From Desulfocapsa sp. (GTDB taxonomy: Bacteria; Desulfobacterota; Desulfobulbia; Desulfobulbales; Desulfocapsaceae): a stretch of DNA of 64,000 nucleotides. The translations under genes were made by a program, and so were the position numbers. Shown here piece after piece: positions 1-64,000 of the stretch. Every line of letters starts with the position of its first letter. The first letter of the stretch is position 1. The notes beneath the pieces were generated by a model. That model made no database searches and had not been told where the DNA came from. It saw only the letters and a program-made list of their open reading frames with translations. The stretch lies in the NCBI GenBank assembly GCA_022712895.1, contig JAFLJS010000075.1:1-64000 (forward strand), written 5' to 3'.

Positions 1-6
1 AAAGAG

Positions 7-21
7 CCTTCTAAGGAATTA
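7..21. repeat. Short dispersed repeat, copy 1
   Basis: The 15-mer CCTTCTAAGGAATTA at 7-21 recurs exactly at 6436-6450, and the bases just before it also match apart from one. Its core CCTT-N2-AAGG is palindromic. The first copy sits just upstream of a decayed Y1 transposase, a family known to associate with REP-like palindromes. A mobile-element-linked palindrome is the simplest reading, but two copies are thin evidence. Confidence 0.4.
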
Positions 22-58
22 TAGACCACCAGAATAACAACTAGAACCAAACTTATTT

Positions 59-274
59 ATGCCGAGAGCGCACAGACACTACATACCGGGATGCGTCTGG
101 CACATTACCCGCAGGTGCCACAAACAAGAGTTCCTGCTCAGTTTTGAAAAAGACAGAAAACGATGGCGTCATTGGCTCTTTGAAGCGAAAAAACGGTGCG
201 GTTTGTGTGTGCTCAACTATATCTTGACCTAAAATCATATTCACCTGCTGGTGGTCGATACTGAAGAGGACAAA
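59..274 (+). pseudogene. Y1 (IS200-like/REP-associated) transposase fragment
   Basis: Translation from the ATG at 59 gives the N-terminal half of a Y1_Tnp/RAYT-type HUH transposase. It opens with MPRAHRHYIPG, followed by VWHIT and RRCHKQEFLL, and ends with the HUH metal-binding motif NHIHLLV. A TAA at 230-232 interrupts the frame exactly where the family usually has Ser (NYxxTSNHIH), so one base change (TCA to TAA) would explain it. After about residue 72 the family similarity stops, and the same frame continues into what looks like an antitoxin tail. The catalytic Tyr region is missing, so the gene cannot be active. The family identification is from memory of the consensus. Confidence 0.75.
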
Positions 275-376
275 ACTACAAAACCAAAATTAACACATAA
301 ATTTAAGAAACTTCGCGGTATTGCAACAGCAAAAATGACAACAGTTCAGATTCTTAATCTAACGCGAGAAAGATAA
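275..376 (+). pseudogene. Antitoxin C-terminal remnant preceding a PIN toxin
   Basis: In the same frame as the transposase fragment, 33 codons read through to TAA at 374-376, which overlaps the ATG of the PIN gene in the string TAATG. The end of the peptide (LRGIATAKMTTVQILNLTR) resembles the C-terminal toxin-binding tail of VapB/Phd-type antitoxins encoded just before PIN toxins. The N-terminal DNA-binding part is gone, apparently replaced by transposase sequence. Position and overlap support an antitoxin; sequence recognition of so short a tail is only moderate. Confidence 0.45.
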
Positions 377-789
377 TGAATGGTGTTCTTATTGATTCGT
401 GCATATTGCTAGACTTATTTACAGATGACCCTAATTGGGAAAATTGGTCTGAAAATATATTAGATTATTATATCCAGACCAATACTTTATACATAAATTC
501 TATTGTTTACACTGAAGTTTCAATAGGGTTCAATAAAATTGAAGAACTAGAAAAAGCTATCGAACAACTAAGCATAAAAGTATTATAACTACCTCGTGAG
601 GCCCTTTTCTTAACAGGAAAAGCGTTCCTTAAATACAGAAAAAACAAGGGCACAAAAAACGAACCGTTGCCAGATTTTTTTATAGGAGCACATGCTACCG
701 TGTCCTCATTTGACTTAATCACCAAAGATATAAAAAAGTTTAGGACATATTTTCCTCAAGTCAAACTAATCCACCCGCAAGTAGCATAA
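376..789 (+). pseudogene. PIN-domain (VapC-like) toxin with one internal stop
   Basis: VapC-type PIN proteins are Mg-dependent ribonuclease toxins. Reading from 376 gives 70 codons (LIDSCILLDLF with the first acidic residue, then VYTEVSIGF with the conserved Glu). TAA at 586-588 interrupts, and the same frame then continues without shift for 66 codons to TAA at 787-789. The second part carries the remaining PIN signature (PLPDFFIGAHA and FDLITKD, with acidic residues). The joined product of about 137 residues is the normal PIN length, so one nonsense mutation (for example GAA to TAA) is the only lesion seen. Its antitoxin partner upstream is also truncated, so silencing the toxin would have been favoured. 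Confidence 0.8.
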
Positions 790-844
790 CACCCTGTGAC
801 GACACGGTAACTGTGTATTTTTACAAGATAACATAAAAAAAAGA

Positions 845-1100
845 TAATCGGGTAGCCGGGGGTTTTTCTCCCCCAAGCCCCTACACCACCCCGCATGCGG
901 CTCTCCCCCAAGGGCACTTCATAAAACCTGAGCTGGTTTCGCCATTTAACGCCAGAATATTACTCCTCCATTCGGATTCAACGTATATCCTGAGCCATTG
1001 GCGGCCTTTTACTCTCCTTAAAGTTCAGCCCTTCACCGTGTCCAAGGCATTACCCCTGGCGTTCGGAGTCTCGTACCTCGCTTACCTGCCATCGGCTAGT
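845..1100 (-). mobile_element. Group II intron-like remnant (3' end)
   Basis: On the minus strand this stretch ends with a GC-rich hairpin (GGGGG, loop AGAAAAA, CCCCC) followed by GGCTACCCGATT, which resembles domain VI and the 3' boundary of bacterial group II introns. Just before it lies GAGCCGCATGCGG, resembling the 5' half of the conserved domain V helix; the matching 3' half was not found. No reverse transcriptase frame is present. I read it as a degenerate, ORF-less remnant whose 3' end lies near 845-850. A covariance-model search for domains V/VI would decide this. Confidence 0.4.
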
Positions 1101-1106
1101 AATTTA

Positions 1107-1241
1107 TGTAACCACAAATGTTTCCAGCGGAAAACCAGCAGCGCCGGTCTCCGGTTGCACACTTTGCTCATTCATAATTTTGACCTCCGCTTTTCGTTCC
1201 GTGATTTAATTGCTGTTTTCCGCTGAAACGTTGGCGTTATA
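1107..1241 (+). other. Integron attC-like recombination site
   Basis: The two ends form a long imperfect inverted repeat. The left arm (1107-1139) begins TGTAACCACAAATG and contains TTTCCAGCGGAAAACCAGC. The right arm (1212-1241) contains GCTGTTTTCCGCTGAAAC and ends GGCGTTATA. When paired, the left arm has single unpaired bases (an extra C in TTTCC and another in AACC). This is the attC pattern: TAAC at one end, GCGTTA at the other, and extrahelical bases on one arm. The length of 135 bp is near the upper end of known sites. It lies downstream of the PIN gene and in the same direction, as a cassette's attC would. No integrase gene is in the window. Confidence 0.5.
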
Positions 1242-1260
1242 TTTTAAAAATATAAATTCG

Positions 1261-1301
1261 TATATACAATCAAGTTGACTTTGGGGAAAAGTATATACAA
1301 T
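1261..1301 (+). promoter_or_regulatory. brnTA promoter and likely BrnA operator
   Basis: The 10-mer TATATACAAT occurs at 1261-1270 and again at 1292-1301, 31 bp apart (about three helical turns). TTGACT at 1275-1280 can serve as a -35 box with TACAAT at 1296-1301 as the -10, although the 15-bp spacer is short. BrnA antitoxins autoregulate their operons, so the paired repeats are good operator candidates. The brnT ATG lies only 8 bp after the second repeat and no Shine-Dalgarno sequence is visible, so the transcript may be leaderless or nearly so. Confidence 0.45.
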
Positions 1302-1308
1302 ATATCGT

Positions 1309-1590
1309 ATGCTATACGAATGGGATAAAAAGAAAGCAGAGATTAACCAGAAACAACATGGTGTTTCATTTATAAGTGCAAATTATTTTTGTTGGGAAGA
1401 TGCCCTATTAGGAGAAGATACTCGAAAAGATTATAACGAAATACGCTATCGAGCATTGGGACCAATTGGTGATCGACTCCACCTTCTTGTGTATACAATG
1501 CGGCAAGATATTATCCGAGTTATTCGTCTTAGAAAAGCAAACAAAAGGGAGTTTAATTATTATGTATCGCAAATTGATTCCACCGACTAA
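1309..1590 (+). CDS. brnT: BrnT family ribonuclease toxin
   Basis: BrnT toxins are small RelE-like ribonucleases that stop translation by cutting mRNA and are held inactive by BrnA. The 93-residue product has the family layout: YEWDKKKAEINQKQHGVSF at the N terminus, a central strand region, then GDRLHLLVYT and RVIRLRKANKREFNYY near the C terminus. Length is normal and no lesion is visible. The gene overlaps brnA by 29 bp, typical of this pair, so translation is probably coupled. It follows the attC-like site directly, as a toxin-antitoxin cassette in an integron array would, but no second attC was found after brnA. Family assignment is secure; activity is inferred. Confidence 0.9.
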   Translation: MLYEWDKKKAEINQKQHGVSFISANYFCWEDALLGEDTRKDYNEIRYRALGPIGDRLHLLVYTMRQDIIRVIRLRKANKREFNYYVSQIDSTD

Positions 1591-1840
1591 ACAAGAAGAT
1601 AAATCTATCACAACATCTGCATTACGCGATCCAGACAATCCCCCTCTAACAGATAGTGAATTAATTAATATGTGCCATAATACAGGCAGAGGTCCTCAAA
1701 AAACTCCGACCAAAATACCTATCTCTATTCGTTTAGCACCAGATGTCGTTACTTATTTCAAGTCACAAGGGAAAGGATGGCAAACAAAAATAAATACGAT
1801 TTTAAGTGATTATGCTCATAGCCATAACAACTTACAATAG
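1562..1840 (+). CDS. brnA: BrnA family antitoxin
   Basis: BrnA neutralises BrnT and represses the shared promoter through a C-terminal ribbon-helix-helix domain. The start chosen is the ATG at 1562 (MYRKLIPPT), inside the end of brnT; an in-frame ATG at 1466 would add 32 residues that only mirror brnT. The 92-residue product has the usual acidic middle (PPLTDSELI), then RGPQKTPTKIPISIRL and the helix containing FKSQGKGWQTKINTIL, which is the family hallmark. The gene appears intact. The repeated TATATACAAT upstream of brnT is its likely binding site. Confidence 0.88.
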   Translation: MYRKLIPPTKQEDKSITTSALRDPDNPPLTDSELINMCHNTGRGPQKTPTKIPISIRLAPDVVTYFKSQGKGWQTKINTILSDYAHSHNNLQ

Positions 1841-1849
1841 GGGTGAACT

Positions 1850-2133
1850 ACGGCATTAAGTGAATTTGAAATAATCAAAATCAAAAAGCATTTGATAGTG
1901 ATATTGAAAGTATACGCCCACCTGTCCATATCAGAAATCAAGTGGACTAGAGTTATAATATTGAAAACCAAAGTGTAGAAATATTTAAAATTAGACCTCG
2001 ATGGAACAATCCAGAAGAAAAAATTGAAGAATCAATAGCAAAAGCAACATATGTAGAATCACAAAAAATATGGAAATTATATTGGCAACGCGCTGATCTT
2101 AAGTGGCATCGTTATCCACCTACCGCTACTCTG
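1850..2133 (+). pseudogene. DUF3024 family protein, decayed
   Basis: A clear DUF3024 sequence can be followed here but is broken three ways. The start codon appears to be ACG (1850) instead of ATG, ahead of ALSEFEIIKIKKH. A frameshift near 1893 is needed to continue into DSDIESIRPPVHIRNQV, and a TAG stop follows that. The rest reads openly ([45 protein letters not shown]) until the C terminus is replaced by transposase sequence at about 2131. The function of DUF3024 is unknown; these proteins are common in mobile regions. Confidence 0.75.
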
Positions 2134-2431
2134 CTATTTCATTCAGCCAGAGGGAGTCAATACTGTAGCCATGAATTCCAAAACCTACTGAAATGTCATG
2201 GAATACGATCAAGTATGAGCAAACAAGGTGATTACTGAGATACTCAGTTATAATACCTATGAACGGCAGCCTAATCTGACCCGTGCTGGGATTGGCTATA
2301 TTGCTTTTGCATTGACCTGTCGGTTGGTTAAAACTCTCGCTGAGAGTTTCTTTGGAACACTCAATCTGGAATTGGTATTCTGGATAAAGTACGTAACCCG
2401 TGACCCCGTTTCCGTTGGAAAAATAAAGTGA
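2131..2431 (+). mobile_element. IS3-family transposase (OrfB) fragments
   Basis: The first piece (2131-2240) reads [18 protein letters not shown] then [15 protein letters not shown], the DDE-domain stretch of IS3 OrfB. Its usual catalytic HSDRGSQY has become HSARGSQY, so the Asp is lost. A second piece (2241-2431) carries YNTYERQPNLTRAGIGYI, like the C-terminal YNRxRxHSxLGY motif, and then LAESFFGTLNLELV, which normally comes before that motif. The order is therefore rearranged and the piece is out of continuity with the first. No terminal inverted repeats were recognised. This is debris that cannot encode an active enzyme. Confidence 0.7.
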
Positions 2432-2572
2432 TTTAAGGCAGTTGTCTTTTTGGGCTGTCAAAGTTAACTGGGAAAACAAATTGGAGATTAATAAAATATT
2501 TGTCTGTGGGTAGGATTGACTTATAACGGTGTGAAGAGATTGCACAGATAATAAAATCAGTGTTAGCGGAGA

Positions 2573-2612
2573 GCCTTTTTGTGTAAAATGGCAAAGGTAT
2601 ACACAAAAAGGC
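2573..2612. repeat. 13-bp perfect inverted repeat (hairpin)
   Basis: GCCTTTTTGTGTA (2573-2585) and TACACAAAAAGGC (2600-2612) are exact reverse complements separated by 14 bases. The hairpin lies just downstream of the minus-strand methyltransferase gene and may end its transcript, although no clean T-tract follows on that strand. GTTAGCG flanks it on both sides (about 2562 and 2647). Confidence 0.6.
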
Positions 2613-2654
2613 ATGTTGCTTTGGTTGTCAATTGGAGCAATTTGTTAGCGCAGA

Positions 2655-3491
2655 CTATTTTTCTAGAATGACTGCAAATTCAGTATTATTCTCTGAATAA
2701 TTAGAACCTGCTACGTCATTATAAATAGCCTGAATATTAAAACCGGCATCTTTCAGTTCATTCAACAGCATGTCTTTACTAAAATATTGCAGCCAGTTAT
2801 ATACAACCTTAGAGCTTCCCTCTTCGACGATTGTATATTTATCCAGCACCACTTTCTCATCTTCATATTTGAAAGTATTCAGAAAACCGTAATAATCATT
2901 GCTTGACCAAAATCCATGCAACTGTTGGTGTTCATACAATGACGTTTCAGTTCTTTCTTCAAAACCTTTTAATGAATATACATCGAGCAATATGCGCCCA
3001 CCATCTTTAAGTAAACGGTGGAACTTGTCGAGCATTGACTTTCTTTGCCCAGGGCTTAAAGCACAAAAATCACACATAATCATTGTGATGATATCGTATT
3101 GCTCTTCAGTCTTGTACTCAAGATAATTTTGAAGAATATAATTAATATCTAGGTGTTCTTTTTTTGCATATGTTTTCGCGTATTCAATCGAGTTTTTTGA
3201 AAAGTCGACGCCAGTTACCGTAGCACCAGTACGAGCCAAACCGGCCGTATAAAGGCCAGGTCCACATCCAAAATCACATATTTTAGTTTGCTTCCCAATA
3301 GAAAAATGGGAAACAATCCAATTAATGGATTTTTCAATAAATACCTTATTTCTTGATGCCAAATCAACATCATCATTAAGATGATAAGATAACATCTGTT
3401 CAGATGTATGTGGATCAGCCCACAACGAATCAGCCGTATAAAACTCAAAAGCTCTTGGTTTATGGTTTATCTCTTTTAATTGTGCGTACAT
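2655..3491 (-). CDS. Class I SAM-dependent methyltransferase
   Basis: The 278-residue product has a Rossmann methyltransferase core. Motif I is ICDFGCGPGLYT (about residues 71-82), followed by the acidic end of strand 2 in GVDFSKNSIEYA, motif IV-like YDIITMIMCDFCAL and post-motif GGRILLDVYS. The N-terminal 60 residues and the C-terminal domain (VYNWLQYFSKDMLLNELKD onward) fit small-molecule methyltransferases of the Methyltransf_11/25 type. The substrate cannot be told. The start at 3491 has only a weak GGTGA ribosome site. Upstream on the same strand lie a 24-codon ORF with an excellent ribosome site and a long RNA hairpin, an arrangement that recalls translational attenuation of inducible resistance genes. 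The gene appears intact within an otherwise decayed accessory region. Confidence 0.85.
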   Translation of the reverse strand: MYAQLKEINHKPRAFEFYTADSLWADPHTSEQMLSYHLNDDVDLASRNKVFIEKSINWIVSHFSIGKQTKICDFGCGPGLYTAGLARTGATVTGVDFSKNSIEYAKTYAKKEHLDINYILQNYLEYKTEEQYDIITMIMCDFCALSPGQRKSMLDKFHRLLKDGGRILLDVYSLKGFEERTETSLYEHQQLHGFWSSNDYYGFLNTFKYEDEKVVLDKYTIVEEGSSKVVYNWLQYFSKDMLLNELKDAGFNIQAIYNDVAGSNYSENNTEFAVILEK

Positions 3492-3522
3492 TATTTGTCA
3501 CCGAATTGTATAAAACATATAT

Positions 3523-3580
3523 ATCAGCGACAATCAGTTAGTCAGGAATCGTAAGAGTCCTGATTTTAATTGCCACTGAT
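3523..3580 (-). promoter_or_regulatory. Long RNA hairpin in methyltransferase 5' UTR
   Basis: Read on the minus strand, ATCAGTGGCAAT (3580-3569) pairs fully with ATTGTCGCTGAT (3534-3523) if two G-U pairs are allowed. After an internal loop, TCAGGACTC (3563-3555) pairs with GATTCCTGA (3550-3542) around the loop TTAC with one mismatch. Wobble pairs keep the helix intact on this strand only, which points to an RNA structure in the minus-strand transcript. The helix overlaps the second half of a short leader ORF and ends 31 bases before the methyltransferase start. Confidence 0.55.
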
Positions 3581-3612
3581 GTTAGTAACGAGTTCATATA
3601 ATTAAATTTCAT
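3538..3612 (-). CDS. Putative 24-residue leader peptide
   Basis: An ATG at 3612 (minus strand) is preceded by AGGAGGTGA at 3624-3616, close to a perfect anti-Shine-Dalgarno match, with 6 bases between AGGAGG and the ATG. The ORF has 24 codons and stops at 3538-3540. The peptide is hydrophobic/basic with the core NSLLTSVAIKIRTLTI and resembles no protein I know. Its ribosome site is far stronger than that of the methyltransferase downstream, and its 3' half forms one arm of the RNA hairpin, so a translating ribosome would open that helix. It is too short to be judged real by coding statistics. Confidence 0.45.
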   Translation of the reverse strand: MKFNYMNSLLTSVAIKIRTLTIPD

Positions 3613-3664
3613 AAGTCACCTCCTGTTAATTGTTTATGTGGTAAATACTTGTAACAACAGATAC

Positions 3665-4204
3665 TTAGTTGGCCAGTATTTGTTCTTCGTAGTGGTCGTC
3701 CTTTGAGGGTGCTTGTTCTATACGTAAATCCGTGAGGAAACTTATTTGAGTACACCCAACTGGCAACTCGATTTCTCTGGAATTTGAGAGCCAATAAGAT
3801 CTCATGCCAATAGCAGCTGAGGGCACAATGTCTTTTTCAAAGCTGTCACCGATCATAGCAACGCTTTCTTTTTGTATCTTCAAAGATGAAAGAATTGCAA
3901 GTAGAAACTCTTTTGTGCCTTTTAATAACCCAACATTGGCCTTGCAAAAATAACCTGTAATATAATGATCTAAACCAACACGACTGAAAGCAGCTTTTAT
4001 TTCAAATTCTGTTGACTCAGAGGCTCCTGTGGCAATATAGATTTTTGCATGTTGAGACAGGTTCTTTAGAGTTTCTTTAGCTGCATCAACTCTTTCAACA
4101 TGATCCCAGGTACACATTTTTTCGGGTACACCTGGGAAATCAACCATTAAGGTGTTTCCCCAGTCAAATAGGTATGTTTTTATCAATGAGCTACCCTTCA
4201 TCAT
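3665..4204 (-). CDS. HAD-superfamily hydrolase
   Basis: HAD enzymes use an Asp nucleophile, mostly as phosphatases. The product has motif I as YLFDWGNTLMV, motif II-like KIYIATGAS (Thr), a Lys in the NVGLLKGTKEF region and motif IV as AMIGDSFEKDI with two acidic residues. In motif I the usual second Asp (DxD) is Gly, leaving only the nucleophile, so phosphatase chemistry may be altered. About 179 residues from ATG 4204 is short for the family and leaves only a small cap. An ATG at 4243 is further upstream but lies within a palindrome and adds residues unlike the family. Substrate unknown. Confidence 0.75.
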   Translation of the reverse strand: MMKGSSLIKTYLFDWGNTLMVDFPGVPEKMCTWDHVERVDAAKETLKNLSQHAKIYIATGASESTEFEIKAAFSRVGLDHYITGYFCKANVGLLKGTKEFLLAILSSLKIQKESVAMIGDSFEKDIVPSAAIGMRSYWLSNSREIELPVGCTQISFLTDLRIEQAPSKDDHYEEQILAN

Positions 4205-4218
4205 CTCGTTTAAGCGCA

Positions 4219-4295
4219 GGGGGGCAAGCAGGATTTGCAACACTGAGCTTCAGAAACCAGTGCTGTTTGCTTGGCCCTAGTATTTTGTTGGGCGA
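4219..4295 (-). other. Imperfect palindrome between two genes, attC-like
   Basis: GGCAAGCA (about 4223-4230) pairs with TGCTTGGCC (about 4268-4276) with one bulged G, and CAACACTG (4238-4245) pairs with CAGTGCTG (4258-4265) with one mismatch. The element begins 10 bases after the lipoprotein stop (minus strand) with GCCCAACAAAATAC, which fits an attC start (RYYYAAC), but the other end reads GCTTAAAC rather than a proper GTTA core. It may be a degenerate attC or only a terminator-like hairpin. Confidence 0.25.
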
Positions 4296-4304
4296 TTTAA
4301 TAAG

Positions 4305-4913
4305 TTATTCTGTTGGTAATGTCTCAAATTTAGCACTAGATAAAAAATCGTTTGCTATCGATTCAAAACTTTGAAGAAGCTTATTTGGTTCAGCACGTTG
4401 AGACATCCCAATAGATATACCCACATTATAATTTCCAGGATGACGGCATATAAGGCCTATGTCCTCAATGATAAAAAAAGGTATTTGCTTGGATAAATAT
4501 TTTGAACCATGGTCTTCGTACTTTGAATGATAGCGAACACATAAACTATTTTTTTCGTGAGATATGTTTTCTTCGATAAGTAAGTTTTTGTATTGAGCGT
4601 TATTTTTAGCATCTCGCCACCTCTCTTTTGAAATTTTTAGAAGAAAGTCATTTTCAGACTCGGAGGTTGGGATTTTATGCGCTACTACAGAAGCAACGAG
4701 TGATTGAAATTTACTGGCGCGTAACTTGCCAAACTCTATTCGCGCTGGAGATACTGTTTTATAAAGCCATCCGTCACCAGGTGGTGGTAAAATGGAGAGG
4801 CCAATAATGTTTTTTCTTATCTGTGAATCGTTATTTATTTGAAGATTTGGTTGTTGTTTCGAGCAGGCAACCAACATGAAAATTAAAAAAATAAGAATGA
4901 TAAGATGTCGCAT
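4305..4913 (-). CDS. Putative lipoprotein of unknown function
   Basis: The start is the ATG at 4913, which has GGAGG at 4921-4917 in front; an in-frame ATG at 4931 lies before that ribosome site. The first 17 residues are a signal peptide (RHLIILIFLIFMLVAC) with lipobox LVAC, so the mature protein of about 185 residues should be anchored at its Cys. The rest is soluble, with GLSILPPPGDGWLY near the start and a C-terminal segment NVGISIGMSQRAEPNKLL. I do not recognise the family. It has the size of small lipoproteins seen next to accessory genes. Confidence 0.65.
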   Translation of the reverse strand: MRHLIILIFLIFMLVACSKQQPNLQINNDSQIRKNIIGLSILPPPGDGWLYKTVSPARIEFGKLRASKFQSLVASVVAHKIPTSESENDFLLKISKERWRDAKNNAQYKNLLIEENISHEKNSLCVRYHSKYEDHGSKYLSKQIPFFIIEDIGLICRHPGNYNVGISIGMSQRAEPNKLLQSFESIANDFLSSAKFETLPTE

Positions 4914-5118
4914 TTTCCTCCGATTGTACATTTGATTTGTCTGTGACTAACGAGTCTGAAGAAAAACAATTTCCTACAAACCGAGATTCCTAAGGTTTAA
5001 TTTTGTTTTTAACGCAAACTAGATCCATCCTATTGTCCATTCGTACTCCAGCAGTTCGCGCAGGGTGCGTGAGGTTAAGCCGGATGTCATTGTCAACCAT
5101 GGTGACAGCCAGGCTGGC

Positions 5119-5155
5119 TAACTCCAGACACAAGCGGCATACTTGTCTGGAGTTA
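5119..5155 (-). terminator. Hairpin downstream of the isocitrate dehydrogenase gene
   Basis: TAACTCCAGACA (5119-5130) and TGTCTGGAGTTA (5144-5155) are a perfect 12-bp inverted repeat with a 13-base loop. It begins 9 bases after the minus-strand stop. No T-run follows, so it may stabilise the 3' end rather than act as an intrinsic terminator. Nothing else is recognised between here and 4913. Confidence 0.5.
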
Positions 5156-5163
5156 TAGCGCGT

Positions 5164-6168
5164 TTAGAGCCGTTCGAGAACCGCTTCAGTGAAGGCAGAC
5201 GTAGTACCATGGCCGCCGAGGTCGGGCGTGCAGCGGTCTTTGCTTTCGATGGTCTGCCGTAAGGCTTCTCGTAGGCGCGTGGCTGCTTCCGGATTTTCAA
5301 GGTGGTCAAGCATCATGGCGGCGGCTAACATGATCGAGGTGGGGTTGGCAATGTTCTTGCCAGCGATGTCCGGGGCGCTGCCATGGACAGCTTCGAATAT
5401 GGCTGTTTTCTTGCCGATATTGGCACCGGGGGCCATGCCGAGACCACCAACCAGGCCGGCACAGAGGTCTGAAATGATATCGCCAAAGAGGTTGGTGGTG
5501 ACAATGACGTCGAAACGATCTGGGTTCATGACCAGCTGCATGCAGGTGTTGTCGACTATGAGTTCGTTATGTTCGATGTCAGGATAACGCTGCGCGATTT
5601 CGCGACCAATCTTGAGGAAGAGGCCCGAGGTGGTCTTAAGGATGTTGGCTTTATGAACAATGCTGACCTTTTTGCGACCGAGGCGACGGGCGAGGTCAAA
5701 GGCATAAATGATTACGCGCTCGCTGCCGGCACGAGTAATCACACTTTTGGCTTCGGCGGTTTCGCCTGCTTCATCCAGGGTTTGGCCGAGGCCGGAATAC
5801 ATGCCTTCGGTGTTTTCGCGGACGGTGATGATATCGATGTTGTCAAAAGCGGTGCGGGTGCCAGCGAAGGAAATAACCGGTCGGACATTGGCATAGAGCT
5901 GGAAGGCCTGACGCAGGTTGACGTTGATTGACCGGAACCCCTCGCCAATAGGGGTGGTGATTGGCCCCTTGAGGGCAATACGGTGCTTGCTAATTGACTG
6001 TAGGGTTTCCTCAGGCAGCACTTCGCCACAGCTTTCGAGGGTGCTAACGCCAGCGTTGACGAAGTCGTAGCTGAGGCCGCAGTCGAGGCGGTCGAGCACC
6101 TGAATGGTTGCGTCAACGATATCAGGACCAATGCCATCGCCTGGGATGACCGAAATTGTTCTACTCAT
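5164..6168 (-). CDS. NAD-dependent isocitrate dehydrogenase
   Basis: It converts isocitrate to 2-oxoglutarate and CO2 in the TCA cycle. The 334-residue product is a short-form beta-decarboxylating dehydrogenase: SVIPGDGIGPDIV at the start, then the substrate loop FRSINVNLRQ whose Ser, Asn and Arg favour isocitrate over isopropylmalate. Next come VRENTEGMYSGLG, VHKANILKTTSG, the metal-binding acidic residues in VTTNLFGDIISD, and the NAD loop AVHGSAPDIAGKNIANP. It lies alone, separated from its neighbours, with GGGG before ATG 6168. Codons are visibly richer in G and C than the flanking genes, and metabolic neighbours are absent, so it may have a separate history. AAAGTGA-N7-TCGCTTT upstream (about 6201-6221) is a possible operator. 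Confidence 0.88.
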   Translation of the reverse strand: MSRTISVIPGDGIGPDIVDATIQVLDRLDCGLSYDFVNAGVSTLESCGEVLPEETLQSISKHRIALKGPITTPIGEGFRSINVNLRQAFQLYANVRPVISFAGTRTAFDNIDIITVRENTEGMYSGLGQTLDEAGETAEAKSVITRAGSERVIIYAFDLARRLGRKKVSIVHKANILKTTSGLFLKIGREIAQRYPDIEHNELIVDNTCMQLVMNPDRFDVIVTTNLFGDIISDLCAGLVGGLGMAPGANIGKKTAIFEAVHGSAPDIAGKNIANPTSIMLAAAMMLDHLENPEAATRLREALRQTIESKDRCTPDLGGHGTTSAFTEAVLERL

Positions 6169-6798
6169 GAGATTCCCCGTTGTTGGGTGTTAGCAATTTA
6201 AAGTGATAATGATTCGCTTTCCGTTGGAAAAGGTCCAGGGGAGGGAAAACACAACTCCACCTACCAACTTATACCCAAAACGGCGCTAACGCAACGCTTA
6301 CAAGAGGTCTGTCTTACATAATAGTCGTCTTATACAATAAGATCAGACCAAGGCAACTAACCGTTTTATAGTTAAAGTATGCTGGAAGACACCCTTTTTT
6401 TGCTCTTGAAATCTCCTTTTTTACCCCAAAAAGAACCTTCTAAGGAATTAAAAATCGTATTGAAGGAGGCTTCCGTTTCTAACAATGCACTTTATGAGGG
6501 TACAAATGAACACTCTAAGGCTGGATAATAGTTGTTTTACTGCTTTGAATAACAAAAAAGCAGTGTGATCGTTTGCCCCTCATTTGGTTGGCGGGAGCGG
6601 GGGCAATATATTTATCCGTCTCGTTTTCTTGCCGAATATCAGAGAAGTGGACAAACACGACGACACCATGTGGGCCCAAACCTGGTCAAACAATGCTAGT
6701 AAGAGGCCGGTAAGCAAAACCTGTATTGGCAAGAAGGGTAGTGCTTATCATGCGGTTGAAAGCCATTGGGATGATCTTTTCAGGTGTTAGCATTCTTC
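6169..6798. other. Gene-free spacer with decayed sequence
   Basis: About 630 bp without a convincing gene. It holds the second copy of CCTTCTAAGGAATTA (6436-6450) and a hairpin with ACTGCTTT (6539-6546) against AAAGCAGT (6557-6564). Short frames here have no recognisable product. The right end leads into the promoter of the GntR gene. Confidence 0.5.
6436..6450. repeat. Short dispersed repeat, copy 2
   Basis: Exact second copy of CCTTCTAAGGAATTA from position 7, in the same orientation. The two copies bracket the accessory region with its mobile-element debris. Confidence 0.4.
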
Positions 6799-6848
6799 TT
6801 GACATATTTTCCCCTGCGCATACAATTAATGGTAGTACCATTCTACCA
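6799..6848 (+). promoter_or_regulatory. Promoter and operator of the GntR-putA operon
   Basis: TTGACA (6799-6804), a 16-bp spacer and TACAAT (6821-6826) form a strong sigma-70 promoter. Immediately after it, 6830-6848 is a dyad: TGGTAG, 7 bases, CTACCA. Inside it, TGGTAGTACCA fits the TNGT-N3-ACNA operator of FCD-type GntR regulators. Its place over the transcription start suggests self-repression by the gene that follows, relieved by an effector. Confidence 0.7.
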
Positions 6849-6872
6849 ATGCTATTTACTGTAGAGGCAGGC

Positions 6873-7592
6873 ATGTTTAAAAAAGTAGAGCAGAACAGAG
6901 TTTTTCATGGGGTTGTGGTTCAACTGGAGGAGGCCATTCTGGATGGTCGATTCCAACCGGGTGAAAAACTCCCTCCAGAGAGGGAGTTGAAAGAGACGTT
7001 TGAGGTTGGTCGTGGAGCAGTGCGTGAAGCTCTACGGGTTCTCGAGCAAAAAGGTTTACTTGAAATCCGTTTAGGTGCGCAAGGAGGCGCAATTGTAACA
7101 CAGCCTTCTGGTGATCCAATGCTTGAATCTCTTTCTCTACTCGTAAAGCGCAAGGAAATACCTTTTGAGGATATCCAGGAATTCCGCTCCACTGTTGAAG
7201 GAAGGATAGCCTCACTTGCCGCATTGAGACGCACCACAGAGGACATGACCAGGCTTAAAGCAATTCTGTTGAAATGCGAATGTTTTTCAGAAAAAGAATA
7301 CAACTGGGATGCTTTTCTTTTTGAGGATGGCCGTTTTCATCAAGAACTTTCCAATATTGCCCGTAATCAGCTGTTTTCCCTAATTGCTGACGCACTGCAC
7401 CAGAATATTCACAACTATTACGACTCCCGCCTTCAGAAAAATAAATCAATTCTGGAGGAGAACTTGCTGGATCTTCGAGCAATTTACCGAGCAGTAAAAA
7501 GGGGTGACAGTAAACAGGCCAGCCAAAGCATGCGAAATCACATCGTCAGGTTTGATGCATATATGAGCCATGACCAAGGAGAAGTACAATGA
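6873..7592 (+). CDS. FadR/FCD-type GntR regulator, likely of putA
   Basis: This is a DNA-binding regulator for the adjoining proline catabolic gene. The start at 6873 (MFKKVEQNRV) is chosen because it follows the promoter and operator and has AGAGG in front; the open frame extends upstream past the promoter. Residues 10-75 form the GntR winged helix, including LPPERELKETFEVGRGAVRE and LRVLEQKGLLEI. Residues 95-235 form the FCD ligand domain with its metal-binding region (DGRFHQELSN, then AIYRAVKRGDSKQA and MRNHI). It overlaps putA by four bases (ATGA), which implies coupled translation. PutA here lacks the N-terminal DNA-binding domain of trifunctional PutA proteins, so this protein probably takes over control. 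Proline or P5C as ligand is inferred from context. Confidence 0.85.
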   Translation: MFKKVEQNRVFHGVVVQLEEAILDGRFQPGEKLPPERELKETFEVGRGAVREALRVLEQKGLLEIRLGAQGGAIVTQPSGDPMLESLSLLVKRKEIPFEDIQEFRSTVEGRIASLAALRRTTEDMTRLKAILLKCECFSEKEYNWDAFLFEDGRFHQELSNIARNQLFSLIADALHQNIHNYYDSRLQKNKSILEENLLDLRAIYRAVKRGDSKQASQSMRNHIVRFDAYMSHDQGEVQ

Positions 7593-10500
7593 GTAGATCA
7601 GCTGAAGAGTATTTGGTTCTTGAATCCACAAAACTTGCTGCACAATGGCAGAAAAGAGCAAATGAACTGCTAACCCAGGAGGAAAAGTTTATTCAAGATC
7701 AGTTGAAACGTCTGCTTACAAATCCACACGACAAGGTTCTGCTGACAAAAATGATCGACCAGAGTTTCCGCTCTCAGGACCCCAAACGTATTGCAGATCA
7801 GCTCAGTAACCTGATGAAGGAGGAAGGGGTACCTGAGTTCCTTGGCCGGGTAGAAAAATTGTTTGTTCAAATGTTTATGGGGTTTGGCAAACATTTTTCT
7901 TCTATTGCTGTGCCGACAATGATCAAACAGATGCGTGCCGGATCAAGTCGGGCAATTATCCCAGGCGAATATGAAGAGTTACACAAACATCTCAAGAGGC
8001 GAAAAGAGCAGGGCATTCGGATGAATATTAATCATCTGGGAGAGGCCGTTCTTGGAGAAAAAGAAAGTTCCAAGCGCTTGGAAACCTATATTCGTGATAT
8101 GGAAGACCCGTATGTTGAATATATTTCCATTAAGATTTCAACTATTTATTCTCAAATCAGTTCTCTTGCCTTTGAAGAGACCGTAACCATTCTTCAGGAG
8201 AGACTGACAAAAATATACCGGGCTGCTAAACAAAATTTCTTTATCCGTGCGGATGGCACGAGGGTCACAAAATTTGTAAATCTTGACATGGAAGAGTACC
8301 GAGACCTGAAAATCACCTATGAAGCTTTTGTTCGCACACTAAATCAGGAAGAATTCAAGGAACTCTCAGCAGGTATTGTACTGCAGGCCTATCTTCCCGA
8401 TAGCTTTTCTGTACAGAGGCAGATGACAAAATGGGCAATAAATCGCGTGGCTGATGGTGGTGCTCCAATCAAACTTCGCATAGTTAAGGGTGCCAATATG
8501 GAGATGGAGAAGCTTGAATCGGCACTGTTTAATTGGCCCCTTGCTCCCTATGACAACAAGCTTGAAGTGGACGCCAACTATAAACGGATGGTCACTTACG
8601 GTATGAAACCGGAAAATATTAAAGCCATTAATCTTGGCATTGCATCCCATAACCTCTTTGAACTGGCCTACGCATCTGTTCTTGCCGATGTAAATAACGT
8701 GAGGGATTATTTTTACTTTGAAATGCTCGAAGGTATGGCAGACCATGTTCGAAGGGCACTCCAGGAAACTTCAGGAGATGTCTTGTTGTATGCACCGGTT
8801 GCAAGTAAGGATGAGTTCATTAATGCAATTGCTTATCTGATCCGGCGTCTTGATGAAAACACAGCTCCTGAAAATTTTCTGCGTTACGCACCCGATCTTG
8901 ATGTTAATTCTAAAGAGTGGCATTTTCTGCAAGATACATTTGTTCAGTCGTGTCAGAAACAGGAGACGGCCCAGGATTCCCCCAACCGCATCCAAAACAG
9001 GCTCACAGAGAATTTTCCTCCTTCCGTCTCAAGTTTTTACAGCAACATATTTGTGAATGAACCTGATACTGACTGGGCACTAGATGCGAGCAGGGAGTGG
9101 GCAGATTCTATTCGTGCAGAGTGGATGTGCTCAGCAGACGATAAACCTCACGAGATTCCAGTAGTAATAGCCGGTGAGCAATACTTTTCAGATCGAGAGC
9201 AAAGGGAGATGTTTGATCCCAATCGCCACGAGGAAGAAATTTGTGTGGCTACGTATGCACTTGGTACGGTAGCCGATGCTAAACGGGCTATTAAAACGGC
9301 AAAATCTGACCCTGATGGCTGGCGCAACTTGTCAATAAGAGAAAGGCATGAGGTGTTATCGCACGTGGCAATGAAACTCAGACGATCGCGAGGTACGCTC
9401 ATAGGAGCTGCTGCTGTAGATACGGGAAAGGTTTTTACAGAGGCCGATGTTGAAGTTTCAGAAGCCATTGATTTTGCAGAATTTTATCCTCACTCGGTGG
9501 CAGACTATGACAAAATTGCCACCATTGAACACAGAGGAAAAGGTGTGGCTCTGGTGATTTCTCCCTGGAATTTTCCAATAGCTATTCCTTGTGGTGGAAT
9601 TGTTACAGCACTGGCCGCGGGAAATACAGTCATTTTCAAGCCAGCGTCTGATTCGATTCTCACGGCATGGGAACTCTGCAAGTGCTTTTGGCGAGCAGGT
9701 ATTTCCAAAAACAGTTTGCAATTTATTCCCTGTTCTGGCGCGAGTGTGGGGCCGGTTTTAACCGCCTCCCCAGATGTGGATTGTATTATTCTCACGGGCG
9801 GGACAGATACTGGACTCTCCATTTTACAAAAAACTCCCGGTGTTTACCTTGCTGCTGAAACTGGGGGTAAAAATGCTACCATTGTCACGGATATGGCTGA
9901 CCGCGATCAGGCGATCAAGAATGTCGTACAATCGGCATTCAGTAACTGCGGCCAGAAATGCAGTGCCACTTCACTGCTTATTTTGGAAAAAACCATCTAT
10001 GACGATATTCATTTCAGAGAGCAACTGGTTGATGCGGCGGGAAGTCTGAAAACAGGGTCTGCCTGGGCATTCGCCAATAAACTTGGCCCTCTAATCAAAC
10101 CACCGAGTGGTGATCTAAAACGCGGCCTAACAAGTCTTGATGGAGGGGAAGAGTGGGCACTGAAACCGCAAATGCTTAACAACAATCCTTTTCTTTGGTC
10201 ACCTGGTATAAAGTATGGTGTTAGGCAGGGTAGTTACACCCATATGACCGAATTTTTCGGCCCACTTCTTGCCGTTATGCGTGCGGACAATCTTGATCAT
10301 GCTTTGGAGATGGTCAATCAGACGGGTTATGGTCTGACAAGTGGTATTGAAAGTTTAGACCCCAGGGAGCAGGAGGTATGGAAGAGTAGGGTTTTTGCTG
10401 GAAACCTGTATATCAATCGCGGCACAACCGGAGCCATTGTCCTGCGGCAGCCATTTGGTGGTTTGGGAAAATCAGCTCTGGGCCCAGGTTTAAAAGCAGG

Positions 10501-11191
10501 TAGTCCCGAGTATATCACTCAATTCATGACCTTTGAGGAAACAGGAAATCCTACAGCTGGGCCAATACGCAAGGATCACTATCTGTTGCAGGTAATCCAG
10601 GAGTGGCAAAAACTTGTGCAGTGGAACAAGTTCCAGGAGGAGAAAGAAGACCTTGGCAAGATAATCAATGCCATTCCCAGCTATTTGTATCAAATGGAGG
10701 AAAAATTCAGCCGAGAACTCGATTTTTTCCATCTTCGCGGTCAGGATAATATCCTTCGCTTTCTACCCATTAAAAATATGGTCATCCGCCTTCATCACGA
10801 TGATTCATTATTTGATCTTTTCGGAAGATGTGGTGCTGCGATCATAGCAGGATGTCATCCAACCCTCTCCATTCCACCCGAACTTGAAAATAAAGTGACA
10901 CGATTTATTGATACCCATTACGGCCAAGAGTTTCTGGGTATTTTGCCGGTAATTCGCCAAACAGATACCGAACTAATTGCAGACATGGCTGGCGTAGACA
11001 GAATACGTTACGGCGCACCAGACCGCGTTCCTGCAAGCGTTTTTGAAGTTGCTGCGCAAACCGGATTTTATATTTCCAGAACTCCCGTCTATATGGAAGG
11101 GCGGATAGAATTGTTACAGTATTTTAAGCAGCAGTCCATTTGTAATAATTTTCACCGCTATGGTAATCTTGGAGAGAGAGCTGTGGAGTAA
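7589..11191 (+). CDS. putA: Bifunctional proline dehydrogenase / P5C dehydrogenase
   Basis: It oxidises proline to glutamate in two steps: an FAD-dependent proline dehydrogenase feeding electrons to quinones, then an NAD-dependent aldehyde dehydrogenase. The 1200-residue protein has the PRODH barrel at about 130-440 (IKLRIVKGANMEME, NLGIASHNLFELAYA, FYFEMLEGMADHVRRAL). The ALDH domain spans about 530-1010: WNFPIAIPCGGIVTALAAG, the general-base Glu in LAAETGGKN, and the nucleophilic Cys near residue 790 in NCGQKCSAT. About 190 C-terminal residues (RFIDTHYGQEF and on) form the extra domain of long PutA proteins. No N-terminal ribbon-helix-helix is present. Translation is coupled to the regulator by the ATGA overlap. 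The gene looks complete. Confidence 0.95.
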   Translation: MSRSAEEYLVLESTKLAAQWQKRANELLTQEEKFIQDQLKRLLTNPHDKVLLTKMIDQSFRSQDPKRIADQLSNLMKEEGVPEFLGRVEKLFVQMFMGFGKHFSSIAVPTMIKQMRAGSSRAIIPGEYEELHKHLKRRKEQGIRMNINHLGEAVLGEKESSKRLETYIRDMEDPYVEYISIKISTIYSQISSLAFEETVTILQERLTKIYRAAKQNFFIRADGTRVTKFVNLDMEEYRDLKITYEAFVRTLNQEEFKELSAGIVLQAYLPDSFSVQRQMTKWAINRVADGGAPIKLRIVKGANMEMEKLESALFNWPLAPYDNKLEVDANYKRMVTYGMKPENIKAINLGIASHNLFELAYASVLADVNNVRDYFYFEMLEGMADHVRRALQETSGDVLLYAPVASKDEFINAIAYLIRRLDENTAPENFLRYAPDLDVNSKEWHFLQDTFVQSCQKQETAQDSPNRIQNRLTENFPPSVSSFYSNIFVNEPDTDWALDASREWADSIRAEWMCSADDKPHEIPVVIAGEQYFSDREQREMFDPNRHEEEICVATYALGTVADAKRAIKTAKSDPDGWRNLSIRERHEVLSHVAMKLRRSRGTLIGAAAVDTGKVFTEADVEVSEAIDFAEFYPHSVADYDKIATIEHRGKGVALVISPWNFPIAIPCGGIVTALAAGNTVIFKPASDSILTAWELCKCFWRAGISKNSLQFIPCSGASVGPVLTASPDVDCIILTGGTDTGLSILQKTPGVYLAAETGGKNATIVTDMADRDQAIKNVVQSAFSNCGQKCSATSLLILEKTIYDDIHFREQLVDAAGSLKTGSAWAFANKLGPLIKPPSGDLKRGLTSLDGGEEWALKPQMLNNNPFLWSPGIKYGVRQGSYTHMTEFFGPLLAVMRADNLDHALEMVNQTGYGLTSGIESLDPREQEVWKSRVFAGNLYINRGTTGAIVLRQPFGGLGKSALGPGLKAGSPEYITQFMTFEETGNPTAGPIRKDHYLLQVIQEWQKLVQWNKFQEEKEDLGKIINAIPSYLYQMEEKFSRELDFFHLRGQDNILRFLPIKNMVIRLHHDDSLFDLFGRCGAAIIAGCHPTLSIPPELENKVTRFIDTHYGQEFLGILPVIRQTDTELIADMAGVDRIRYGAPDRVPASVFEVAAQTGFYISRTPVYMEGRIELLQYFKQQSICNNFHRYGNLGERAVE

Positions 11192-11254
11192 AATCAGGAG
11201 ACTGTGAAAGATGATGAGAACAGGTGGACAGTAGTACATGTCTGCTTGGTTCGG

Positions 11255-11293
11255 TAGTAGCATTTGCCAAAGACTCAAGGGATGCCATGCAGG
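11255..11293. repeat. 39-bp direct repeat, copy 1
   Basis: Identical over 39 bp to 11326-11364 and in the same orientation, with start points 71 bp apart. The unit starts TAGTAGCATTTGCC and ends GGGATGCCATGCAGG, with GCAT and ATGC near its two ends. It lies between the convergent putA and TSUP genes and codes for nothing recognisable. Confidence 0.9.
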
Positions 11294-11325
11294 TGTTCCT
11301 TTTTTTTCTTCCCACGATAGCGGAA

Positions 11326-11364
11326 TAGTAGCATTTGCCAAAGACTCAAGGGATGCCATGCAGG
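11326..11364. repeat. 39-bp direct repeat, copy 2
   Basis: Second exact copy of the repeat at 11255-11293. The 32 bases between copies include a run of eight or nine T after TGTTCC. The unit may belong to a wider genomic repeat family, or may be a local tandem duplication with its spacer. Confidence 0.9.
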
Positions 11365-11389
11365 GGCTCTGAGGAAATGGGGAGGAAAA

Positions 11390-12154
11390 CTATCCCATGG
11401 ATAATGCATATTTGCTGAGCATTCCCAAACACATCACAACCACAATCAGCCTCAAATATTTCGGATCAATCTTAAACAGGCATTGTGAACCTCCCCAGGC
11501 ACCCAAAAACTGGCCAAGCATCATGACAAAGCCAATAAGCCAAACTACCTTTCCAGCAATCAGGAAAATAACGAGTGATGCAAAGTTTGTTGAAAAGTTG
11601 AGTGTTTTTGCAATGGCTGTCGCATCAATAAGTCCATATCCTCTGAGTGACACCCCTGAAAGCGCAAAAAAAGAACCGGTTCCAGGCCCGAACATACCGT
11701 CATACCATCCTATGGCAGGCACAATGAATTTTTGATATGTACCATTGGAAACTTTGGGAATGCCGCTCCCCACCTTCGGTTGAGGGGTAAATATGAAATA
11801 TATCATCATAAAGAGTAAAACGAGAGGGATTACAAAGCTTAAAATCTCAGTGTTGATAAACTGAACTGCAATAGTGCCCATAAGTGAACCAATAAAGGCA
11901 GAGCGCATCAGGTATTTGACATCTTGCCAAGCAACCCTCTTCTTTCTCAGCATTATATAGGTCGCAGTTGCTGTACCAATTGAACCTTGTAGCTTGTTGG
12001 TTCCTAAAGCTGAAATTGGTGGAATCCCGCTTATGATCAAAGCAGGGAGCGCAATAAGACCGCCACCACCTGCAAGAGTATCAATAAATCCTGCCACAAA
12101 AGCAGCTAAAAACAGAAACGAAAGTAGTTCGAGTGAGAAGCCTGTAATGTCCAT
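11390..12154 (-). CDS. TSUP (TauE/SafE) family permease
   Basis: TSUP proteins move small anions such as sulfite, sulfoacetate or sulfur compounds across the inner membrane. The 254-residue product has about eight hydrophobic segments. It shows the family repeat: GFIDTLAGGGGLIALPALI near residue 22, with LGTNKLQGSIGT next, echoed in the second half by GWYDGMFGPGTGSFFA and AKTLNFSTNFASL. It converges on putA and is divergent from the MocR-type regulator, 537 bp away. TauE-type exporters occur with MocR-type TauR in taurine degradation, so a link is possible, but no taurine enzymes are nearby. Substrate unknown. Confidence 0.88.
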   Translation of the reverse strand: MDITGFSLELLSFLFLAAFVAGFIDTLAGGGGLIALPALIISGIPPISALGTNKLQGSIGTATATYIMLRKKRVAWQDVKYLMRSAFIGSLMGTIAVQFINTEILSFVIPLVLLFMMIYFIFTPQPKVGSGIPKVSNGTYQKFIVPAIGWYDGMFGPGTGSFFALSGVSLRGYGLIDATAIAKTLNFSTNFASLVIFLIAGKVVWLIGFVMMLGQFLGAWGGSQCLFKIDPKYLRLIVVVMCLGMLSKYALSMG

Positions 12155-12690
12155 CGTAGTGATAATAGAAACGTGTAACCTGATCGGTCGTTATGGGTGT
12201 TGGTAACTCTTTTTCATCTTCATAGAATTCAATTAAGGATACTTGTCACAACTGCTTCCTGCAATTGGATTTTGGGTGCATCTCACATTGTTTCACAGCT
12301 TTCATTTCCAGCCTGTCTCAATTTGTACTGCCCCTGCCAATGGGTACAGATTTCCTGTCAGTGAAGTCTTGCGAGGAGGATGGTTCCTATGATGGCATTG
12401 GAGTACCAGAAGAGAAACTTCGAAATAGAGTGGGCCAGTGTCTTTTTACAGAGTTTTCTGAACGAAACCTTTTTCCCTTTGTTGTCCCAGCTGCTGCTGT
12501 CTTCTGGTTTTATTAACCAGAGTAAAGTGTTCTTTCTGTTTTGGGTTCTGATCATCTTTTCCTCGTCTGTATGATGCTTTGTTATTTTTTTCTTTTTCTT
12601 TGCATCATTATACCTCAAGTGGTAAATAGGAACAGATACAGAACGGAACAAAAACAACCGGAACAGATTTTGGAGGATAAGGGTAAGGGC
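12155..12690. promoter_or_regulatory. Long divergent regulatory spacer
   Basis: About 535 bp separate the two divergent genes. ATGATGC (12571-12577) and GCATCAT (12602-12608) form a 7-bp dyad across a T-rich spacer, a plausible binding site for the MocR-type regulator. A 64-codon frame at 12380-12574 has a hydrophobic end and a GGAGG just before it, but no recognisable product. Nothing else was found. Confidence 0.4.
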
Positions 12691-14745
12691 ATGGAATATC
12701 AATACTTAAAAATTGCCAATAAGCTGGAACAACAGATTCTGGCCGGAGAGTACCTGGCAGGCGATAAGCTTCCCTCTCTACGTAAACTTCGAGCTGCCAC
12801 AGGGCGTTCTATCTCCACAGTTTATCAGGCTTACGAAGAACTGGAAAATAGAGGGCTGGTCGAAGTGAGGGAGAAATCAGGTTTTTTTGCACGGCCACTG
12901 CTTAACGACATTTTATCCCTTCCCAAAAAGGGTGTGTCACCGGTTAAATCGCATAAGGTGGCCATAAATGTGCTCTCTTCCATGATGCAACGCTCCCTGA
13001 ACAACCCCAACCGTATCCCCTTTGGGGAAGCGGCCCTGGCCAACTCTCTACTACCGGGTAAGCAGATGGCAGCTGCAGTGCGTTCTGCTGCTATGGGCTA
13101 TCAGGATGGAAGCCATAGTGGTTACGGTGCGCCAGCGGGCTATAAGCAATTGCAAAAAGAAATTAGCAAACGTTCTCTGGATCTTCCCAATGGAAGTTGT
13201 GCCAGTGAAATAATCATTAGCCAGGGCTGTATGAGTGGAATTGAGCTCTGTCTACGGAGTGTGGCACGGCCTGGGGATACTATTCTTTTAGAGTCGCCAA
13301 CTTTTCTCTGCTATCTACAGCTGATTGAAGACCTCAATATGCAGGCCCTTGAGATTCCGGCAGATCCTTCCACCGGATTGGATGTTGAAAGGCTTGAAAA
13401 AACACTTGATGAACATGATATTCGTGCAGCCCTTTTTAATTCTACGTTCCAGAACCCATTGGGGTTTGATATGGCAGCAGAAGCCAAAGAGGAACTGGTT
13501 ACTCTTTTTACCGAACGAGGAATCCCTATTATAGAGGATAACATCTATAATAATCTCTACTTTGGGGAGCTTAAACCCCTGTCGTTAAAGCATTTCGATA
13601 ACCAGGGCATGGTGCTATATTGCAATTCATTCTCCAAAGATCTTATGCCCGATCTCAGAATCGGATGGGTTCTGGCAGGAAAATACCGCGAAAAGGTAAA
13701 ACGTCTGAAGTTTAACAATAGTCTGGCCAGTCCACAGTTGATGCAGCACGCACTGGCACAGTATCTGGAAGGCAGTGGTTACGAAAGACATCTGCGTAAA
13801 CTTCGTAACAGTTTGCGAAAACAAGCAGCTGACATGAGCCATTCCATTGTTCGATATTTTCCGGCAGAAACCAGAATATCCTCCCCTAAAGGAGGATTAA
13901 CTTTATGGGTTGAGTTGCCAGGCAATGTGGATAGTCTCAAACTTTTTCGTCTTGCGGAAAAGGAAAATATTTCCATATTACCGGGTACTCTCTGTTCGGG
14001 CACAGGGCAGTATGATCACTGCATTCGTCTATGTTACGGGCACCCCTGGAATGATCGAATGGAAAAGGGTATGGCTACGCTTGGCAGATTGATAAAATCT
14101 CTTGAAAAAACCGAGGTGAAAAACAACAGTGAAGTAAACACTGAAGAGATTGTTGTTGGTCTGAATACTGATCCTGAGATTCTCAGGATTGAAGATATCA
14201 TTCGTAACGTCCCACTACAGAACAGTGCTTCAACACTTCGTTTTCATCAATCTATCTCAGGCAATATCCTCAAACTTCTTGCAAGTAATGAGTTACATGG
14301 AGGGTTTGTCTTTGGTGAGTGTAATGACGACAGGTTTGTGGTTCGGTATCTGACCACCTATTATCTGAAAATTGTCGGGCCTACTCAGATGGCAGATAAA
14401 ATTAAAGAAGCTGAATATCAGGATCTGGCAGAGCTTCCCTGGATTGGAATTCCTGCGGAATGTCCCTATTGTCAGTTAATGGAAGATCTTTTTTTTGAGC
14501 GTGGCTTTAATCCCAGGCAAGCGATTATCGCCAATGACGAAGCAGCTATTCTCACCATGATTAAAGCGGGTGTGGGGCTCAGTTTCATGCTGGAAGATCA
14601 GGCCATGATCTTGGCTGAAAAGGGGAGCCTGGTTGTCTGGGAACAGGAACGTTTTACTTTTCCCTTATCCTTTGTCACCTTAGCAAGCGCACAGGATGAT
14701 GAACGTGTCCAGGCTATTCAAAAGGTAATCGAAAAGATCTGGTGA
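12691..14745 (+). CDS. MocR-type regulator with fused LysR-type effector domain
   Basis: The start at 12691 (MEYQYLKIANKLEQQI) follows AAGGG; the frame is open upstream but codes for low-complexity sequence. Residues 1-75 are a GntR winged helix (GDKLPSLRKLRAATGRS, TVYQAYEELENRGLVEV). Residues about 115-470 are a fold-type I aminotransferase domain, with the PLP Lys at 316 in NSFSKDLMPDLRIGW and FQNPLGFDM before it. This pair is the MocR architecture. From about 484 to the end (684), instead of stopping, the protein adds a periplasmic-binding-like domain typical of LysR regulators: EEIVVGLNTDPEIL, ASNELHGGFVFGE, ELPWIGIPAECPYCQLMEDL and TMIKAGVGLSFMLE. That C-terminal addition is unusual. Targets may be the divergent TSUP permease and itself. 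Confidence 0.85.
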   Translation: MEYQYLKIANKLEQQILAGEYLAGDKLPSLRKLRAATGRSISTVYQAYEELENRGLVEVREKSGFFARPLLNDILSLPKKGVSPVKSHKVAINVLSSMMQRSLNNPNRIPFGEAALANSLLPGKQMAAAVRSAAMGYQDGSHSGYGAPAGYKQLQKEISKRSLDLPNGSCASEIIISQGCMSGIELCLRSVARPGDTILLESPTFLCYLQLIEDLNMQALEIPADPSTGLDVERLEKTLDEHDIRAALFNSTFQNPLGFDMAAEAKEELVTLFTERGIPIIEDNIYNNLYFGELKPLSLKHFDNQGMVLYCNSFSKDLMPDLRIGWVLAGKYREKVKRLKFNNSLASPQLMQHALAQYLEGSGYERHLRKLRNSLRKQAADMSHSIVRYFPAETRISSPKGGLTLWVELPGNVDSLKLFRLAEKENISILPGTLCSGTGQYDHCIRLCYGHPWNDRMEKGMATLGRLIKSLEKTEVKNNSEVNTEEIVVGLNTDPEILRIEDIIRNVPLQNSASTLRFHQSISGNILKLLASNELHGGFVFGECNDDRFVVRYLTTYYLKIVGPTQMADKIKEAEYQDLAELPWIGIPAECPYCQLMEDLFFERGFNPRQAIIANDEAAILTMIKAGVGLSFMLEDQAMILAEKGSLVVWEQERFTFPLSFVTLASAQDDERVQAIQKVIEKIW

Positions 14746-14762
14746 ACCAGAGTATGAAACTG

Positions 14763-15938
14763 CTAGCTTAGGGTTATTTCTGTAATCTCATTATAGGAAT
14801 CCAGTCTCAAGGGTGGCCCCCAGCACCCGGTTCCCTGATTGATATAGAGCGTTGTGCTTTTGTGTTGATGGAATCCTTTCACGTAGGGTTGTTGCAGATA
14901 AACAAGATAGTTAAAGGGCCATACCTGCCCGCCATGGGTATGGCCGGCTAATACAAGGTCAGTTTTATATTCGGCTGCCTCTATGACTGCAATGGGTTGG
15001 TGGGCAAGGAGGATCTTTTTTTTGCTATTATCTAACCCGGAAAGTGCCTTGTTAAAATCAGAGGCATGTTTTGCCCCAAATTTTTTTCCTTCATGGTCAG
15101 TAACACCTGCCAGGTAGAACCATTCATTGGCTTTTTTGATCTTAACATTCGCATTATTCAGTACTTTAATTCCCATCTTTTCTATTGCAGTTGTCCAGTC
15201 GTCTGCGCCACTGTAGTACTCATGATTTCCCGTAACAAAGTAGACACCCTGCTCAGCTTTCAGGTCTTTAAGTGCAGCTATTTCACCAAAAAGTTTTTCG
15301 GTGTTTCCATCCACCAGATCACCGGTAATGGCAATCAGATCAGCTTGTAAGCTGTTTACCTGGTCAACGATTTCCTGCAGCTTGGCACCTGTCATCATTT
15401 GTCCAATATGGAGGTCTGATATTTGTACGATTTTAAATCCTTTGAAGATCTCAGGCAGTCCGTTAAGGGATACAGTATGGCGCTCTACAATGGCGTTGGC
15501 GTAATAATTTTGGACGCCAATAAAGGAGAAACCAGAGACAAATAACGATGTACCAAGAGCGACGGACCGGGACATGAAATTTCTTCGTCCCAGATTCGTT
15601 CTGACTACATTTTTACCGGTAAGTTTTGCAACGATATACAACTGGAAACTGAGTAAGTCTTTTAAAAATAACAGGATAAATAGTGCGATCATGCTGCCCA
15701 GCCACAGATAGGCGAGCCAAACTATTGGAAATGCCTGCTGGAAGGATAGTAAGTTGGAAGCAGCGATTGCTGCTGGAAATAAAATGGCCAGCAGGATTAT
15801 GGAAAAGGTTCCAAACGTACTCATGGGTTTGGGTAATGCGGTATCTTTGACGAGCCTTCGCCAGAAATAGTAGTGCAATAGCAATACAATTAGCGTTGCA
15901 AGAGATAAAAAACTTATGAAAACAGTTATATTTGACAT
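14763..15938 (-). CDS. Membrane-anchored metallophosphoesterase
   Basis: The protein has 391 residues. The N-terminal 135 residues carry about four transmembrane helices and then GRRNFMSRSVALG, a Tat-like or stop-transfer segment. The rest is a calcineurin-like phosphoesterase of the YaeI/YkuE type with all metal motifs: ISDLHIGQ, GDLVDGNTE, GNHEYYSG, LAHQP and AGHTHGGQVWP. Members act on lipid or nucleotide phosphodiesters at the outer face of the membrane. It ends convergently 17 bp from the MocR gene. Substrate unknown; the family call is secure. Confidence 0.9.
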   Translation of the reverse strand: MSNITVFISFLSLATLIVLLLHYYFWRRLVKDTALPKPMSTFGTFSIILLAILFPAAIAASNLLSFQQAFPIVWLAYLWLGSMIALFILLFLKDLLSFQLYIVAKLTGKNVVRTNLGRRNFMSRSVALGTSLFVSGFSFIGVQNYYANAIVERHTVSLNGLPEIFKGFKIVQISDLHIGQMMTGAKLQEIVDQVNSLQADLIAITGDLVDGNTEKLFGEIAALKDLKAEQGVYFVTGNHEYYSGADDWTTAIEKMGIKVLNNANVKIKKANEWFYLAGVTDHEGKKFGAKHASDFNKALSGLDNSKKKILLAHQPIAVIEAAEYKTDLVLAGHTHGGQVWPFNYLVYLQQPYVKGFHQHKSTTLYINQGTGCWGPPLRLDSYNEITEITLS

Positions 15939-16024
15939 GGTTCAGTCGAAAAAAGCAGATTGAGGGGAACTAAAGACCTCCCCTCAACCTGTTAAACTTT
16001 TAAATCCTCAGGCAAAGAGAGTGC

Positions 16025-17182
16025 TTACAGTGCATCTTCCAGAATTTTACGGCTGATATCCAGTGTCAGATCTCCTGATTCTGAGAGAGCCGTCCTTCCA
16101 TTTTTCTCAAGAGCATTAACAATTTCATCGATACTTTCTTTTTTTATACCACATGAACTGAGACTTGTGCTCAGGCCAAGGCTTTCAAAAAAGGCACGGG
16201 TTTTATCAATTGCAAGATCGATGCGCTCATCATCAGTACCTTCTGTAATATTCCAGACACGCTCAGCATATTGGAGTAATTTATCATGCTTTTGTTCTTT
16301 TCTCACTTTCCAAATCGAAGGTTGAAGGATTGCAAGTGTGTGTCCGTGGTCAATTCCAAACAGTGCTGTGAGTTCATGGCCAATCATATGGGTTGTCCAA
16401 TCCTGGGGGACACCGGAACCGATGAGTCCATTAAGAGCATTCGTTGCACACCAGACAAGATTTGCACGTGCATCATAGTCTGTCGGGTTTTCAATCGTTT
16501 TGTTGCCAATCTCTATGAGAGTCAGCAGTATACCTTCTGCTGTGCGATCCTGGAACCTGCCCTCAGCAGGAAAGGTGACATATTGTTCAACGGTATGAAT
16601 AAAGGTATCAAGAACACCGTTGGCCACCTGTTTGACTGGTAAGCTGAATGTCAGGGTTGGATCTAAAAAAGAAAATTTGGGAAAAACCAGAGGACTGAAG
16701 ACAGGCAGCTTTGAACCATTATGGGAGACCACAGCGCCCATATTCATTTCAGATCCGGTAGCAGGTAAGGTTACCACCATCCCAAGGGGAAGGGCACTCT
16801 TTGCCGGTACAGGATTAAAACCATGCTCAAGCAGTTCTTCACAGTTACCCTCATATTTTGCGGCAAGTGCAATAAACTTGGTTCCATCCATAACTGACCC
16901 GCCACCAACTGCCAGAAGAAAATCAACATTCTGTTCTTTCGCTACCTCAACTGCTTTCATTAAGGTTGTATATTTAGGATTGGGCTCGATGCCACCAAAT
17001 TCTATAATTTCTCTCCCTTGTAATGCTTCAGTGACCTTGTTAAGGGTACCATATTTTTTGACGCTACCGCCCCCGTAGAGAACAAGCACTTTGCTGTTTG
17101 CCGGGACGTGATCATTCAACTCTGCTAGGCGATCCTTGCCAAAAATAATTTGAGTTGGATTGTAATAGTTGAAGTTTTGCAT
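16025..17182 (-). CDS. yqhD: YqhD-type NADPH-dependent aldehyde reductase
   Basis: This iron-containing alcohol dehydrogenase family enzyme reduces short, often toxic aldehydes with NADPH. The start at 17182 (MQNFNYYNPTQIIFGK) has GGGAG in front and gives 385 residues, close to E. coli YqhD (387); a longer frame from 17257 is less likely. Motifs: VLYGGGSVKKYGTL, EFGGIEPNP, LLAVGGGSVMDGTKF, LPATGSEMN, and metal ligands in NGVLDTFIHTVEQ and GHELTALFGIDHGHTLA. LLQYAERVWNITEG is nearly identical to YqhD. It is divergent from an AraC-family gene, as yqhD is from yqhC in E. coli. Confidence 0.92.
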   Translation of the reverse strand: MQNFNYYNPTQIIFGKDRLAELNDHVPANSKVLVLYGGGSVKKYGTLNKVTEALQGREIIEFGGIEPNPKYTTLMKAVEVAKEQNVDFLLAVGGGSVMDGTKFIALAAKYEGNCEELLEHGFNPVPAKSALPLGMVVTLPATGSEMNMGAVVSHNGSKLPVFSPLVFPKFSFLDPTLTFSLPVKQVANGVLDTFIHTVEQYVTFPAEGRFQDRTAEGILLTLIEIGNKTIENPTDYDARANLVWCATNALNGLIGSGVPQDWTTHMIGHELTALFGIDHGHTLAILQPSIWKVRKEQKHDKLLQYAERVWNITEGTDDERIDLAIDKTRAFFESLGLSTSLSSCGIKKESIDEIVNALEKNGRTALSESGDLTLDISRKILEDAL

Positions 17183-17371
17183 TTGTGTCTCCCTGGTAAA
17201 GGTTATTTGTCCTACTGTAAAATAGACAATACGACAGATGATTGTTTTTTTGAACACACAAACATGGCCAAATTATGCCTATTCCTACTTTTTCTATGAA
17301 AAAACCGATATCTTGTGTTTGCGTGGTATGGTAAGTTTATTCCAATGAATCTGTAAACAAGGAGAAAAGGG

Positions 17372-18253
17372 ATGAACGAAGTTGCAGAATTAATAAACAG
17401 GCTGGCAATAGCAAACGGGGTAAGTGGAACTTCCCAGAATGGTGTTTTTGTTTTCAAAGCATCAGAGTACCAGCCGCGTCAACCTCTCTGCTATGAACAG
17501 GGCATTATTATTGTTGGCCAGGGATCAAAACGGGTTTTTCTGGGTGATAAGGAATATGAATATAACCCTGATAATTATCTGGTACTCACCGTTCCTTTAC
17601 CGGCAGAGTGTGAAACATTCGCCACTGAAGAAAATCCTTTACTTGCGATGTTTGTGACGATTGATCTGGGAATGCTCAGTCGAATTATCGGTAAGATGGA
17701 TGAGCAGATTGATCCTTCATTCCTCGACCAGTCTGAGAAAAATCATGGCTTGTTTCTAGCCAGATTTGTTCCTGAAATCAAAGATACGGTGTTAAGACTG
17801 CTTCGTGTTCTACAGTCTCCCATCGAAAGCAGAATACTGGGTGATGGGCTTGTATACGAACTTATTTTTAGAGTTATGTGTGGTGAGAATGCTGCTGCTC
17901 TCTATGCCTTATCGATGAAAAACACTAACCTTGCAAAAATAGGCAAGGCGTTAAAGCAGATCCATGAAAAGTATCCGGAACCCATTGATGTTGAGGGCCT
18001 TGCCGGAGTTGTGAATATGAGTTCATCGGCGTTTCATCGTGCATTTAAAGATGTGACATCATCTTCTCCGATTCAATACTTGAAAAAGATACGGCTTAAT
18101 AATGCTAAAAGCATGCTGCAGGAAAAGAGGATGCGTGTTAACGAAGCGGCAACCGTTGTTGGCTATGAGAGTCCCAGTCAGTTTAGTCGTGAATTTAAAC
18201 GATATTTTGGATACAGTCCGGTGATGCTAACAAAGAATCTTGCTGCAAAATAG
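17372..18253 (+). CDS. yqhC: AraC-family regulator, YqhC-like
   Basis: The likely activator of the divergent aldehyde reductase gene in response to aldehydes. AAGGAG precedes ATG 17372. Residues about 20-165 form the AraC N-terminal effector domain (QPLCYEQGIIIVGQGSKRVF, YNPDNYLVLTVPLPAECE). The C-terminal 100 residues form the two helix-turn-helix motifs (MSSSAFHRAFKDVTSSSPIQ; NEAATVVGYESPSQFSREFK). The 293-residue length is normal. The 189-bp shared upstream region is the presumed binding site. Assignment to YqhC rests on domain content and the conserved divergent layout rather than on a full alignment. Confidence 0.85.
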   Translation: MNEVAELINRLAIANGVSGTSQNGVFVFKASEYQPRQPLCYEQGIIIVGQGSKRVFLGDKEYEYNPDNYLVLTVPLPAECETFATEENPLLAMFVTIDLGMLSRIIGKMDEQIDPSFLDQSEKNHGLFLARFVPEIKDTVLRLLRVLQSPIESRILGDGLVYELIFRVMCGENAAALYALSMKNTNLAKIGKALKQIHEKYPEPIDVEGLAGVVNMSSSAFHRAFKDVTSSSPIQYLKKIRLNNAKSMLQEKRMRVNEAATVVGYESPSQFSREFKRYFGYSPVMLTKNLAAK

Positions 18254-18278
18254 ACCAAAATTAATTCAGTTATTGTAA

Positions 18279-19226
18279 ATGAAATGTAACAATAAAAGAG
18301 TCTCAGGATATCTTTACGCTATCGGAGCAACCGCTATCTGGTCTGGAAATTTCATTATTGCTCGTGGCCTAAGTGACAGCATTCCACCGGTCAGCCTTGC
18401 TTTCTGGCGATGGGTTGTTGCTGTACTTGTGTTTTTGCCTTTCGCTTCGAAAACACTTATTGCTGAGAGGCACATTCTGAAAGATAACATACCTTATTTA
18501 TGTGTCACCGCTCTGCTTGGAATTACCGTTTTCAACACGCTTATCTATTTTGCCGGCCATACAACTACGGCAATTAATCTGTCTTTGATATCAATAACAT
18601 TCCCTGTGTTTATTGTCGTTCTGTCCCGGTTAGTGTTCGGTGAATTGATTACTGTAAACAAATATTTCGGAATAGTACTTGTTGCAGCAGGAATACTCTT
18701 TTTGATTACCAAAGGAAGGCTTTTGGAACTCTTGAAGATATCTTTTGTAATAGGGGATTTGTGGATGCTTCTGGCGGCTATCACTTTTGCCGTCTACTCG
18801 ATCTTGTTAAAGCGTAAACCTGCACAACTCAGTGTCTGGACATTACAGTTGAGCACATTCATTTTGGGGCTGTTATTTCTTTCTCCATTTTATATTTGGG
18901 AATATTTAAATACTCCACCGGTAGAAATCAATTCCAATGTCATCTTTTCGATACTCTATGTGGGTATTTTTGCCTCACTTGTCGCATTTATATTGTGGAG
19001 TAAGGCTATCGAAACAATCGGCCCCATCAAGTCTGGAATGGTGTACTACACTCTGCCTTTATTCAGTATGATTTTAGCCAGCCTGTTTTTAGGAGAGGCT
19101 GTTACAGGAATCCATTTTTTCAGCGCCTCACTTATAGTCTCAGGTATACTTATAGCAAATTATGATGGTTACAAAGCCCATAAGGTGCCAACGCCAGGAG
19201 CGGATGATAGTTTGAAGGATAGTTAA
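18279..19226 (+). CDS. EamA/DMT-family transporter
   Basis: A 315-residue inner-membrane carrier of the 10-TM drug/metabolite transporter superfamily, with two EamA halves. The first half shows ATAIWSGNFIIARGL and PVSLAFWRWVVAV, the second LLAAITFAVYSILLKRK and GPIKSGMVYYTLPLFSMILA with LFLGEAVTG. Members usually export amino acids or small metabolites. It begins 25 bp after the AraC gene on the same strand and could be co-transcribed with it. Substrate not inferable. Confidence 0.9.
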   Translation: MKCNNKRVSGYLYAIGATAIWSGNFIIARGLSDSIPPVSLAFWRWVVAVLVFLPFASKTLIAERHILKDNIPYLCVTALLGITVFNTLIYFAGHTTTAINLSLISITFPVFIVVLSRLVFGELITVNKYFGIVLVAAGILFLITKGRLLELLKISFVIGDLWMLLAAITFAVYSILLKRKPAQLSVWTLQLSTFILGLLFLSPFYIWEYLNTPPVEINSNVIFSILYVGIFASLVAFILWSKAIETIGPIKSGMVYYTLPLFSMILASLFLGEAVTGIHFFSASLIVSGILIANYDGYKAHKVPTPGADDSLKDS

Positions 19227-19252
19227 CTGGTTTTTATTCAGGGGAGTTTACA

Positions 19253-19436
19253 ATGTCACAAATACCAAGTCGAGAAGAAGCCTTTGCCCTACTCAAAAAG
19301 TATAACCATTCAGACAGTCTTATCAGACATGCTTTGGCCGTTGAAGGGGTAATGAGATTTTGTGCAAGAAAGAGATACCATAGCGGGTATGCAGGATGTG
19401 GCTGAACAGATAGGTCTCAAAGGCAATATTGGTTAG
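19253..19436 (+). pseudogene. HD-domain hydrolase with large internal deletion
   Basis: The N terminus (from ATG 19253, after GGGGAG) reads IPSREEAFALLKKYNHSDSL then IRHALAVEGVMRF, the usual opening of a family of about 190-residue HDIG-type phosphohydrolases. Near 19352 the frame changes, and RDTIAGMQDVAEQIGLKGN follows, which is the C-terminal end of the same family, stopping at 19434-19436. The middle of roughly 130 residues, including the metal-binding HD pair, is missing. An internal deletion with a frameshift explains this. No further gene is seen before 19594. Confidence 0.7.
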
Positions 19437-19593
19437 CAGCATAGCTTTTTGCGGGAATATTTTTTTTGAATCAAACTTGTCAAAGCCAACGGCAGGACAT
19501 ACCATGTCATTAAGTTGTTTTGGTAAGTTTTTTAATTAATTACTATTATAGCGAATTAAGATGAAATCGATAACTCTAAAGGGGGGTAGACTA

Positions 19594-20550
19594 ATGGTTG
19601 CATTTTCTCGATGGGACGACTGGCTGGTTGCAGAACATGAAATGATTGAAAGAGCCATGGAAGTGTTAAAGGTAAATTTGGACAAAGTGGCGAGTGGGAA
19701 ATATGACAAGGTTCAGATCGCCAGAGCCATAGATTTTCTCCTGGAGTTTGGTGATAGAATTCATAATACAAAAGAGGAGAAATTTCTCTTTCCCCTTATG
19801 GGTAAAAGAGGTGCCCCAACTGAAGGTGGCCCTATTGGTGTAATGTTACTAGAGCATGATCTTGAGCGGAAGCTGCTTGTTGAGATGCAAATGGCCCTTG
19901 GTTCGTTGAGTAGCTCCTCCGATAAAGACAAAGCTCTGTTTGTTAAAGAGGGGCAGGAATATTTAACTGTCCGGGCAGAACATATCTGGAAAGAGAATGA
20001 TATCCTCTACAATATGGCACGCCAGATTTTGACTGAAGCTGATATTGCGTATCTTCTTCAAGCGTTTAAAGATTCTGATCGTCAACATTATGGCGACGAT
20101 GCTTCAGCCAAGTTTGCAACCATGCTTCAAGAGGTCGAAGAAGGTGGCAAAAAAATGCGGTTGGTGGAGAATCTCAGTATGGATCAGCTCCATGCAATTA
20201 TGGAGACACTGCCGATGGAGGTTACTTTTGTTGATGCCGACGATACCGTTGCCTACTTTAACCGGCTGGATAAAGAAAAAATATTTGCTCGAACCCGGTC
20301 AGTTATTGGCCGTAAAGTGCACAAATGCCATCCTGAAAAGTCTGTGGATACTGTGCTCAAAATTGTTGAAGGGTTTAAAAACAAGACCATGGACAAGGCG
20401 GAATTCTGGATCAATTTTCGCGATGAGAAGATATTGATTCGCTATTTTCCTGTCTATGGTGACAACGATGAATATATGGGTGTCTTGGAAGTAACTCAGG
20501 AAGTTGCCTGGATTCAGAAGCTTGAAGGTCAGAAACTGCTACTGGATTGA
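19594..20550 (+). CDS. Hemerythrin-like protein with PAS domain
   Basis: The start at 19594 (MVAFSRWDDWL) is chosen because GGGGGG lies 7-12 bases upstream; an ATG at 19561 lacks a ribosome site. Residues about 5-165 form a hemerythrin HHE fold with candidate di-iron ligands in AEHEMIER, RIHNTKEEKFLFP, LLEHDLER and RAEHIWKEND. Residues about 200-315 form a PAS-type sensor (EVTFVDADDTVAYFNRLDK, VIGRKVHKCHPEKSVDTV). This combination resembles the DUF438/HHE-PAS proteins of anaerobes, probably sensing oxygen, NO or redox state. No output domain is present. A DUF1858-like gene follows. Confidence 0.85.
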   Translation: MVAFSRWDDWLVAEHEMIERAMEVLKVNLDKVASGKYDKVQIARAIDFLLEFGDRIHNTKEEKFLFPLMGKRGAPTEGGPIGVMLLEHDLERKLLVEMQMALGSLSSSSDKDKALFVKEGQEYLTVRAEHIWKENDILYNMARQILTEADIAYLLQAFKDSDRQHYGDDASAKFATMLQEVEEGGKKMRLVENLSMDQLHAIMETLPMEVTFVDADDTVAYFNRLDKEKIFARTRSVIGRKVHKCHPEKSVDTVLKIVEGFKNKTMDKAEFWINFRDEKILIRYFPVYGDNDEYMGVLEVTQEVAWIQKLEGQKLLLD

Positions 20551-20581
20551 TCGCTTGAGTAAAACTGTAGTGAGGTCCGTC

Positions 20582-20652
20582 AGGATCATGTTTGGTGTCA
20601 CGTGAGTGATGCATTAACATGATCCTTGGCTGGAACGAATTGTTACGTGACA
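20582..20652 (+). promoter_or_regulatory. Two mutually exclusive hairpins
   Basis: AGGATCATGTT (20582-20592) pairs perfectly with AACATGATCCT (20616-20626). TGTCACGT (20596-20603), lying in that loop, pairs perfectly with ACGTGACA (20645-20652). Because the arms interleave they form a pseudoknot or compete. They lie between the hemerythrin gene and the DUF1858-like gene, whose ribosome site begins 16 bases after the last arm. No T-run follows, so this is not a plain terminator. Confidence 0.5.
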
Positions 20653-20681
20653 GCGGTTTTTCCTGTCAAAGGAGTAAAATT

Positions 20682-20906
20682 GTGGAACTTGTAGGTGGCA
20701 TTGGTGACAAACCAATAAAAGAGGTCATTGATGAACATCCGAAAGTGGGTGAGATTCTTGAGAAGTATGACATAGGCTGCATTGCATGTACTGTCGGTAC
20801 CTGTCATTTTAAAGAAGTTGTCAAAGTCCATTTTCTGGGAGACGAAGTTGAGCAACAAATTGAAAAAGAGGTCAATGAGTATCTGTCCTCTGTGTTGGAA
20901 AAATAA
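20682..20906 (+). CDS. DUF1858-like small protein
   Basis: The start GTG at 20682 has AAAGGAG at 20668-20674 with a 7-base gap; an in-frame ATG at 20619 lies inside a hairpin and has no ribosome site. The 74-residue product contains KPIKEVIDEHPKVGEILEKY followed by DIGCIACTVGTCHF, like DUF1858/ScdA-type domains that accompany hemerythrins and hybrid-cluster proteins. Three Cys (CxxCxxxxC) could bind a metal or cluster. It ends 14 bp before the thioesterase gene, so the two are probably co-transcribed. Role unknown, perhaps in redox or NO response. Confidence 0.7.
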   Translation: MELVGGIGDKPIKEVIDEHPKVGEILEKYDIGCIACTVGTCHFKEVVKVHFLGDEVEQQIEKEVNEYLSSVLEK

Positions 20907-20920
20907 TTTCAGGAAGTGAC

Positions 20921-21430
20921 ATGAAAGAAATAAAAGTAACCCGCAAACAACCTAATTCTAAGATGTGTTTTGTTTGTGGGCTGGGAAATAATAGTGGTTT
21001 GAAAAGTCAGTTTTATGAACTGGAAACAGGTGAGTTGCTGGCCATCTTCCGGCCTACTACTGACCATCAAGGTTATCCCGGCCGTCTTCATGGCGGGTTG
21101 GCTGCAACAATATTGGATGAGACCATTGGCCGTGCTATTGTGCTTAAGCACAGTGACAATATCTGGGGAGTGACCTTAGAGTTTTCAATGCGGCTCAGAA
21201 AACCGATCCCTTTGGACAGTGATGTTAGAGTCCGCACACGTGTTACAAAAGAAAATAAACGTTTTTTTGAGGGCAGTGGAGAAATTCTTCTTGCGGATGG
21301 TTCAGTTGCCGTGGAAGGGGAAGGGCGCTACATGAAGATGGATATTGAAAAAATTACTGATTTTGATATCGATGCGCAAGAGTGGCGAGTGAATTTAATG
21401 AAGGATGATCCTGAAACGGTAAAACTCTAA
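20921..21430 (+). CDS. Hotdog-fold thioesterase (PaaI-like)
   Basis: A 169-residue single-hotdog protein with SKMCFVCGLGNNSGL at the N terminus, the active-site segment GYPGRLHGGLAATILDE and a C-terminal strand region. Such proteins hydrolyse acyl-CoA or aryl-CoA thioesters. The N-terminal CxxCG motif is common in one subgroup of the family. AGGAAG precedes the start. Substrate unknown. Confidence 0.82.
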   Translation: MKEIKVTRKQPNSKMCFVCGLGNNSGLKSQFYELETGELLAIFRPTTDHQGYPGRLHGGLAATILDETIGRAIVLKHSDNIWGVTLEFSMRLRKPIPLDSDVRVRTRVTKENKRFFEGSGEILLADGSVAVEGEGRYMKMDIEKITDFDIDAQEWRVNLMKDDPETVKL

Positions 21431-21457
21431 ATTCTACTATATTTAGGGTGGGGATCT

Positions 21458-22174
21458 TTAGTGACAGACGGAGTAAACCTTGACACAGTTGCGGCCACTT
21501 TCTTTGGCATGATAAAGCGCATTGTCAGCGTGTTCGTTAAGGGTTTTATGTTCAATCGATTGTTCAGGAATAATGGATGCGACTCCAAGGCTGATACTGA
21601 TAAATGCAGAGATAGATGATTCCTGATGGGGGATTTGCAACTCTTCAATGGTAATTCGTGCCTTTTCAGCAATTGCATAGGCGGCGTCCTTATCGCATTC
21701 CGACAAGGTATAGACGAACTCTTCCCCTCCATATCGGGCAAGAAGATCAGTGGGGCGTTGAATAACACTGTTCAAAGTTTCGGCCACTTTTTTGAGACAT
21801 GCATCTCCGGCAGGGTGACCATAACAATCGTTATATAATTTAAAAAAATCAATATCTATCATAACCAGTGACAAAGATAGACGATTTCTGCGACAACGTC
21901 GCCATTCTCTACTGAACATCTCGTCGTGGAAACGGCGATTGGCAACCCCGGTTAGGCCATCAAGGCTAGAGATCTTTTGGAGTTCGTCATTAACCTTTGC
22001 CAGGTTCGCATTGATCTCTTCCATTCTGGCGAATTGCTGTACAACAAGGTCTGCTGTGATGGATGCAGCCTCTCTGGAGGCTAAAACTTCATTATAGAGT
22101 AATTGATTCTCCTCCAGCAGTTCAGCTCTGTTTTTTTGCGAGGAAGGTTTGTCCTGAAACCATATTTTACTCAT
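21458..22174 (-). CDS. Diguanylate cyclase (GGDEF)
   Basis: It makes c-di-GMP from two GTP. The 238-residue soluble protein has an N-terminal helical/coiled-coil region (residues 15-70), then the GGDEF domain: SSLDGLTGVANRRFHDE, LVMIDIDFFKLYND with metal Asp residues, and active-site GGEEF at 149-153. The inhibitory site RxxD (R140-D143) is present five residues before it, so product inhibition is likely. It overlaps the hydrogenase maturation protease gene by 8 bases and is the last gene of the minus-strand hydrogenase operon, which implies that its output is tied to hydrogenase expression or state. It has no sensory domain of its own beyond the helical segment. Confidence 0.92.
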   Translation of the reverse strand: MSKIWFQDKPSSQKNRAELLEENQLLYNEVLASREAASITADLVVQQFARMEEINANLAKVNDELQKISSLDGLTGVANRRFHDEMFSREWRRCRRNRLSLSLVMIDIDFFKLYNDCYGHPAGDACLKKVAETLNSVIQRPTDLLARYGGEEFVYTLSECDKDAAYAIAEKARITIEELQIPHQESSISAFISISLGVASIIPEQSIEHKTLNEHADNALYHAKESGRNCVKVYSVCH

Positions 22175-22583
22175 TTAAGGTCTCCAAGGCCAGTGATGCT
22201 GCGGCAGCAATATTAAACTTATCTGCAATTCCGTTGAGTCCTATGACAGTTACCTCGACTTTTGGAATCAAGCCAAGTTCCGGTAAACATAAAAGAAGAT
22301 AATGAAGACCGGCAGAGTGCCCATATTCAACAGCTTCACAATCGCTCAGTTCATCATAGCCGATGCTACACAGTTCTCCTGGTGTACCAAATCCAGATAC
22401 GGAATCTATAATAACCACACGATCCGATTCTTCAAAGTGACGAAGCAAGTCAATCCCTGCAAGTCCTGCGTCAACAATGGCAATGGATGGAGAAAGGGTA
22501 TTTTCAAATAAGTAATCATACACTTGTGGGCCGAAGCTGTCTTCTGCACAATATCTGTTTCCGACACACAAAATTGTGTTCAT
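22167..22583 (-). CDS. NiFe hydrogenase maturation protease
   Basis: An endopeptidase of the HyaD/HycI family that trims the large subunit C terminus after nickel insertion. The 138-residue product shows LCVGNRYCAEDSFGPQV, IVDAGLAGIDLL, VVIIDSVSGFGTPGEL and GHSAGLHYLLL, giving the acidic residues and His that bind nickel in the family. It starts 3 bases after the large subunit stop, as expected for its partner, and overlaps the GGDEF gene. The gene is somewhat shorter than HyaD (about 160). Confidence 0.88.
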   Translation of the reverse strand: MNTILCVGNRYCAEDSFGPQVYDYLFENTLSPSIAIVDAGLAGIDLLRHFEESDRVVIIDSVSGFGTPGELCSIGYDELSDCEAVEYGHSAGLHYLLLCLPELGLIPKVEVTVIGLNGIADKFNIAAAASLALETLNE

Positions 22584-22586
22584 TGT

Positions 22587-24095
22587 TCAAGCTCCAAACT
22601 GTACTCGGCTGAATGTGACCCCTTTTTTGCTGACAGCATGCACCGAGCAGACCATACAAAGGTCGAAACTTCGAACGACATGCCCAACTTCAACTGGGTT
22701 TTTAGCATCCCGAACAGGAGTACCGATGAGAGCTTCTTCAATGGGGCCACGAACATCCTGATTATCACGAGGAGAAGCGTTCCAGGTAGTGGGTGAAATT
22801 ATTTGATAATGCTCAATACGGCCATCTGATATTTGCAGCCAGTGTCCCAAAAAGCCACGTGGTGCCTGTACAAGTCCAAAACCTTCCCCATCAATAAAAT
22901 CGCCAGGAGACCGATAAAAGGGTGCCTTGAGATCAATATCATTAAACCATTCTTCCATAAGGGGTAATAACCTTGCAGGTCTTGTCAAACGAGCAAGTTC
23001 ACGGACGAGGACAGAACTGCCTCGTTGCCTTACAAGTTCTTTAAAAAGAGGATTTTCATTAATGAGTAATTCGGCAAGGGGACCGGTTTCAACGGGATGT
23101 CCATCATATCGGGGAGCCTTGCACCATGAATATTTGTTCGATTTATCTGGTACAGCAGGTCTGGTTGTCGTATCCATGGGGTGTCCCCCTTTTCCTGTGT
23201 CCAGATAATAGGAATAACGAATCTGTTCGGAAACCTCTTTTTGTGAAAATTCCAGTACTTTCCCGTTTACTGTAACACCACCACTCACAGCGCCGCCTGT
23301 TGCAATTCCAGGTAAACCATGTTCAGGCACGGCCAGGTAGGCATCGTGTCCTATGCCGATGGTATCAAGTCCAAACTCTTTGCCACAACGAATAAGAAAA
23401 CCAAGGTCACCTTTAGCGTGATTTTTCTTTTCAAGCCACCTATCAAGTTCTTCAGGGCTTTGAATTTGTAGCCACTTCTCAATAGAACACCCTAATACTT
23501 GTGTTTCGTACCAGCGACGAAATCCATCGAGAATCATTTTGCATTGTCGTAAGTCGGCGCCACTGGGGCCGGATGTGATTCCTCCTGGCACGATAAAAGA
23601 TGAGTGGGGCCACTGTCCGCCAAGGATAGCAATAACCTCAGGGATTTTTTTACTCGCCTGAATGACCTCAATAACACTTTTTCCCTTATACGGTTGATAT
23701 CTTTTTACTGCTTCTTCGTACAATGATTTTGTTTTGTAGCGTTTGTTTGCGAGATCGGCTGAAAACATCAGGGTAACATGGCGAACATCGTTTTGGAGCT
23801 TTTCGGCAGCTAGTACCAGATGTCTGATTAGCTGGCCATTATAGGAAACTGCGGAGTCTGAGATATTTTCAAGGGCCCTGGCTGCCGCGAGTAAGTGACT
23901 GCTACTGCATATTCCGCAGACCCTTGGAGTGATAACAAGACCATCAAGGGCTGCTCGATCGGCCATCATTTTTTCAATACCCCGGTACATTGTACCAATC
24001 ATCCATGCATCGGTGACAACTCCGTTGTCAATGGTAACTTTTACCTCAAGGTCTCCTTCGACTCTGTTCAGAGGCATTTGGATAGTTTTAGCCAT
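22587..24095 (-). CDS. NiFe hydrogenase large subunit
   Basis: The catalytic subunit for H2 oxidation or sensing. The L1 motif is PRVCGICSSSH (Cys 60 and 63), and L2 near the end is DLCMVCSVH (Cys 480 and 483), with Leu where Pro is common. Sixteen residues follow the L2 His, so a cleavable C-terminal extension is present, matching the protease gene downstream. Classic regulatory hydrogenases (HupV/HoxC) lack this extension. The 502-residue length is typical. No Tat signal occurs in either subunit, so the enzyme is cytoplasmic, as in group 2 hydrogenases. Placement in a sensory subgroup (2c-like) is inferred from the linked diguanylate cyclase. Confidence 0.93.
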   Translation of the reverse strand: MAKTIQMPLNRVEGDLEVKVTIDNGVVTDAWMIGTMYRGIEKMMADRAALDGLVITPRVCGICSSSHLLAAARALENISDSAVSYNGQLIRHLVLAAEKLQNDVRHVTLMFSADLANKRYKTKSLYEEAVKRYQPYKGKSVIEVIQASKKIPEVIAILGGQWPHSSFIVPGGITSGPSGADLRQCKMILDGFRRWYETQVLGCSIEKWLQIQSPEELDRWLEKKNHAKGDLGFLIRCGKEFGLDTIGIGHDAYLAVPEHGLPGIATGGAVSGGVTVNGKVLEFSQKEVSEQIRYSYYLDTGKGGHPMDTTTRPAVPDKSNKYSWCKAPRYDGHPVETGPLAELLINENPLFKELVRQRGSSVLVRELARLTRPARLLPLMEEWFNDIDLKAPFYRSPGDFIDGEGFGLVQAPRGFLGHWLQISDGRIEHYQIISPTTWNASPRDNQDVRGPIEEALIGTPVRDAKNPVEVGHVVRSFDLCMVCSVHAVSKKGVTFSRVQFGA

Positions 24096-24122
24096 GAATT
24101 GTAGTATCCTTTTTTGAACAGG

Positions 24123-25058
24123 TTAAACCCGATTTTTACGTTTGGTGAGTCGTTCAGGAGCCGCAGCTGCCGCCATGCCCTTGTAGGCGAGATAGTGGGC
24201 CCGACTGACGCCGTTTGGTAGTTCGAGGGGTACGTTAACAATATTTGGTGTATGAAAGAAAGCATGATTTTTAGGAAAATCAGGCTGGGTACAACCGAAA
24301 CAGGGTACTCCTGCATTTGTTTTTGAGTTTCGCTGATTCCAGAGCACCTTGTTACAAGGGGCGTAGGTGAGAGGCCCGCGACAGCCAAGATGAAAGAACA
24401 TACACCCTCTTCCACCAAAATCTTCTTCTTCTACACGGTATTCATGGTATTCGTTTCTGGTACATCCTTGATGCACGAGCATACTGTACCAGTCTTTGGG
24501 GCACTGGTTTTCATTAAGAACGGGCATCTCTCCATCACCAATAATACAAAGTACATCTTTTAAGATCGCTGGATGAACAGGACAGCCAGGAAGATTAATA
24601 ACAGGTCTGTCGCGACGGGATCTAAAGTTCTTTCCCAGTAAACCGCCACATTTCTCTTGGGTGAATTGAAGACCACAAGCTTCCGTTTCACCACTGTTAC
24701 CAATGCCACCAAAACTTGCACAAGTACCAACTGCAATGACTACTGCTGCCTGTTGGGCAAGATCCTTAACCAGCTTGGATTTAGGCTCACCTCTGTAGGT
24801 GTGGAACATTCCGGTTCCATCAGGACCAGTTGCTACAAAGCCTTCAACCAGCAGAATATCCAGAGGGCGTCTGCCACTGCGCAGATCAGCAATGATTTTA
24901 TCGTGTTCCTGAACTGTCCCTCCGCTGAGAGAAGGGTGCCACAGCATTCGAAGGTTTTGTGCTTCGAATAACTCCACCATGTCGGGAGTTTCCATGGCGA
25001 GAAGGCTCATGGTATCACCACCGCAAGCTCCGCACTGCAGCCAGTAAAGTGTTCGCAT
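24123..25058 (-). CDS. NiFe hydrogenase small subunit
   Basis: It carries the electron-transfer Fe-S clusters. The 311-residue product starts directly with LYWLQCGACGGDTMSLL (proximal cluster Cys 9 and 12), then GTCASFGGIGNSGET, INLPGCPVHP, and Cys-rich distal segments GCRGPLTYAPC and GVPCFGCTQPDFP. There is no twin-arginine signal and no C-terminal membrane anchor, so it is soluble and cytoplasmic. GGAGGATATA gives a strong ribosome site before ATG 25058. It is first in an operon with the large subunit (27 bp apart), protease and GGDEF gene. Confidence 0.93.
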   Translation of the reverse strand: MRTLYWLQCGACGGDTMSLLAMETPDMVELFEAQNLRMLWHPSLSGGTVQEHDKIIADLRSGRRPLDILLVEGFVATGPDGTGMFHTYRGEPKSKLVKDLAQQAAVVIAVGTCASFGGIGNSGETEACGLQFTQEKCGGLLGKNFRSRRDRPVINLPGCPVHPAILKDVLCIIGDGEMPVLNENQCPKDWYSMLVHQGCTRNEYHEYRVEEEDFGGRGCMFFHLGCRGPLTYAPCNKVLWNQRNSKTNAGVPCFGCTQPDFPKNHAFFHTPNIVNVPLELPNGVSRAHYLAYKGMAAAAAPERLTKRKNRV

Positions 25059-25116
25059 TATATCCTCCGATAGAGCAGAGTCACTGTATATGTGCTCATA
25101 ATAAAATGTATGAAAA

Positions 25117-25146
25117 ATTGTAGCTTGGCTTGATAGCTATTGTCAA
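25117..25146 (-). promoter_or_regulatory. Promoter of the hydrogenase operon
   Basis: On the minus strand TTGACA (25146-25141), an 18-bp spacer and TACAAT (25122-25117) match a sigma-70 promoter, about 59 bases ahead of the small subunit start. The rest of the spacer up to 25329 shows nothing firm. Confidence 0.6.
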
Positions 25147-25329
25147 GGGACTATCTTTACCAGGAGGCATAACGTGGTTGCCTCAGTAATGTGTTTTTTA
25201 AATGGAATAATAATTTTTATTATGGTCTGTTGCCCGGCCACTTTGTGGTAAAGTGAAACTATGGAAAAAGAATGATCTCTCAGTAATGAAAAGAGAAAGA
25301 AACAGCATTTATACTCGGAGCAGCACAAT

Positions 25330-26274
25330 ATGGCACGATTTGAAGACCTTAAATTAAGTGATGATTCAGCTGTGACAATTGAATGGGATATGACACCGGA
25401 TTTAGCTTTTTGTATGTTTTCTGCAAAAGGTTTGCGGGATGAGTTGAGTAATAGTGGGGAACGGGTTTGTTACTTTTTTATAGATAATTACGGGGATAAT
25501 CCAAAGCTGTATCTGATGGAAAGGGGCAGTCGGTATGTTGATATTATAGCCGAAATAAAGGCACCTCAGCAACTGTTGTTGGAAAGTATCCAACGCCAGG
25601 GGCAGACACTCAACGTTAAAGATAATTTTCCGGTGGATTCTCAGCTCAAAGAGTGGCTACTGACAGAAGTGGTTGAGGTGGATGAAAGTAGTTTTCTTCT
25701 TCCGGTAATCCCTGAGAAAGAGGATATTGAATTTATGGGTGATCCGTTGCCCCAGCGCAAAACAAGGGCAATTAATACTCGTCTATTCTCTTTACCGACA
25801 GACGAATGTCATCTCAATGATAATGAAATGAATGAGCTTATAAAACAGTGTGGATTTTCTGATCAGATATTTAATCCACAATCTACTTTCCTCAATGATT
25901 TTGTTGAGAGTGGAAACATACAAACCGTAATTGATGAGAATACAGGATTGATGTGGCAGCGTTTTGGATTGGATCTTTGTTCAATACGGAATATGAAAAA
26001 CAAAATTGAAGCACTGAATGAAAAAGGATTTGCCGGATACCATGATTGGCGCATGCCCACTGTGGATGAAGCCTTATCGCTTATGGAAGTCAAATCAAAC
26101 GAAAAAGGGGTATATCTCCATCTCTGTTTCTCCAAAGAGCAACCATTCATTTTTACATCAGCAAAACGAAAGCCAACTGGTTACTGGTTTGTTGATTATA
26201 AACAGGGGAAAGTTTACTGGTCTTCTGGAACAGTACCAGGTGGGTTTTGCAGGCTATGCAGGAGTGCAGACTGA
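25330..26274 (+). CDS. DUF1566-domain protein
   Basis: A 314-residue protein, apparently soluble, divergent from the hydrogenase operon. Residues 1-190 resemble nothing I recognise. The C-terminal 100 residues form a DUF1566 domain: DENTGLMWQRFG, GYHDWRMPTVDEALSLM, FIFTSAKRKPTGYWFVDYKQ and GGFCRLCRSAD. DUF1566 domains are lectin- or formylglycine-like folds with no set function, often on secreted proteins, but no signal peptide is seen here. The start at 25330 follows GGAG. Confidence 0.75.
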   Translation: MARFEDLKLSDDSAVTIEWDMTPDLAFCMFSAKGLRDELSNSGERVCYFFIDNYGDNPKLYLMERGSRYVDIIAEIKAPQQLLLESIQRQGQTLNVKDNFPVDSQLKEWLLTEVVEVDESSFLLPVIPEKEDIEFMGDPLPQRKTRAINTRLFSLPTDECHLNDNEMNELIKQCGFSDQIFNPQSTFLNDFVESGNIQTVIDENTGLMWQRFGLDLCSIRNMKNKIEALNEKGFAGYHDWRMPTVDEALSLMEVKSNEKGVYLHLCFSKEQPFIFTSAKRKPTGYWFVDYKQGKVYWSSGTVPGGFCRLCRSAD

Positions 26275-26459
26275 TTTCCAGCTATGATGACATGGCAGAT
26301 GAAGGGTGCTGATAATGAAATAGATGCGCTCCCTGCAATGCTATTCTGGCGGTTGCACTCCTGTTCTTAACAGATAGGTATCCGAAACCATTGGTAAGTG
26401 TTTTAGTCTCTATCATTTAGGCACGAGTTGAATGTTCATTGAGGGAATGCAGGGGAGGC

Positions 26460-27080
26460 TCAGGCAGCAGCATCATTGCAAATAGTTGTGATTTTATTCC
26501 AGTCTTCGGCAAGCACAGCATCCTTTGGCGCAAGCCATGATCCGCCGACACAGGCCACGTTTTTTAGAGCCAGATAGCTTTTGTAATTGGCAGGGGAAAT
26601 TCCTCCCGTGGGGCAGAAGGTAATTTGGGGAAAGGGGCTACCCAGTGATTTAAGCATTTCTATGCCACCGGCTGCTTTTGCAGGAAAAAATTTGAATTCT
26701 GTGAGTCCTGCTTCCATGCCGTACATAAGTTCAGACGCTGAAGAGATACCAGGGATTAGTGGAATAGTGCTTTTGCTGGCAGCGTCTAACAATTTTGGAG
26801 TAAGTCCCGGACTAATGGCGAACACCGCACCAGCTTCTGTAATAGTGTCTAAATCCTTTTCTGAGGTGACAGTGCCGGCACCGACAATGGCGTCTGGCAC
26901 TTGCTCGCTTATGCGTTGTATCGATTCCAGGGCGGCATCACTGCGCAATGTGATTTCAAGTACTCTAACACCACCAGCGACCAGGGCTTTGGCGAGCGGG
27001 ACTGCGTGGGCAGCGTTTTGAATGACCATTACCGGGATAACAGGCCCTGTTCTCAGTATTTCTATTGCTGTAAACTTCAT
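26460..27080 (-). CDS. eda: KDPG aldolase
   Basis: It splits 2-keto-3-deoxy-6-phosphogluconate into pyruvate and glyceraldehyde 3-phosphate, the last step of the Entner-Doudoroff pathway. The 206-residue product has the class I aldolase motifs: [28 protein letters not shown] (catalytic Glu), GAGTVTS, and the Schiff-base Lys in LTEFKFFPA, then FCPTGGIS. It is the last gene of a six-gene minus-strand operon, 34 bp after edd. Confidence 0.95.
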
Positions 27081-27114
27081 AGTATCATTCCAATTAGTTT
27101 AGAAAATGTATCCG

Positions 27115-28950
27115 TTACATTTCATCAACATAGGTAAAAATAGAACTGGCCCCTTCTTCAGCTCCTAAGAGATTTTTTCGTAACGGTGCAAAAATCTGAC
27201 GGCCAAGGCCATGACGAGTTTTGCTTAAATCGGGTTTGTTGATGGCTCGTTTTTGAAGAATATCGGCATCCACCTGTAGGTCAAGAACGCTGTTGTGTGC
27301 ATCCATAATAATCATATCACCGTCTTGTACCTTGTTCAGCAGCCCTCCTGTAGCAGCTTCTGGAGTACAGTGGATGGCAAAGGGTACTTTGCCGGAGGCA
27401 CCAGACAACCGGCCATCGGTTACAAGACCTATGGTATGACCTCTATCCATACAGATAGAGAGGTACATGATCAGTTTATGCAGTTCGGGCATACCGTTGG
27501 CGCGAGGTCCCTGAAAGCGAACGACTGCTACCAGATCTCTGTTTAATTTGTCAGCTTTAAAAGCTTCTTCCAGTTCAAGCTGTGAGTTGAAAACCATAGC
27601 AGGAGCTTTTACGTAGGTCTTTTCGCCGTCTTCCAGGGCGGAGATTTTCATGATGGCACGTCCGAGGTTACCCGAAAGCACTTTTATTCCGCCCAATACT
27701 TCAAAAGGAGAGGTTGTTGTGGAAATAATAGTGCTGTCTTTTGCTCTTTTGGGACCATCTTGCCAGGAAGTTTGTTGCGATCCCACAGGAAGCGAAGGTT
27801 CCTGTAGATATCTTTCAAAACCTGGCCCTGCGACTGTTTGAACGTCTTCGTGAAGATATCCTCCTTCAAGTAATTCGCGAATAAGAAGGCTCATTCCCCC
27901 GGCTTGTTGAAAAGAGTTGATGTCTCCGGCACCATTGGGGTAAATACGAACAAGAAGAGGCGTTACATCAGAAAGCTCTGCAAAATCATCCCAGTCAATC
28001 CGAATACCTGCTGCTCGTGCAATGGCAACCAGATGCATGGTTTCATTCGTGGACCCTCCAGTGGCCATAAGGCCAATGATGGCGTTTACAACTGATTTTT
28101 CACTGATAACATGAGCCAGTGGTGTGTAATTGTCACCCATGTGTGTCATTGTCGTAATCTGCTCTGCGGCAGAGCGTGTCAAGGCGTCCCGCAGTTTTGT
28201 CCCAGCATTTACAAAAGAACTTCCGGGAAGGTGCATGCCAAGCATTTCTGCCATCAGTTGATTGGAATTTGCCGTTCCATAAAAGGTACAGGTACCGGGG
28301 CTGTGATACGATTTTACTTCGGATTGAAGAACCTCTTGTGCTCCGACTTCTCCTTTGGCAAATTGTGCTCGAACAATATTTTTATCTTCATTAGATTGAC
28401 CGGTGGTCATTGGTCCTGCGGGAATGAGGATGGTGGGCAGGTGTCCAAACTGTAATGCGCCAAGGAGCAAACCTGGCACAATTTTGTCACAAACTCCGAG
28501 AAGAATGGTACCGTCAAAGACGTTGTGAGATAGGCCAATAACCGTGGCCATGGCAATAACATCACGGCTCATAAGGCTCATATCCATGCCATCTTCGCCT
28601 TGGGTCACGCCATCACACATACCGGGAACGCCTGCCGCAAATTGTGCATTCCCTCCAGCACCAGCCACTGCCTCTTTTATAATTTCCGGATATTTCCCAT
28701 AAGGTTGGTGCGCAGAAACGACATCATTGTAGGAGGAAATAATAGCAATATTAGGTGTGTTTTTATCAAAAAGAGCGGCACGACAACCACCGGTACAACC
28801 TGCAATATCATGGGCAAGGTTGGAGCTTTGGAGTTTATTGCGAAAAACGCCATCACCTTTTGCTGCGTCCATGCGGGCAAGGTACGTTTTTCTATGCATT
28901 TTACTACGTTCTATGATGCGGTCAGTAACTTTTTGAACAGTGTTATGCAT
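27115..28950 (-). CDS. edd: 6-phosphogluconate dehydratase
   Basis: It dehydrates 6-phosphogluconate to KDPG using a [4Fe-4S] cluster. The 611-residue length is standard. Cluster and family motifs include [72 protein letters not shown] and [18 protein letters not shown]. It lies between pgl and eda, so all three ED enzymes from phosphogluconolactone onward are in one operon. Confidence 0.96.
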
Positions 28951-28962
28951 GGTGGTTATTCC

Positions 28963-29667
28963 TTACTCAGCCCAGTAAATGCTGAAAGGTGTAGAGTTTT
29001 GGGAAAGAATAAAACGAATGGGGAGCTCTTCAGAAGGGCCTTCCTGTTGTGCATGCTCAAGGACATTTTTCTTCTCCTGACCGACGATATGGAGAATTAT
29101 ATGATGTGAGTTGAGGATTGCAGGAAGAGTTAGAGTCATTCGTTCATGTGGGGCTGTAAGCGGTGCAATCCCGATGCACATATTTTCTGATCGCATATTC
29201 GTTGCTGCGGCTAATTTTTGTGCACCCGGAAAAAGAGACGCCGTATGTCCATCACCACCCATGCCTAAAATTAAGACATCAAAAGGCATGGGAATTTTTT
29301 GCAGGTGCTGTTCATATTCCTGCATGCCTTCACTGGCAGTTAAGGCTGCGTTTTTCATTCCTGTAAAATTGGCCACAGCAGCATTATTTTGTAAAAGGTG
29401 GGTTCGAACAAGTTTTTCGTTAGAGTCCGCATCATCAGGTTCAACCCAGCGTTCATCCACGAGGCAGATAAAAACATGTTGCCAGGGTAATGTCTGAGTG
29501 GATATTTTTTTAAAGAGTTCAATAGGTGTAGATCCTCCTGAAACAGCAAGGCTGGCGTGGCCATTGGCGGTGATTCCCTGTACAAGGTAATCTGCAATAG
29601 TGGTTGCAAGGGTTACTAAAAGTTTTTCCCGACTCTGAAAAGAATGAAAGTGAGCATTGGACTGCAT
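28963..29667 (-). CDS. pgl: 6-phosphogluconolactonase
   Basis: It hydrolyses 6-phosphogluconolactone to 6-phosphogluconate. The 234-residue DevB-type product shows ASLAVSGGSTPIELFKKIS, VDERWVEPDDADSNEKLV, ILGMGGDGHTASLFPG and the C-terminal HHIILHIVGQEKKNVLEHA. It starts one base after the AOR stop and ends 12 bp before edd. Glucose-6-phosphate dehydrogenase, needed to supply its substrate, is not in the window. Confidence 0.94.
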   Translation of the reverse strand: MQSNAHFHSFQSREKLLVTLATTIADYLVQGITANGHASLAVSGGSTPIELFKKISTQTLPWQHVFICLVDERWVEPDDADSNEKLVRTHLLQNNAAVANFTGMKNAALTASEGMQEYEQHLQKIPMPFDVLILGMGGDGHTASLFPGAQKLAAATNMRSENMCIGIAPLTAPHERMTLTLPAILNSHHIILHIVGQEKKNVLEHAQQEGPSEELPIRFILSQNSTPFSIYWAE

Positions 29668-29668
29668 A

Positions 29669-31411
29669 TTATTTATCTCCAGCCAGTTGCATTATGGCCT
29701 GTCCATACCCAGTTTTTAAACTGTCCAGGTAGGCAGCATCGATTGGGCCTTTCCAGGTTTTAATTTTGTAGAAACGTTTTGGAATGGTTATGGCTTCAGG
29801 GGTAAATCCGGTGGCTATTCGTGTTTGCCAGCGAAGTTTTTGGATATGTCTTCCTGCATCATCAATGCTACCTGCAAGCTTAGTGTAACCAACTGATTGT
29901 AAACATTGAGCAAGCAGGTCGTTTTTGTAGACCCCTCTGGCAAAGAGACAGGAAACCATGGAGGTCATAAAGGCCCGACCGGATTCATCGTCAATCAGGA
30001 ATTTAATAACACCCTCAATATCCTGATCCGAATGTTTCTGGTCGTAAGCATAACCACCACTATCCAAGTGAGAATGTCTGAATCCAAGGGTCTGGGCAGC
30101 AAAAAAGACTTCTCCGGTGGCATAACCGGCCATTTCCTGTCCCAGAACACAGGCAAAATCAGCACCACCATATTCAGCTGCTGCTTTCAGGCTTCCCTGA
30201 CCGAGCAGTTTGTAAAAGTCATTGCTCGAATTTCCAAGATGTTGGGTTGCGAGTTGATACGCTTCTGCGTCGCCAAAACGAAGCGGCACAATTGTTTCAG
30301 TTTCCGAAATAAAACCCTTTTCGGTGGCTTCAGTTGCCCAGGCCAGAGCAACACCACCCGACATCGCATCGAGACCTACCTTTTCCATCACATCGAGGAT
30401 ATTCAAAACAGATCTGGCTTCTGTAACATTAAGCATTGTACCCAAAGAAAAAATAGGTTCATAATCGTAGGCAACCTGCTTAAATGTGTAGCGGTGGTCA
30501 GCATTGAACATCTCACGGACGCAGCCAACATGGATACATCCCACGGGACATCCTGAGCAGGCTGAATTACGCAGCAAGGTATCGGTGGCAAAACGTTCAC
30601 CATTTATCCCATCTATTGCAGGATCACTTGTCGCCTGTAGATTTCGCCAGGGCAGGGACTCTATATCATTTAGCCCCTGTAAGTTGGCAGGTGTTCCCAG
30701 GTTATGATATTTTTTCATCATATCTGTGGCGGTGACCTGAGTAAACACTTCAGCGTAGAGTTTTGAGTAATCTTTACCTGGAGGAGTGTCAAATATGGCA
30801 TCACCTTGAATTACTATGCCTTTCAGGTTCTTTGCACCTAGTGCTGCGCCACCGCCAAGTCTGCCAAAATGGCGGTAGGTGTCAGCATTAATGCAAGACA
30901 TTGCAACAAGTTTTTCACCAGCAGGGCCAATGCGCAAAATTGAGCGGTGACCAGATCCTTTATACATTGATCGCAGAATCTTCCCAGTTTCAAGGACGTC
31001 CTTGCCCCTCAGAAATTCAATGTCCTTAATATCCAGGTTTCTAGAACTTACATTAACACAACAGAGACGTTTAGATTTGCCGGTGATAACAAGAGCATCC
31101 AGTTTGGCAAAGCGGAGGGCGAGGGCAGATCTTCCTCCGGCGTGACTTTCGGTGTACTGGTTATGATAGGGAGACTTAAAACTACAGACCGTTTTACTCA
31201 TTAAAGGGAAGTAACCAGTGAGGGGGCCTATTGCAAAAATCACAGGTTGTTGCGGATCATCCCAGGCTTTGTCAGCAAAGCCATATTTGTTGAAGAGCAT
31301 GGCGGCTAGACCACTGCCTCCTACCTCACTGTTGCGCCCATCTTCCTCAACAATTCTTCCCTTGCCAGTGGAAAGGTTAACAATCAGCACTCTAAAATGA
31401 TCAGCTATCAT
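29669..31411 (-). CDS. Aldehyde:ferredoxin oxidoreductase (tungsten family)
   Basis: AOR enzymes oxidise aldehydes to acids with a tungsten-pterin cofactor and reduce ferredoxin. The 580-residue product has VGGSGLAAMLFNKYG, a pterin-binding SHAGGRSALALRFAK, RFGRLGGGAALGAKNLKGI-like sequence and cluster Cys in CSGCPVGCIHVGC, with a further Cys near the end (TSMVSCLFARG). It overlaps the preceding four-cluster ferredoxin gene by four bases (ATGA). In this operon the natural substrate could be glyceraldehyde 3-phosphate or glyceraldehyde made by the ED pathway, giving a ferredoxin-linked bypass. That is inferred from context only. Confidence 0.9.
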   Translation of the reverse strand: MIADHFRVLIVNLSTGKGRIVEEDGRNSEVGGSGLAAMLFNKYGFADKAWDDPQQPVIFAIGPLTGYFPLMSKTVCSFKSPYHNQYTESHAGGRSALALRFAKLDALVITGKSKRLCCVNVSSRNLDIKDIEFLRGKDVLETGKILRSMYKGSGHRSILRIGPAGEKLVAMSCINADTYRHFGRLGGGAALGAKNLKGIVIQGDAIFDTPPGKDYSKLYAEVFTQVTATDMMKKYHNLGTPANLQGLNDIESLPWRNLQATSDPAIDGINGERFATDTLLRNSACSGCPVGCIHVGCVREMFNADHRYTFKQVAYDYEPIFSLGTMLNVTEARSVLNILDVMEKVGLDAMSGGVALAWATEATEKGFISETETIVPLRFGDAEAYQLATQHLGNSSNDFYKLLGQGSLKAAAEYGGADFACVLGQEMAGYATGEVFFAAQTLGFRHSHLDSGGYAYDQKHSDQDIEGVIKFLIDDESGRAFMTSMVSCLFARGVYKNDLLAQCLQSVGYTKLAGSIDDAGRHIQKLRWQTRIATGFTPEAITIPKRFYKIKTWKGPIDAAYLDSLKTGYGQAIMQLAGDK

Positions 31412-31827
31412 ACTTTTTTCTCCTCCATCGCGACGGTTTCCATCTCAAGGCAGTTGTGCGGACAGAAATCGACGCATCGACCGCAATGAATGCAGACATA
31501 AACGTTGCCGGATCTATCCTCGTAGATAGCATCAATGGGGCAGGCTGTGACACAGGCACCGCAATTTATACAGAGTTTTTTCTTCACAATCACGCCACCA
31601 CCCTTTCTTTGAGAAAATGCACTGGTGGGACAGGCATCAGCACAAGGGGCAGGATCACAGGCCAGACAATGATTAGCAGTAAATCCTGTGGTGAGACCAC
31701 CCGATGATTTTATTCGGATACCGGCACTGTCCCAGGAAAGCTGTTTGTGCACAAGGCGTGCACAGGAAAGAGAACAGGAGTGGCAGCCGATGCAGCGGGA
31801 AATATTGGGAGTGCTTAGAATTTTCAT
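31408..31827 (-). CDS. Four-cluster [4Fe-4S] ferredoxin-like protein
   Basis: The 139-residue product contains four cluster motifs: CIGCHSCSLSC, CLACDPAPCADACP, CINCGACVTACP and CIHCGRCVDFCP, sixteen Cys in all. Proteins of this HycB/CooF-like type pass electrons between an oxidoreductase and its acceptor. It overlaps the AOR gene, so it is most likely the AOR electron-transfer subunit. It begins 4 bases downstream of the glgP stop on the minus strand. Confidence 0.92.
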   Translation of the reverse strand: MKILSTPNISRCIGCHSCSLSCARLVHKQLSWDSAGIRIKSSGGLTTGFTANHCLACDPAPCADACPTSAFSQRKGGGVIVKKKLCINCGACVTACPIDAIYEDRSGNVYVCIHCGRCVDFCPHNCLEMETVAMEEKKV

Positions 31828-31830
31828 GCG

Positions 31831-34350
31831 TTATGGCCTATGTCTGGGGGAAAAGAGCAGGCCGTTCTCTGGAAGCGATTTCCATTTGAGCTGGACGGGG
31901 AAGGGTTTGACATCCCAGATTTTCTTAGCATAATCGGCAATGGATCTGTCAGAGGAAAACTTACCCATTCTGGCACTGTTGAGGATAGACATACGGGTCC
32001 AGTCATTTTTGTCTTTATAGGCAGCAGAAACTTTTTCCTGGCAGTCGACATAGGCTTGATAATCCGCCAGTAACATATACTGATCATCATAGAGCAAGGA
32101 ATCTATGATGGGACGGAACAACTCTTTATCTCCATGGGAAAAATGCCCAGACGCAATCAGGTCAATGGCTTGACCAAGTTCTTTGTTTTGCCGGTAGTAA
32201 TCCCTGGGCGTATATCCTTCAGCCTGTCGCTGCATAACCTCTTCTACTGTGAGGCCAAAGAGGAAAAAGTTTTCGGCCCCGACTTCTTCACGGATTTCGA
32301 CATTGGCACCATCAAGTGTTCCGATGGTGAGAGCGCCGTTCATGGAAAATTTCATATTCCCGGTTCCAGAGGCTTCCTTGCCAGCAAGAGAGATTTGTTC
32401 GGAGAGATCGGTCATGGGATAGACGGAATGGCCAATCTTCACGTTATAATTTGGAATAAAAAAGATCTTGAGCATGTCTTTTAGATCGGGATCACTGTTT
32501 ATCACACGGGCAACTGAAGTTATCAGTTTGATGATCCTTTTTGCCATAAAATAACTCGGTGCTGCTTTGCCGCCAAAAACGAAGAGACGAGGGGGCATAT
32601 CGATATTTGGATTGGCTTTGATCCTGTTATAAAGTGTGACAATATGTAAAACATTCAGGTGTTGACGTTTGTATTCATGGATTCGTTTAACCTGAACGTC
32701 AAACATGGCTTTATGATCTACTGCAATTCCCTGTTGCTGCTTTATGATGTCAGCAAAATCTTGTTTATTCTGCTCTTTTACTCCTTGCCAGGCATCCTGA
32801 AAACTAGAGTCTTCGGCCAGTGGAACCAGTTTTTTCAGTTCCCGAAGATCCGTTATCCATTTGTCGCCTATGGCTTCAGAAATGAGATTTGTGAGTCGTG
32901 GGTTGCTCACTGCAATCCAGCGTCTTGGGGTGACGCCATTGGTGATGTTACGGATTTTCCCAGGATACATACTATTCCAGTCAGCAAGGGTGTGTTTGCG
33001 TAACAGGTCGGTATGCATAGCAGCCACACCGTTTATAGCTTTTGATCCAATGCAGGCAAGGTTTGCCATACGAATATATTTCGGATTTGTTTCGGTAATG
33101 ATTGACATCCTGTTAACTCGGGCATGGTCTCCAGGGAATTTCAGTCGTACTTCATCAAGGAAGCGCCTGTTTATTTCAAAAATGATTTCCATATGTCGCG
33201 GTAACAGATCGGTGAAGAGTTCAATCTGCCATTTTTCCATGGCTTCAGGAAGAAGGGTGTGGTTGGTGTAACAAAGTGTTTGTCTGGTGATATCCCAGGC
33301 TTGATCCCATTCATAGAAATGGATATCCACTAACAAGCGCATGAGCTCAGCAACTGCAATGGACGGATGCGTGTCGTTGAGCTGAGCAGCAAAGCCTTCG
33401 TGAAAATTATCAAGGCTCTTATACATAAAAAGGTGGGTCTGAATCATATTTTGCAAAGAACATGAAACGAAAAAATATTGCTGTTCCAGCCGTAACTGCT
33501 TCCCAGCAAACTGTTCATCATTTGGGTATAAAACTTTGGTGATGGTCTCGGCCTTGATTTTATCTTCAACGGCGCCGTAATAATCTCCGGTGTTAAAATC
33601 ATCAAAATCAAAGGAGCTGTGTGCCTCTGCACTCCACAGGCGAAGAAGGTTTACGTTGTTAACTTTATATCCGGGAACTGGTGTGTCGTAGGGGACACCG
33701 GTTATCAGGCGAGCGGGAATCCAACGATGCCTGAGGTTCCCTTTTTCTCCAATATATGTTTCCGCATAGCCGCCAAAACCGACATTGCAAGCCAGATCGG
33801 GCTTTTTGATTTCCCATGGATTGCCAGGTTGCAACCAGGTGTCACTGAGCTCTTTCTGCCAGCCAGAGACAATCTCCTGGTCGAACATGCCATGTTCGTA
33901 TCTAATGCCATATCCAATGGCTGGGATTTGTAATGATGCTAAGGAGTCAAGGTAACAGGCAGCAAGGCGGCCAAGGCCACCGTTACCTAAACCTGGTTCT
34001 TCTTCGTGGTCGATTATCTCTTTGAGGTTGAGCCCTGACTCTTCTGCCGCCTGGGCAAAATCGTCATAGAGACCGAGATTGACCAGATTGTTATGCAGGT
34101 GTGGGCCCATAAGAAATTCTGCCGAGAGATAGCAGACGATCTTGGATTCTTTTTCGAGCAGCGCTTCAACAGAGTTGATAAAGAGGTGCTGCATTTTATC
34201 ACGAAGGGTGTAGGCGACAGCCAGGTAATAATCGTTAATGCGTGCTGTTCCAGTGGTTACGCCTTGTTTGTAGAAAATGTTATAGGCAAAAGCACGTTTT
34301 AATACATTAATACGTTCCTGCTGGTCGTCCACTGTCTTAGACTGACTCAT
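31831..34350 (-). CDS. glgP: Glycogen/alpha-glucan phosphorylase
   Basis: It releases glucose 1-phosphate from glycogen or maltodextrin. The 839-residue product has the family landmarks LAEFLMGPHLHNNL (near residue 80), EEEPGLGNGGLGRLAACYLD, AVQLNDTHPSIAVAELMR-like sequence, VFGGKAAPSYFMAKRIIKLI and the PLP Lys in GTGNMKFSMNGALTIGT. It is the first gene of the operon and starts at ATG 34350 after GGAGGG. The 12-bp palindrome CCCTCCGGAGGG (34356-34367) contains that ribosome site. Together with pgl, edd and eda it links storage glucan use to the ED pathway. Confidence 0.96.
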   Translation of the reverse strand: MSQSKTVDDQQERINVLKRAFAYNIFYKQGVTTGTARINDYYLAVAYTLRDKMQHLFINSVEALLEKESKIVCYLSAEFLMGPHLHNNLVNLGLYDDFAQAAEESGLNLKEIIDHEEEPGLGNGGLGRLAACYLDSLASLQIPAIGYGIRYEHGMFDQEIVSGWQKELSDTWLQPGNPWEIKKPDLACNVGFGGYAETYIGEKGNLRHRWIPARLITGVPYDTPVPGYKVNNVNLLRLWSAEAHSSFDFDDFNTGDYYGAVEDKIKAETITKVLYPNDEQFAGKQLRLEQQYFFVSCSLQNMIQTHLFMYKSLDNFHEGFAAQLNDTHPSIAVAELMRLLVDIHFYEWDQAWDITRQTLCYTNHTLLPEAMEKWQIELFTDLLPRHMEIIFEINRRFLDEVRLKFPGDHARVNRMSIITETNPKYIRMANLACIGSKAINGVAAMHTDLLRKHTLADWNSMYPGKIRNITNGVTPRRWIAVSNPRLTNLISEAIGDKWITDLRELKKLVPLAEDSSFQDAWQGVKEQNKQDFADIIKQQQGIAVDHKAMFDVQVKRIHEYKRQHLNVLHIVTLYNRIKANPNIDMPPRLFVFGGKAAPSYFMAKRIIKLITSVARVINSDPDLKDMLKIFFIPNYNVKIGHSVYPMTDLSEQISLAGKEASGTGNMKFSMNGALTIGTLDGANVEIREEVGAENFFLFGLTVEEVMQRQAEGYTPRDYYRQNKELGQAIDLIASGHFSHGDKELFRPIIDSLLYDDQYMLLADYQAYVDCQEKVSAAYKDKNDWTRMSILNSARMGKFSSDRSIADYAKKIWDVKPFPVQLKWKSLPENGLLFSPRHRP

Positions 34351-34383
34351 TTTCTCCCTCCGGAGGGCTATGAAGTAAACTAT

Positions 34384-36759
34384 TTATGGCATTGGCGGTT
34401 GTTTGGATGCTTTATAGTAATATCTGTTCAGGTCAAACAGGCCGGATTGCACGGGTTGGTTTTTATTAAATCGTTCTTGGAACCAGTCATATTTCTCCCA
34501 GAAATGATTTTCAGCGCGGTTGATACCATATACGTTAAAGCGTGCTCGCACTTCTTCCTTATTAGTTGTGTCTAAATGCGAAAGGAGGTCAAAGAAGTCG
34601 GGTAGCTGATCTTGGGTAATATCTATGAAGTAGTTAGGGTATGAGCCGTGAAAACCCAGCAGGAAATCAACATTGTCCTTCGAAGGATCAAGGGTACTTG
34701 CTTCTTTGAAAAGAAAAGTAACATTATCATGCCAACGATTGATGACCATGGATAAAACGATATCTCTACCACTATTCTCACGAATTCTTATGTAGACAAC
34801 ATTTGCATTAAAGTCAGTTACAAATGAGAAAAATGCAGTTCCGGGTTGTGAAACTGAGCGAAAAGCTTGCAGATAATCTTCCAGAACTTCATATTTATCA
34901 GGAAGCGGCGGAAAGTTGCCATCTGGCACAAAATTGATAGGATCAAATGTAATGCTTGTCTCTTTGTTGATATGTTCTGACACAATGTATCGAATGAATT
35001 CGAGTTTAGGATTGTCTGTTTTGTATTGAATGTTACTTGGCATTCCGGCATCATAGTAGATCAATTTGTCAGGTTTAATTCCTTTGTACCATGACTCGAC
35101 CATACCCTGACGTAGATTCCCAGGCATATATCCTAAGAAATAACTTTCACCCTCTTCACGAAGGCTGTCCATATAGAGGCGAATGGCTAGTTGATGGCCA
35201 AGGGTGCCGTACACATCAAATCCTGCAACCAGAGCGTAATAAATACGTTCAAGAAGCGGGTAATCCATGACCCACATGGTACGTGGCAGATCTCCAAGGA
35301 CACCTTTATGTACCGATGCTGAGTCGAAATGTCTGTAAACCGTGAGTAGTGGAGAATCTGTCGCTTTGTTGCCTTTCCAGATGCCGTCATAGCCGAGACC
35401 ATCGTAATTGAGAGTCATGTAAAAATTTTGCCTGGCTTTATAATATCTATCGATGGCTTTATCATATTTATTCCCAATCAGATCCCAGACAGGGAATTTA
35501 CTTCCCTTTTCTATTGGCATAATCAGATTTGTTGCCTGATGTTTGAGAAATGCAGGATAGAGAACAGACATATCATGATCGGGATCCTGGAACATTACCC
35601 AGAACTGGTCATGAATAACATTTAAGGCAATTTGGCCACGACAGACGGGGCCTCGGATAAAAGTCATAATTATATAATGGGAATTGTCGAGTAGGAACTG
35701 GTATCTGCTTCGTGGTGGAATCTGTTCAAAGGTAATAAATGGGTTGGCACTGTCTCTAGAGTTATATCCCATAAGATGCGGTGTCTGAAGCCACGCTGGT
35801 TTGATAAATAACTCATTAAAACGTGCAAGTTGTGCGTCGTCAAAGTTGAAAACCATGTGCGTTTTATGCACTATAGTCGAGTGGATTTTACGAAAACGAT
35901 AATAGAATTTTTCAACACCTGGGTCATCATAAGGACGTATTGTATCTATAAGATCTATACTCTCACCTGTAGGTGTTTTTGAACGGAGCAGTTCATAAAA
36001 CTCATTGGTGTCAGTACCAAATTTTATATGAGCAAGGAATAGATGTTCGTAGATGTATCGGGCCGTTACTGCGTATTTTGGAGTCTGGTTATTTAGAAAG
36101 GTTTCCCATTTTTTGATTTGTGCGGCATCAGCTGCTAAGGGAGTAGTGATTTTTACCTGTTCGGCGGCGCTTGGTCCCTGTGCACCCTGTGCAAGCCAGC
36201 CAGCAATCAGTTGAAATTCTTCTTTGGTGAGCGGGGGAAAGCCAAAAGGCATACCACGATTTGGGTGTTTAGAGAGATAGCCATCCAGTTCAATACTTGT
36301 TTCTGAGCAAGTGAGATCTTCTGCTTCGGAAAAATAATCACCCGTGCTCGCAGGGTTTTCCATCTTGTGATTCAAAATCTGCAGCATCAGAGAGTTGTTT
36401 AAGCCATCAGCAGCAGTAGATTCTGTAACCGTATGGAAGTTTTTCTTGCGCCATTCTTCAGTGGTTTTGGCATCAATAAAAAGACGGGTGGGATCCATGG
36501 TGCTGAGTCGTGTTGCACTGTAAACTGCTTTTTTACTTCCACCGCGATCGACACCCTCGTAAGAATTAAGCTTTAATTGACAAGGGGAATTGTAACAGGA
36601 ATGGCAAACGGCACATCGCTTATCAAGGATTGGTTTAACTTCATGAAGGTAGTTCACTGTTCTTGTAGGGATTTGTACAGGAATTGGTGCCGGTGCTTCT
36701 TTGGAGCAGGCTGCGAGTAGCAGGATCAAGGCCAGAAAAGAATATTTTATGTTTTGCAT
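34384..36759 (-). CDS. cti: Fatty acid cis/trans isomerase (lipoprotein form)
   Basis: Cti converts cis to trans unsaturated acyl chains in membrane phospholipids without reduction, stiffening the membrane under solvent or heat stress. The start at 36759 (MQNIKYSFLALILLL) has AGGAAA in front and begins a lipoprotein signal with lipobox LAAC; a longer frame to 36834 is less likely. A c-type heme motif RCAVCHSCYNSPCQLKL sits near residue 50 and is followed by GVDRGGSKKAVY and DPTRLFIDAKTTEEWR, all typical of Cti. The 791-residue length fits. Cti is known mainly from Pseudomonas and Vibrio. The gene ends 34 bp upstream of glgP on the same strand, so it could precede that operon. Confidence 0.92.
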   Translation of the reverse strand: MQNIKYSFLALILLLAACSKEAPAPIPVQIPTRTVNYLHEVKPILDKRCAVCHSCYNSPCQLKLNSYEGVDRGGSKKAVYSATRLSTMDPTRLFIDAKTTEEWRKKNFHTVTESTAADGLNNSLMLQILNHKMENPASTGDYFSEAEDLTCSETSIELDGYLSKHPNRGMPFGFPPLTKEEFQLIAGWLAQGAQGPSAAEQVKITTPLAADAAQIKKWETFLNNQTPKYAVTARYIYEHLFLAHIKFGTDTNEFYELLRSKTPTGESIDLIDTIRPYDDPGVEKFYYRFRKIHSTIVHKTHMVFNFDDAQLARFNELFIKPAWLQTPHLMGYNSRDSANPFITFEQIPPRSRYQFLLDNSHYIIMTFIRGPVCRGQIALNVIHDQFWVMFQDPDHDMSVLYPAFLKHQATNLIMPIEKGSKFPVWDLIGNKYDKAIDRYYKARQNFYMTLNYDGLGYDGIWKGNKATDSPLLTVYRHFDSASVHKGVLGDLPRTMWVMDYPLLERIYYALVAGFDVYGTLGHQLAIRLYMDSLREEGESYFLGYMPGNLRQGMVESWYKGIKPDKLIYYDAGMPSNIQYKTDNPKLEFIRYIVSEHINKETSITFDPINFVPDGNFPPLPDKYEVLEDYLQAFRSVSQPGTAFFSFVTDFNANVVYIRIRENSGRDIVLSMVINRWHDNVTFLFKEASTLDPSKDNVDFLLGFHGSYPNYFIDITQDQLPDFFDLLSHLDTTNKEEVRARFNVYGINRAENHFWEKYDWFQERFNKNQPVQSGLFDLNRYYYKASKQPPMP

Positions 36760-37124
36760 GATTTCCTGATGTGAGATGTGGTTGTGCATATCCGTATCTG
36801 TAATAGTCTGAAAGACACGGAGCCTTATGCTCAAAGAAAATAATCTATAAATAGAAAATAGTTATAACAGTATGAATAACTCTTATTGTGCAACAGCATA
36901 GCATTTTTTTTCTTTTTGAGAAATAGAATTGTACCTTGGGTTCATTAAAAATATCACTGTGATGTCATGTGGATGAGAAATGTAGATTGCCAAGGCATTA
37001 CTGAAATCACTTTCATTTATTGTCCTTCTATGATAGATCAAAAATTGTAGCTGGTGAGAAATACTCTCAGCACTATTAATTGAATATTTTTTGTATTATA
37101 AAATTTAACATCAGGAGATATAAC

Positions 37125-37283
37125 ATGAAAAAAATGGAATGCCCTTGTGGCTATATTTACGATCCAGAAGAAGGCGACTATGAAAATGGTGTAGAGCCTG
37201 GAACAGCATGGGAAAAACTCCCAGCCGAATGGGTATGTCCCTTATGCGGTGCTGAGCAAGAAGACTTCTGGGAAGCTGATTGA
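37125..37283 (+). CDS. Rubredoxin with shortened first iron-binding loop
   Basis: A one-electron carrier with a single iron held by four Cys. AGGAG (37113-37117) and ATG 37125 give a 52-residue product. The second ligand pair is normal ([14 protein letters not shown]), but the first reads [15 protein letters not shown], where the usual CxxCG loop is CxCG, one residue short. The rest, including [15 protein letters not shown], is standard. It is a single gene followed by a strong terminator. Rubredoxins in such anaerobes serve oxygen- and superoxide-reducing systems. Confidence 0.9.
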
Positions 37284-37291
37284 GATAGCTC

Positions 37292-37350
37292 GGGATATTT
37301 GACATTTTGAAGAGAGCTAGAGTCTGAGAATTGTCAAATATCCCATTTTT
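37292..37350. terminator. Bidirectional terminator between rubredoxin and RND genes
   Basis: GGGATATTTGACA (37292-37304) and TGTCAAATATCCC (37332-37344) form a perfect 13-bp stem with a 27-base loop, followed by TTTTT on the plus strand. It ends the rubredoxin transcript and may also end the convergent RND operon. Confidence 0.8.
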
Positions 37351-40300
37351 ATTCCTCTTTTCGAGGGAAAAACCTTTCGCTATTTTCCTGAATAACCTTA
37401 TAAAAAACTGGCACAAACAGAACAGCGAGAAAGGTTGCTGCAATCATCCCACCAAAAACAGCTGTTCCTAGGGCCTGTCTTGAAGCGCCTCCAGCACCAC
37501 TTGCTATAACCAGCGGGAAAACTCCTAGTATAAAAGCGAAAGATGTCATAAGGATTGGACGAAAACGAAGTTTTGCGGCATCCATGGCGGCATCGAAAAT
37601 CGACATGCCTTTTTTCTCACGTGCTTCTACGGCAAATTCAATTATTAAAATTGCGTTTTTACACGCCAGGGCAATAAGCAATACAATACCGATCTGGGTG
37701 TAAACGTTATTATCCATGTGGCGCACCATTAATGCGACGACAGTTCCAAGAAGTGCCAGCGGAACAGCGAGTATTACACCAATGGAAATGGTCCAACTTT
37801 CATACTGAGCGCAGAGCACCAGATACACGAGAATTATGCATATAGCAAAAATTGGCCCGGGATTCCCAGCATTTTTTTCCTGATAGGACATGCCTGTCCA
37901 TTCTGATCCCATGGAGTTTGGTAATACGTTGTTTGCCACCTGTTCCATGGCTTGCATTGCATCACCGGAGCTAAATCCTGATGCTGGAGCACCTGTTAAT
38001 GTTGCGGTGGGGTACATGTTGTAACGCGTGATAATTGCAGGGCCAAATATTTCTTCAACGGTTAGCAGGGTGCCAAGGGGCACCATCTTCCCGTCACGAG
38101 AGCGGACTTGTAGTTGGGCAATATCTTCAACATTGGCCCTTGCATCATCTTTGGCCTGAATATTTACCTGAAAGGTTCTGTTGAATTTATTGAAGTCGTT
38201 CACATATGAAGCACCCAGAAAGGCTTGCATGGAGCCGAATATTTCGGATAAATCAATATTCATGGTTTTTGCTTTTGTACGGTCAATATCTGCAAAAAGC
38301 TGTGGAACGTTCGCACGAAAGGTGGAAAAGGCAGAGGTGATAGCGGGGTCGGACATTGCTTCACTGGAAAGATCATTGGTTATTTCCTGCAAAGCAGAGA
38401 GTCCTACTCCTGCAACATCCTCTACCTGTAATTGAAATCCGCCAGCATTCCCAATACCAGATATGGGTGGAGGGGGAAACTGCATGATCACGGCTTCCTG
38501 GATATGGCTTCCGGCAATCGCCATCTGGGTTAGCATATATTTCAGGTCTTGACCCAACGGAATGCGTTCGGAAAAGTCTTCAAATATAACCCAGAGTGCA
38601 GCGCCATTGGACATTCCAGCTGAATCAAGAAGGGAAAATCCAGTTACAGAAATATAGTCTTTAACGCCGTCCATCTTTTCCAAAGCTGCTTCAATATCAT
38701 CAACCACTGCTTGTGTCCGCTCAAGGGATGCTGCATCAGGTAGTTGAATGGCATACATTGCATACCCCTGATCTTCTGTGGGGATGAAACCTGTTGGCAG
38801 GCCCGAAAATCCTGTCCATGCGGCCACCGCAATCCCAGCAAACAGCAACATGGTGATAAGGGATCTTCGCAACATGATGCGCACGACGGCTGCATAGGTG
38901 TTACGAGATTTGTCAAAAAGGGTATCAAACCAGCGAAAGAAGATAAACTTTTTCTCTGGAGTGGGACGCAGGATGATGGCACAGAGTGCAGGACTGAGGG
39001 TCAGAGCATTTATCGATGAGAAAAAAGTGGATGCGGCAATGGTGAGAGCAAACTGTCTGTAGAGTTCCCCGGTGATACCACCTAGAAATGCAGTGGGTAT
39101 AAAAACTGCCAGAAGTACAAGGGTTGTTGCCACAATAGGGCCCGTAACCTCGTCCATGGCAGCAAGTGCACCTTCTTTGGCACTCATATTATGTTCGTCA
39201 ATATTACGCATGGTATTTTCAACAACTACGATGGCATCATCGACCACAATGCCAATGGCCAGAACAATACCAAAAAGCGTTATCATATTGATTGAAAAAC
39301 CAATCATTGCCATTGCAGCAAAGGTACCAATCAACGAAACAGGAATAGTGATAATTGGTATGAGTGTTGCACGCCAATCCTGAAGAAAGATAAAAATAAC
39401 GATGAGCACAAGAACAATGGCAATCCATAAAGTTTCTTCAACTTCGGCAATGGCTTCTTCAACAAAGAGTGTGGTATCAAAGGGAATCTGGTACGCAAGA
39501 TCCTCCGGAAAGGACTTTGATAAGACGTCCATTTTGGCAGCAATCTGCTTCTTCAGGTCTATGGCATTGGCACCAGGCAATTGGTAGATCATCATCATTG
39601 CGTTATCATCACCATTCAACCTGGTGCTGAAACTATAATCTTTGGATTGCATTTCAACTGTTGCAATATCTTTTACTCGGGTGACTTTTCCGCCATCCGC
39701 TCGTTTAACGATGATATTACCAAATTCTTCAGGGTCACTTAAGCGCCCAAGGGTATTGATTGTGTATTGAAAGGCCTGGCCAGAAGGGGCTGGGGGCGCA
39801 CCAATTTGTCCTGCAGCAACCTGCACGTTTTGTTCTCGAAGCGCATTAGCCACATCACTTGTGGTGAGGTCTCTAGCTTTCAATAAATCAGGGTCAAGCC
39901 AGATGCGCATGGAGTAATCGCCAGCACCAAAGGCGCTGACATCACCAACTCCAGGAATTCTGGATATCTCATCTTTCAAACGGAGTGTTATGTAGTTACT
40001 TAGATAGTACTTGTTGTAGGTCTTATTAGGCGAAGTAAGGGTTACCATGAGAACGATCGAGTTAGAACGTTTTTTGGTGGTTACTCCGATGTTTTTCACT
40101 TCTTGTGGCAATGAAGCCATGGCGATGGCAACACGGTTCTGGACAAGTACTGCTGCCATGTCCGCGTCTGTTCCGGTCTCAAAGGAGACCGTACAGGTAT
40201 ATGTTCCAGAATTAGTAGATGTACTGGACATGTAAATCATGCCTTCAACACCATTTATTTGCTGTTCAATGGGGGCAGCCACAGTATCTGCAATAACCTG

Positions 40301-40462
40301 TGCATTAGCACCAGGATACACCGTGGTGACCTGAACCGTTGGCGGTGCAAGTTCAGGATACTGGGCAATGGGAAGCCCGGTCAGAGACACTGCTCCTGCG
40401 AGAACAATAATGAGAGCAATTACAGATGAAAAAATAGGGCGATTAATAAAGAAATGGCTCAT
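37349..40462 (-). CDS. RND multidrug efflux pump, inner-membrane subunit
   Basis: A proton-driven exporter of the hydrophobe/amphiphile (AcrB-like) family. The 1037-residue product has twelve predicted membrane helices in the two-fold repeat. It opens with FFINRPIFSSVIALIIVL, shows the periplasmic ELAPPTVQVTTVYPGANAQV, and carries the proton-relay Asp pair in GIVVDDAIVVVENTMRN. It ends with FVPVFYKVIQEN. It is last of three genes with its adaptor (14 bp upstream) and outer-membrane channel. No regulator gene adjoins the operon. Confidence 0.96.
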   Translation of the reverse strand: MSHFFINRPIFSSVIALIIVLAGAVSLTGLPIAQYPELAPPTVQVTTVYPGANAQVIADTVAAPIEQQINGVEGMIYMSSTSTNSGTYTCTVSFETGTDADMAAVLVQNRVAIAMASLPQEVKNIGVTTKKRSNSIVLMVTLTSPNKTYNKYYLSNYITLRLKDEISRIPGVGDVSAFGAGDYSMRIWLDPDLLKARDLTTSDVANALREQNVQVAAGQIGAPPAPSGQAFQYTINTLGRLSDPEEFGNIIVKRADGGKVTRVKDIATVEMQSKDYSFSTRLNGDDNAMMMIYQLPGANAIDLKKQIAAKMDVLSKSFPEDLAYQIPFDTTLFVEEAIAEVEETLWIAIVLVLIVIFIFLQDWRATLIPIITIPVSLIGTFAAMAMIGFSINMITLFGIVLAIGIVVDDAIVVVENTMRNIDEHNMSAKEGALAAMDEVTGPIVATTLVLLAVFIPTAFLGGITGELYRQFALTIAASTFFSSINALTLSPALCAIILRPTPEKKFIFFRWFDTLFDKSRNTYAAVVRIMLRRSLITMLLFAGIAVAAWTGFSGLPTGFIPTEDQGYAMYAIQLPDAASLERTQAVVDDIEAALEKMDGVKDYISVTGFSLLDSAGMSNGAALWVIFEDFSERIPLGQDLKYMLTQMAIAGSHIQEAVIMQFPPPPISGIGNAGGFQLQVEDVAGVGLSALQEITNDLSSEAMSDPAITSAFSTFRANVPQLFADIDRTKAKTMNIDLSEIFGSMQAFLGASYVNDFNKFNRTFQVNIQAKDDARANVEDIAQLQVRSRDGKMVPLGTLLTVEEIFGPAIITRYNMYPTATLTGAPASGFSSGDAMQAMEQVANNVLPNSMGSEWTGMSYQEKNAGNPGPIFAICIILVYLVLCAQYESWTISIGVILAVPLALLGTVVALMVRHMDNNVYTQIGIVLLIALACKNAILIIEFAVEAREKKGMSIFDAAMDAAKLRFRPILMTSFAFILGVFPLVIASGAGGASRQALGTAVFGGMIAATFLAVLFVPVFYKVIQENSERFFPRKEE

Positions 40463-40475
40463 AGTATAGTACTCC

Positions 40476-41615
40476 TCAATCTTTAGCAGTTTGTGGAGTC
40501 ACCTTTGCGCCTGGCCGAGCCCGCTGGATACCTTTAATAATCACCCTGTCGTCTTTCTTGATACCTTTACTGACAACACGCATCCCAGCGAGAAGGGGGC
40601 CAATTTCAATGGGTTTATATTCAACTGTTCCATCTTTTTTAACGGTGAGCAAAAAGCGGCCGCGCTGATCTGAAGAGATGGCAACTTCGGGTACAAGCAG
40701 TGCCGATTTGGCATCACTGACAGGGATGCGGATTTTGGCAAAGAGGCCGGGAACTATAAACAGGTCTTTATTGGGGAATGTTGCACGCGCAAGAATGGTA
40801 CCTGTTGCAAGGTCAAGCTGATTGGCAAGATAATCACCTCTTCCAGAATAGGGGAAGTCGGAATCACCCTCCAAGGCAAGATCCACAGATACCACATCTT
40901 TTATGATGTTACGTCCCTTTTCTTTAAAGTAGTTTTTGAAAAGGAGATAGGAGCGTTCATCCATGTTGAAATAGACAAAAATCGGGTCAGCCTGTACCAG
41001 TGTGGCGAGCAGTGTTTTGTCGCCGCCAGTACCTACAAGGTTCCCGTCGTCCACAAGGTTTCTGCTGATACGGCCGTTATCAGGTGCGTAGATTTTGGTA
41101 TAGGAGAGTTGTAAATTAGCTGATACGAGTTCGGCTTCAGTTTCTTTAACCTGTGCTATTGCTTTACTCAATTCAGCACGAGCCTCTAGAACAGCAAGTT
41201 CACTGACTGCCTTTTGTTTATACGCACTCTCTTTTCGTTTTAGAGTCGCAGTAGCAAGTTTTTGCTCGGCCTGACGGGTTTCAAGGTTAGCCTCGGCTTT
41301 GGCAACATCTGCCTCTAAAGGTTTTGGGTCAATGCTGAAAAGAAGATCTCCTTTTTTGACAAGTGTGCCTGGCTGAAAGGTAAAGCTTTCAAGATAGCCT
41401 TCCACTCGAGCACGAAGCTCAATAACTTTGTTCGCTTCCGTGTATCCTGTAAAATACCTGTAATGTACGACATCCTGGGCCGTAGGTTCGGCAACAGTTA
41501 CTGTGGGAGGAGGTGGTGGCGTAGCCGCCTTGTCTTCTTTTTCATTACAGCCAGTAAGGAGAAGGGCAAGCAGACTCATTGTTAGAATGAGTGAATACGA
41601 GATTGTATTTTTCAT
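40476..41615 (-). CDS. RND efflux periplasmic adaptor lipoprotein
   Basis: The membrane-fusion subunit linking pump and channel. The N terminus is a lipoprotein signal with lipobox LLTGC (about residue 23). The lipoyl/hairpin region follows: ARVEGYLESFTFQPGTLVKK, GDLLFSIDPKPLEAD, a long coiled coil and then LSYTKIYAPDNGRISRNLVD. The beta-barrel and proximal domains are complete (PEVAISSDQRGRFLLTV, KPIEIGPLLAGMRVVSKGI). The 379-residue length is typical of AcrA/MexA. Confidence 0.95.
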   Translation of the reverse strand: MKNTISYSLILTMSLLALLLTGCNEKEDKAATPPPPPTVTVAEPTAQDVVHYRYFTGYTEANKVIELRARVEGYLESFTFQPGTLVKKGDLLFSIDPKPLEADVAKAEANLETRQAEQKLATATLKRKESAYKQKAVSELAVLEARAELSKAIAQVKETEAELVSANLQLSYTKIYAPDNGRISRNLVDDGNLVGTGGDKTLLATLVQADPIFVYFNMDERSYLLFKNYFKEKGRNIIKDVVSVDLALEGDSDFPYSGRGDYLANQLDLATGTILARATFPNKDLFIVPGLFAKIRIPVSDAKSALLVPEVAISSDQRGRFLLTVKKDGTVEYKPIEIGPLLAGMRVVSKGIKKDDRVIIKGIQRARPGAKVTPQTAKD

Positions 41616-41633
41616 GGAATTGAAATGTGAAAG

Positions 41634-43094
41634 TTATTGTGAGAGTAGCTGGTTGTTAGACTCTTGAGTGGTCTTCCAGCCGCCTGCCAGGGCTTTATAT
41701 AAATTGACCAGCTGAATAGCTGAATCCCCTGTAGCCTGATCCTGAGAACTCTCTGCATTTAATAGGGCACGTTGGGAGTCAAGTACATCCTGGAACGGTG
41801 TGAGACCATCTTTGTAGAGTGTCGTTGACATTTGGAGGGATTCCAAAGAAGCTGCCACTGATTTATCAAGAGCTTTTAGGCGTTCCTGCTGTTCATGGAA
41901 ACCAGTTAGACTGTCTTCAACTTCTTTGATGGCTTTTAGCAGGATGAGTTCATAATTAAGAAGGGCCTGTTCGGTACGGGCATCCTGTACAGCAATGTTT
42001 TGCCGTATTCTGCCCATATCAAAAATATTCCAGGTAAAAGACGGACCCATTCCATAAACTTTACTGCCTGAGTCAAGGAAATCACCAGTACTGAGAGAGG
42101 CAATCCCAAGGCTACCAATCAGTGAAAAGCTTGGATAAAGATCTGCTGTGGCAACACCAATTCGTGCAGTCTGAGCTGCCAGCTGTCTTTCTGCCTTTTT
42201 AACATCAGGGCGTTGTCGGATTCTTTCAGCAGGAATACCAACTGTTAAAGCTGTCGCGGGGAGCGGCACAGGCTGTATGACCTGCATTTCCTGGCGAAGT
42301 TTATCGGAAGGTACACTCGTCAAGACACTGAGTGCCGTGATATTTTGCATCAGCTGTATCCTGAGCAGAGGAAGATCTGCTTCTGTTCTAGCTAGGACAC
42401 GTGATGCCTGGGCGACATCAAGGTAGGTCGCAATACCGTTATCGTATCGAATCTGGGTGAGGTTTAACATCTCCTGCTGGGAAGCTATATTCTTTCTGGC
42501 CGTTTCCAATTGCGCCTGTAAACTCCTATAGGACAGGTAATTAGCGGCAATTTCAGCTCTTATGGTGATCAGAACATGATTGTGATCCTCCCAGGATACC
42601 TGGTAATCAGCGGTAGCAGCTTCAATGGAGCGTCTGATACGTCCGAACAGATCAATTTCCCAGCTGGCATCAGCTGAAAGGGAGTATTTTGTCTGACTGC
42701 TGGTCGCAAGAGGATTTAGGCTCTCGCTTTCTTTTCCCCTGGCGATACTGCCATTGGCATCCACCGTTGGGTAGAGACCAGAATCCACGCTTCCAAGGGT
42801 TGCACGGGCTTCTTTTACTCTGGCAATGGCAATTTTAATGTCCAGATTGTTTTCTTCACCGCGGCTGATGAGGATGCTGAGCTGCTCATCAGCAAAAACA
42901 TTCCACCAGTGGCTGAGATCTGTCTGCTCAAAACGAACATTGGGATAGACAATGCTGCTGATTTTAATGGTGTCGGCAGTCTCGGGGATCTTATAGTCAG
43001 GTCCAACCATACATGAGGATAAACTGAGGCTGAGTAGACCAAAGGTGAAGAACCGTCCCAAGATTTTGTTTACAAGTTGTGTAGGTGTTGTCAT
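41634..43094 (-). CDS. RND efflux outer-membrane channel (TolC/OprM family)
   Basis: The outer-membrane exit duct, a NodT/OprM-type lipoprotein. The start at 43094 (MTTPTQLVNKILG) puts lipobox LSSC at the right distance; the frame extends upstream to 43175 without a signal-like sequence. CMVGPDYKIPE after the Cys is the family hallmark. Two OEP domains follow, with WWNVFADEQLSILI, WEIDLFGRIRRSIEAA and ARIGVATADLYPSFSLIGSL. First gene of the three-gene efflux operon. Confidence 0.94.
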   Translation of the reverse strand: MTTPTQLVNKILGRFFTFGLLSLSLSSCMVGPDYKIPETADTIKISSIVYPNVRFEQTDLSHWWNVFADEQLSILISRGEENNLDIKIAIARVKEARATLGSVDSGLYPTVDANGSIARGKESESLNPLATSSQTKYSLSADASWEIDLFGRIRRSIEAATADYQVSWEDHNHVLITIRAEIAANYLSYRSLQAQLETARKNIASQQEMLNLTQIRYDNGIATYLDVAQASRVLARTEADLPLLRIQLMQNITALSVLTSVPSDKLRQEMQVIQPVPLPATALTVGIPAERIRQRPDVKKAERQLAAQTARIGVATADLYPSFSLIGSLGIASLSTGDFLDSGSKVYGMGPSFTWNIFDMGRIRQNIAVQDARTEQALLNYELILLKAIKEVEDSLTGFHEQQERLKALDKSVAASLESLQMSTTLYKDGLTPFQDVLDSQRALLNAESSQDQATGDSAIQLVNLYKALAGGWKTTQESNNQLLSQ

Positions 43095-43290
43095 TGACAA
43101 TGAACAATTAATGTTGAATTGTAACCTACCTCTAAAACAAGAACTTTTTAGAAGCAGATGAGGTCGTGCTCTCACAGAGAAAAGTATGCAAACACGTCAT
43201 TGATTACTATAGTGGAGGACAAAGAACAAAGTCAATGGTTTTGCCAGATACAGGAAAACGAATATCTACTATTGTTATAGGGGTAAGCAG

Positions 43291-44010
43291 ATGCTTTCAT
43301 TGAAAGAAGAAGTATTACGTGGAATATACGAAGAATTTGAAAAGTGGAGTGCAGAAGAGATAGTCTGTACAAAAGGATGTGCTGCATGCTGTACCCAGAA
43401 TGTTCTCATAACAGCTGTGGAAGGTGAACTTATCCACAGATTTATTCGAGATCAGGGGAAAGAAGAGTGGATGGCAGCAAAAATGCAGGAAAAAGCTGTT
43501 ACCAAAAGAGTTCAGATGACCACAAATAGTTTTGCGGCCAGTTGCCTGCAAGGAGATGATGTGATCCCTGAGTCTTATGGAAATGAAAAGCCATGTGCTT
43601 TTCTTGAAGATAATTGTTGCAGCATATATGATGTACGACCTTTTTCCTGTCGTTGTTTTATTTCGGAGATAATATGTAAATCCGGGGTGCCGGCTGTCAT
43701 TGGCGAGACGTATTTATCAGCATCCTCTGCTGTTATGCAGATTGTTGAACATCTCGGACAGGGTGAATATTTTGGGAATATGTTCGACGTATTATTGGCC
43801 CTTTGTGATTTACCTGAAAACAAAAAGCTTATGAGGCTTCTTTCCGCATCACTTTCTAATCAGGGAAGGGCAAAAGTCATCAAGGCTCTACCGTTACCTG
43901 GGTTCTTGCTTGTTGAAGAAGAAATGGGAAAGATTCAGCCACTCCTAGAGGCAATTTTTAGCCATAAGGTTGGTGATAGGACTATTGAAAATATTTTGAA
44001 TAATCGATGA
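43291..44010 (+). CDS. YkgJ-family cysteine cluster protein
   Basis: A 239-residue cytoplasmic protein with the CxxxCxxCC-type cluster: CTKGCAACCTQNVLITAVEGE near residue 28, then CAFLEDNCCSIYDVRPFSC and RCF. These Cys bind zinc or an iron-sulfur cluster in the UPF0153/YkgJ family; function unknown. It is divergent from the efflux operon and ends before a strong terminator. GGGG lies upstream of the ATG. Confidence 0.85.
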   Translation: MLSLKEEVLRGIYEEFEKWSAEEIVCTKGCAACCTQNVLITAVEGELIHRFIRDQGKEEWMAAKMQEKAVTKRVQMTTNSFAASCLQGDDVIPESYGNEKPCAFLEDNCCSIYDVRPFSCRCFISEIICKSGVPAVIGETYLSASSAVMQIVEHLGQGEYFGNMFDVLLALCDLPENKKLMRLLSASLSNQGRAKVIKALPLPGFLLVEEEMGKIQPLLEAIFSHKVGDRTIENILNNR

Positions 44011-44042
44011 AAATTATAAATTTTAAAAAGTGATATCAAAAG

Positions 44043-44078
44043 AAAGCCCTCTTTGCAACAAAGCAAAGAGGGCTTTTT
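44043..44078. terminator. Strong intrinsic terminator
   Basis: AAAGCCCTCTTTG (44043-44055) pairs perfectly with CAAAGAGGGCTTT (44064-44076) across an 8-base loop, and T residues follow to 44078. It serves the YkgJ gene on the plus strand and, with A-rich flanks, probably the convergent octaheme cytochrome gene too. Confidence 0.9.
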
Positions 44079-44102
44079 AGAGAAAGGGTGCTTCTCAGGA
44101 GT

Positions 44103-45530
44103 TTACTGCTTCTTCATGGGATCCCCGGTGTAGCCAAGAGCCTCCCAGTTCATACGATTACCACCTTTGTGGCAGTCTAAACATTTAAGAGCCTTCTCTT
44201 TTGGGTCAACCTGATGGTTGATGGGCCAATAAGATGCGGTCGGTGCAAAATCAAATGTACCACTGTACTCAAGACCACTTACTTTCATTCCGGCTATAGC
44301 TGCCTTGTTCCAGTCAAACTGCTGCCAGAATGCATCTGGGTCACCTTTTGGACCCCAGACTTTTGGAGTAATCAGGTAATTGAATTTGGCATCGTAGATT
44401 TGTTTTCCTGTATGAACTTTGAATGGCATGATCTTCGCTTCAGGATCATTTTTGTCACCTTGAGGTCCGTTAAGAATTGTCATCTTATTTGGATCGATTG
44501 TGTCACCAATCTCATAAGCACTGGTTGTTCCATTAAACCATGCATATGTAGGAACTACATTGTCTTCATAAGTAAACAAGCCTTTCTTGTAGATATATAC
44601 CTTGTGGCCATGCTCTTTTATTACTTTCTTGTCCTTGGCCTTTGCTTTGTCCGTTTCAGCTTTAGACCAGTCCCAGCTCATTTTTGTACCATCTGCTTTG
44701 GCGTAGTGAGCAATATGACAAGTTTGACAGGCAATCTTTTTGCTATGCTCGTTATATTTTAATGCGGTAGGAAAGTAGCGATGCGGGCTGTCGCCATGAC
44801 AATCTGTACAGTTAAGAGAAGTTCCCGGTGTTGACGATACGAGTAGCGATTGTCCTGGAATATCATGGGAATCAGTCTTATGACATTGTTGACAAGTAAA
44901 GTTTAGTCCTTTTGCATCCATGTGAACATCCAGGTCTTTACTTGGATTTCTCATGGCATTACTCATGTCACCAGGTTTAACATTATTTCCACCACCACCA
45001 AAGGCGTGGCAGTTAATACAGTTGTCCCTGGTAGGCATACCAGCACTTTGTGCAACTTTTACTAAATCCACAGGATTTTTGTCCATTTTTGCATTGCCGG
45101 TAAAGCCAGCGGGCATTCCTGCACCTGCGCCAGGTTTTTTATAAGTTCCGGTTGTATCATGACAAACGAGACAATCTACTCTTGATTCATCGCTGAAATC
45201 AAAAGTATCATCTTTCCAGCCGTAGCCTACATGACAACTTGTGCAGCGGGGTTCATTTGAACCAACAGATACGCAAAAGTTGTTGATAGCATTTTTCTTT
45301 CCGCGCATTTTCATGCCTTTTCCTGGAATGTTCTGCATCTTTTCCCAGGTCCAGTGAGTGGTGGCCATGACTTCTTTGGCAGCATCCTCATGACATTCAA
45401 GACACATTGCTGTGACTTCCATGGGGCTCTCAAACGGGCCTTCCATTTCTGCGTGATCGTTTGCAAATCCACTGCTGTTTCCAATAAGTGCACTCAGTGC
45501 AACTACTGAAAGTGTTGTTATCTTTTTCAT
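44103..45530 (-). CDS. otr: Octaheme c-type cytochrome, tetrathionate reductase type
   Basis: A periplasmic multiheme enzyme of the Otr family, able in characterised members to reduce tetrathionate and also nitrite or hydroxylamine in vitro. The 475-residue product has a signal peptide (KKITTLSVVALSALIG) and eight CxxCH motifs: CLECH, CTSCH, CLVCH, CINCH, CQQCH, CTDCH, CQTCH and CLDCH. NNFCVSVGSNEPRCTSCH and HVGYGWKDDTFDF match the Otr signature. A strong GGGAGGGG ribosome site precedes it. It is transcribed alone between terminators, with no quinol-oxidising partner in the window. Confidence 0.9.
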   Translation of the reverse strand: MKKITTLSVVALSALIGNSSGFANDHAEMEGPFESPMEVTAMCLECHEDAAKEVMATTHWTWEKMQNIPGKGMKMRGKKNAINNFCVSVGSNEPRCTSCHVGYGWKDDTFDFSDESRVDCLVCHDTTGTYKKPGAGAGMPAGFTGNAKMDKNPVDLVKVAQSAGMPTRDNCINCHAFGGGGNNVKPGDMSNAMRNPSKDLDVHMDAKGLNFTCQQCHKTDSHDIPGQSLLVSSTPGTSLNCTDCHGDSPHRYFPTALKYNEHSKKIACQTCHIAHYAKADGTKMSWDWSKAETDKAKAKDKKVIKEHGHKVYIYKKGLFTYEDNVVPTYAWFNGTTSAYEIGDTIDPNKMTILNGPQGDKNDPEAKIMPFKVHTGKQIYDAKFNYLITPKVWGPKGDPDAFWQQFDWNKAAIAGMKVSGLEYSGTFDFAPTASYWPINHQVDPKEKALKCLDCHKGGNRMNWEALGYTGDPMKKQ

Positions 45531-45880
45531 TAATTCCCCTCCCAGGTTTAAAAAAAATAAAACGTAAAAAATGATGTAGCTTTAGAGGCCAAATCGGTAA
45601 AAAAATAGGTCTGTATACTACATTGTTATGAACGGATATTAAGGTAACAGTTGAATTCTTAAATGCAAGTGAATACGGTACGATAAGTTGGTTATTTTTG
45701 GTTTATGTTTGATTCCAAAGACCTAAATAGGTGCAAAAAACCTTACAGTTTGGTGGCTTTTAATCCTTTTCCTGAAATGTGTAAATGAACATGACAGCAA
45801 GCATTATACGACAAGGTTACGTTGTGGTATTCGCTTGTTGTGGCCTTGACATCTCAGTTGCATGGCGTTTGTATAGGGGC
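45531..45880. other. AT-rich divergent spacer
   Basis: About 350 bp between the divergent cytochrome and peptidase genes. It must hold both promoters, but no box pair stands out. A frame from 45785 extends the peptidase upstream with sequence unlike the family. Nothing else is recognised. Confidence 0.4.
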
Positions 45881-48256
45881 ATGAAATTTTCAAAACATAA
45901 TAGGCTTGAGTTGCTGGCCCCAGCTGGATCGGTTCAATCATTTTTTGCAGCAATTGAGAATGGTGCCGATGCTATTTTTTGTGGACTTGAGCAATTCTCT
46001 GCCAGGGCAAAAGCTAAAAACTTCAGCCTCCAGGAATTAGAGCTAATTAAAGGCTTTGCCACGCAGAAAGGGGTGAAAGTGTATGTCGCTCTGAATACAC
46101 TGTTGCAGGAGCAGGAGTTACCTGCCATGGTCGAGTTACTTGCAACACTAGAATATTTTCAGATCGATGGAATTATAATCCAGGATTTAGGGTTGTATAA
46201 TCTGGCTCATACTTATTTTCCGAAAATCCCATTGCATGCGTCAACGCAGATGCTCAGCCATAATCTGGAAGGTGTTTTGATGCTTGAACGAATGGGATTT
46301 CGTCGTGTTGTATTGGCGAGAGAGCTTACTCTTCGTGAGATTTCCTCTATTCATAAAAACAGTACAATCGAGATTGAACACTTTATCCACGGAGCAATGT
46401 GCTATTCGATGTCTGGTCATTGCCTCTTTTCTTCTTATATAGATGGCAGAAGTGGAAATCGTGGACGATGCATCCAGCCCTGTAGAAGAAGATATCACCA
46501 CAGGGGAGACGCAGGGTTCCATTTTTCGACCAGTGATTTTTCTGCAATTGAACTTATTCCTGAGCTTATAGATGCCGGAGTCAGCAGTTTTAAGATTGAG
46601 GGAAGAATGAAAAGTGCGGAATATGTAGCTGCTGTGGTGGCCAGCTATCGCATGGTGATTGATGCCGACCCCTCTCACAGGGAATCGGCCGTAAAGGACG
46701 CGCAGGAGACACTTACCAATGCAATGGGCAGGACATCCAGTCATGGTTTTTTAAAAGGTACCCACAATAAAGAACTGGTTCTAGTAAAGCAGAAGGGTGG
46801 CCTTGGCAGAATAATTGGCAGAGTCCAACGTATTCAGAAAAATTTCACATCATTTACAACAGATGATGTTTTGCATGTAGGGGATCGTATACGTATTCAA
46901 CCTGCCAGTGATCGTGCAGGACATGGTTTTACCGTAAGAGCACTTAAAGTAAAAAACAAACTGGTAAAACGTGTGCAGAAAGGTGCGTATGTCAGTATTG
47001 AGATGCCTGGGAAAACCAGGGTGGGGTCTGGCGATCTCATTTTTAAGCTTTCTACCGGGAAATCTTTTACGACAAGTGAAGAGGCGTGTCGCAGGCGTTT
47101 AAGTAGTGCTCCGGTACGTGCACATTCCATAGACGTTATTATCAGCTGCGGCGATGAAGAGTTGTCTGTGAAAGCATCTGTAAGGGGATTGCAAATTGAA
47201 AAAAAGTATAAGGTTGAGATGTTTCCGGCAGAACGTTCTCCGTTGACCACTGTTACTCTGCAAAAAGTTTTTTCGAAAACTACTATTCAGAATCTCAGTC
47301 TTGGCACACTCACTGCTCTTGATCTTCCACCGGTTGTTATAAAACCAAGTCGTCTGAAAGCGATCAGACGTGATTTTTATCTGGGTCTGTCTACTGAATT
47401 TCAAGCTGTGCAAAAAAGGGAAGGCAGGGTGAGACTTGCACAGATACAAGAAAAAATAGAACAAAAAAAGAGTAGTACAAGGTTACAGGATGTTTGCGAA
47501 AGACTCTATGTCGCATGCGATAGGATTGAAGATGTTGAGGCTGTCCAGGAGTATTCTGATATTTCTTTTATCTTCCCCTTAACCAATGATTTGTATACAG
47601 CACATCTTGAAAGAAATATTGCACCGCAGCTGGTTACGTGGGATCTGCCGTCAATTGTTTTCGATCAAGATTGGCGGGCATTGGAACAAAATGTTGTGAA
47701 GGCTATTGCCGCTGGCTGTAAACGGTTTCGTTTGAATAGTCTTTCCCATTTTTGTTTTTTTGAAAATTTAAAGGACGGAAAATTGCTCTCCGGTTCGTGG
47801 CTCTATTGTTTAAATACACAAGCTATTTCCATGATGGCTAAAGAAAAAATAGAGAAGTGGTCCCTGTCCATTGAAGACGATAGAAGTAATATTAAAACGA
47901 TGCTTGCAGGATCTGAAAGTAACAACTTGATACTGACAGCCTATTCCCCTGTCGATTTATTTACGTCACGAATTAAACCTTCTGTTGCCAAACAAAAATT
48001 TATTCTTGAAAATGATAAAGGCGGGATGTTGTCATTATCACAAAATGCTGGTCTTACGGTGACAAATGCGGAAAAACCTTTTTCTTTAACGGGCAGGTTA
48101 CAATCTCTTCGTAAAATGGGCTGTGTAAATTATCTTCTTGATTTACGAGGGCTTGGATTGAAAAGTGAGGGGGGGCAGGAAATTTTGCAGGCATATTATG
48201 AGGATCGTAGCCTTGGAGGCACGACTCTCTTCAATTTTGAAAGGGGCTTAACTTGA
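45881..48256 (+). CDS. U32 family peptidase (collagenase-like)
   Basis: U32 proteins were named as collagenases; several are now known to act in RNA or tRNA hydroxylation (RlhA, TrhP) in E. coli. The start at 45881 (MKFSKHNRLELLAPAGS) follows AGGGGC and fits the family; 32 more upstream residues in frame do not. Motifs: NGADAIFCGLEQFSARAKAK, HASTQMLSHN, and the Cys-containing HFIHGAMCYSMSGHCLFSS then GNRGRCIQPCRRRY with FKIEGRMKSAEYVA. The C-terminal 400 residues match the long RlhA-like form. 791 residues. Exact role unproved. Confidence 0.9.
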   Translation: MKFSKHNRLELLAPAGSVQSFFAAIENGADAIFCGLEQFSARAKAKNFSLQELELIKGFATQKGVKVYVALNTLLQEQELPAMVELLATLEYFQIDGIIIQDLGLYNLAHTYFPKIPLHASTQMLSHNLEGVLMLERMGFRRVVLARELTLREISSIHKNSTIEIEHFIHGAMCYSMSGHCLFSSYIDGRSGNRGRCIQPCRRRYHHRGDAGFHFSTSDFSAIELIPELIDAGVSSFKIEGRMKSAEYVAAVVASYRMVIDADPSHRESAVKDAQETLTNAMGRTSSHGFLKGTHNKELVLVKQKGGLGRIIGRVQRIQKNFTSFTTDDVLHVGDRIRIQPASDRAGHGFTVRALKVKNKLVKRVQKGAYVSIEMPGKTRVGSGDLIFKLSTGKSFTTSEEACRRRLSSAPVRAHSIDVIISCGDEELSVKASVRGLQIEKKYKVEMFPAERSPLTTVTLQKVFSKTTIQNLSLGTLTALDLPPVVIKPSRLKAIRRDFYLGLSTEFQAVQKREGRVRLAQIQEKIEQKKSSTRLQDVCERLYVACDRIEDVEAVQEYSDISFIFPLTNDLYTAHLERNIAPQLVTWDLPSIVFDQDWRALEQNVVKAIAAGCKRFRLNSLSHFCFFENLKDGKLLSGSWLYCLNTQAISMMAKEKIEKWSLSIEDDRSNIKTMLAGSESNNLILTAYSPVDLFTSRIKPSVAKQKFILENDKGGMLSLSQNAGLTVTNAEKPFSLTGRLQSLRKMGCVNYLLDLRGLGLKSEGGQEILQAYYEDRSLGGTTLFNFERGLT

Positions 48257-48268
48257 AAATAGTTAGAT

Positions 48269-48811
48269 CTACCACCAGAATTTGGGATATCGTCTGTTCT
48301 TTGGAATGTTGTTGACCAGTAGGGCAACAATTAATAGCAAAAAAGCTCCCCTAGCAACAGGGAAAATGGTATAGAAGTACCCGGTATCATGCAGTTGAGG
48401 GCTTCCAATAACGGCGATCAGGGCGGTGGCGCCACCCGGTGGATGTAATGTTCTGGTAATATGCATTAAGGCAATAGCTCCCGCAACTGCCAATGCCGCG
48501 GCAAACCACAGGCCGAATGGTGCAAAAAACTGATAACAAAAGACACCAACAAGAGCTGACAGGATATGTCCACCGATAAGGTTTCTCGGTTGGGCAAGGG
48601 GACTGTCGATTGCACCATACACTAGCACTGCCGATGCCCCGAAGGAGCCAATAACCATGTTGATATCAGGTGCGGCTAAGTGGCCGATCAAGGAGTAGTG
48701 TAAGGAACTTATCCCAAGGAAAGCACCAATAAAAGACCAGAAAATATTTGGCAGTGGAGTCCTTGGTGGACTTGTTCCCCCGCCGTTCATTTTTTGGAAA
48801 TATGTCTTCAT
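48269..48811 (-). CDS. HPP family membrane protein
   Basis: A 180-residue integral membrane protein with about four helices and the HPP signature RTLHPPGGATALIAV. GSFGASAVLVYG and PRNLIGGHILSALVGVF are also typical. Some family members import nitrite; a general role is not established. It ends 12 bp from the convergent peptidase gene and follows rnd on the same strand after 32 bp. Confidence 0.88.
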   Translation of the reverse strand: MKTYFQKMNGGGTSPPRTPLPNIFWSFIGAFLGISSLHYSLIGHLAAPDINMVIGSFGASAVLVYGAIDSPLAQPRNLIGGHILSALVGVFCYQFFAPFGLWFAAALAVAGAIALMHITRTLHPPGGATALIAVIGSPQLHDTGYFYTIFPVARGAFLLLIVALLVNNIPKNRRYPKFWW

Positions 48812-48843
48812 ATTGTCTGCGATTTTACCCTGACATATCGGTT

Positions 48844-49923
48844 TTAGTTGCCCATCTCAGCAAGGAAAACTTTCCGCCAGCCTTGTTTTTGTCTGGAAGG
48901 AGCTGGTATATTGCGGATAAACTTTGTAAGTTCATTTTTATTGCCAATAAGAGCAGGGTCAATTCCGTTAACATCACTTTTCAGGGTGATATATTCTTGG
49001 AGATTACTCAGTTCACTCTTCTCACTTGGCTTGAGCTTCTTGTTGTGAAGCGTTGGAGGTAGGTCTGCTGTACTTCTGTCTTTTCCATTGCTCATCAGCT
49101 TGATAATAGTATCCCCGTATTGTTTAACAGTTTTCGGAGAGATTTCACCACAATCCAGTATGGCAGCATGGCTGCTTAGGTGATTTCGGGCAATGGCAAT
49201 CATAACAGGATCTTTTATAACATGACCACGGGGTTTGTCTTTTTTTCTGGCCTCTCCTTCACGCCAAGTCGTAAGTTCCTGTAGAATTGCAAGGGATCTT
49301 TCATCCAGACTTCCAGCACCTTTAATCTTGGTGTATCGTTCTGTGTCTCCTATTCCAAGATAGTTTTGCGGATCATTGAGCAGCAGCATTTCTTCATCCA
49401 GCCACTTCTTCGTCTCCGGTAAGATTCTGGCAAGTATAAGAACCCGGACGGCCCGCAGATATCGTACATCATCAAGAGCATATTCAGTTTGCTTGGAGTC
49501 AAGGGGGCGTTTTAACCAGTTTGTGCGTGTTTCAGATTTTGTCAGTTTGATTTCAAGAAGCCTTTCGATGAGTGCAGCAAGTGAGAGGGTGGAACCAAGA
49601 GCTGCAAATCCAGCTGCCAGCCGGCTATCGAAAATATTTTGAGGATCATGTTTGGTGGCAGCCCTCAGTATTGCAAGATCTTGAGGTGCATCGTGAAATA
49701 TTTTGACAACATCAGGATCAGCGAGTAATTTTCCAAGAGCCGAAAGATCTTCTAATGCGATGGGATCGATAAGAAAACATTCTTCATCGGAAAGGGCCAC
49801 CTGAATCAGCCCAAGGCGTGGGTAGTATGTTCGTTCCCATACAAATTCTGTATCTATGGCTACTGCGTCAGTTTTGTGAGCACGGGCCATAAGTGCTTCG
49901 AGATCTTTTACTGTTGTAATCAT
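48844..49923 (-). CDS. rnd: Ribonuclease D
   Basis: A 3'-5' exonuclease that trims tRNA and other small RNA ends. The start at 49923 (MITTVKDLEALMARA) fits family length (359 residues). A longer frame to 50022 adds a hydrophobic 33-residue leader not expected for RNase D, and neither start has a clear ribosome site. DEDD exonuclease residues lie in AVAIDTEFVWERTYYPRLGL, FHDAPQDLAIL, DSRLAAGFAALG and YALDDVRYLRAV. An HRDC region (ILQELTTWREGEARKKDKPR, VIKDPVMIAIARN) follows. Confidence 0.9.
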   Translation of the reverse strand: MITTVKDLEALMARAHKTDAVAIDTEFVWERTYYPRLGLIQVALSDEECFLIDPIALEDLSALGKLLADPDVVKIFHDAPQDLAILRAATKHDPQNIFDSRLAAGFAALGSTLSLAALIERLLEIKLTKSETRTNWLKRPLDSKQTEYALDDVRYLRAVRVLILARILPETKKWLDEEMLLLNDPQNYLGIGDTERYTKIKGAGSLDERSLAILQELTTWREGEARKKDKPRGHVIKDPVMIAIARNHLSSHAAILDCGEISPKTVKQYGDTIIKLMSNGKDRSTADLPPTLHNKKLKPSEKSELSNLQEYITLKSDVNGIDPALIGNKNELTKFIRNIPAPSRQKQGWRKVFLAEMGN

Positions 49924-50156
49924 TTGCTTGCTATCAGTTGAGTTGAATTTTGTTTCTGGTTCTATGTCTGTAACAAGCCATACCAGTACTAAAAATACAA
50001 GGATTAAAAAACTATATTGCATCTGGTCAACTTCGATTTATGACAGAGAAAAGTAAAAATCGCCATTCAATATAGTGTTCGTATTGGTATAAAGACTGTG
50101 TCAGGTTCTTTTCAGTAAACGTGAAGAGATTTTAAAGGTACTAAATCATCCAGTAA

Positions 50157-51215
50157 TTGGGATCTTATTTGTTATTCTATATTTTAAAACGTATTGCGTT
50201 AATGGTTCCCACATTGTTTGGAGTGATGCTCCTGACCTTTGCGGTGACACAGTTTGTCCCTGGCGGCCCTGTCGAGCAGCTACTGTCTGAGATGGAAGGG
50301 TTTGGCAAGGGAGGCGAAGTCGCTGCTGGTACATCCATGTACCGTGGCGGTTCTGGGCTTGATGCTGAGCGTGTCGAAAAATTAAAAAAGCTCTATGGCT
50401 TTGATAAGCCACCATTGACACGTTTTTTGTCAATGATGAAAAATTATCTGGTTTTTGATTTTGGAACGTCCTATTATTATCAGGAATCTGTTGTGAATCT
50501 TGTTATTTCCCGGATGCCTGTCTCCATGTCATTAGGGCTGTGGAGTTTTATCATCGTATACGGAGTCTGTATTCCCCTTGGCATTCACAAGGCGGTACGG
50601 GACGGCTCACGATTTGATATCCTGAGCTCTACTGCTATTCTTATAGGCTACGCAATCCCTGGATTTGTGCTGGCAATTGTTTTAATCGTGCTTTTTGGAG
50701 GCGGCTCCTTCTGGAATCTCTTTCCGCTTAGAGGTATTGTTTCCGATGGCTGGTCAGAGATGGGCACCATGCATAAAATCCTCGATTATCTCTGGCATAT
50801 GGTATTACCTATCCTTTCTGGGGCTGTAGGGAGTCTGGCCGTTATGACCATGCTTACTAAAAACTCATTTTTAGAAGAGATACGCAAACAGTATGTACTC
50901 ACGGCACGTGCCAAAGGCTTGAGTGAACAGCAGGTTTTGTATAAACATGTTTTTCGTAATGGTATTATACCTATTATAACCGGTTTTCCTGGTTATTTTA
51001 TTGCCGCTTTTTTTACTGGAAGTCTGCTTATTGAGACTATATTTTCGCTGGATGGGATGGGGCTTCTTGCCTACCAGTCTGTCTTGAATCGTGATTATCC
51101 TGTTGTCTTGGGTACTCTTTATTTTTTCACTATTATCGGCCTGTTCTCACGTCTCTTGTCAGATTTAAGCTATGTGATGGTTGATCCGAGGATTAGTTTT
51201 GACAGTGCCGAATAG
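50157..51215 (+). CDS. yejB: Peptide-type ABC permease, YejB-like
   Basis: The first of two membrane subunits of an oligopeptide-type ABC importer. The likely start is TTG at 50157 (then GSYLLFYILKRI, as in E. coli YejB); no good ribosome site is visible. VPGGPVEQLLSEMEGFG, the permease loop KNSFLEEIRKQYVLTARAKG and YPVVLGTLYFFTIIGLF identify the family. 352 residues. It overlaps the YejE gene. No solute-binding protein (YejA) or ATPase (YejF) gene adjoins. Confidence 0.87.
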   Translation: MGSYLLFYILKRIALMVPTLFGVMLLTFAVTQFVPGGPVEQLLSEMEGFGKGGEVAAGTSMYRGGSGLDAERVEKLKKLYGFDKPPLTRFLSMMKNYLVFDFGTSYYYQESVVNLVISRMPVSMSLGLWSFIIVYGVCIPLGIHKAVRDGSRFDILSSTAILIGYAIPGFVLAIVLIVLFGGGSFWNLFPLRGIVSDGWSEMGTMHKILDYLWHMVLPILSGAVGSLAVMTMLTKNSFLEEIRKQYVLTARAKGLSEQQVLYKHVFRNGIIPIITGFPGYFIAAFFTGSLLIETIFSLDGMGLLAYQSVLNRDYPVVLGTLYFFTIIGLFSRLLSDLSYVMVDPRISFDSAE

Positions 51216-52245
51216 TAGTCCTGATACTCATATATCTCTGTCTAAAAGACGGTGGCGAAGGTTTTGTCGTAACAGGCGTGGTTTCTATAGTCTGCTCATC
51301 TTTGGTTCGCTCTTTTTCCTCTCCCTGTTTGCTGAAGCTATTTCCAACGATGTACCTTTGCTTGTTGTGTACGAAGGTGAAAACTACTTTCCTCTTTTTG
51401 TAGAGTACCCTGAAACAACGTTTGGTGGAGATTTTGAAACAGAGACAGACTACCTTGATCCTTATATGGCAGAGTTGATGAGCAGCGGGGAGAATAAAGT
51501 TTATTTTCCTGTAAATAAACATAGTTACCAGTCCATTAATTTCGATATCGATGGCCCGGTTCCGTCACCTCCCACCAGAGAAAATATAATGGGGACTGAT
51601 GACCGGGGCCGTGATGTCTTTGCGCGGCTTCTCTATGGGTTTCGCTTGAGTGTGCTTTTCGGATTTGCCCTCACCGCAGTTGGTACCATAGTTGGAATTA
51701 TCTCAGGGGCTGTCCAGGGGTATTTTGGTGGTAGAACGGATCTGTTTTTTCAGCGTTTTATCGAAATCTGGGGTGCCATGCCAGAGTTGTATCTGTTAAT
51801 TATTTTCGCTTCAATTTTTAAGCCCAGTGTTCTGCTTTTGTTAGCACTGCTTTCCCTTTTTAGCTGGATGGGGCTCTCTGATTATGTGCGAGCAGAATTT
51901 CTAAAAGGTAGAAATATGGAATATGTGAAAGCAGCCCGAGCACTTGGTGTTTCCAATGTTACCATAATGTATCGTCATCTTCTGCCAAATGGTATGACAC
52001 CTGTGATTACTTTTCTTCCTTTTCGTATGTCTGCCTCAATCCTTGCTCTCACAAGTCTTGATTTTTTGGGATTGGGAGTGCCTCCTTCAACACCATCTCT
52101 TGGTGAACTCCTGGCGCAGGGTAAAGCAAATATAGATGCATGGTGGCTTTCGCTTTCTACTTTTACTGTTCTTGTCGGTACCCTTGTTCTTCTGATTTTT
52201 ATAGGAGAGGCCTTGCGCGAAACCTTTGACCCAAGAAAAACCTGA
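51199..52245 (+). CDS. yejE: Peptide-type ABC permease, YejE-like
   Basis: The second membrane subunit. A TTG at 51199 with GAGGA at 51188-51192 is the preferred start and overlaps yejB by 17 bp; TTG 51181 or GTG 51205 are alternatives. The family traits are RRGFYSLLIFGSLFFLSLFA, the long periplasmic insert with YPETTFGGDFETETDYLDPY, IMGTDDRGRDVFARLLYGFR, the EAA-like loop AEFLKGRNMEYVKAARALG and LTSLDFLGLGVPPSTPSLGE. It must borrow an ATPase encoded elsewhere. Confidence 0.87.
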   Translation: MTVPNSSPDTHISLSKRRWRRFCRNRRGFYSLLIFGSLFFLSLFAEAISNDVPLLVVYEGENYFPLFVEYPETTFGGDFETETDYLDPYMAELMSSGENKVYFPVNKHSYQSINFDIDGPVPSPPTRENIMGTDDRGRDVFARLLYGFRLSVLFGFALTAVGTIVGIISGAVQGYFGGRTDLFFQRFIEIWGAMPELYLLIIFASIFKPSVLLLLALLSLFSWMGLSDYVRAEFLKGRNMEYVKAARALGVSNVTIMYRHLLPNGMTPVITFLPFRMSASILALTSLDFLGLGVPPSTPSLGELLAQGKANIDAWWLSLSTFTVLVGTLVLLIFIGEALRETFDPRKT

Positions 52246-52341
52246 TTATTTCAGTAAATACTTTTATAGTCCAAATTGGCGTTGCTACACAATTGTTATA
52301 GTTATTACTAATTTTTGCGTAAACGGAATTGTTCTCAGTCA

Positions 52342-52370
52342 TTGACATTCTCTATTTCTGATTTTAGTAT
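52342..52370 (+). promoter_or_regulatory. Promoter of the mla operon
   Basis: TTGACA (52342-52347), a 17-bp spacer and TAGTAT (52365-52370) make a good sigma-70 promoter about 80 bases before the mlaE start. The flanks are AT-rich. Confidence 0.65.
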
Positions 52371-52450
52371 AAAAAATGTTATGGAAATTGGCCAATTACT
52401 TGCCTATTTTAACTCTTATCTTTAAATAAAAACTTTTATAGACAGTCTCT

Positions 52451-53242
52451 ATGCGTACAAACTCTATAAGCAGATTCGGGAATTCCGGAATTTCTGTTAT
52501 CACAGATCTTGGTCGTATGGGAGTGTATCTGCTGAAAATATTTCAGGGTTGTTTTAAATTACCGTTCAGGTTTTCTGAATTTATGCGGCAGATGCATTTT
52601 ATAGGTGTGGGCTCTCTTGTCGTTATCTTTTTCACAGCTGCCTCCACCGGCATGGTGCTGGGCCTACAAGGGTACTATTCCCTGCATAAATTTGGTGCAG
52701 AGGGTATGCTTGGGTCTGCGGTGTCGTTAACGTTGATCATGGAACTTGGACCTGTTTTGACGGCATTGATGGTAGCGGGTAGAGCAGGGTCAGCCATGTG
52801 TGCAGAGCTTGGCATTATGCGGATTTCTGAACAAATTGATGCGTTGGAGTGTATGGCCATTGACCCCTTTCGTTACCTTATCTCGCCAAAGCTCCTGGCA
52901 GCCCTTATCTCTGTTCCTTTACTTACTGTTTTGTTCGACGTTGTTGGCATTGCAGGGGGGTATGTCGCTGGGGTGCATCTGATGGGGGTGAATCCCGGTA
53001 GCTATTTTGAGGGCATGCGGTCAAGTGTAACCAATCATGATATAATCTTAGGGACTGTAAAGTCTTTTGTTTTTGCAATACTTATTGTCTGGATCTGTAC
53101 CGGGCGTGGCTATCTTGTGCACCAGATTCGTGGTGCCGGTTTTGGTGCAGGCAGTGTTTCAAAAGTAACTACCCAGGCAGTTGTTTTGTCTTCGATCTCA
53201 GTTCTTGTTTTTGATTACCTGTTGACGGCTATTTTACTATGA
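52451..53242 (+). CDS. mlaE: Mla lipid transport permease MlaE
   Basis: The inner-membrane permease of the retrograde or anterograde phospholipid transport system that keeps the outer membrane asymmetric. The 263-residue product has the MlaE family core: GMVLGLQGYYSLHKFGAEG, ELGPVLTALMVAGRAGSAMCAELGIM-type sequence, EQIDALECMAIDPFRYLISP and a C-terminal helix. It overlaps mlaF by four bases and heads an operon mlaE-F-D-A-C. Confidence 0.95.
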   Translation: MRTNSISRFGNSGISVITDLGRMGVYLLKIFQGCFKLPFRFSEFMRQMHFIGVGSLVVIFFTAASTGMVLGLQGYYSLHKFGAEGMLGSAVSLTLIMELGPVLTALMVAGRAGSAMCAELGIMRISEQIDALECMAIDPFRYLISPKLLAALISVPLLTVLFDVVGIAGGYVAGVHLMGVNPGSYFEGMRSSVTNHDIILGTVKSFVFAILIVWICTGRGYLVHQIRGAGFGAGSVSKVTTQAVVLSSISVLVFDYLLTAILL

Positions 53243-54024
53243 GTGAAAACGCAATTGTCTTTAAAGACGTGCTCAAATCTTTTGAGAAGGAAGATGGCAG
53301 CAGGCAGATTGTTTTAGATCGAGTTAATTTCGTAATACCTGCAGGAAAAACCACAGTTGTTGCTGGTGGCAGTGGGCAGGGGAAGAGTGTTACGTTAAAG
53401 CTTATACTTGCCCTTATGCAAGCTGACAGCGGTAGCATTATAGTCGGGGGAAAGGATATTACTGGCATACGTGGTGGACGCCTGAAAAAACTGCGGACTC
53501 GCTTTGGTGTGCTTTTTCAGGGGGCGGCCCTTTTCGATTCCATGACAGTCTTTGACAATGTTGCACTGCCTCTTCGTGAGCGAACAAAAAAAACCGAAAT
53601 TGAAATTAAAAAGCAGGTGTTGGAGAGTCTTGATCAACTGGAGTTGCTTGGCCATGAGAATAAGTTTCCAGCACAACTCAGTGGTGGCATGAAAAAAAGA
53701 GCGGGTCTTGCAAGGGCCTTGCAACTGCAACCGGAAATAATGCTTTTTGATGAACCCACAACAGGTCTTGATCCGGTCATGACCCAGGAAATCTATCAGC
53801 TTTTTGCAAGAACACAGAAGCTGGTTGGTTATACCTCAATCATTGTGAGTCATGATATCCCCAAAATTTTCAATCTCGCGGATCAAGTTATAGTGTTAAA
53901 TAATGGAGTGATGGATGTCTTTCCGTCGCCTGAAGAAATACAATGGTCGCAAAAAACCCATATTAAAAATTTTGTACAAACAACTATGGGTGAAATTTAT
54001 CAGAGTCATTTGGTGGAGAAATGA
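53239..54024 (+). CDS. mlaF: Mla lipid transport ATPase MlaF
   Basis: The ATPase of the MlaEFD complex. The 261-residue product carries Walker A GGSGQGKS, Q-loop FGVLFQGAALFDSMTV, signature LSGGMKKRAGLARALQ, Walker B IMLFDEPTTGLDP and switch His in IIVSHDIPK. The FQGAALFDS and GGMKKR forms are typical of MlaF. It overlaps both neighbours by four bases. Confidence 0.95.
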   Translation: MSENAIVFKDVLKSFEKEDGSRQIVLDRVNFVIPAGKTTVVAGGSGQGKSVTLKLILALMQADSGSIIVGGKDITGIRGGRLKKLRTRFGVLFQGAALFDSMTVFDNVALPLRERTKKTEIEIKKQVLESLDQLELLGHENKFPAQLSGGMKKRAGLARALQLQPEIMLFDEPTTGLDPVMTQEIYQLFARTQKLVGYTSIIVSHDIPKIFNLADQVIVLNNGVMDVFPSPEEIQWSQKTHIKNFVQTTMGEIYQSHLVEK

Positions 54025-54467
54025 AAAACAGCATAGAGTTTATGGTCGGTTTTTTTATGATTGCCGGTTTTCTGGCCTTTGGCTACTTGGCTCTGCAGCT
54101 TGGTGAAGTCGCACTATTTTCTGACAGCAAAAACTACACCGTAGTTGCCCAGTTTGATAATATTGCAGGGGTTAAGAAAGGCGCTTCTGTGCAGGTTGCC
54201 GGTGTGGCTGTCGGGCAGGTTGGTAAAATATGGCTCGACGAAGACAGTTATGCAAATGTCGCCTTGCTTGTTGAGAAAGGTTTGCAGCTCCCCATCGATT
54301 CCACAGCTTCTGTGAAATCACAGGGGTTGATTGGGGACAAGTTTATTGCACTGAGTGTTGGTGGTGAAGAAGAGTTGTTTAAAGATGGTGGTCTGTTAAC
54401 CGATACTGAATCTTCCGTTGATATTGAGTCGTTAATTAGTAAGTTTGCCTTTGGTAGTGTGGAGTAG
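54021..54467 (+). CDS. mlaD: Mla MCE-domain protein MlaD
   Basis: A 148-residue protein anchored by an N-terminal helix (FMVGFFMIAGFLAFGYLAL), followed by one MCE domain: YTVVAQFDNIAGVKKGASVQ, VAGVAVGQVGKI, STASVKSQGLIGDKFIALS. MlaD forms a hexameric ring on MlaFE that holds lipid. Length matches the short single-MCE form. Confidence 0.94.
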   Translation: MKNSIEFMVGFFMIAGFLAFGYLALQLGEVALFSDSKNYTVVAQFDNIAGVKKGASVQVAGVAVGQVGKIWLDEDSYANVALLVEKGLQLPIDSTASVKSQGLIGDKFIALSVGGEEELFKDGGLLTDTESSVDIESLISKFAFGSVE

Positions 54468-54490
54468 GGTTAAGCCAGGTAACGCAAACG

Positions 54491-55333
54491 ATGAAATATT
54501 TTATTCACATTTTACTGTTTTTTACGCTGACTGGCTGTGCCGGAAATATACCAGGCGATGATCTTGCGTCTGTCGATCCCACAGGAGAGAGTGTAAATAT
54601 AAAAGAAGTATCCGACACCGACTCATTTCTTGATGATGATTTCGATGACCTGGATGATTTTGATGATTTCGGCGGAGAAGTGGCAGATCTTCCCAGTTAT
54701 TCAGATCCTCTTGAACCGATGAATCGTCTGTTTTTTAGTTTTAACGATAAGCTTTACTACTGGCTTTTAAAGCCTGTCAGCAATACATACTCTGCCATAC
54801 TGCCTTTTGATATTCGGTTGAGTATTGGGAATTTCGTCAATAACATTGCGGCTCCCATACGTTTGTTGAATAATTTGCTACAATGGAAACTTGAAGAGTC
54901 CGGCATTGTTATCTCGCGGTTCGTGATAAACAGTACTCTTGGTGTCTACGGGTTTGGAGACCCTGCCTTTAGAGAGTTTGGGCTTGAGCCCAAACCTGAA
55001 GATTTTGGCCAGACATTAGGGGTGTGGGGGGTTGGTGAAGGTATTTATTTCTGCTGGCCAATACTCGGACCCTCGAACGTGCGTGATACTATAGGGTTTG
55101 CAGCTGACGCCTATAGTCATCCCATGGTCTATTATGTTGATGAGCTTGCTGTGAGCGCAGGATATTATGTGGCTAGCAGAGTTAATTTACTTTCTCTGAA
55201 TCCCGACGTGTATGAAGACTTAAAAAAATATTCTCTTGATCCGTATGTTTCCATGCGACAGGTTTATCTGGATTACAGGAGAGGTAAGATTGCTGATAAA
55301 GTGATGTTGCAAAAGACCGACAATCAACTGTGA
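54491..55333 (+). CDS. mlaA: Outer-membrane lipoprotein MlaA (VacJ)
   Basis: The outer-membrane component that extracts mislocalised phospholipid. Signal peptide with lipobox LTGC (residue 16). A very acidic linker of Asp-rich sequence (residues 45-60) precedes the conserved domain: SDPLEPMNRLFFSFND, PFDIRLSIGNFVNNIAAPIR, GVYGFGDPAFREFGLEPKPE, DFGQTLGVWGVGEG, GPSNVRDTIG. 280 residues, within the family range. The acidic linker is unusual in density and could bind divalent cations. Confidence 0.93.
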   Translation: MKYFIHILLFFTLTGCAGNIPGDDLASVDPTGESVNIKEVSDTDSFLDDDFDDLDDFDDFGGEVADLPSYSDPLEPMNRLFFSFNDKLYYWLLKPVSNTYSAILPFDIRLSIGNFVNNIAAPIRLLNNLLQWKLEESGIVISRFVINSTLGVYGFGDPAFREFGLEPKPEDFGQTLGVWGVGEGIYFCWPILGPSNVRDTIGFAADAYSHPMVYYVDELAVSAGYYVASRVNLLSLNPDVYEDLKKYSLDPYVSMRQVYLDYRRGKIADKVMLQKTDNQL

Positions 55334-55372
55334 TTTAGGTGTTTGTTTTACTCTATTACTGAGAAAGGCGTG

Positions 55373-56017
55373 ATGGTAAGTATGATGAAATCTATGGAAA
55401 AATATAAATGTATACTCTTTGTCACATTGTTTATGGTGTTTTCTTGTTGTGTACTCTCTACGGCAGCACTTGCCATAAGCCCAACCGATGAATTACGACC
55501 TACCCTGGATGGGATTGTTGAAATTATAACTAATCCCGTCTACGCTGGAGTCGAAAACAAAGAGCTGCGGCGAGAAAAGATTATGATCATTGCAAAGCGT
55601 GGCTTTGATTTTGGGACAATGTCTAAACTGGTTCTCGGCAAAACCTATCGTAAACTTGACGAGCAACAGCGTGCATATTTTGAGGAACTGTTCACAAAAT
55701 TGCTGGAAAACGCATATATCGGAAAGCTGGAAAGCTATACGAGTCAAGTTACAAGGTATGCGGGGGAGCGGATCAAAGGGAAAAAAGCTGAAGTTAGTAC
55801 TCAGGTAGAAAATAAAGGTGTTACCCTGCCTGTTAGTTACATTATGCTCCAAAATGAAAGTGGTTGGCAGGTTTATGATATTAAAATAGAAGGTGTTCGT
55901 CTCCTGCGTAACTACAAGGCCCAGTTCAAATCAATCTTGCGAAAAGATAAGTTTGAAGGTCTGGTGAAAATTCTTGAAAAAAAGAATGCGAGTTTTACCA
56001 AGGAAGGGAGTTCATAG
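55373..56017 (+). CDS. mlaC: Periplasmic lipid-binding protein MlaC
   Basis: It shuttles phospholipid between MlaA and MlaFEDB. The start at 55373 has AAGG in front; a TTG at 55343 is also open. A signal peptide ends near CCVLSTAALA. The MlaC/Ttg2 domain reads RGFDFGTMSKLVLGKTYRKL, YFEELFTKLLENAYIGKLE and GWQVYDIKIEGVRLLRNYKA. The operon lacks mlaB, the STAS subunit. Confidence 0.9.
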   Translation: MVSMMKSMEKYKCILFVTLFMVFSCCVLSTAALAISPTDELRPTLDGIVEIITNPVYAGVENKELRREKIMIIAKRGFDFGTMSKLVLGKTYRKLDEQQRAYFEELFTKLLENAYIGKLESYTSQVTRYAGERIKGKKAEVSTQVENKGVTLPVSYIMLQNESGWQVYDIKIEGVRLLRNYKAQFKSILRKDKFEGLVKILEKKNASFTKEGSS

Positions 56018-56421
56018 TGGATGAGCGTGACTGGCAGTCTGTTTATTCGTTCTGTTCAGTAAAGAGCCTCCCTGCTGGACATGTGTTGTTTGACTATGGC
56101 GAGCCAGGGGAAGCGCTTTATTTTATACAGAGCGGTCGTCTGGCGGTACATAAATTCACAGGATTTCAAAAGAAGATGCAGGTGGTTGCTCTTCTTGATC
56201 AGGGGAGTGTCGCAGGGGAAGCAACCTTGCTGGATAATCATTGCCATAAAACAAAAGTAATAGCGATAGAAGACTCAGAGTTGTTGTATTTGAGTGTGCA
56301 AAAATATCAAAAGCTACAGAAGGAACAGTCTGATCTTGCTTTTCGTCTTCTAGCGTATCTTTTCAGTATAACAAGCTTACGTCTTGAGAAAACCTCTGAA
56401 CGGCTTGCGCAAATCCTATAA
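56017..56421 (+). CDS. Cyclic-nucleotide-binding-fold protein
   Basis: A 134-residue single-domain CNB (cNMP-binding) fold: VKSLPAGHVLFDYGEPGEAL, YFIQSGRLAVHK, ALLDQGSVAGEATLLDNHCH. The phosphate-binding cassette (GEATLLDNHCHKTKV) lacks the Arg that normally binds the cyclic phosphate, so it may not bind cNMP. There is no DNA-binding domain. GTG 56017 overlaps the mlaC stop by one base and GGGAG precedes it, so it is translated from the mla operon. It could be a regulatory partner of the Mla complex, perhaps in place of MlaB; this is speculation. Confidence 0.8.
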   Translation: MDERDWQSVYSFCSVKSLPAGHVLFDYGEPGEALYFIQSGRLAVHKFTGFQKKMQVVALLDQGSVAGEATLLDNHCHKTKVIAIEDSELLYLSVQKYQKLQKEQSDLAFRLLAYLFSITSLRLEKTSERLAQIL

Positions 56422-56549
56422 AATTATCCCTTTATTTCATGCGTTTTCCAAATAATTCTATCTATGAAATATTTTTCTGGCCATTATTTCAGAAATTGAG
56501 TAAATTTACCAGTTTTGTTTAATGGTCTGTTAGTTTTGCTGGAGAGTAT

Positions 56550-57062
56550 GTGAAGATTTTACTTGCTGATATTGTCGGAAAAAGAGAACAGTACGACTTT
56601 GTAGAATTAATTGATTCTCGCCTGCATGATTTCAGGCTGGAAGGGCCAGTTAAGGCAGGTTTACTTGCCAGACAGCAAAGTAAGAAGGTGTATACACTTT
56701 CTGGTTGGTTACAAGCATCTGCTAAGGTTGAATGCGACCGATGTGCTAAATCGATTTCCTTGCGTATTGACAGGGACTTTCGCTATGTTATAGACCTTAG
56801 TGAAGAGCCTGAAAGTGATGCAGAACATCAGTGTAGTGATGAAGAGTGTGAAGTACTACACCTTGAAGAAGCAGCTATTGACAGCGAAGTCATTGTTGCT
56901 GAACAGCTAGCGCTTGCCATACCTGTACAACGATTGTGTGACGATTCATGCAAAGGACTTTGTAGGGAGTGTGGCATTAATTTAAATGAAAAGAAGTGTA
57001 AGTGTGGGGAGAGCAATTCAAACTCGCCCTTTGCTATATTAAAAACGTTACAACAAAAATAG
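56550..57062 (+). CDS. yceD: DUF177 (YceD) family protein
   Basis: YceD is encoded just before rpmF in most bacteria and is linked to 23S rRNA accumulation or ribosome assembly. GTG 56550 follows GGAG. The 170-residue product has zinc-binding-like pairs CDRCAKSI and CRECGINLNEKKCKC, with VAEQLALAIPVQRLCDDSC between. It is the first gene of the conserved yceD-rpmF-plsX-fabH operon. Confidence 0.9.
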   Translation: MKILLADIVGKREQYDFVELIDSRLHDFRLEGPVKAGLLARQQSKKVYTLSGWLQASAKVECDRCAKSISLRIDRDFRYVIDLSEEPESDAEHQCSDEECEVLHLEEAAIDSEVIVAEQLALAIPVQRLCDDSCKGLCRECGINLNEKKCKCGESNSNSPFAILKTLQQK

Positions 57063-57107
57063 ATTATTTACGCTGCCAGAGGGCAGTATAGTTATCGGAG
57101 GTTTATC

Positions 57108-57296
57108 ATGGCTGTACCTAAAAGAAGACATTCTCGTTCCCGTACCCGTAAAAGAAGATCACATGACGCCCTGAGTGCACCAGGAATTAATGTTTGTAAA
57201 GAGTGCGGAGAACCTAAAATGCCTCATCGTATCTGTCCCAGTTGCGGTATGTATAAGGGACGTTCCGTGTATAGTCTGGATGCTGAATTAGAGTAG
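57108..57296 (+). CDS. rpmF: 50S ribosomal protein L32
   Basis: A 62-residue ribosomal protein: [18 protein letters not shown] at the start and zinc-ribbon [18 protein letters not shown] with four Cys, so this is the zinc-binding form. AGGT lies ahead of the ATG. It couples ribosome and lipid synthesis genes in one transcript, as is widespread. Confidence 0.97.
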
Positions 57297-57305
57297 GGTT
57301 TACCA

Positions 57306-58325
57306 GTGCGAATTGCCTTGGATGCCATGGGGGGCGATTATGGCCCCGAAGAGCTGATAGCCGGGGCAATACTTGCTCTAGAAGAAACAGAACTTGAGTT
57401 GACCCTGGTTGGGGATGAGTCTGCAATCGGGGTCTGTCTTGAGAAGCTAAATCCTGTAGATCCCGTTATGGAACGGATACAGGTTCTTCATACCACAGAA
57501 GTCGTTGAAATGGGGGAGTCCCCCGTTGACGCCATCCGTAAAAAGAAGAATTCTTCGGTTATGCTTGCCTTTGATCTAGTTAAAAAAGGTGAGGCTGCCG
57601 CTGCTGTGAGTGCCGGAAATTCCGGGGCGACACTTGCTGCCGGTATCCGAAAACTTGGACGCATTAAAAACATATCCCGTCCTGGGATCGCAAGTGTCTT
57701 TCCTACTTTAAAAAAACCAGTTGTCATGATGGACGTTGGGGCTAATGTTGATTGTCGGCCGCAACATCTTTTTCAGTTTGCTCTGATGGCATCCGCTTTT
57801 TCCAGTGTTTATGATATGGAGGTTCCCCGTGTTGGTATCCTCTCCATTGGTGAAGAGACAGGGAAGGGGAACCAGCTTGTGAAAGAAACATTCAGCCTCT
57901 TAGAGCAAAGTTCTCTGAACTTTATCGGAAATGTTGAAGGGCGCGATATCTTCCAGGGAAACGTGGATGTTATTGTTTGTGACGGTTTTGTCGGTAATAT
58001 CTGTTTGAAGGTAAGTGAAGGGCTTGTTGAAGCTTCAACTCAAATGCTCCGTGAAGGGATTATGTCTTCCTCTATTGCCAAACTCGGTTATTTGCTGGCA
58101 CGTCCAGTATTTCGGCGGATAAAAAAACGTGTCGATTATGCAGAATATGGTGGTGCTCCGTTACTTGGTCTTGATGGAACCGGTATAATTTGTCATGGCA
58201 AGTCCAGTTCAGTGGCCATTAAAAATGCCATCCTTGTGGCGCAACAGACTGTGAAAAATCAGGTGAATAAAAAAATAATTGCCAGTCTTGCAGAGAATGC
58301 TGTGGCACCGAAGGTGGATGTCTGA
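57306..58325 (+). CDS. plsX: Phosphate acyltransferase PlsX
   Basis: It makes acyl-phosphate from acyl-ACP for phospholipid synthesis. GTG 57306 gives 339 residues starting RIALDAMGGDYGPEELIAGA. Further motifs: SAGNSGATLAAGIRKLGRI, VMMDVGANVDCRPQHLFQFA, GFVGNICLKVSEGL, YGGAPLLGLDG. The stop overlaps the fabH start by one base (TGATG). Confidence 0.96.
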   Translation: MRIALDAMGGDYGPEELIAGAILALEETELELTLVGDESAIGVCLEKLNPVDPVMERIQVLHTTEVVEMGESPVDAIRKKKNSSVMLAFDLVKKGEAAAAVSAGNSGATLAAGIRKLGRIKNISRPGIASVFPTLKKPVVMMDVGANVDCRPQHLFQFALMASAFSSVYDMEVPRVGILSIGEETGKGNQLVKETFSLLEQSSLNFIGNVEGRDIFQGNVDVIVCDGFVGNICLKVSEGLVEASTQMLREGIMSSSIAKLGYLLARPVFRRIKKRVDYAEYGGAPLLGLDGTGIICHGKSSSVAIKNAILVAQQTVKNQVNKKIIASLAENAVAPKVDV

Positions 58326-59299
58326 TGGGCGCTGTTATTATAGGTACGGGCTCATGTCTGCCCAAACGAGTTCTCTCGAACCATGATCTTGAGAAAATGG
58401 TCGAAACCAACGATGAATGGATTCGAAGCCGAACAGGTATCTCCACCAGAAGAATTAGTGGAGCAGGTGAGGAGACATACAGGCTTGCGACCAGTGCCGC
58501 TAGAAAAGCTATGGAAATGGCCCAGGTTACTGCTGATGAGATAGACCTTATCATCGTCGCTACAATGACATCCCATATGGTGATGCCATCCTGTGCCTGC
58601 TTTGTGCAAAAAGAAATTGGCGCCAATAATGCTTTTGCCTGGGATTTAAATGCAGCGTGCTCCGGGTTTCTGTACAGTCTTGATACCGCTGCAAAACATG
58701 TTCTTGTGGATCAGGATAAAACCATACTGGTTATTGGCGCAGAAACGCTCTCAAGCAGAACTAACTGGGAAGACAGGAACACCTGCATTCTTTTTGGTGA
58801 TGGTGCGGGAGCTGCCGTATTTCGCTATGAAGATAATGATCGTGGTGTTATAGGAACACAATTGTTTTCAGATGGCTCTCTTTGGAAACTCTTATATCTG
58901 CATAGTTCCCCCTCTTGTAATCCAGAAATTTTACAACCTGATAATCCCGGACCGTATATGCTGATGGCTGGCCAGGAAGTGTTTAAGCACGCTGTTAGGG
59001 CTATGGAAAAGGCGGTAAAAAAACTCCTGGAAAAAGAAAATGTATCCGTTGACGATATTTCCCTTATGATTCCTCATCAGGCAAATATTCGAATCTTGAA
59101 AAAACTGATGTCGCGACTTGGTATTAGTCAGGAAAAAGTATTCATAAACGTACAGAAATATGGTAATACATCGGCGGCTTCCATTCCCATAGCCCTCGAT
59201 GAGGCAAATCGGGAAGGGTTGCTGAAAAAGGGTGATATAGTTTTACTCTGTTCCTTTGGTGGAGGTTTTACCTGGGGAGCAGGTTTGTTAAAATGGTAA
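58325..59299 (+). CDS. fabH: 3-oxoacyl-ACP synthase III
   Basis: The condensing enzyme that starts fatty acid synthesis from acyl-CoA and malonyl-ACP. The 324-residue product has the triad Cys112 in DLNAACSGFLYSL, His in IPHQANIRILKKL and Asn in YGNTSAASIPIAL, plus the C-terminal FGGGFTWGAGLLKW. A weak hairpin (TTCCAC, GTGGAA) follows in the 85-bp gap before the dehydrogenase gene. Confidence 0.96.
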   Translation: MGAVIIGTGSCLPKRVLSNHDLEKMVETNDEWIRSRTGISTRRISGAGEETYRLATSAARKAMEMAQVTADEIDLIIVATMTSHMVMPSCACFVQKEIGANNAFAWDLNAACSGFLYSLDTAAKHVLVDQDKTILVIGAETLSSRTNWEDRNTCILFGDGAGAAVFRYEDNDRGVIGTQLFSDGSLWKLLYLHSSPSCNPEILQPDNPGPYMLMAGQEVFKHAVRAMEKAVKKLLEKENVSVDDISLMIPHQANIRILKKLMSRLGISQEKVFINVQKYGNTSAASIPIALDEANREGLLKKGDIVLLCSFGGGFTWGAGLLKW

Positions 59300-59384
59300 T
59301 ATGAGAGACACTGCTTCCACTATTCTGGTGGAACATGTCTTGAATAATTTTGTTGTGACCTGAACAGTACATACTGGAGATCAA

Positions 59385-60539
59385 ATGGATTATTTTCTTA
59401 CTGAAGAACAGGAAATGATAGTGGATATTGCTCGTCAGATCACCGATGAGAAAATTATTCCTAACCGGGCCGAACTAGACGAAAAAGACGAGTTCCCGCG
59501 AGAAATTCTTGAAGCAATGGGGCAGGCAGATCTTTTTGGTATTCCAATTCCTGAAGAGTATGGCGGTTTCGGCGGCGGATGTCTTGATATAGTTCTTGCG
59601 CTTGAGCAGCTGGGACGTGGTTGTATCGGTGTGGCCACTGCGTTTGCTGCAAGTGCACTTGGTATTTATCCCATTATACTCTCAGGGTCTGATGAGATGA
59701 AAAAGAAATATCTCACTCCTGTGGCTGCTGGTCAAAAATTTGCAGCATTTGGTCTTACAGAGGCCAATGCCGGATCTGATGCATCAGGTATCCAGACTAC
59801 AGCTGTGCTTGACGGTGACGAATGGGTTTTAAATGGTACCAAACAATGGATTACCAATGGTGGTGAGGCACAGATTTACACCATTGTTGCCATGACTGAC
59901 AAAAGTAGAGGCGCCCGTGGAGCGTCCATGTTTGTTGTGGAAGATGGTGATCCTGGATTTAGCTGTGGACCAAAAGAAAAGAAGATGGGGATTCGTGCAT
60001 CTTCTACCACCGAGCTTATCTTTAAAGATTGTCGTATTCCGCAAGACAGGTTGATTGGTCGTAAAGGAACGGGGTTTATTACGGTTATGAAAACCCTCGA
60101 TTCTTCAAGACCTGGCATTGCTGCCCTTGGACTTGGTATCGGGCAGGCCTGTGTCGATGAGGCCACAATGTACGCTAAACAACGTGTGCAGTTTAATAAA
60201 CCAATTATCTCTTTTCAAGCAGTACAGCATCTGCTAGCTGATATGGCTATCCAGTTAGAGGCCTCACGAGCTCTTGTCTATGCAACAGCCAAACATATCG
60301 ATGCCCATCCTAAAAACATGTCTAAAGTATCCTCCATGTGTAAAGTTATGGCTACTGATATGGCCATGAAGGTCAGCGTTGACGCCGTACAGGTCATGGG
60401 CGGTTATGGCTATATGCGTGAATATCCTGTTGAAAAGATGATGCGAGATGCAAAGATTCTACAGATCTATGAAGGAACTAACCAGGTTCAGCGCAATGTA
60501 ATTGGGCAGGAACTTAATAAAGAATATTCACGGAAGTAG
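59385..60539 (+). CDS. Acyl-CoA dehydrogenase
   Basis: An FAD enzyme that interconverts acyl and trans-2-enoyl thioesters. The 384-residue product has the full family set: QEMIVDIARQITDEKIIPNR, FGLTEANAGSDASGIQTTA, WVLNGTKQWITNGG, QVMGGYGYMREYPVEKMMRD and the catalytic Glu in QIYEGTNQVQRNVIG, in the position typical of short- and medium-chain enzymes. It lies between fabH and fabG, followed within 6 bp by etfB and then etfA. Position inside the fatty-acid operon suggests it may work in the reductive direction or in acyl-chain remodelling, rather than in beta-oxidation. Confidence 0.95.
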   Translation: MDYFLTEEQEMIVDIARQITDEKIIPNRAELDEKDEFPREILEAMGQADLFGIPIPEEYGGFGGGCLDIVLALEQLGRGCIGVATAFAASALGIYPIILSGSDEMKKKYLTPVAAGQKFAAFGLTEANAGSDASGIQTTAVLDGDEWVLNGTKQWITNGGEAQIYTIVAMTDKSRGARGASMFVVEDGDPGFSCGPKEKKMGIRASSTTELIFKDCRIPQDRLIGRKGTGFITVMKTLDSSRPGIAALGLGIGQACVDEATMYAKQRVQFNKPIISFQAVQHLLADMAIQLEASRALVYATAKHIDAHPKNMSKVSSMCKVMATDMAMKVSVDAVQVMGGYGYMREYPVEKMMRDAKILQIYEGTNQVQRNVIGQELNKEYSRK

Positions 60540-60545
60540 GCTGGT

Positions 60546-61325
60546 ATGAAAATAATTGTTTGCATAAAACAGGTACCTGATGCCAAAGATGTACGTCTTG
60601 ATCCTGAGACCAATACGTTGGCGCGAGAAGGTGTTCAATCTATTATGAACCCTTATGATCAACACGCCCTAGAAGAAGCCGTGAGATTAAGAGAAGAGCT
60701 TGGAGGAGAAGTGACCGTACTCAGCATGGGCCCTCCTCAGGCAGAAGACGTATTGAGACAGGCTATCTCCTGTGGTGCAGATCGTGGAGTTCTTATTTCT
60801 GATCGCGCTTTTGCCGGTGCTGATACCTGGGCAACGTCTTATACCCTTGCAAAAGCTGTCAATAAAATTGGTGACTTTGACCTTATCCTCTGTGGCAAAC
60901 AGGCAATTGATGGTGATACCGCTCAGGTGGGACCAGGTCTTGCCATACAACTTGATATTCCTTTTCTTACTTGTATCCAGAAGGTTCGTAAAGCTAATGA
61001 AAAGGAAATCGTTATGGAACGTATGATGGATGATGGCTATGATGTTGTGGCTGTTGATTATCCTGTTTTGCTTACCGTAGTAAAAGATCTTAACGAACCA
61101 CGGGTACCTTCACTGAAGGGTAAAATGAAATCCAAGAAGGCCATAATAGAGGTGCTTTCTGCTGAAGATGTTGGTGCAGATTCCAGTTGTATAGGTCTTG
61201 CAGGATCACCCACCGAGGTTGTTGATGTATTTCCACCACCACCACGTGGCGAGCGGGCAATGCTCACAGGAACGATAGATGAACAGGTTGAGCAGCTGGT
61301 CGAGAAACTTGCTGTATATCTGTAA
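60546..61325 (+). CDS. etfB: Electron transfer flavoprotein, beta subunit
   Basis: It passes electrons to or from the acyl-CoA dehydrogenase. The 259-residue product shows IIVCIKQVPDAKDVRLDPET, EEAVRLREELGGEVTVLSMG, CGKQAIDGDTAQVGPGLA and PVLLTVVKDLNEPRVPSLKG. The GKQAIDGDTAQVGP segment is of the type found in bifurcating Etf proteins that bind a second FAD; this is suggestive only. It is 6 bp after the dehydrogenase gene. Confidence 0.95.
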   Translation: MKIIVCIKQVPDAKDVRLDPETNTLAREGVQSIMNPYDQHALEEAVRLREELGGEVTVLSMGPPQAEDVLRQAISCGADRGVLISDRAFAGADTWATSYTLAKAVNKIGDFDLILCGKQAIDGDTAQVGPGLAIQLDIPFLTCIQKVRKANEKEIVMERMMDDGYDVVAVDYPVLLTVVKDLNEPRVPSLKGKMKSKKAIIEVLSAEDVGADSSCIGLAGSPTEVVDVFPPPPRGERAMLTGTIDEQVEQLVEKLAVYL

Positions 61326-61346
61326 AGGATACAGGAGAATAGTAGA

Positions 61347-62537
61347 ATGCTAATAGTAGATAATGAGCTCTGTATCGGTTGCGGAATCTGTGTGGACAAC
61401 TGTGCCTTTGCAGCCATCGAAGTCGTTGATGGTCTGGCTGTTGTAGGCGATGCCTGCACGTTGTGTGGATCTTGTGTTGATACTTGCGAAGTAGAGGCTT
61501 TGACCATTGAAGGTGCAGAAAAAAATGTACAAATGGATCTTGCCAGCTGGAGTGGCGTTTGGGTGTATTGCGAGTTCAGGGCTGGAAAACTAGCTCCCGT
61601 ATCTTTGGAACTTTTGGGTATAGGAAGAACACTAGCCGACGCCAGGAGTGTGAAGCTTACAGCTGTATTAATTGGATCTGGGACAGATGACACCGCCGAA
61701 AATTTAATTGGCTATGGTGCTGATATCGTCTATAGAGCAGATAATTCCGCCCTTGAATATTTCACTGATGAAACATACGGTGCTGTGCTTACTAAACTTA
61801 TCCAAGAACATAAGCCTGAAGTAGTGCTCGCTGGTGCCACTGCCATTGGACGATCTTTTATTCCAGGGGTGGCAAATATCTTGGGTGCAGGACTGACAGC
61901 GGATTGTACACAACTTGCCATTCGAGGGAATGACGGCGCATTGTTGCAGACAAGACCTGCATTTGGTGGAAATATCATGGCAACCATTGAATGTCCAAGT
62001 TCAAGACCACAGATGTCAACTGTACGACCTAAAGTAATGAAGGCGCTGGAGTTTGACGTAGAAAGAACTGGAGAGATCAGAGATGTAGAACTTGAGCCAG
62101 CCCAACTGCAATCGAAAGTCCGTGTTATTGAGTCTGTGGTTTCAGAACTGGACAATGTAAACATTCAGGAGTCAGATATTCTAGTTGGGGGAGGGCGAGG
62201 TCTTGAAAGTGAAAAAGGTTTTGAACTCATCCGTGAACTTGCAAAAGCTCTAAACGGAGCAGTTGCCGCCTCACGTGCCGTAGTCGATTCCGGATGGATA
62301 GGGTATCCTCATCAGGTTGGCCAAACTGGAAAAACAGTAGCGCCAAAACTCTATATCGCTTGTGGTATCTCAGGAGCTATTCAACATGTGGCTGGTATGC
62401 AATCAGCTGATACCATTGTTGCTATAAACCGGGATGCTGACGCGCCGATCTTTAATGTGACGGATTTTGGTATTGTGGGTGATCTTTTTGAAGTTCTCCC
62501 TAAACTTATCAGTTCAATTGAAGGACGACGGAAATAA
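61347..62537 (+). CDS. etfA: Electron transfer flavoprotein alpha subunit with ferredoxin domain
   Basis: The N-terminal 60 residues form a two-[4Fe-4S] ferredoxin domain (CIGCGICVDNCAFAAIE; CTLCGSCVDTCEVEAL). The rest (about 70-396) is a standard EtfA: VLAGATAIGRSFIPGVANIL, the FAD-binding RAVVDSGWIGYPHQVGQTGK and ACGISGAIQHVAGM. A ferredoxin-fused EtfA is known from CarE of the caffeyl-CoA reductase complex and similar anaerobic enzymes. It would give the complex a direct entry or exit for ferredoxin electrons. The stop overlaps fabG by one base (TAATG), so it is part of the fab operon. Confidence 0.95.
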   Translation: MLIVDNELCIGCGICVDNCAFAAIEVVDGLAVVGDACTLCGSCVDTCEVEALTIEGAEKNVQMDLASWSGVWVYCEFRAGKLAPVSLELLGIGRTLADARSVKLTAVLIGSGTDDTAENLIGYGADIVYRADNSALEYFTDETYGAVLTKLIQEHKPEVVLAGATAIGRSFIPGVANILGAGLTADCTQLAIRGNDGALLQTRPAFGGNIMATIECPSSRPQMSTVRPKVMKALEFDVERTGEIRDVELEPAQLQSKVRVIESVVSELDNVNIQESDILVGGGRGLESEKGFELIRELAKALNGAVAASRAVVDSGWIGYPHQVGQTGKTVAPKLYIACGISGAIQHVAGMQSADTIVAINRDADAPIFNVTDFGIVGDLFEVLPKLISSIEGRRK

Positions 62538-63280
62538 TGGGCTTAGAAGGAAAGAATGCACTGGTGACTGGCGGCAGTAGAGGAATTGGGCGTGCAATTT
62601 GCGTTCGTCTGGCATCAATGGGTGCACAGGTTTTCATAAATTACGTAAGTAATTCTGCCGCTGCTGAAGAAACACAGCAAATGATTGTCGATGCTGGTGG
62701 GAAGGCTGAACTAATTGGTTTTGATGTTGCAGATTCTGAGGCTTGCCAGACAGAAATCAAAAAGATGATTAAAGAGTTTGGTTCTCTTGATATTCTTGTA
62801 AATAATGCAGGTATTACCCGTGATGGTTTGCTGGCCAGAATGAGTGAAGATTCCTGGGATGCAGTACTTGATACAAATCTCAAGGGATCTTTCATCTGTT
62901 CCAAGGCAGCAGCTCGTGCCATGATGAAAAAAAAATGGGGCCGTATCGTGAATATCAGTTCAGTGGTAGGCTTTAGCGGGAATGCTGGACAAGTTAACTA
63001 TGCAGCTGCCAAAGCTGGCATGCAGGGTATAACCAAATCAATGGCCAGAGAATTTGCCAGTCGCAATATAACAGTGAATAGCGTAGCACCAGGATATATT
63101 AAGACTGATATGACTAAAGATCTGTCTGATGCAATTCAGGAAAAATTATTGACTGAAATTCCTCTTGCTAGTTTAGGGACTCCTGAGGATATTGCAGGAG
63201 CGGTGGCGTATCTCGTCAGCGATGATGGGGCCTATGTTACAGGACAAACCATACATGTGAATGGTGGAATGTACATGTAA
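62537..63280 (+). CDS. fabG: 3-oxoacyl-ACP reductase
   Basis: It reduces 3-oxoacyl-ACP with NADPH. The 247-residue short-chain dehydrogenase has NALVTGGSRGIGRAI, LVNNAGITRDGLLARM, the Ser in VNISSVVGFSG, YxxxK in NYAAAKAGMQGITKSMA, and VAPGYIKTDMT. Complete and typical. Confidence 0.96.
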   Translation: MGLEGKNALVTGGSRGIGRAICVRLASMGAQVFINYVSNSAAAEETQQMIVDAGGKAELIGFDVADSEACQTEIKKMIKEFGSLDILVNNAGITRDGLLARMSEDSWDAVLDTNLKGSFICSKAAARAMMKKKWGRIVNISSVVGFSGNAGQVNYAAAKAGMQGITKSMAREFASRNITVNSVAPGYIKTDMTKDLSDAIQEKLLTEIPLASLGTPEDIAGAVAYLVSDDGAYVTGQTIHVNGGMYM

Positions 63281-63328
63281 TGTATGCCAGCTCTGGACTT
63301 TGTAGTAAACAGCAGGTATATTACGACC

Positions 63329-63343
63329 TCCGGGAAACCCGGA
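63329..63343 (+). terminator. Small hairpin between fabG and acpP
   Basis: TCCGGG-AAA-CCCGGA forms a 6-bp GC-rich stem in the 98-bp gap before acpP. There is no clean T-run, so it may act as an mRNA processing or stabilising element that lets acpP be made in excess, rather than as a full stop. Confidence 0.4.
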
Positions 63344-63378
63344 ACTTATTAAAACATTAAATAATACAGGAGTTTAAA

Positions 63379-63609
63379 ATGGCAATTGAACAGCAGATGG
63401 TTGATATTATTGTTGAGCAGTTGAGTGTTGATAAAGATAAAGTAGTAACAGGCGCATCTTTTGTTGATGATCTTGGTGCCGATTCCCTTGATCTCGTAGA
63501 GCTGATTATGGCCATGGAAGAAGAATTTGATGTTGAAATTCCAGATGAAGAGGCAGAGAAAATCACCACCGTACAGAATGCCATCGATTTTGTTAACAAC
63601 TTGAAATAA
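63379..63609 (+). CDS. acpP: Acyl carrier protein
   Basis: It carries growing acyl chains on a phosphopantetheine attached to Ser36 in [19 protein letters not shown]. The 76-residue acidic product is standard. CAGGAG lies upstream of the start. Confidence 0.97.
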
Positions 63610-63652
63610 TTGTTTCCCCGGATCATTTTTTCTGATACTCAAGAGGATTTCA

Positions 63653-64000
63653 ATGGCTCAGCGTAGAGTTGTAGTCACCGGTATTGGTCTGGTGACCCCA
63701 TTAGGTACAGGGACTGAAAAGACGTGGAATAATCTGCTTAACGGCGTTAGCGGCGTTGCTGCGATCACCCGTTTTGATGCCAGCGGCATGGCCAGTCAAA
63801 TTGCTGCTGAAGTAAAAGATTTTGTTTCTCTTGATCATTTTGATAAGAAGAGTGCAAGGCATCTTGATCTGTTTGTTCAATATGGCATCGTAGCAGCCCG
63901 AATGGCAGTGGAAGATAGTGGATTATCCATTGATTCTGCCAATTGTGAGCGGGTTGGTGTTATTACAGGATGTGGTATGGGGGGCTTGCCCACCATCGAG
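63653..64000 (+). CDS. fabF: 3-oxoacyl-ACP synthase II, partial
   Basis: The elongating condensing enzyme, cut off by the window end after 116 residues. The visible part (RRVVVTGIGLVTPLGTGTEK, then GVAAITRFDASGMASQIAAE and GVITGCGMGGL) is the N-terminal half of FabF; active-site Cys and His residues lie beyond the edge. GAGGA precedes ATG 63653. Confidence 0.95.
   Translation, partial: MAQRRVVVTGIGLVTPLGTGTEKTWNNLLNGVSGVAAITRFDASGMASQIAAEVKDFVSLDHFDKKSARHLDLFVQYGIVAARMAVEDSGLSIDSANCERVGVITGCGMGGLPTIE

Follow-up and report, generated by a model that had tools for sequence, protein, structure and literature searches.

What does a cytoplasmic [NiFe] hydrogenase do with a diguanylate cyclase encoded at the end of its own operon? 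We asked this of a locus in a 64,000-nucleotide stretch of Desulfocapsa sp. DNA (contig JAFLJS010000075.1, positions 1 to 64,000; hereafter the window), and the sequence comparisons described below support reading the operon as a putative H2-to-c-di-GMP signalling unit. It consists of four intact genes, all on the minus strand, in the order small subunit, large subunit, maturation protease and short GGDEF protein (Table 1, which also lists the Pfam domains found across the four products). The genes are as tightly packed as an earlier note on this DNA had described, with gaps of 27 bp and 3 bp followed by an 8-bp overlap, in agreement with the gene coordinates. The same four-gene order is found in relatives with 85% and 74% large-subunit identity, and the protease/GGDEF overlap of 8 bp is also present in the two nearest relatives. 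In comparison with the nearest relative, dN/dS comes to ~0.04 in each of the two subunit genes and to 0.29 in the protease gene; these values are rough, since dS is saturated (>2) in the subunit genes and could not be computed for the gene of the GGDEF protein. The kept order and low dN/dS argue that the arrangement is not a product of chance. The operon is patchily distributed: 3 of the 20 genomes of the genus carry it. A hemerythrin-PAS gene, convergently transcribed, lies close by (19561-20550).

Table 1 Features of the hydrogenase-cyclase operon in the window.
Feature	Position	Strand	Basis
[NiFe] hydrogenase small subunit, 311 aa	24123..25058	-	Pfam Oxidored_q6, NiFe_hyd_SSU_C
Small-subunit C-terminal peptide, residues 280-311, LPNGVSRAHYLAYKGMAAAAAPERLTKRKNRV, candidate docking site	24126..24221	-	clade conservation
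[NiFe] hydrogenase large subunit, 502 aa	22587..24095	-	Pfam NiFeSe_Hases; invariant cysteines; tree
Large-subunit C-terminal tail, 16 residues, presumed protease-cleaved	22590..22637	-	length after last ligand His
Hydrogenase maturation protease, 138 aa	22167..22583	-	Pfam HycI; NCBIfam TIGR00072 above cut-off
Predicted diguanylate cyclase, 238 aa, helix stalk + GGDEF	21458..22174	-	Pfam; AlphaFold2
Putative coupling helix, cyclase residues 18-62, 45-residue conserved motif	21989..22123	-	profile and reverse searches, conservation
GGDEF domain, GGEEF 21716-21730, I-site RPTD 21746-21757	21488..21967	-	Pfam GGDEF

The Ni-Fe ligands C60, C63, C480 and C483 of the large subunit do not vary among nine aligned sequences. 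No Tat signal is seen on the small subunit, whose sequence opens with the cluster fold (MRTLYWLQCGACGG), and the operon has no anchor gene downstream, in line with the earlier reading that the subunits lack a Tat signal and a membrane anchor. A quick large-subunit tree (SH-aLRT support only) places the window enzyme in a clade of 92 rows (support 99, starred) whose members have signalling partners, outside the 2a-type and 2b-type reference clades (100 each, both starred), which carry labels that we assigned from gene annotation and operon content. By this tree position the enzyme falls with HydDB [NiFe] group 2c, as would be expected from the suggestion in the earlier note that the operon resembles the proposed sensory group 2 hydrogenases linked to c-di-GMP. 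Group 2c hydrogenases occur in sulfate reducers and methylotrophs (PMC4853749), and a Methylococcaceae member (L100) sits in the clade of the window enzyme. The published 2c L2 consensus, SFDxCLVCTVH (PMC4853749), is not matched, as all five window-type enzymes read SFDLCMVCSVH; the consensus does not discriminate here, however, since five rows within the 2a-type clade carry it as well.

Group 2b identity was ruled out by the separate HoxC/HupV clade (four references; 100, starred) and by the large-subunit tail. This tail extends 16-17 residues past the last ligand His in the window enzyme and its four closest relatives. The 16 residues of the window enzyme compare with 0 in 4 of 4 HoxC/HupV-type references, which upholds the earlier contrast between classic regulatory hydrogenases and an enzyme with a cleavable-type tail and its own protease. 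Group 2a uptake identity was ruled out by tree position, even if a 2a-type enzyme provides the nearest solved structure. The linkage to c-di-GMP was rejected as a novelty in itself, since HydDB already names group 2c "diguanylate cyclase-linked (putative)" with an "undetermined role" (PMC5037454).

The GGDEF protein is a predicted diguanylate cyclase with an intact A-site and I-site (GGEEF at residues 149-153, RPTD at residues 140-143; Pfam GGDEF E 2.9e-49). Pfam finds GGDEF alone, with no PAS, REC or kinase domain, which agrees with the earlier description of an intact enzyme with no input domain apart from a helical N terminus. AlphaFold2 (mean pLDDT 89.9) models this N terminus as a single helix spanning residues 16-70 and running into the GGDEF domain. 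The domain itself groups with REC-GGDEF proteins of the relatives' operons (support 90/94, unstarred). When all GGDEF matches of a genome are ranked by closeness to this domain, the operon's own copy comes first in 7 of the 11 genomes examined, while in the other 4 another GGDEF outscores it (rank 2 in three, rank 7 in one). Forcing the window-type GGDEFs together with all other GGDEFs of the genome is rejected by the AU test (p 1.6e-5), which says little as those others are diverse.

We wondered whether the helical N terminus is more than a linker. Residues ~18-62 have no match in Pfam, NCBIfam or PDB, yet the segment is gap-free across 49 copies and conserved on all but ~120 degrees of its surface, beyond a simple coiled-coil stripe; within positions 34-48, 11 of 15 are conserved. 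A profile search found the helix in 84 of 10,174 six-frame ORFs from 96 loci, with a wide separation between the weakest carrier (full-sequence E 1.9e-13) and the best non-carrier (E 1.1). It starts the hydrogenase-adjacent signalling protein in 88 of 89 rows of its own clade, the contig of the remaining one ending too early, and in 82 of 83 if the six rows supplied by helix searches are left out. It is present in 0 of 21 tree rows outside its clade, the support for which is only 84, and was not found in 2a-type loci. Loci L063 and L077 also have it.

Searches with the helix alone gave the same picture. In the order, it was found at 41 places in 36 of 257 genomes, 40 of them behind hydrogenase genes and one at a contig edge. 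The window's own phylum gave 5 places in 5 of 296 genomes, and the phylum to which a Rhodocyclaceae genome belongs gave 6, spread over 5 of 397 genomes, all of them beside a hydrogenase (5/5 and 6/6). These counts describe one order and two sampled phyla in overlapping sets, with 45 of 80 named loci followed to genomes; the first pass may miss diverged copies, and where the query alignment includes rows from the searched genomes (four of eight in one search), only the absence elsewhere is informative. Twenty-seven of the regions opened after helix searches were ones that the hydrogenase search had missed. Hydrogenase subunit genes lie upstream of the helix gene in 24 of them, one has only the protease at a contig edge, one is cut, and one is an orphan, the kinase L174, which has no hydrogenase nearby, although the same genome has such a hydrogenase elsewhere (L059). 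The helix is nearly confined to proteins encoded beside such hydrogenases. Its conservation and this confinement greatly strengthen the idea in the earlier note that the cyclase could dock to the hydrogenase by its helical N terminus: the helix probably joins cyclase and hydrogenase as a plug and, as far as the literature searched goes, would be a new coupling element.

The candidate docking site for this helix is the C terminus of the small subunit. It is strongly conserved in the helix clade and differs in 2a-type enzymes, 2b-type enzymes and a helix-free sister clade, and 6 of 14 clade-specific small-subunit positions fall in the last 24 of 311 residues, with cut-offs and the 24-residue stretch chosen after the alignment was seen. 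The AlphaFold2 model of the small subunit (mean pLDDT 54.5, C terminus <40) is unusable at this end.

The direct hydrogenase partners in relatives are mostly histidine kinases (64 of 67). There, the helix begins the kinase, which is often followed by a REC-GGDEF protein; elsewhere the same helix precedes GGDEF or PAS-GGDEF outputs. Desulfopila aestuarii and Desulfogranum mediterraneum (L073 and L075) are cultured carriers of the kinase type. The window holds an unusual kinase-free form, in which the kinase and receiver of most relatives are missing. Helix and GGDEF without a kinase occur in 7 of the 257 genomes of the order, from two families and including that of the window; six of these show adjoining hydrogenase genes, and in the seventh the contig begins with the helix-GGDEF gene. 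The outcome that the earlier note had named as contrary to its reading, an uptake-group enzyme with no recurring GGDEF neighbour, was thus absent, as the enzyme lies outside the 2a clade and the helix-GGDEF partner recurs. The helix is not the sole route to a signalling partner, since signalling genes also lie close to the hydrogenase in the sister clade that lacks it (L035, L123, L127). These sister-clade partners likewise start with coiled-coil-like stretches, but no helix was detected in them when five proteins were searched (E 0.05 to 1.4).

Could the helix be a mere dimerisation stalk, belonging to an old family of kinases and co-inherited with the hydrogenase by chance, leaving the cyclase to answer another cue or to be always on? 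The model would allow this, as the predicted single long helix resembles the stalks of other cyclases, and a fusion of a GCN4 zipper with the GGDEF domain of WspR is the best PDB match. Kinases also dominate the partners, and AU tests do not establish that the two helix-GGDEF forms arose separately (p 0.09 with the GGDEF tree; p 0.44 with a hand-picked large-subunit subset of 48 of 110 rows). However, the conservation reaches far past a coiled-coil stripe, the helix is kept in front of kinase, GGDEF and PAS-GGDEF alike and is rare away from the hydrogenase (the one orphan), and the small-subunit end is co-conserved with it. We therefore consider a mere stalk unlikely.

It is quite unlikely that the enzyme is instead an uptake or electron-supplying hydrogenase, with the cyclase gene as a passenger or a regulator of unrelated things. 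Such a role would suit the Fe-S cysteines examined, which are kept apart from one that varies within the clade, and the large-subunit tail, which resembles that of 2a-type enzymes. It would also suit the best solved relatives, which are 7uus and 7utd for the large subunit ("Hydrogenase-2") and 7uur and 7utd for the small subunit ("Hydrogenase-2, small subunit"), all of which we take to be the uptake enzyme Huc. But genes for electron transfer or an anchor are absent from the operon, as are the TPR, NifU and NHL companions that accompany two 2a-type operons, and the enzyme sits outside the 2a-type clade with signalling genes behind most of its relatives.

The hydrogenase fold might also sense a different cue, such as redox state, O2 or CO, and relay it to the cyclase. 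Ni-Fe sites react with O2 and CO, and the hemerythrin-PAS gene is close by, but both the Ni-Fe site and the cluster ligands are intact, which suggests that the enzyme has retained its H2 chemistry and makes this very unlikely. A reverse flow, with the cyclase or c-di-GMP controlling the hydrogenase through docking by the same helix, is highly improbable given that most relatives carry sensor-type kinases at this place.

We consider it probable that the operon encodes a group 2c-type H2 sensor of the cytoplasm to which a cyclase is attached directly, docked via the helix, and that H2 sets the c-di-GMP output of this cyclase. In this mechanism, the protease would mature the large subunit. The small-subunit C-terminal peptide is the probable contact by which both hydrogenase subunits would bind the helix (residues ~18-62), which would form the dimer stalk of the cyclase. 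When H2 is turned over or the Fe-S chain becomes reduced, the complex could change and shift the stalk; the two GGDEF domains would then pair differently, and this would set c-di-GMP production, with the I-site providing product feedback. Most likely, then, cyclase activity responds to H2 through a hydrogenase docked on the helix. The gene order, the intact sites, the clade and the near-exclusive link of the helix to these hydrogenases are observed here; the docking and the place where it occurs, the role of H2 as the signal, and the sign of the response (on or off) are inferred. A broader proposal, to which we would give an even chance, is that the helix is a portable plug through which a group 2c hydrogenase could run any output module that starts with it (hybrid kinases, PAS-GGDEF or, in the lineage of the window, a bare GGDEF derived from the operon's own response regulator), with the last ~30 residues of the small subunit as its socket.

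HydDB introduced group 2c as putative H2 sensors in 2016 (PMC5037454), and no coupling element is named in the literature searched. The helix and the co-conserved small-subunit peptide offer two definite surfaces for testing, and they provide a sequence marker that sets the clade apart from the 2a-type and 2b-type enzymes compared. The window operon is a natural kinase-free version, small enough for rebuilding in vitro. Should the portable-plug proposal be true, the bare helix-GGDEF form would be the shortest H2-to-c-di-GMP route among those compared, and the swappable helix could serve in building H2-controlled outputs.

Several known systems resemble parts of this arrangement. HydDB group 2c likewise comprises cytoplasmic two-subunit enzymes with signalling genes directly downstream, and the window operon has the co-encoded cyclase that gives the group its name, overlapping the protease gene by 8 bp; in most members of the clade described here, however, the direct partner is a kinase and not a cyclase. 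Huc (group 2a) provides the closest solved structures for both subunits but belongs to another clade, has other companion genes, and lacks the helix as far as 2a-type loci were searched. Among the REC-GGDEF regulators (WspR, PleD), WspR provides the closest solved GGDEF structures, and the REC-GGDEF proteins of the relatives' operons are among the closest sequences to the window GGDEF. Unlike these, the window cyclase has no receiver domain and hence no phosphorylation input.

Two systems are precedents for the proposed docking. SiaD of Pseudomonas is also a short cyclase with a helical stalk, and it is activated by SiaC, which binds that stalk (PMC8457831). SiaC is not a hydrogenase, and the window cyclase scores 150.1 bits against the SiaD model (cut-off 290), a general GGDEF match only; SiaD-SiaC comes at Foldseek rank 10. 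In HoxBC/HoxJ (group 2b), a hydrogenase sensor likewise has an output partner and the small-subunit C terminus as contact: the HoxB C-terminal domain is responsible for interaction with the kinase HoxJ (PMC8229454). The helix has no match in HoxJ. That system belongs to a separate clade; the window large subunit keeps its tail and its protease gene, and a GGDEF protein takes the place of the kinase.

The four-gene operon in the window is as tightly packed as an earlier note had described it, with spacings of 27 bp and 3 bp and an 8-bp overlap, and the gene families named there agree with our family assignment for all four genes. Because the genes flanking it on both sides run the opposite way, the operon stands alone; the HypD maturation gene is located elsewhere in the genome. 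The hemerythrin-PAS gene row, in which the DUF1858-like match scores below the Pfam cut-off, possibly represents redox or O2 sensing beside the hydrogenase operon. The Entner-Doudoroff type row would make up a ferredoxin-coupled route, which would be surprising for a sulfur bacterium.

Coordinates of features in the window and in loci (L-numbers) from other genomes
Feature	Position	Strand	Remark
Small subunit, large subunit, protease, GGDEF protein (in that order)	25058 to 21458	minus	hydrogenase operon
Extra cysteine, small-subunit residue 9	25032-25034		near first cluster ligand
Hemerythrin-PAS, DUF1858-like and thioesterase-like proteins	19561-21430	plus	in tandem, convergent to operon
Thioesterase-like gene	20921-21430	plus	opposite strand to operon
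DVU0772/Lcl-type gene	25330-26274		opposite strand to operon
Row of Entner-Doudoroff type and ferredoxin-related genes	26460-34350	minus	
KDPG aldolase; dihydroxy-acid/6-phosphogluconate dehydratase family; 6-phosphogluconolactonase family	within 26460-34350	minus	
Aldehyde:ferredoxin oxidoreductase; polyferredoxin; carbohydrate phosphorylase	within 26460-34350	minus	same row
Orphan helix-bearing PAS-kinase-REC protein	L174:5129-7207		Anaerolineae genome; no hydrogenase nearby
562-residue open frame	L248:4851-6539		small-subunit-like start, large-subunit-like end; too short for both
Two unlike helix-bearing kinase genes	L053:2983-5868 and 7595-8445		Chloroflexi MAG; behind one hydrogenase

The closest solved structures for both hydrogenase subunits are the ‘Hydrogenase-2’ entries 7uus, 7utd and 7uur, which we take to be Huc, group 2a. 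In a tree of 110 large subunits built by a quick method, the window sequence lies inside a clade of 92 rows (support 99*). The large subunits that we label 2a-type (Huc-like uptake; five plasmid references and three actinobacterial loci) form a separate group of eight rows (100*), as do the four HoxC/HupV-type sensor references (2b-type; 100*).

The partner proteins encoded downstream of the relatives’ hydrogenases differ in their domains, but several resemble one another over their N-terminal ~60 residues. A profile of this region, which we call the coupling helix (residues ~18-62 of the window GGDEF protein), was started from eight partner proteins and iterated over the 10,174 six-frame ORFs of 96 loci: the window, 12 loci from relatives, 80 from a named-genome scan and three plasmid records, one contig being present twice (L030 and L045). 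It matches 84 ORFs in 83 loci, the faintest with a full-sequence E of 1.9e-13 versus 1.1 for the best helix-free ORF, and the 49 copies that were aligned, out of 84, align without gaps. The helix was not found in the other 13 loci (L035, L036, L037, L039, L040, L111 and L121-L127); the contig of L111 ends ~0.5 kb downstream of the large subunit. It has no shared Pfam or NCBIfam family, with scattered matches at best E values of 0.0037 and 0.0046, and no PDB match at E 1. In the large-subunit tree it is present in 88 of the 89 rows of one clade (the helix clade; support 84, not starred), or in 82 of 83 without the rows from helix searches, since those searches supplied six, and it is absent from every ORF in all 21 rows outside.

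Searches with the helix alone, in genome sets that overlap, found it almost always with hydrogenase genes. Among 56 genomes of relatives it occurs in eight, at one place each, and these are the eight with a helix-clade hydrogenase (Fisher p 7e-10, but four of them had supplied query rows); three relatives (G037, G041 and G050) have large subunits of 40-45% identity that fall outside the helix clade, and lack the helix. The order contains 41 helix places (27 newly opened regions and 14 earlier loci) in 36 of 257 genomes: 40 are behind hydrogenase genes and the remaining one starts at contig base 155. All five places among 296 genomes of the window’s own phylum adjoin a hydrogenase, as do all six in the phylum of one Rhodocyclaceae genome (5/397 genomes). 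Of the 80 named loci, 45 were followed to their genomes, where the helix occurs at 48 places in 42 genomes; 47 adjoin hydrogenase genes, though for one of these the neighbour is just the protease, at the edge of a contig, and the 48th is an orphan. Twenty-seven helix regions had escaped the hydrogenase search. Subunit genes lie upstream in 24 of them (incomplete in L176 and L248); the other three are L177 (protease alone, contig edge), L242 (cut) and the orphan just mentioned. The genome that carries this orphan, L174, also encodes a helix-type hydrogenase at another locus (L059), and the orphan protein may serve that sensor as an additional receiver. The fused-looking frame of L248, which stands in front of a helix-bearing kinase, is decay or an assembly error.

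Most partners are kinases. When six window-type proteins (helix plus bare GGDEF, duplicate included) and 11 truncated ones are left out of the 84, HisKA is found in 64 of the 67 complete partners, HATPase in 64, REC in 57, Hpt in 25 and GGDEF in two, while a single short protein matches none of the five; a REC-GGDEF gene comes after many helix-bearing partners. The window type forms a single clade of five in the large-subunit tree (99*) and is present in 7/257 genomes of the order, spread over two families. A third kind of output, helix-PAS-GGDEF, occurs in L086, L115 and L184, and the gene pair of L053 looks like one sensor with two outputs. The residue-9 cysteine is present in 5/5 window-type and 29/70 kinase-type (helix in front of a histidine kinase) small subunits and in none of the 2a-type (0/5) or 2b-type (0/4) references; judging from these sequences, clade members may differ in Fe-S cluster type. 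In the helix-free sister clade (L035, L123 and L127), genes for a SpoIIE-type phosphatase, a kinase and a GGDEF-EAL protein lie near the hydrogenase, and another mode of coupling may therefore exist there.

The window GGDEF domain clusters with 20 of the 23 REC-GGDEF proteins of the relatives’ hydrogenase loci (support 90/94, unstarred) and separately from the further GGDEFs encoded by the same genome as itself (23 rows, two of them identical). Among the 10 to 41 GGDEF matches in each of 11 genomes with a REC-GGDEF operon, the operon copy ranks first for the window domain in seven, second in three and seventh in one. The result agrees with a shortening of the circuit, by which the kinase and the receiver would have been lost and the helix joined to the GGDEF domain, a history that the GGDEF grouping does not prove.

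An AlphaFold2 model of the window cyclase (mean pLDDT 89.9) shows residues 16-70 as one unbroken helix leading into the GGDEF domain. In the stretch 34-48, 11 of the 15 helix positions are conserved across 83 full copies, at an entropy of no more than 1.2 bits, and together they span the helix surface except for ~120 degrees. About four conserved positions would be expected from a heptad stripe (2 of 7) by itself. As conservation exceeds the stripe, the helix probably touches something besides its dimer partner: it would pair in the dimer and contact a second partner. The small-subunit C terminus is the natural candidate. With few exceptions its consensus in the clade is GV.RAHY..YK.MAAAAAP..L..R, unlike that of the 2a-type, 2b-type and helix-free sister-clade proteins. 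Fourteen small-subunit positions are conserved in the clade (n=87) and rare in 17 others, and six of them fall within the C-terminal 24 residues of the 311-residue protein (p 2e-4, for a stretch picked after the fact). The helix may dock at this site, and H2 is the putative input to the cyclase.

By its place in the large-subunit tree, rather than by the HydDB classifier, the window hydrogenase is putatively group 2c. The HydDB description lists this group as ‘Diguanylate cyclase-linked (putative)’ and ‘Undetermined role. May sense H2 and regulate processes through cyclic di-GMP production’ (PMC5037454), and another study states that 2c hydrogenases may share a transcript with cyclases and phosphodiesterases and are found mostly in aquatic sulfate reducers and methylotrophs (PMC4853749). 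A Methylococcaceae member falls in the window’s large-subunit clade. The L2 motif of the window differs from the published 2c consensus, which is also present in 2a-type rows. In a study of gene neighbourhoods, the table of genes next to [NiFe]-hydrogenases includes an EAL/GGDEF/PAS set (PMC12727194). The diguanylate cyclase-linked class is already known, as a proposal. We found no mention of a shared coupling helix in the open-licence literature that we searched, nor did we find there the small-subunit end that matches it or the kinase-free form.
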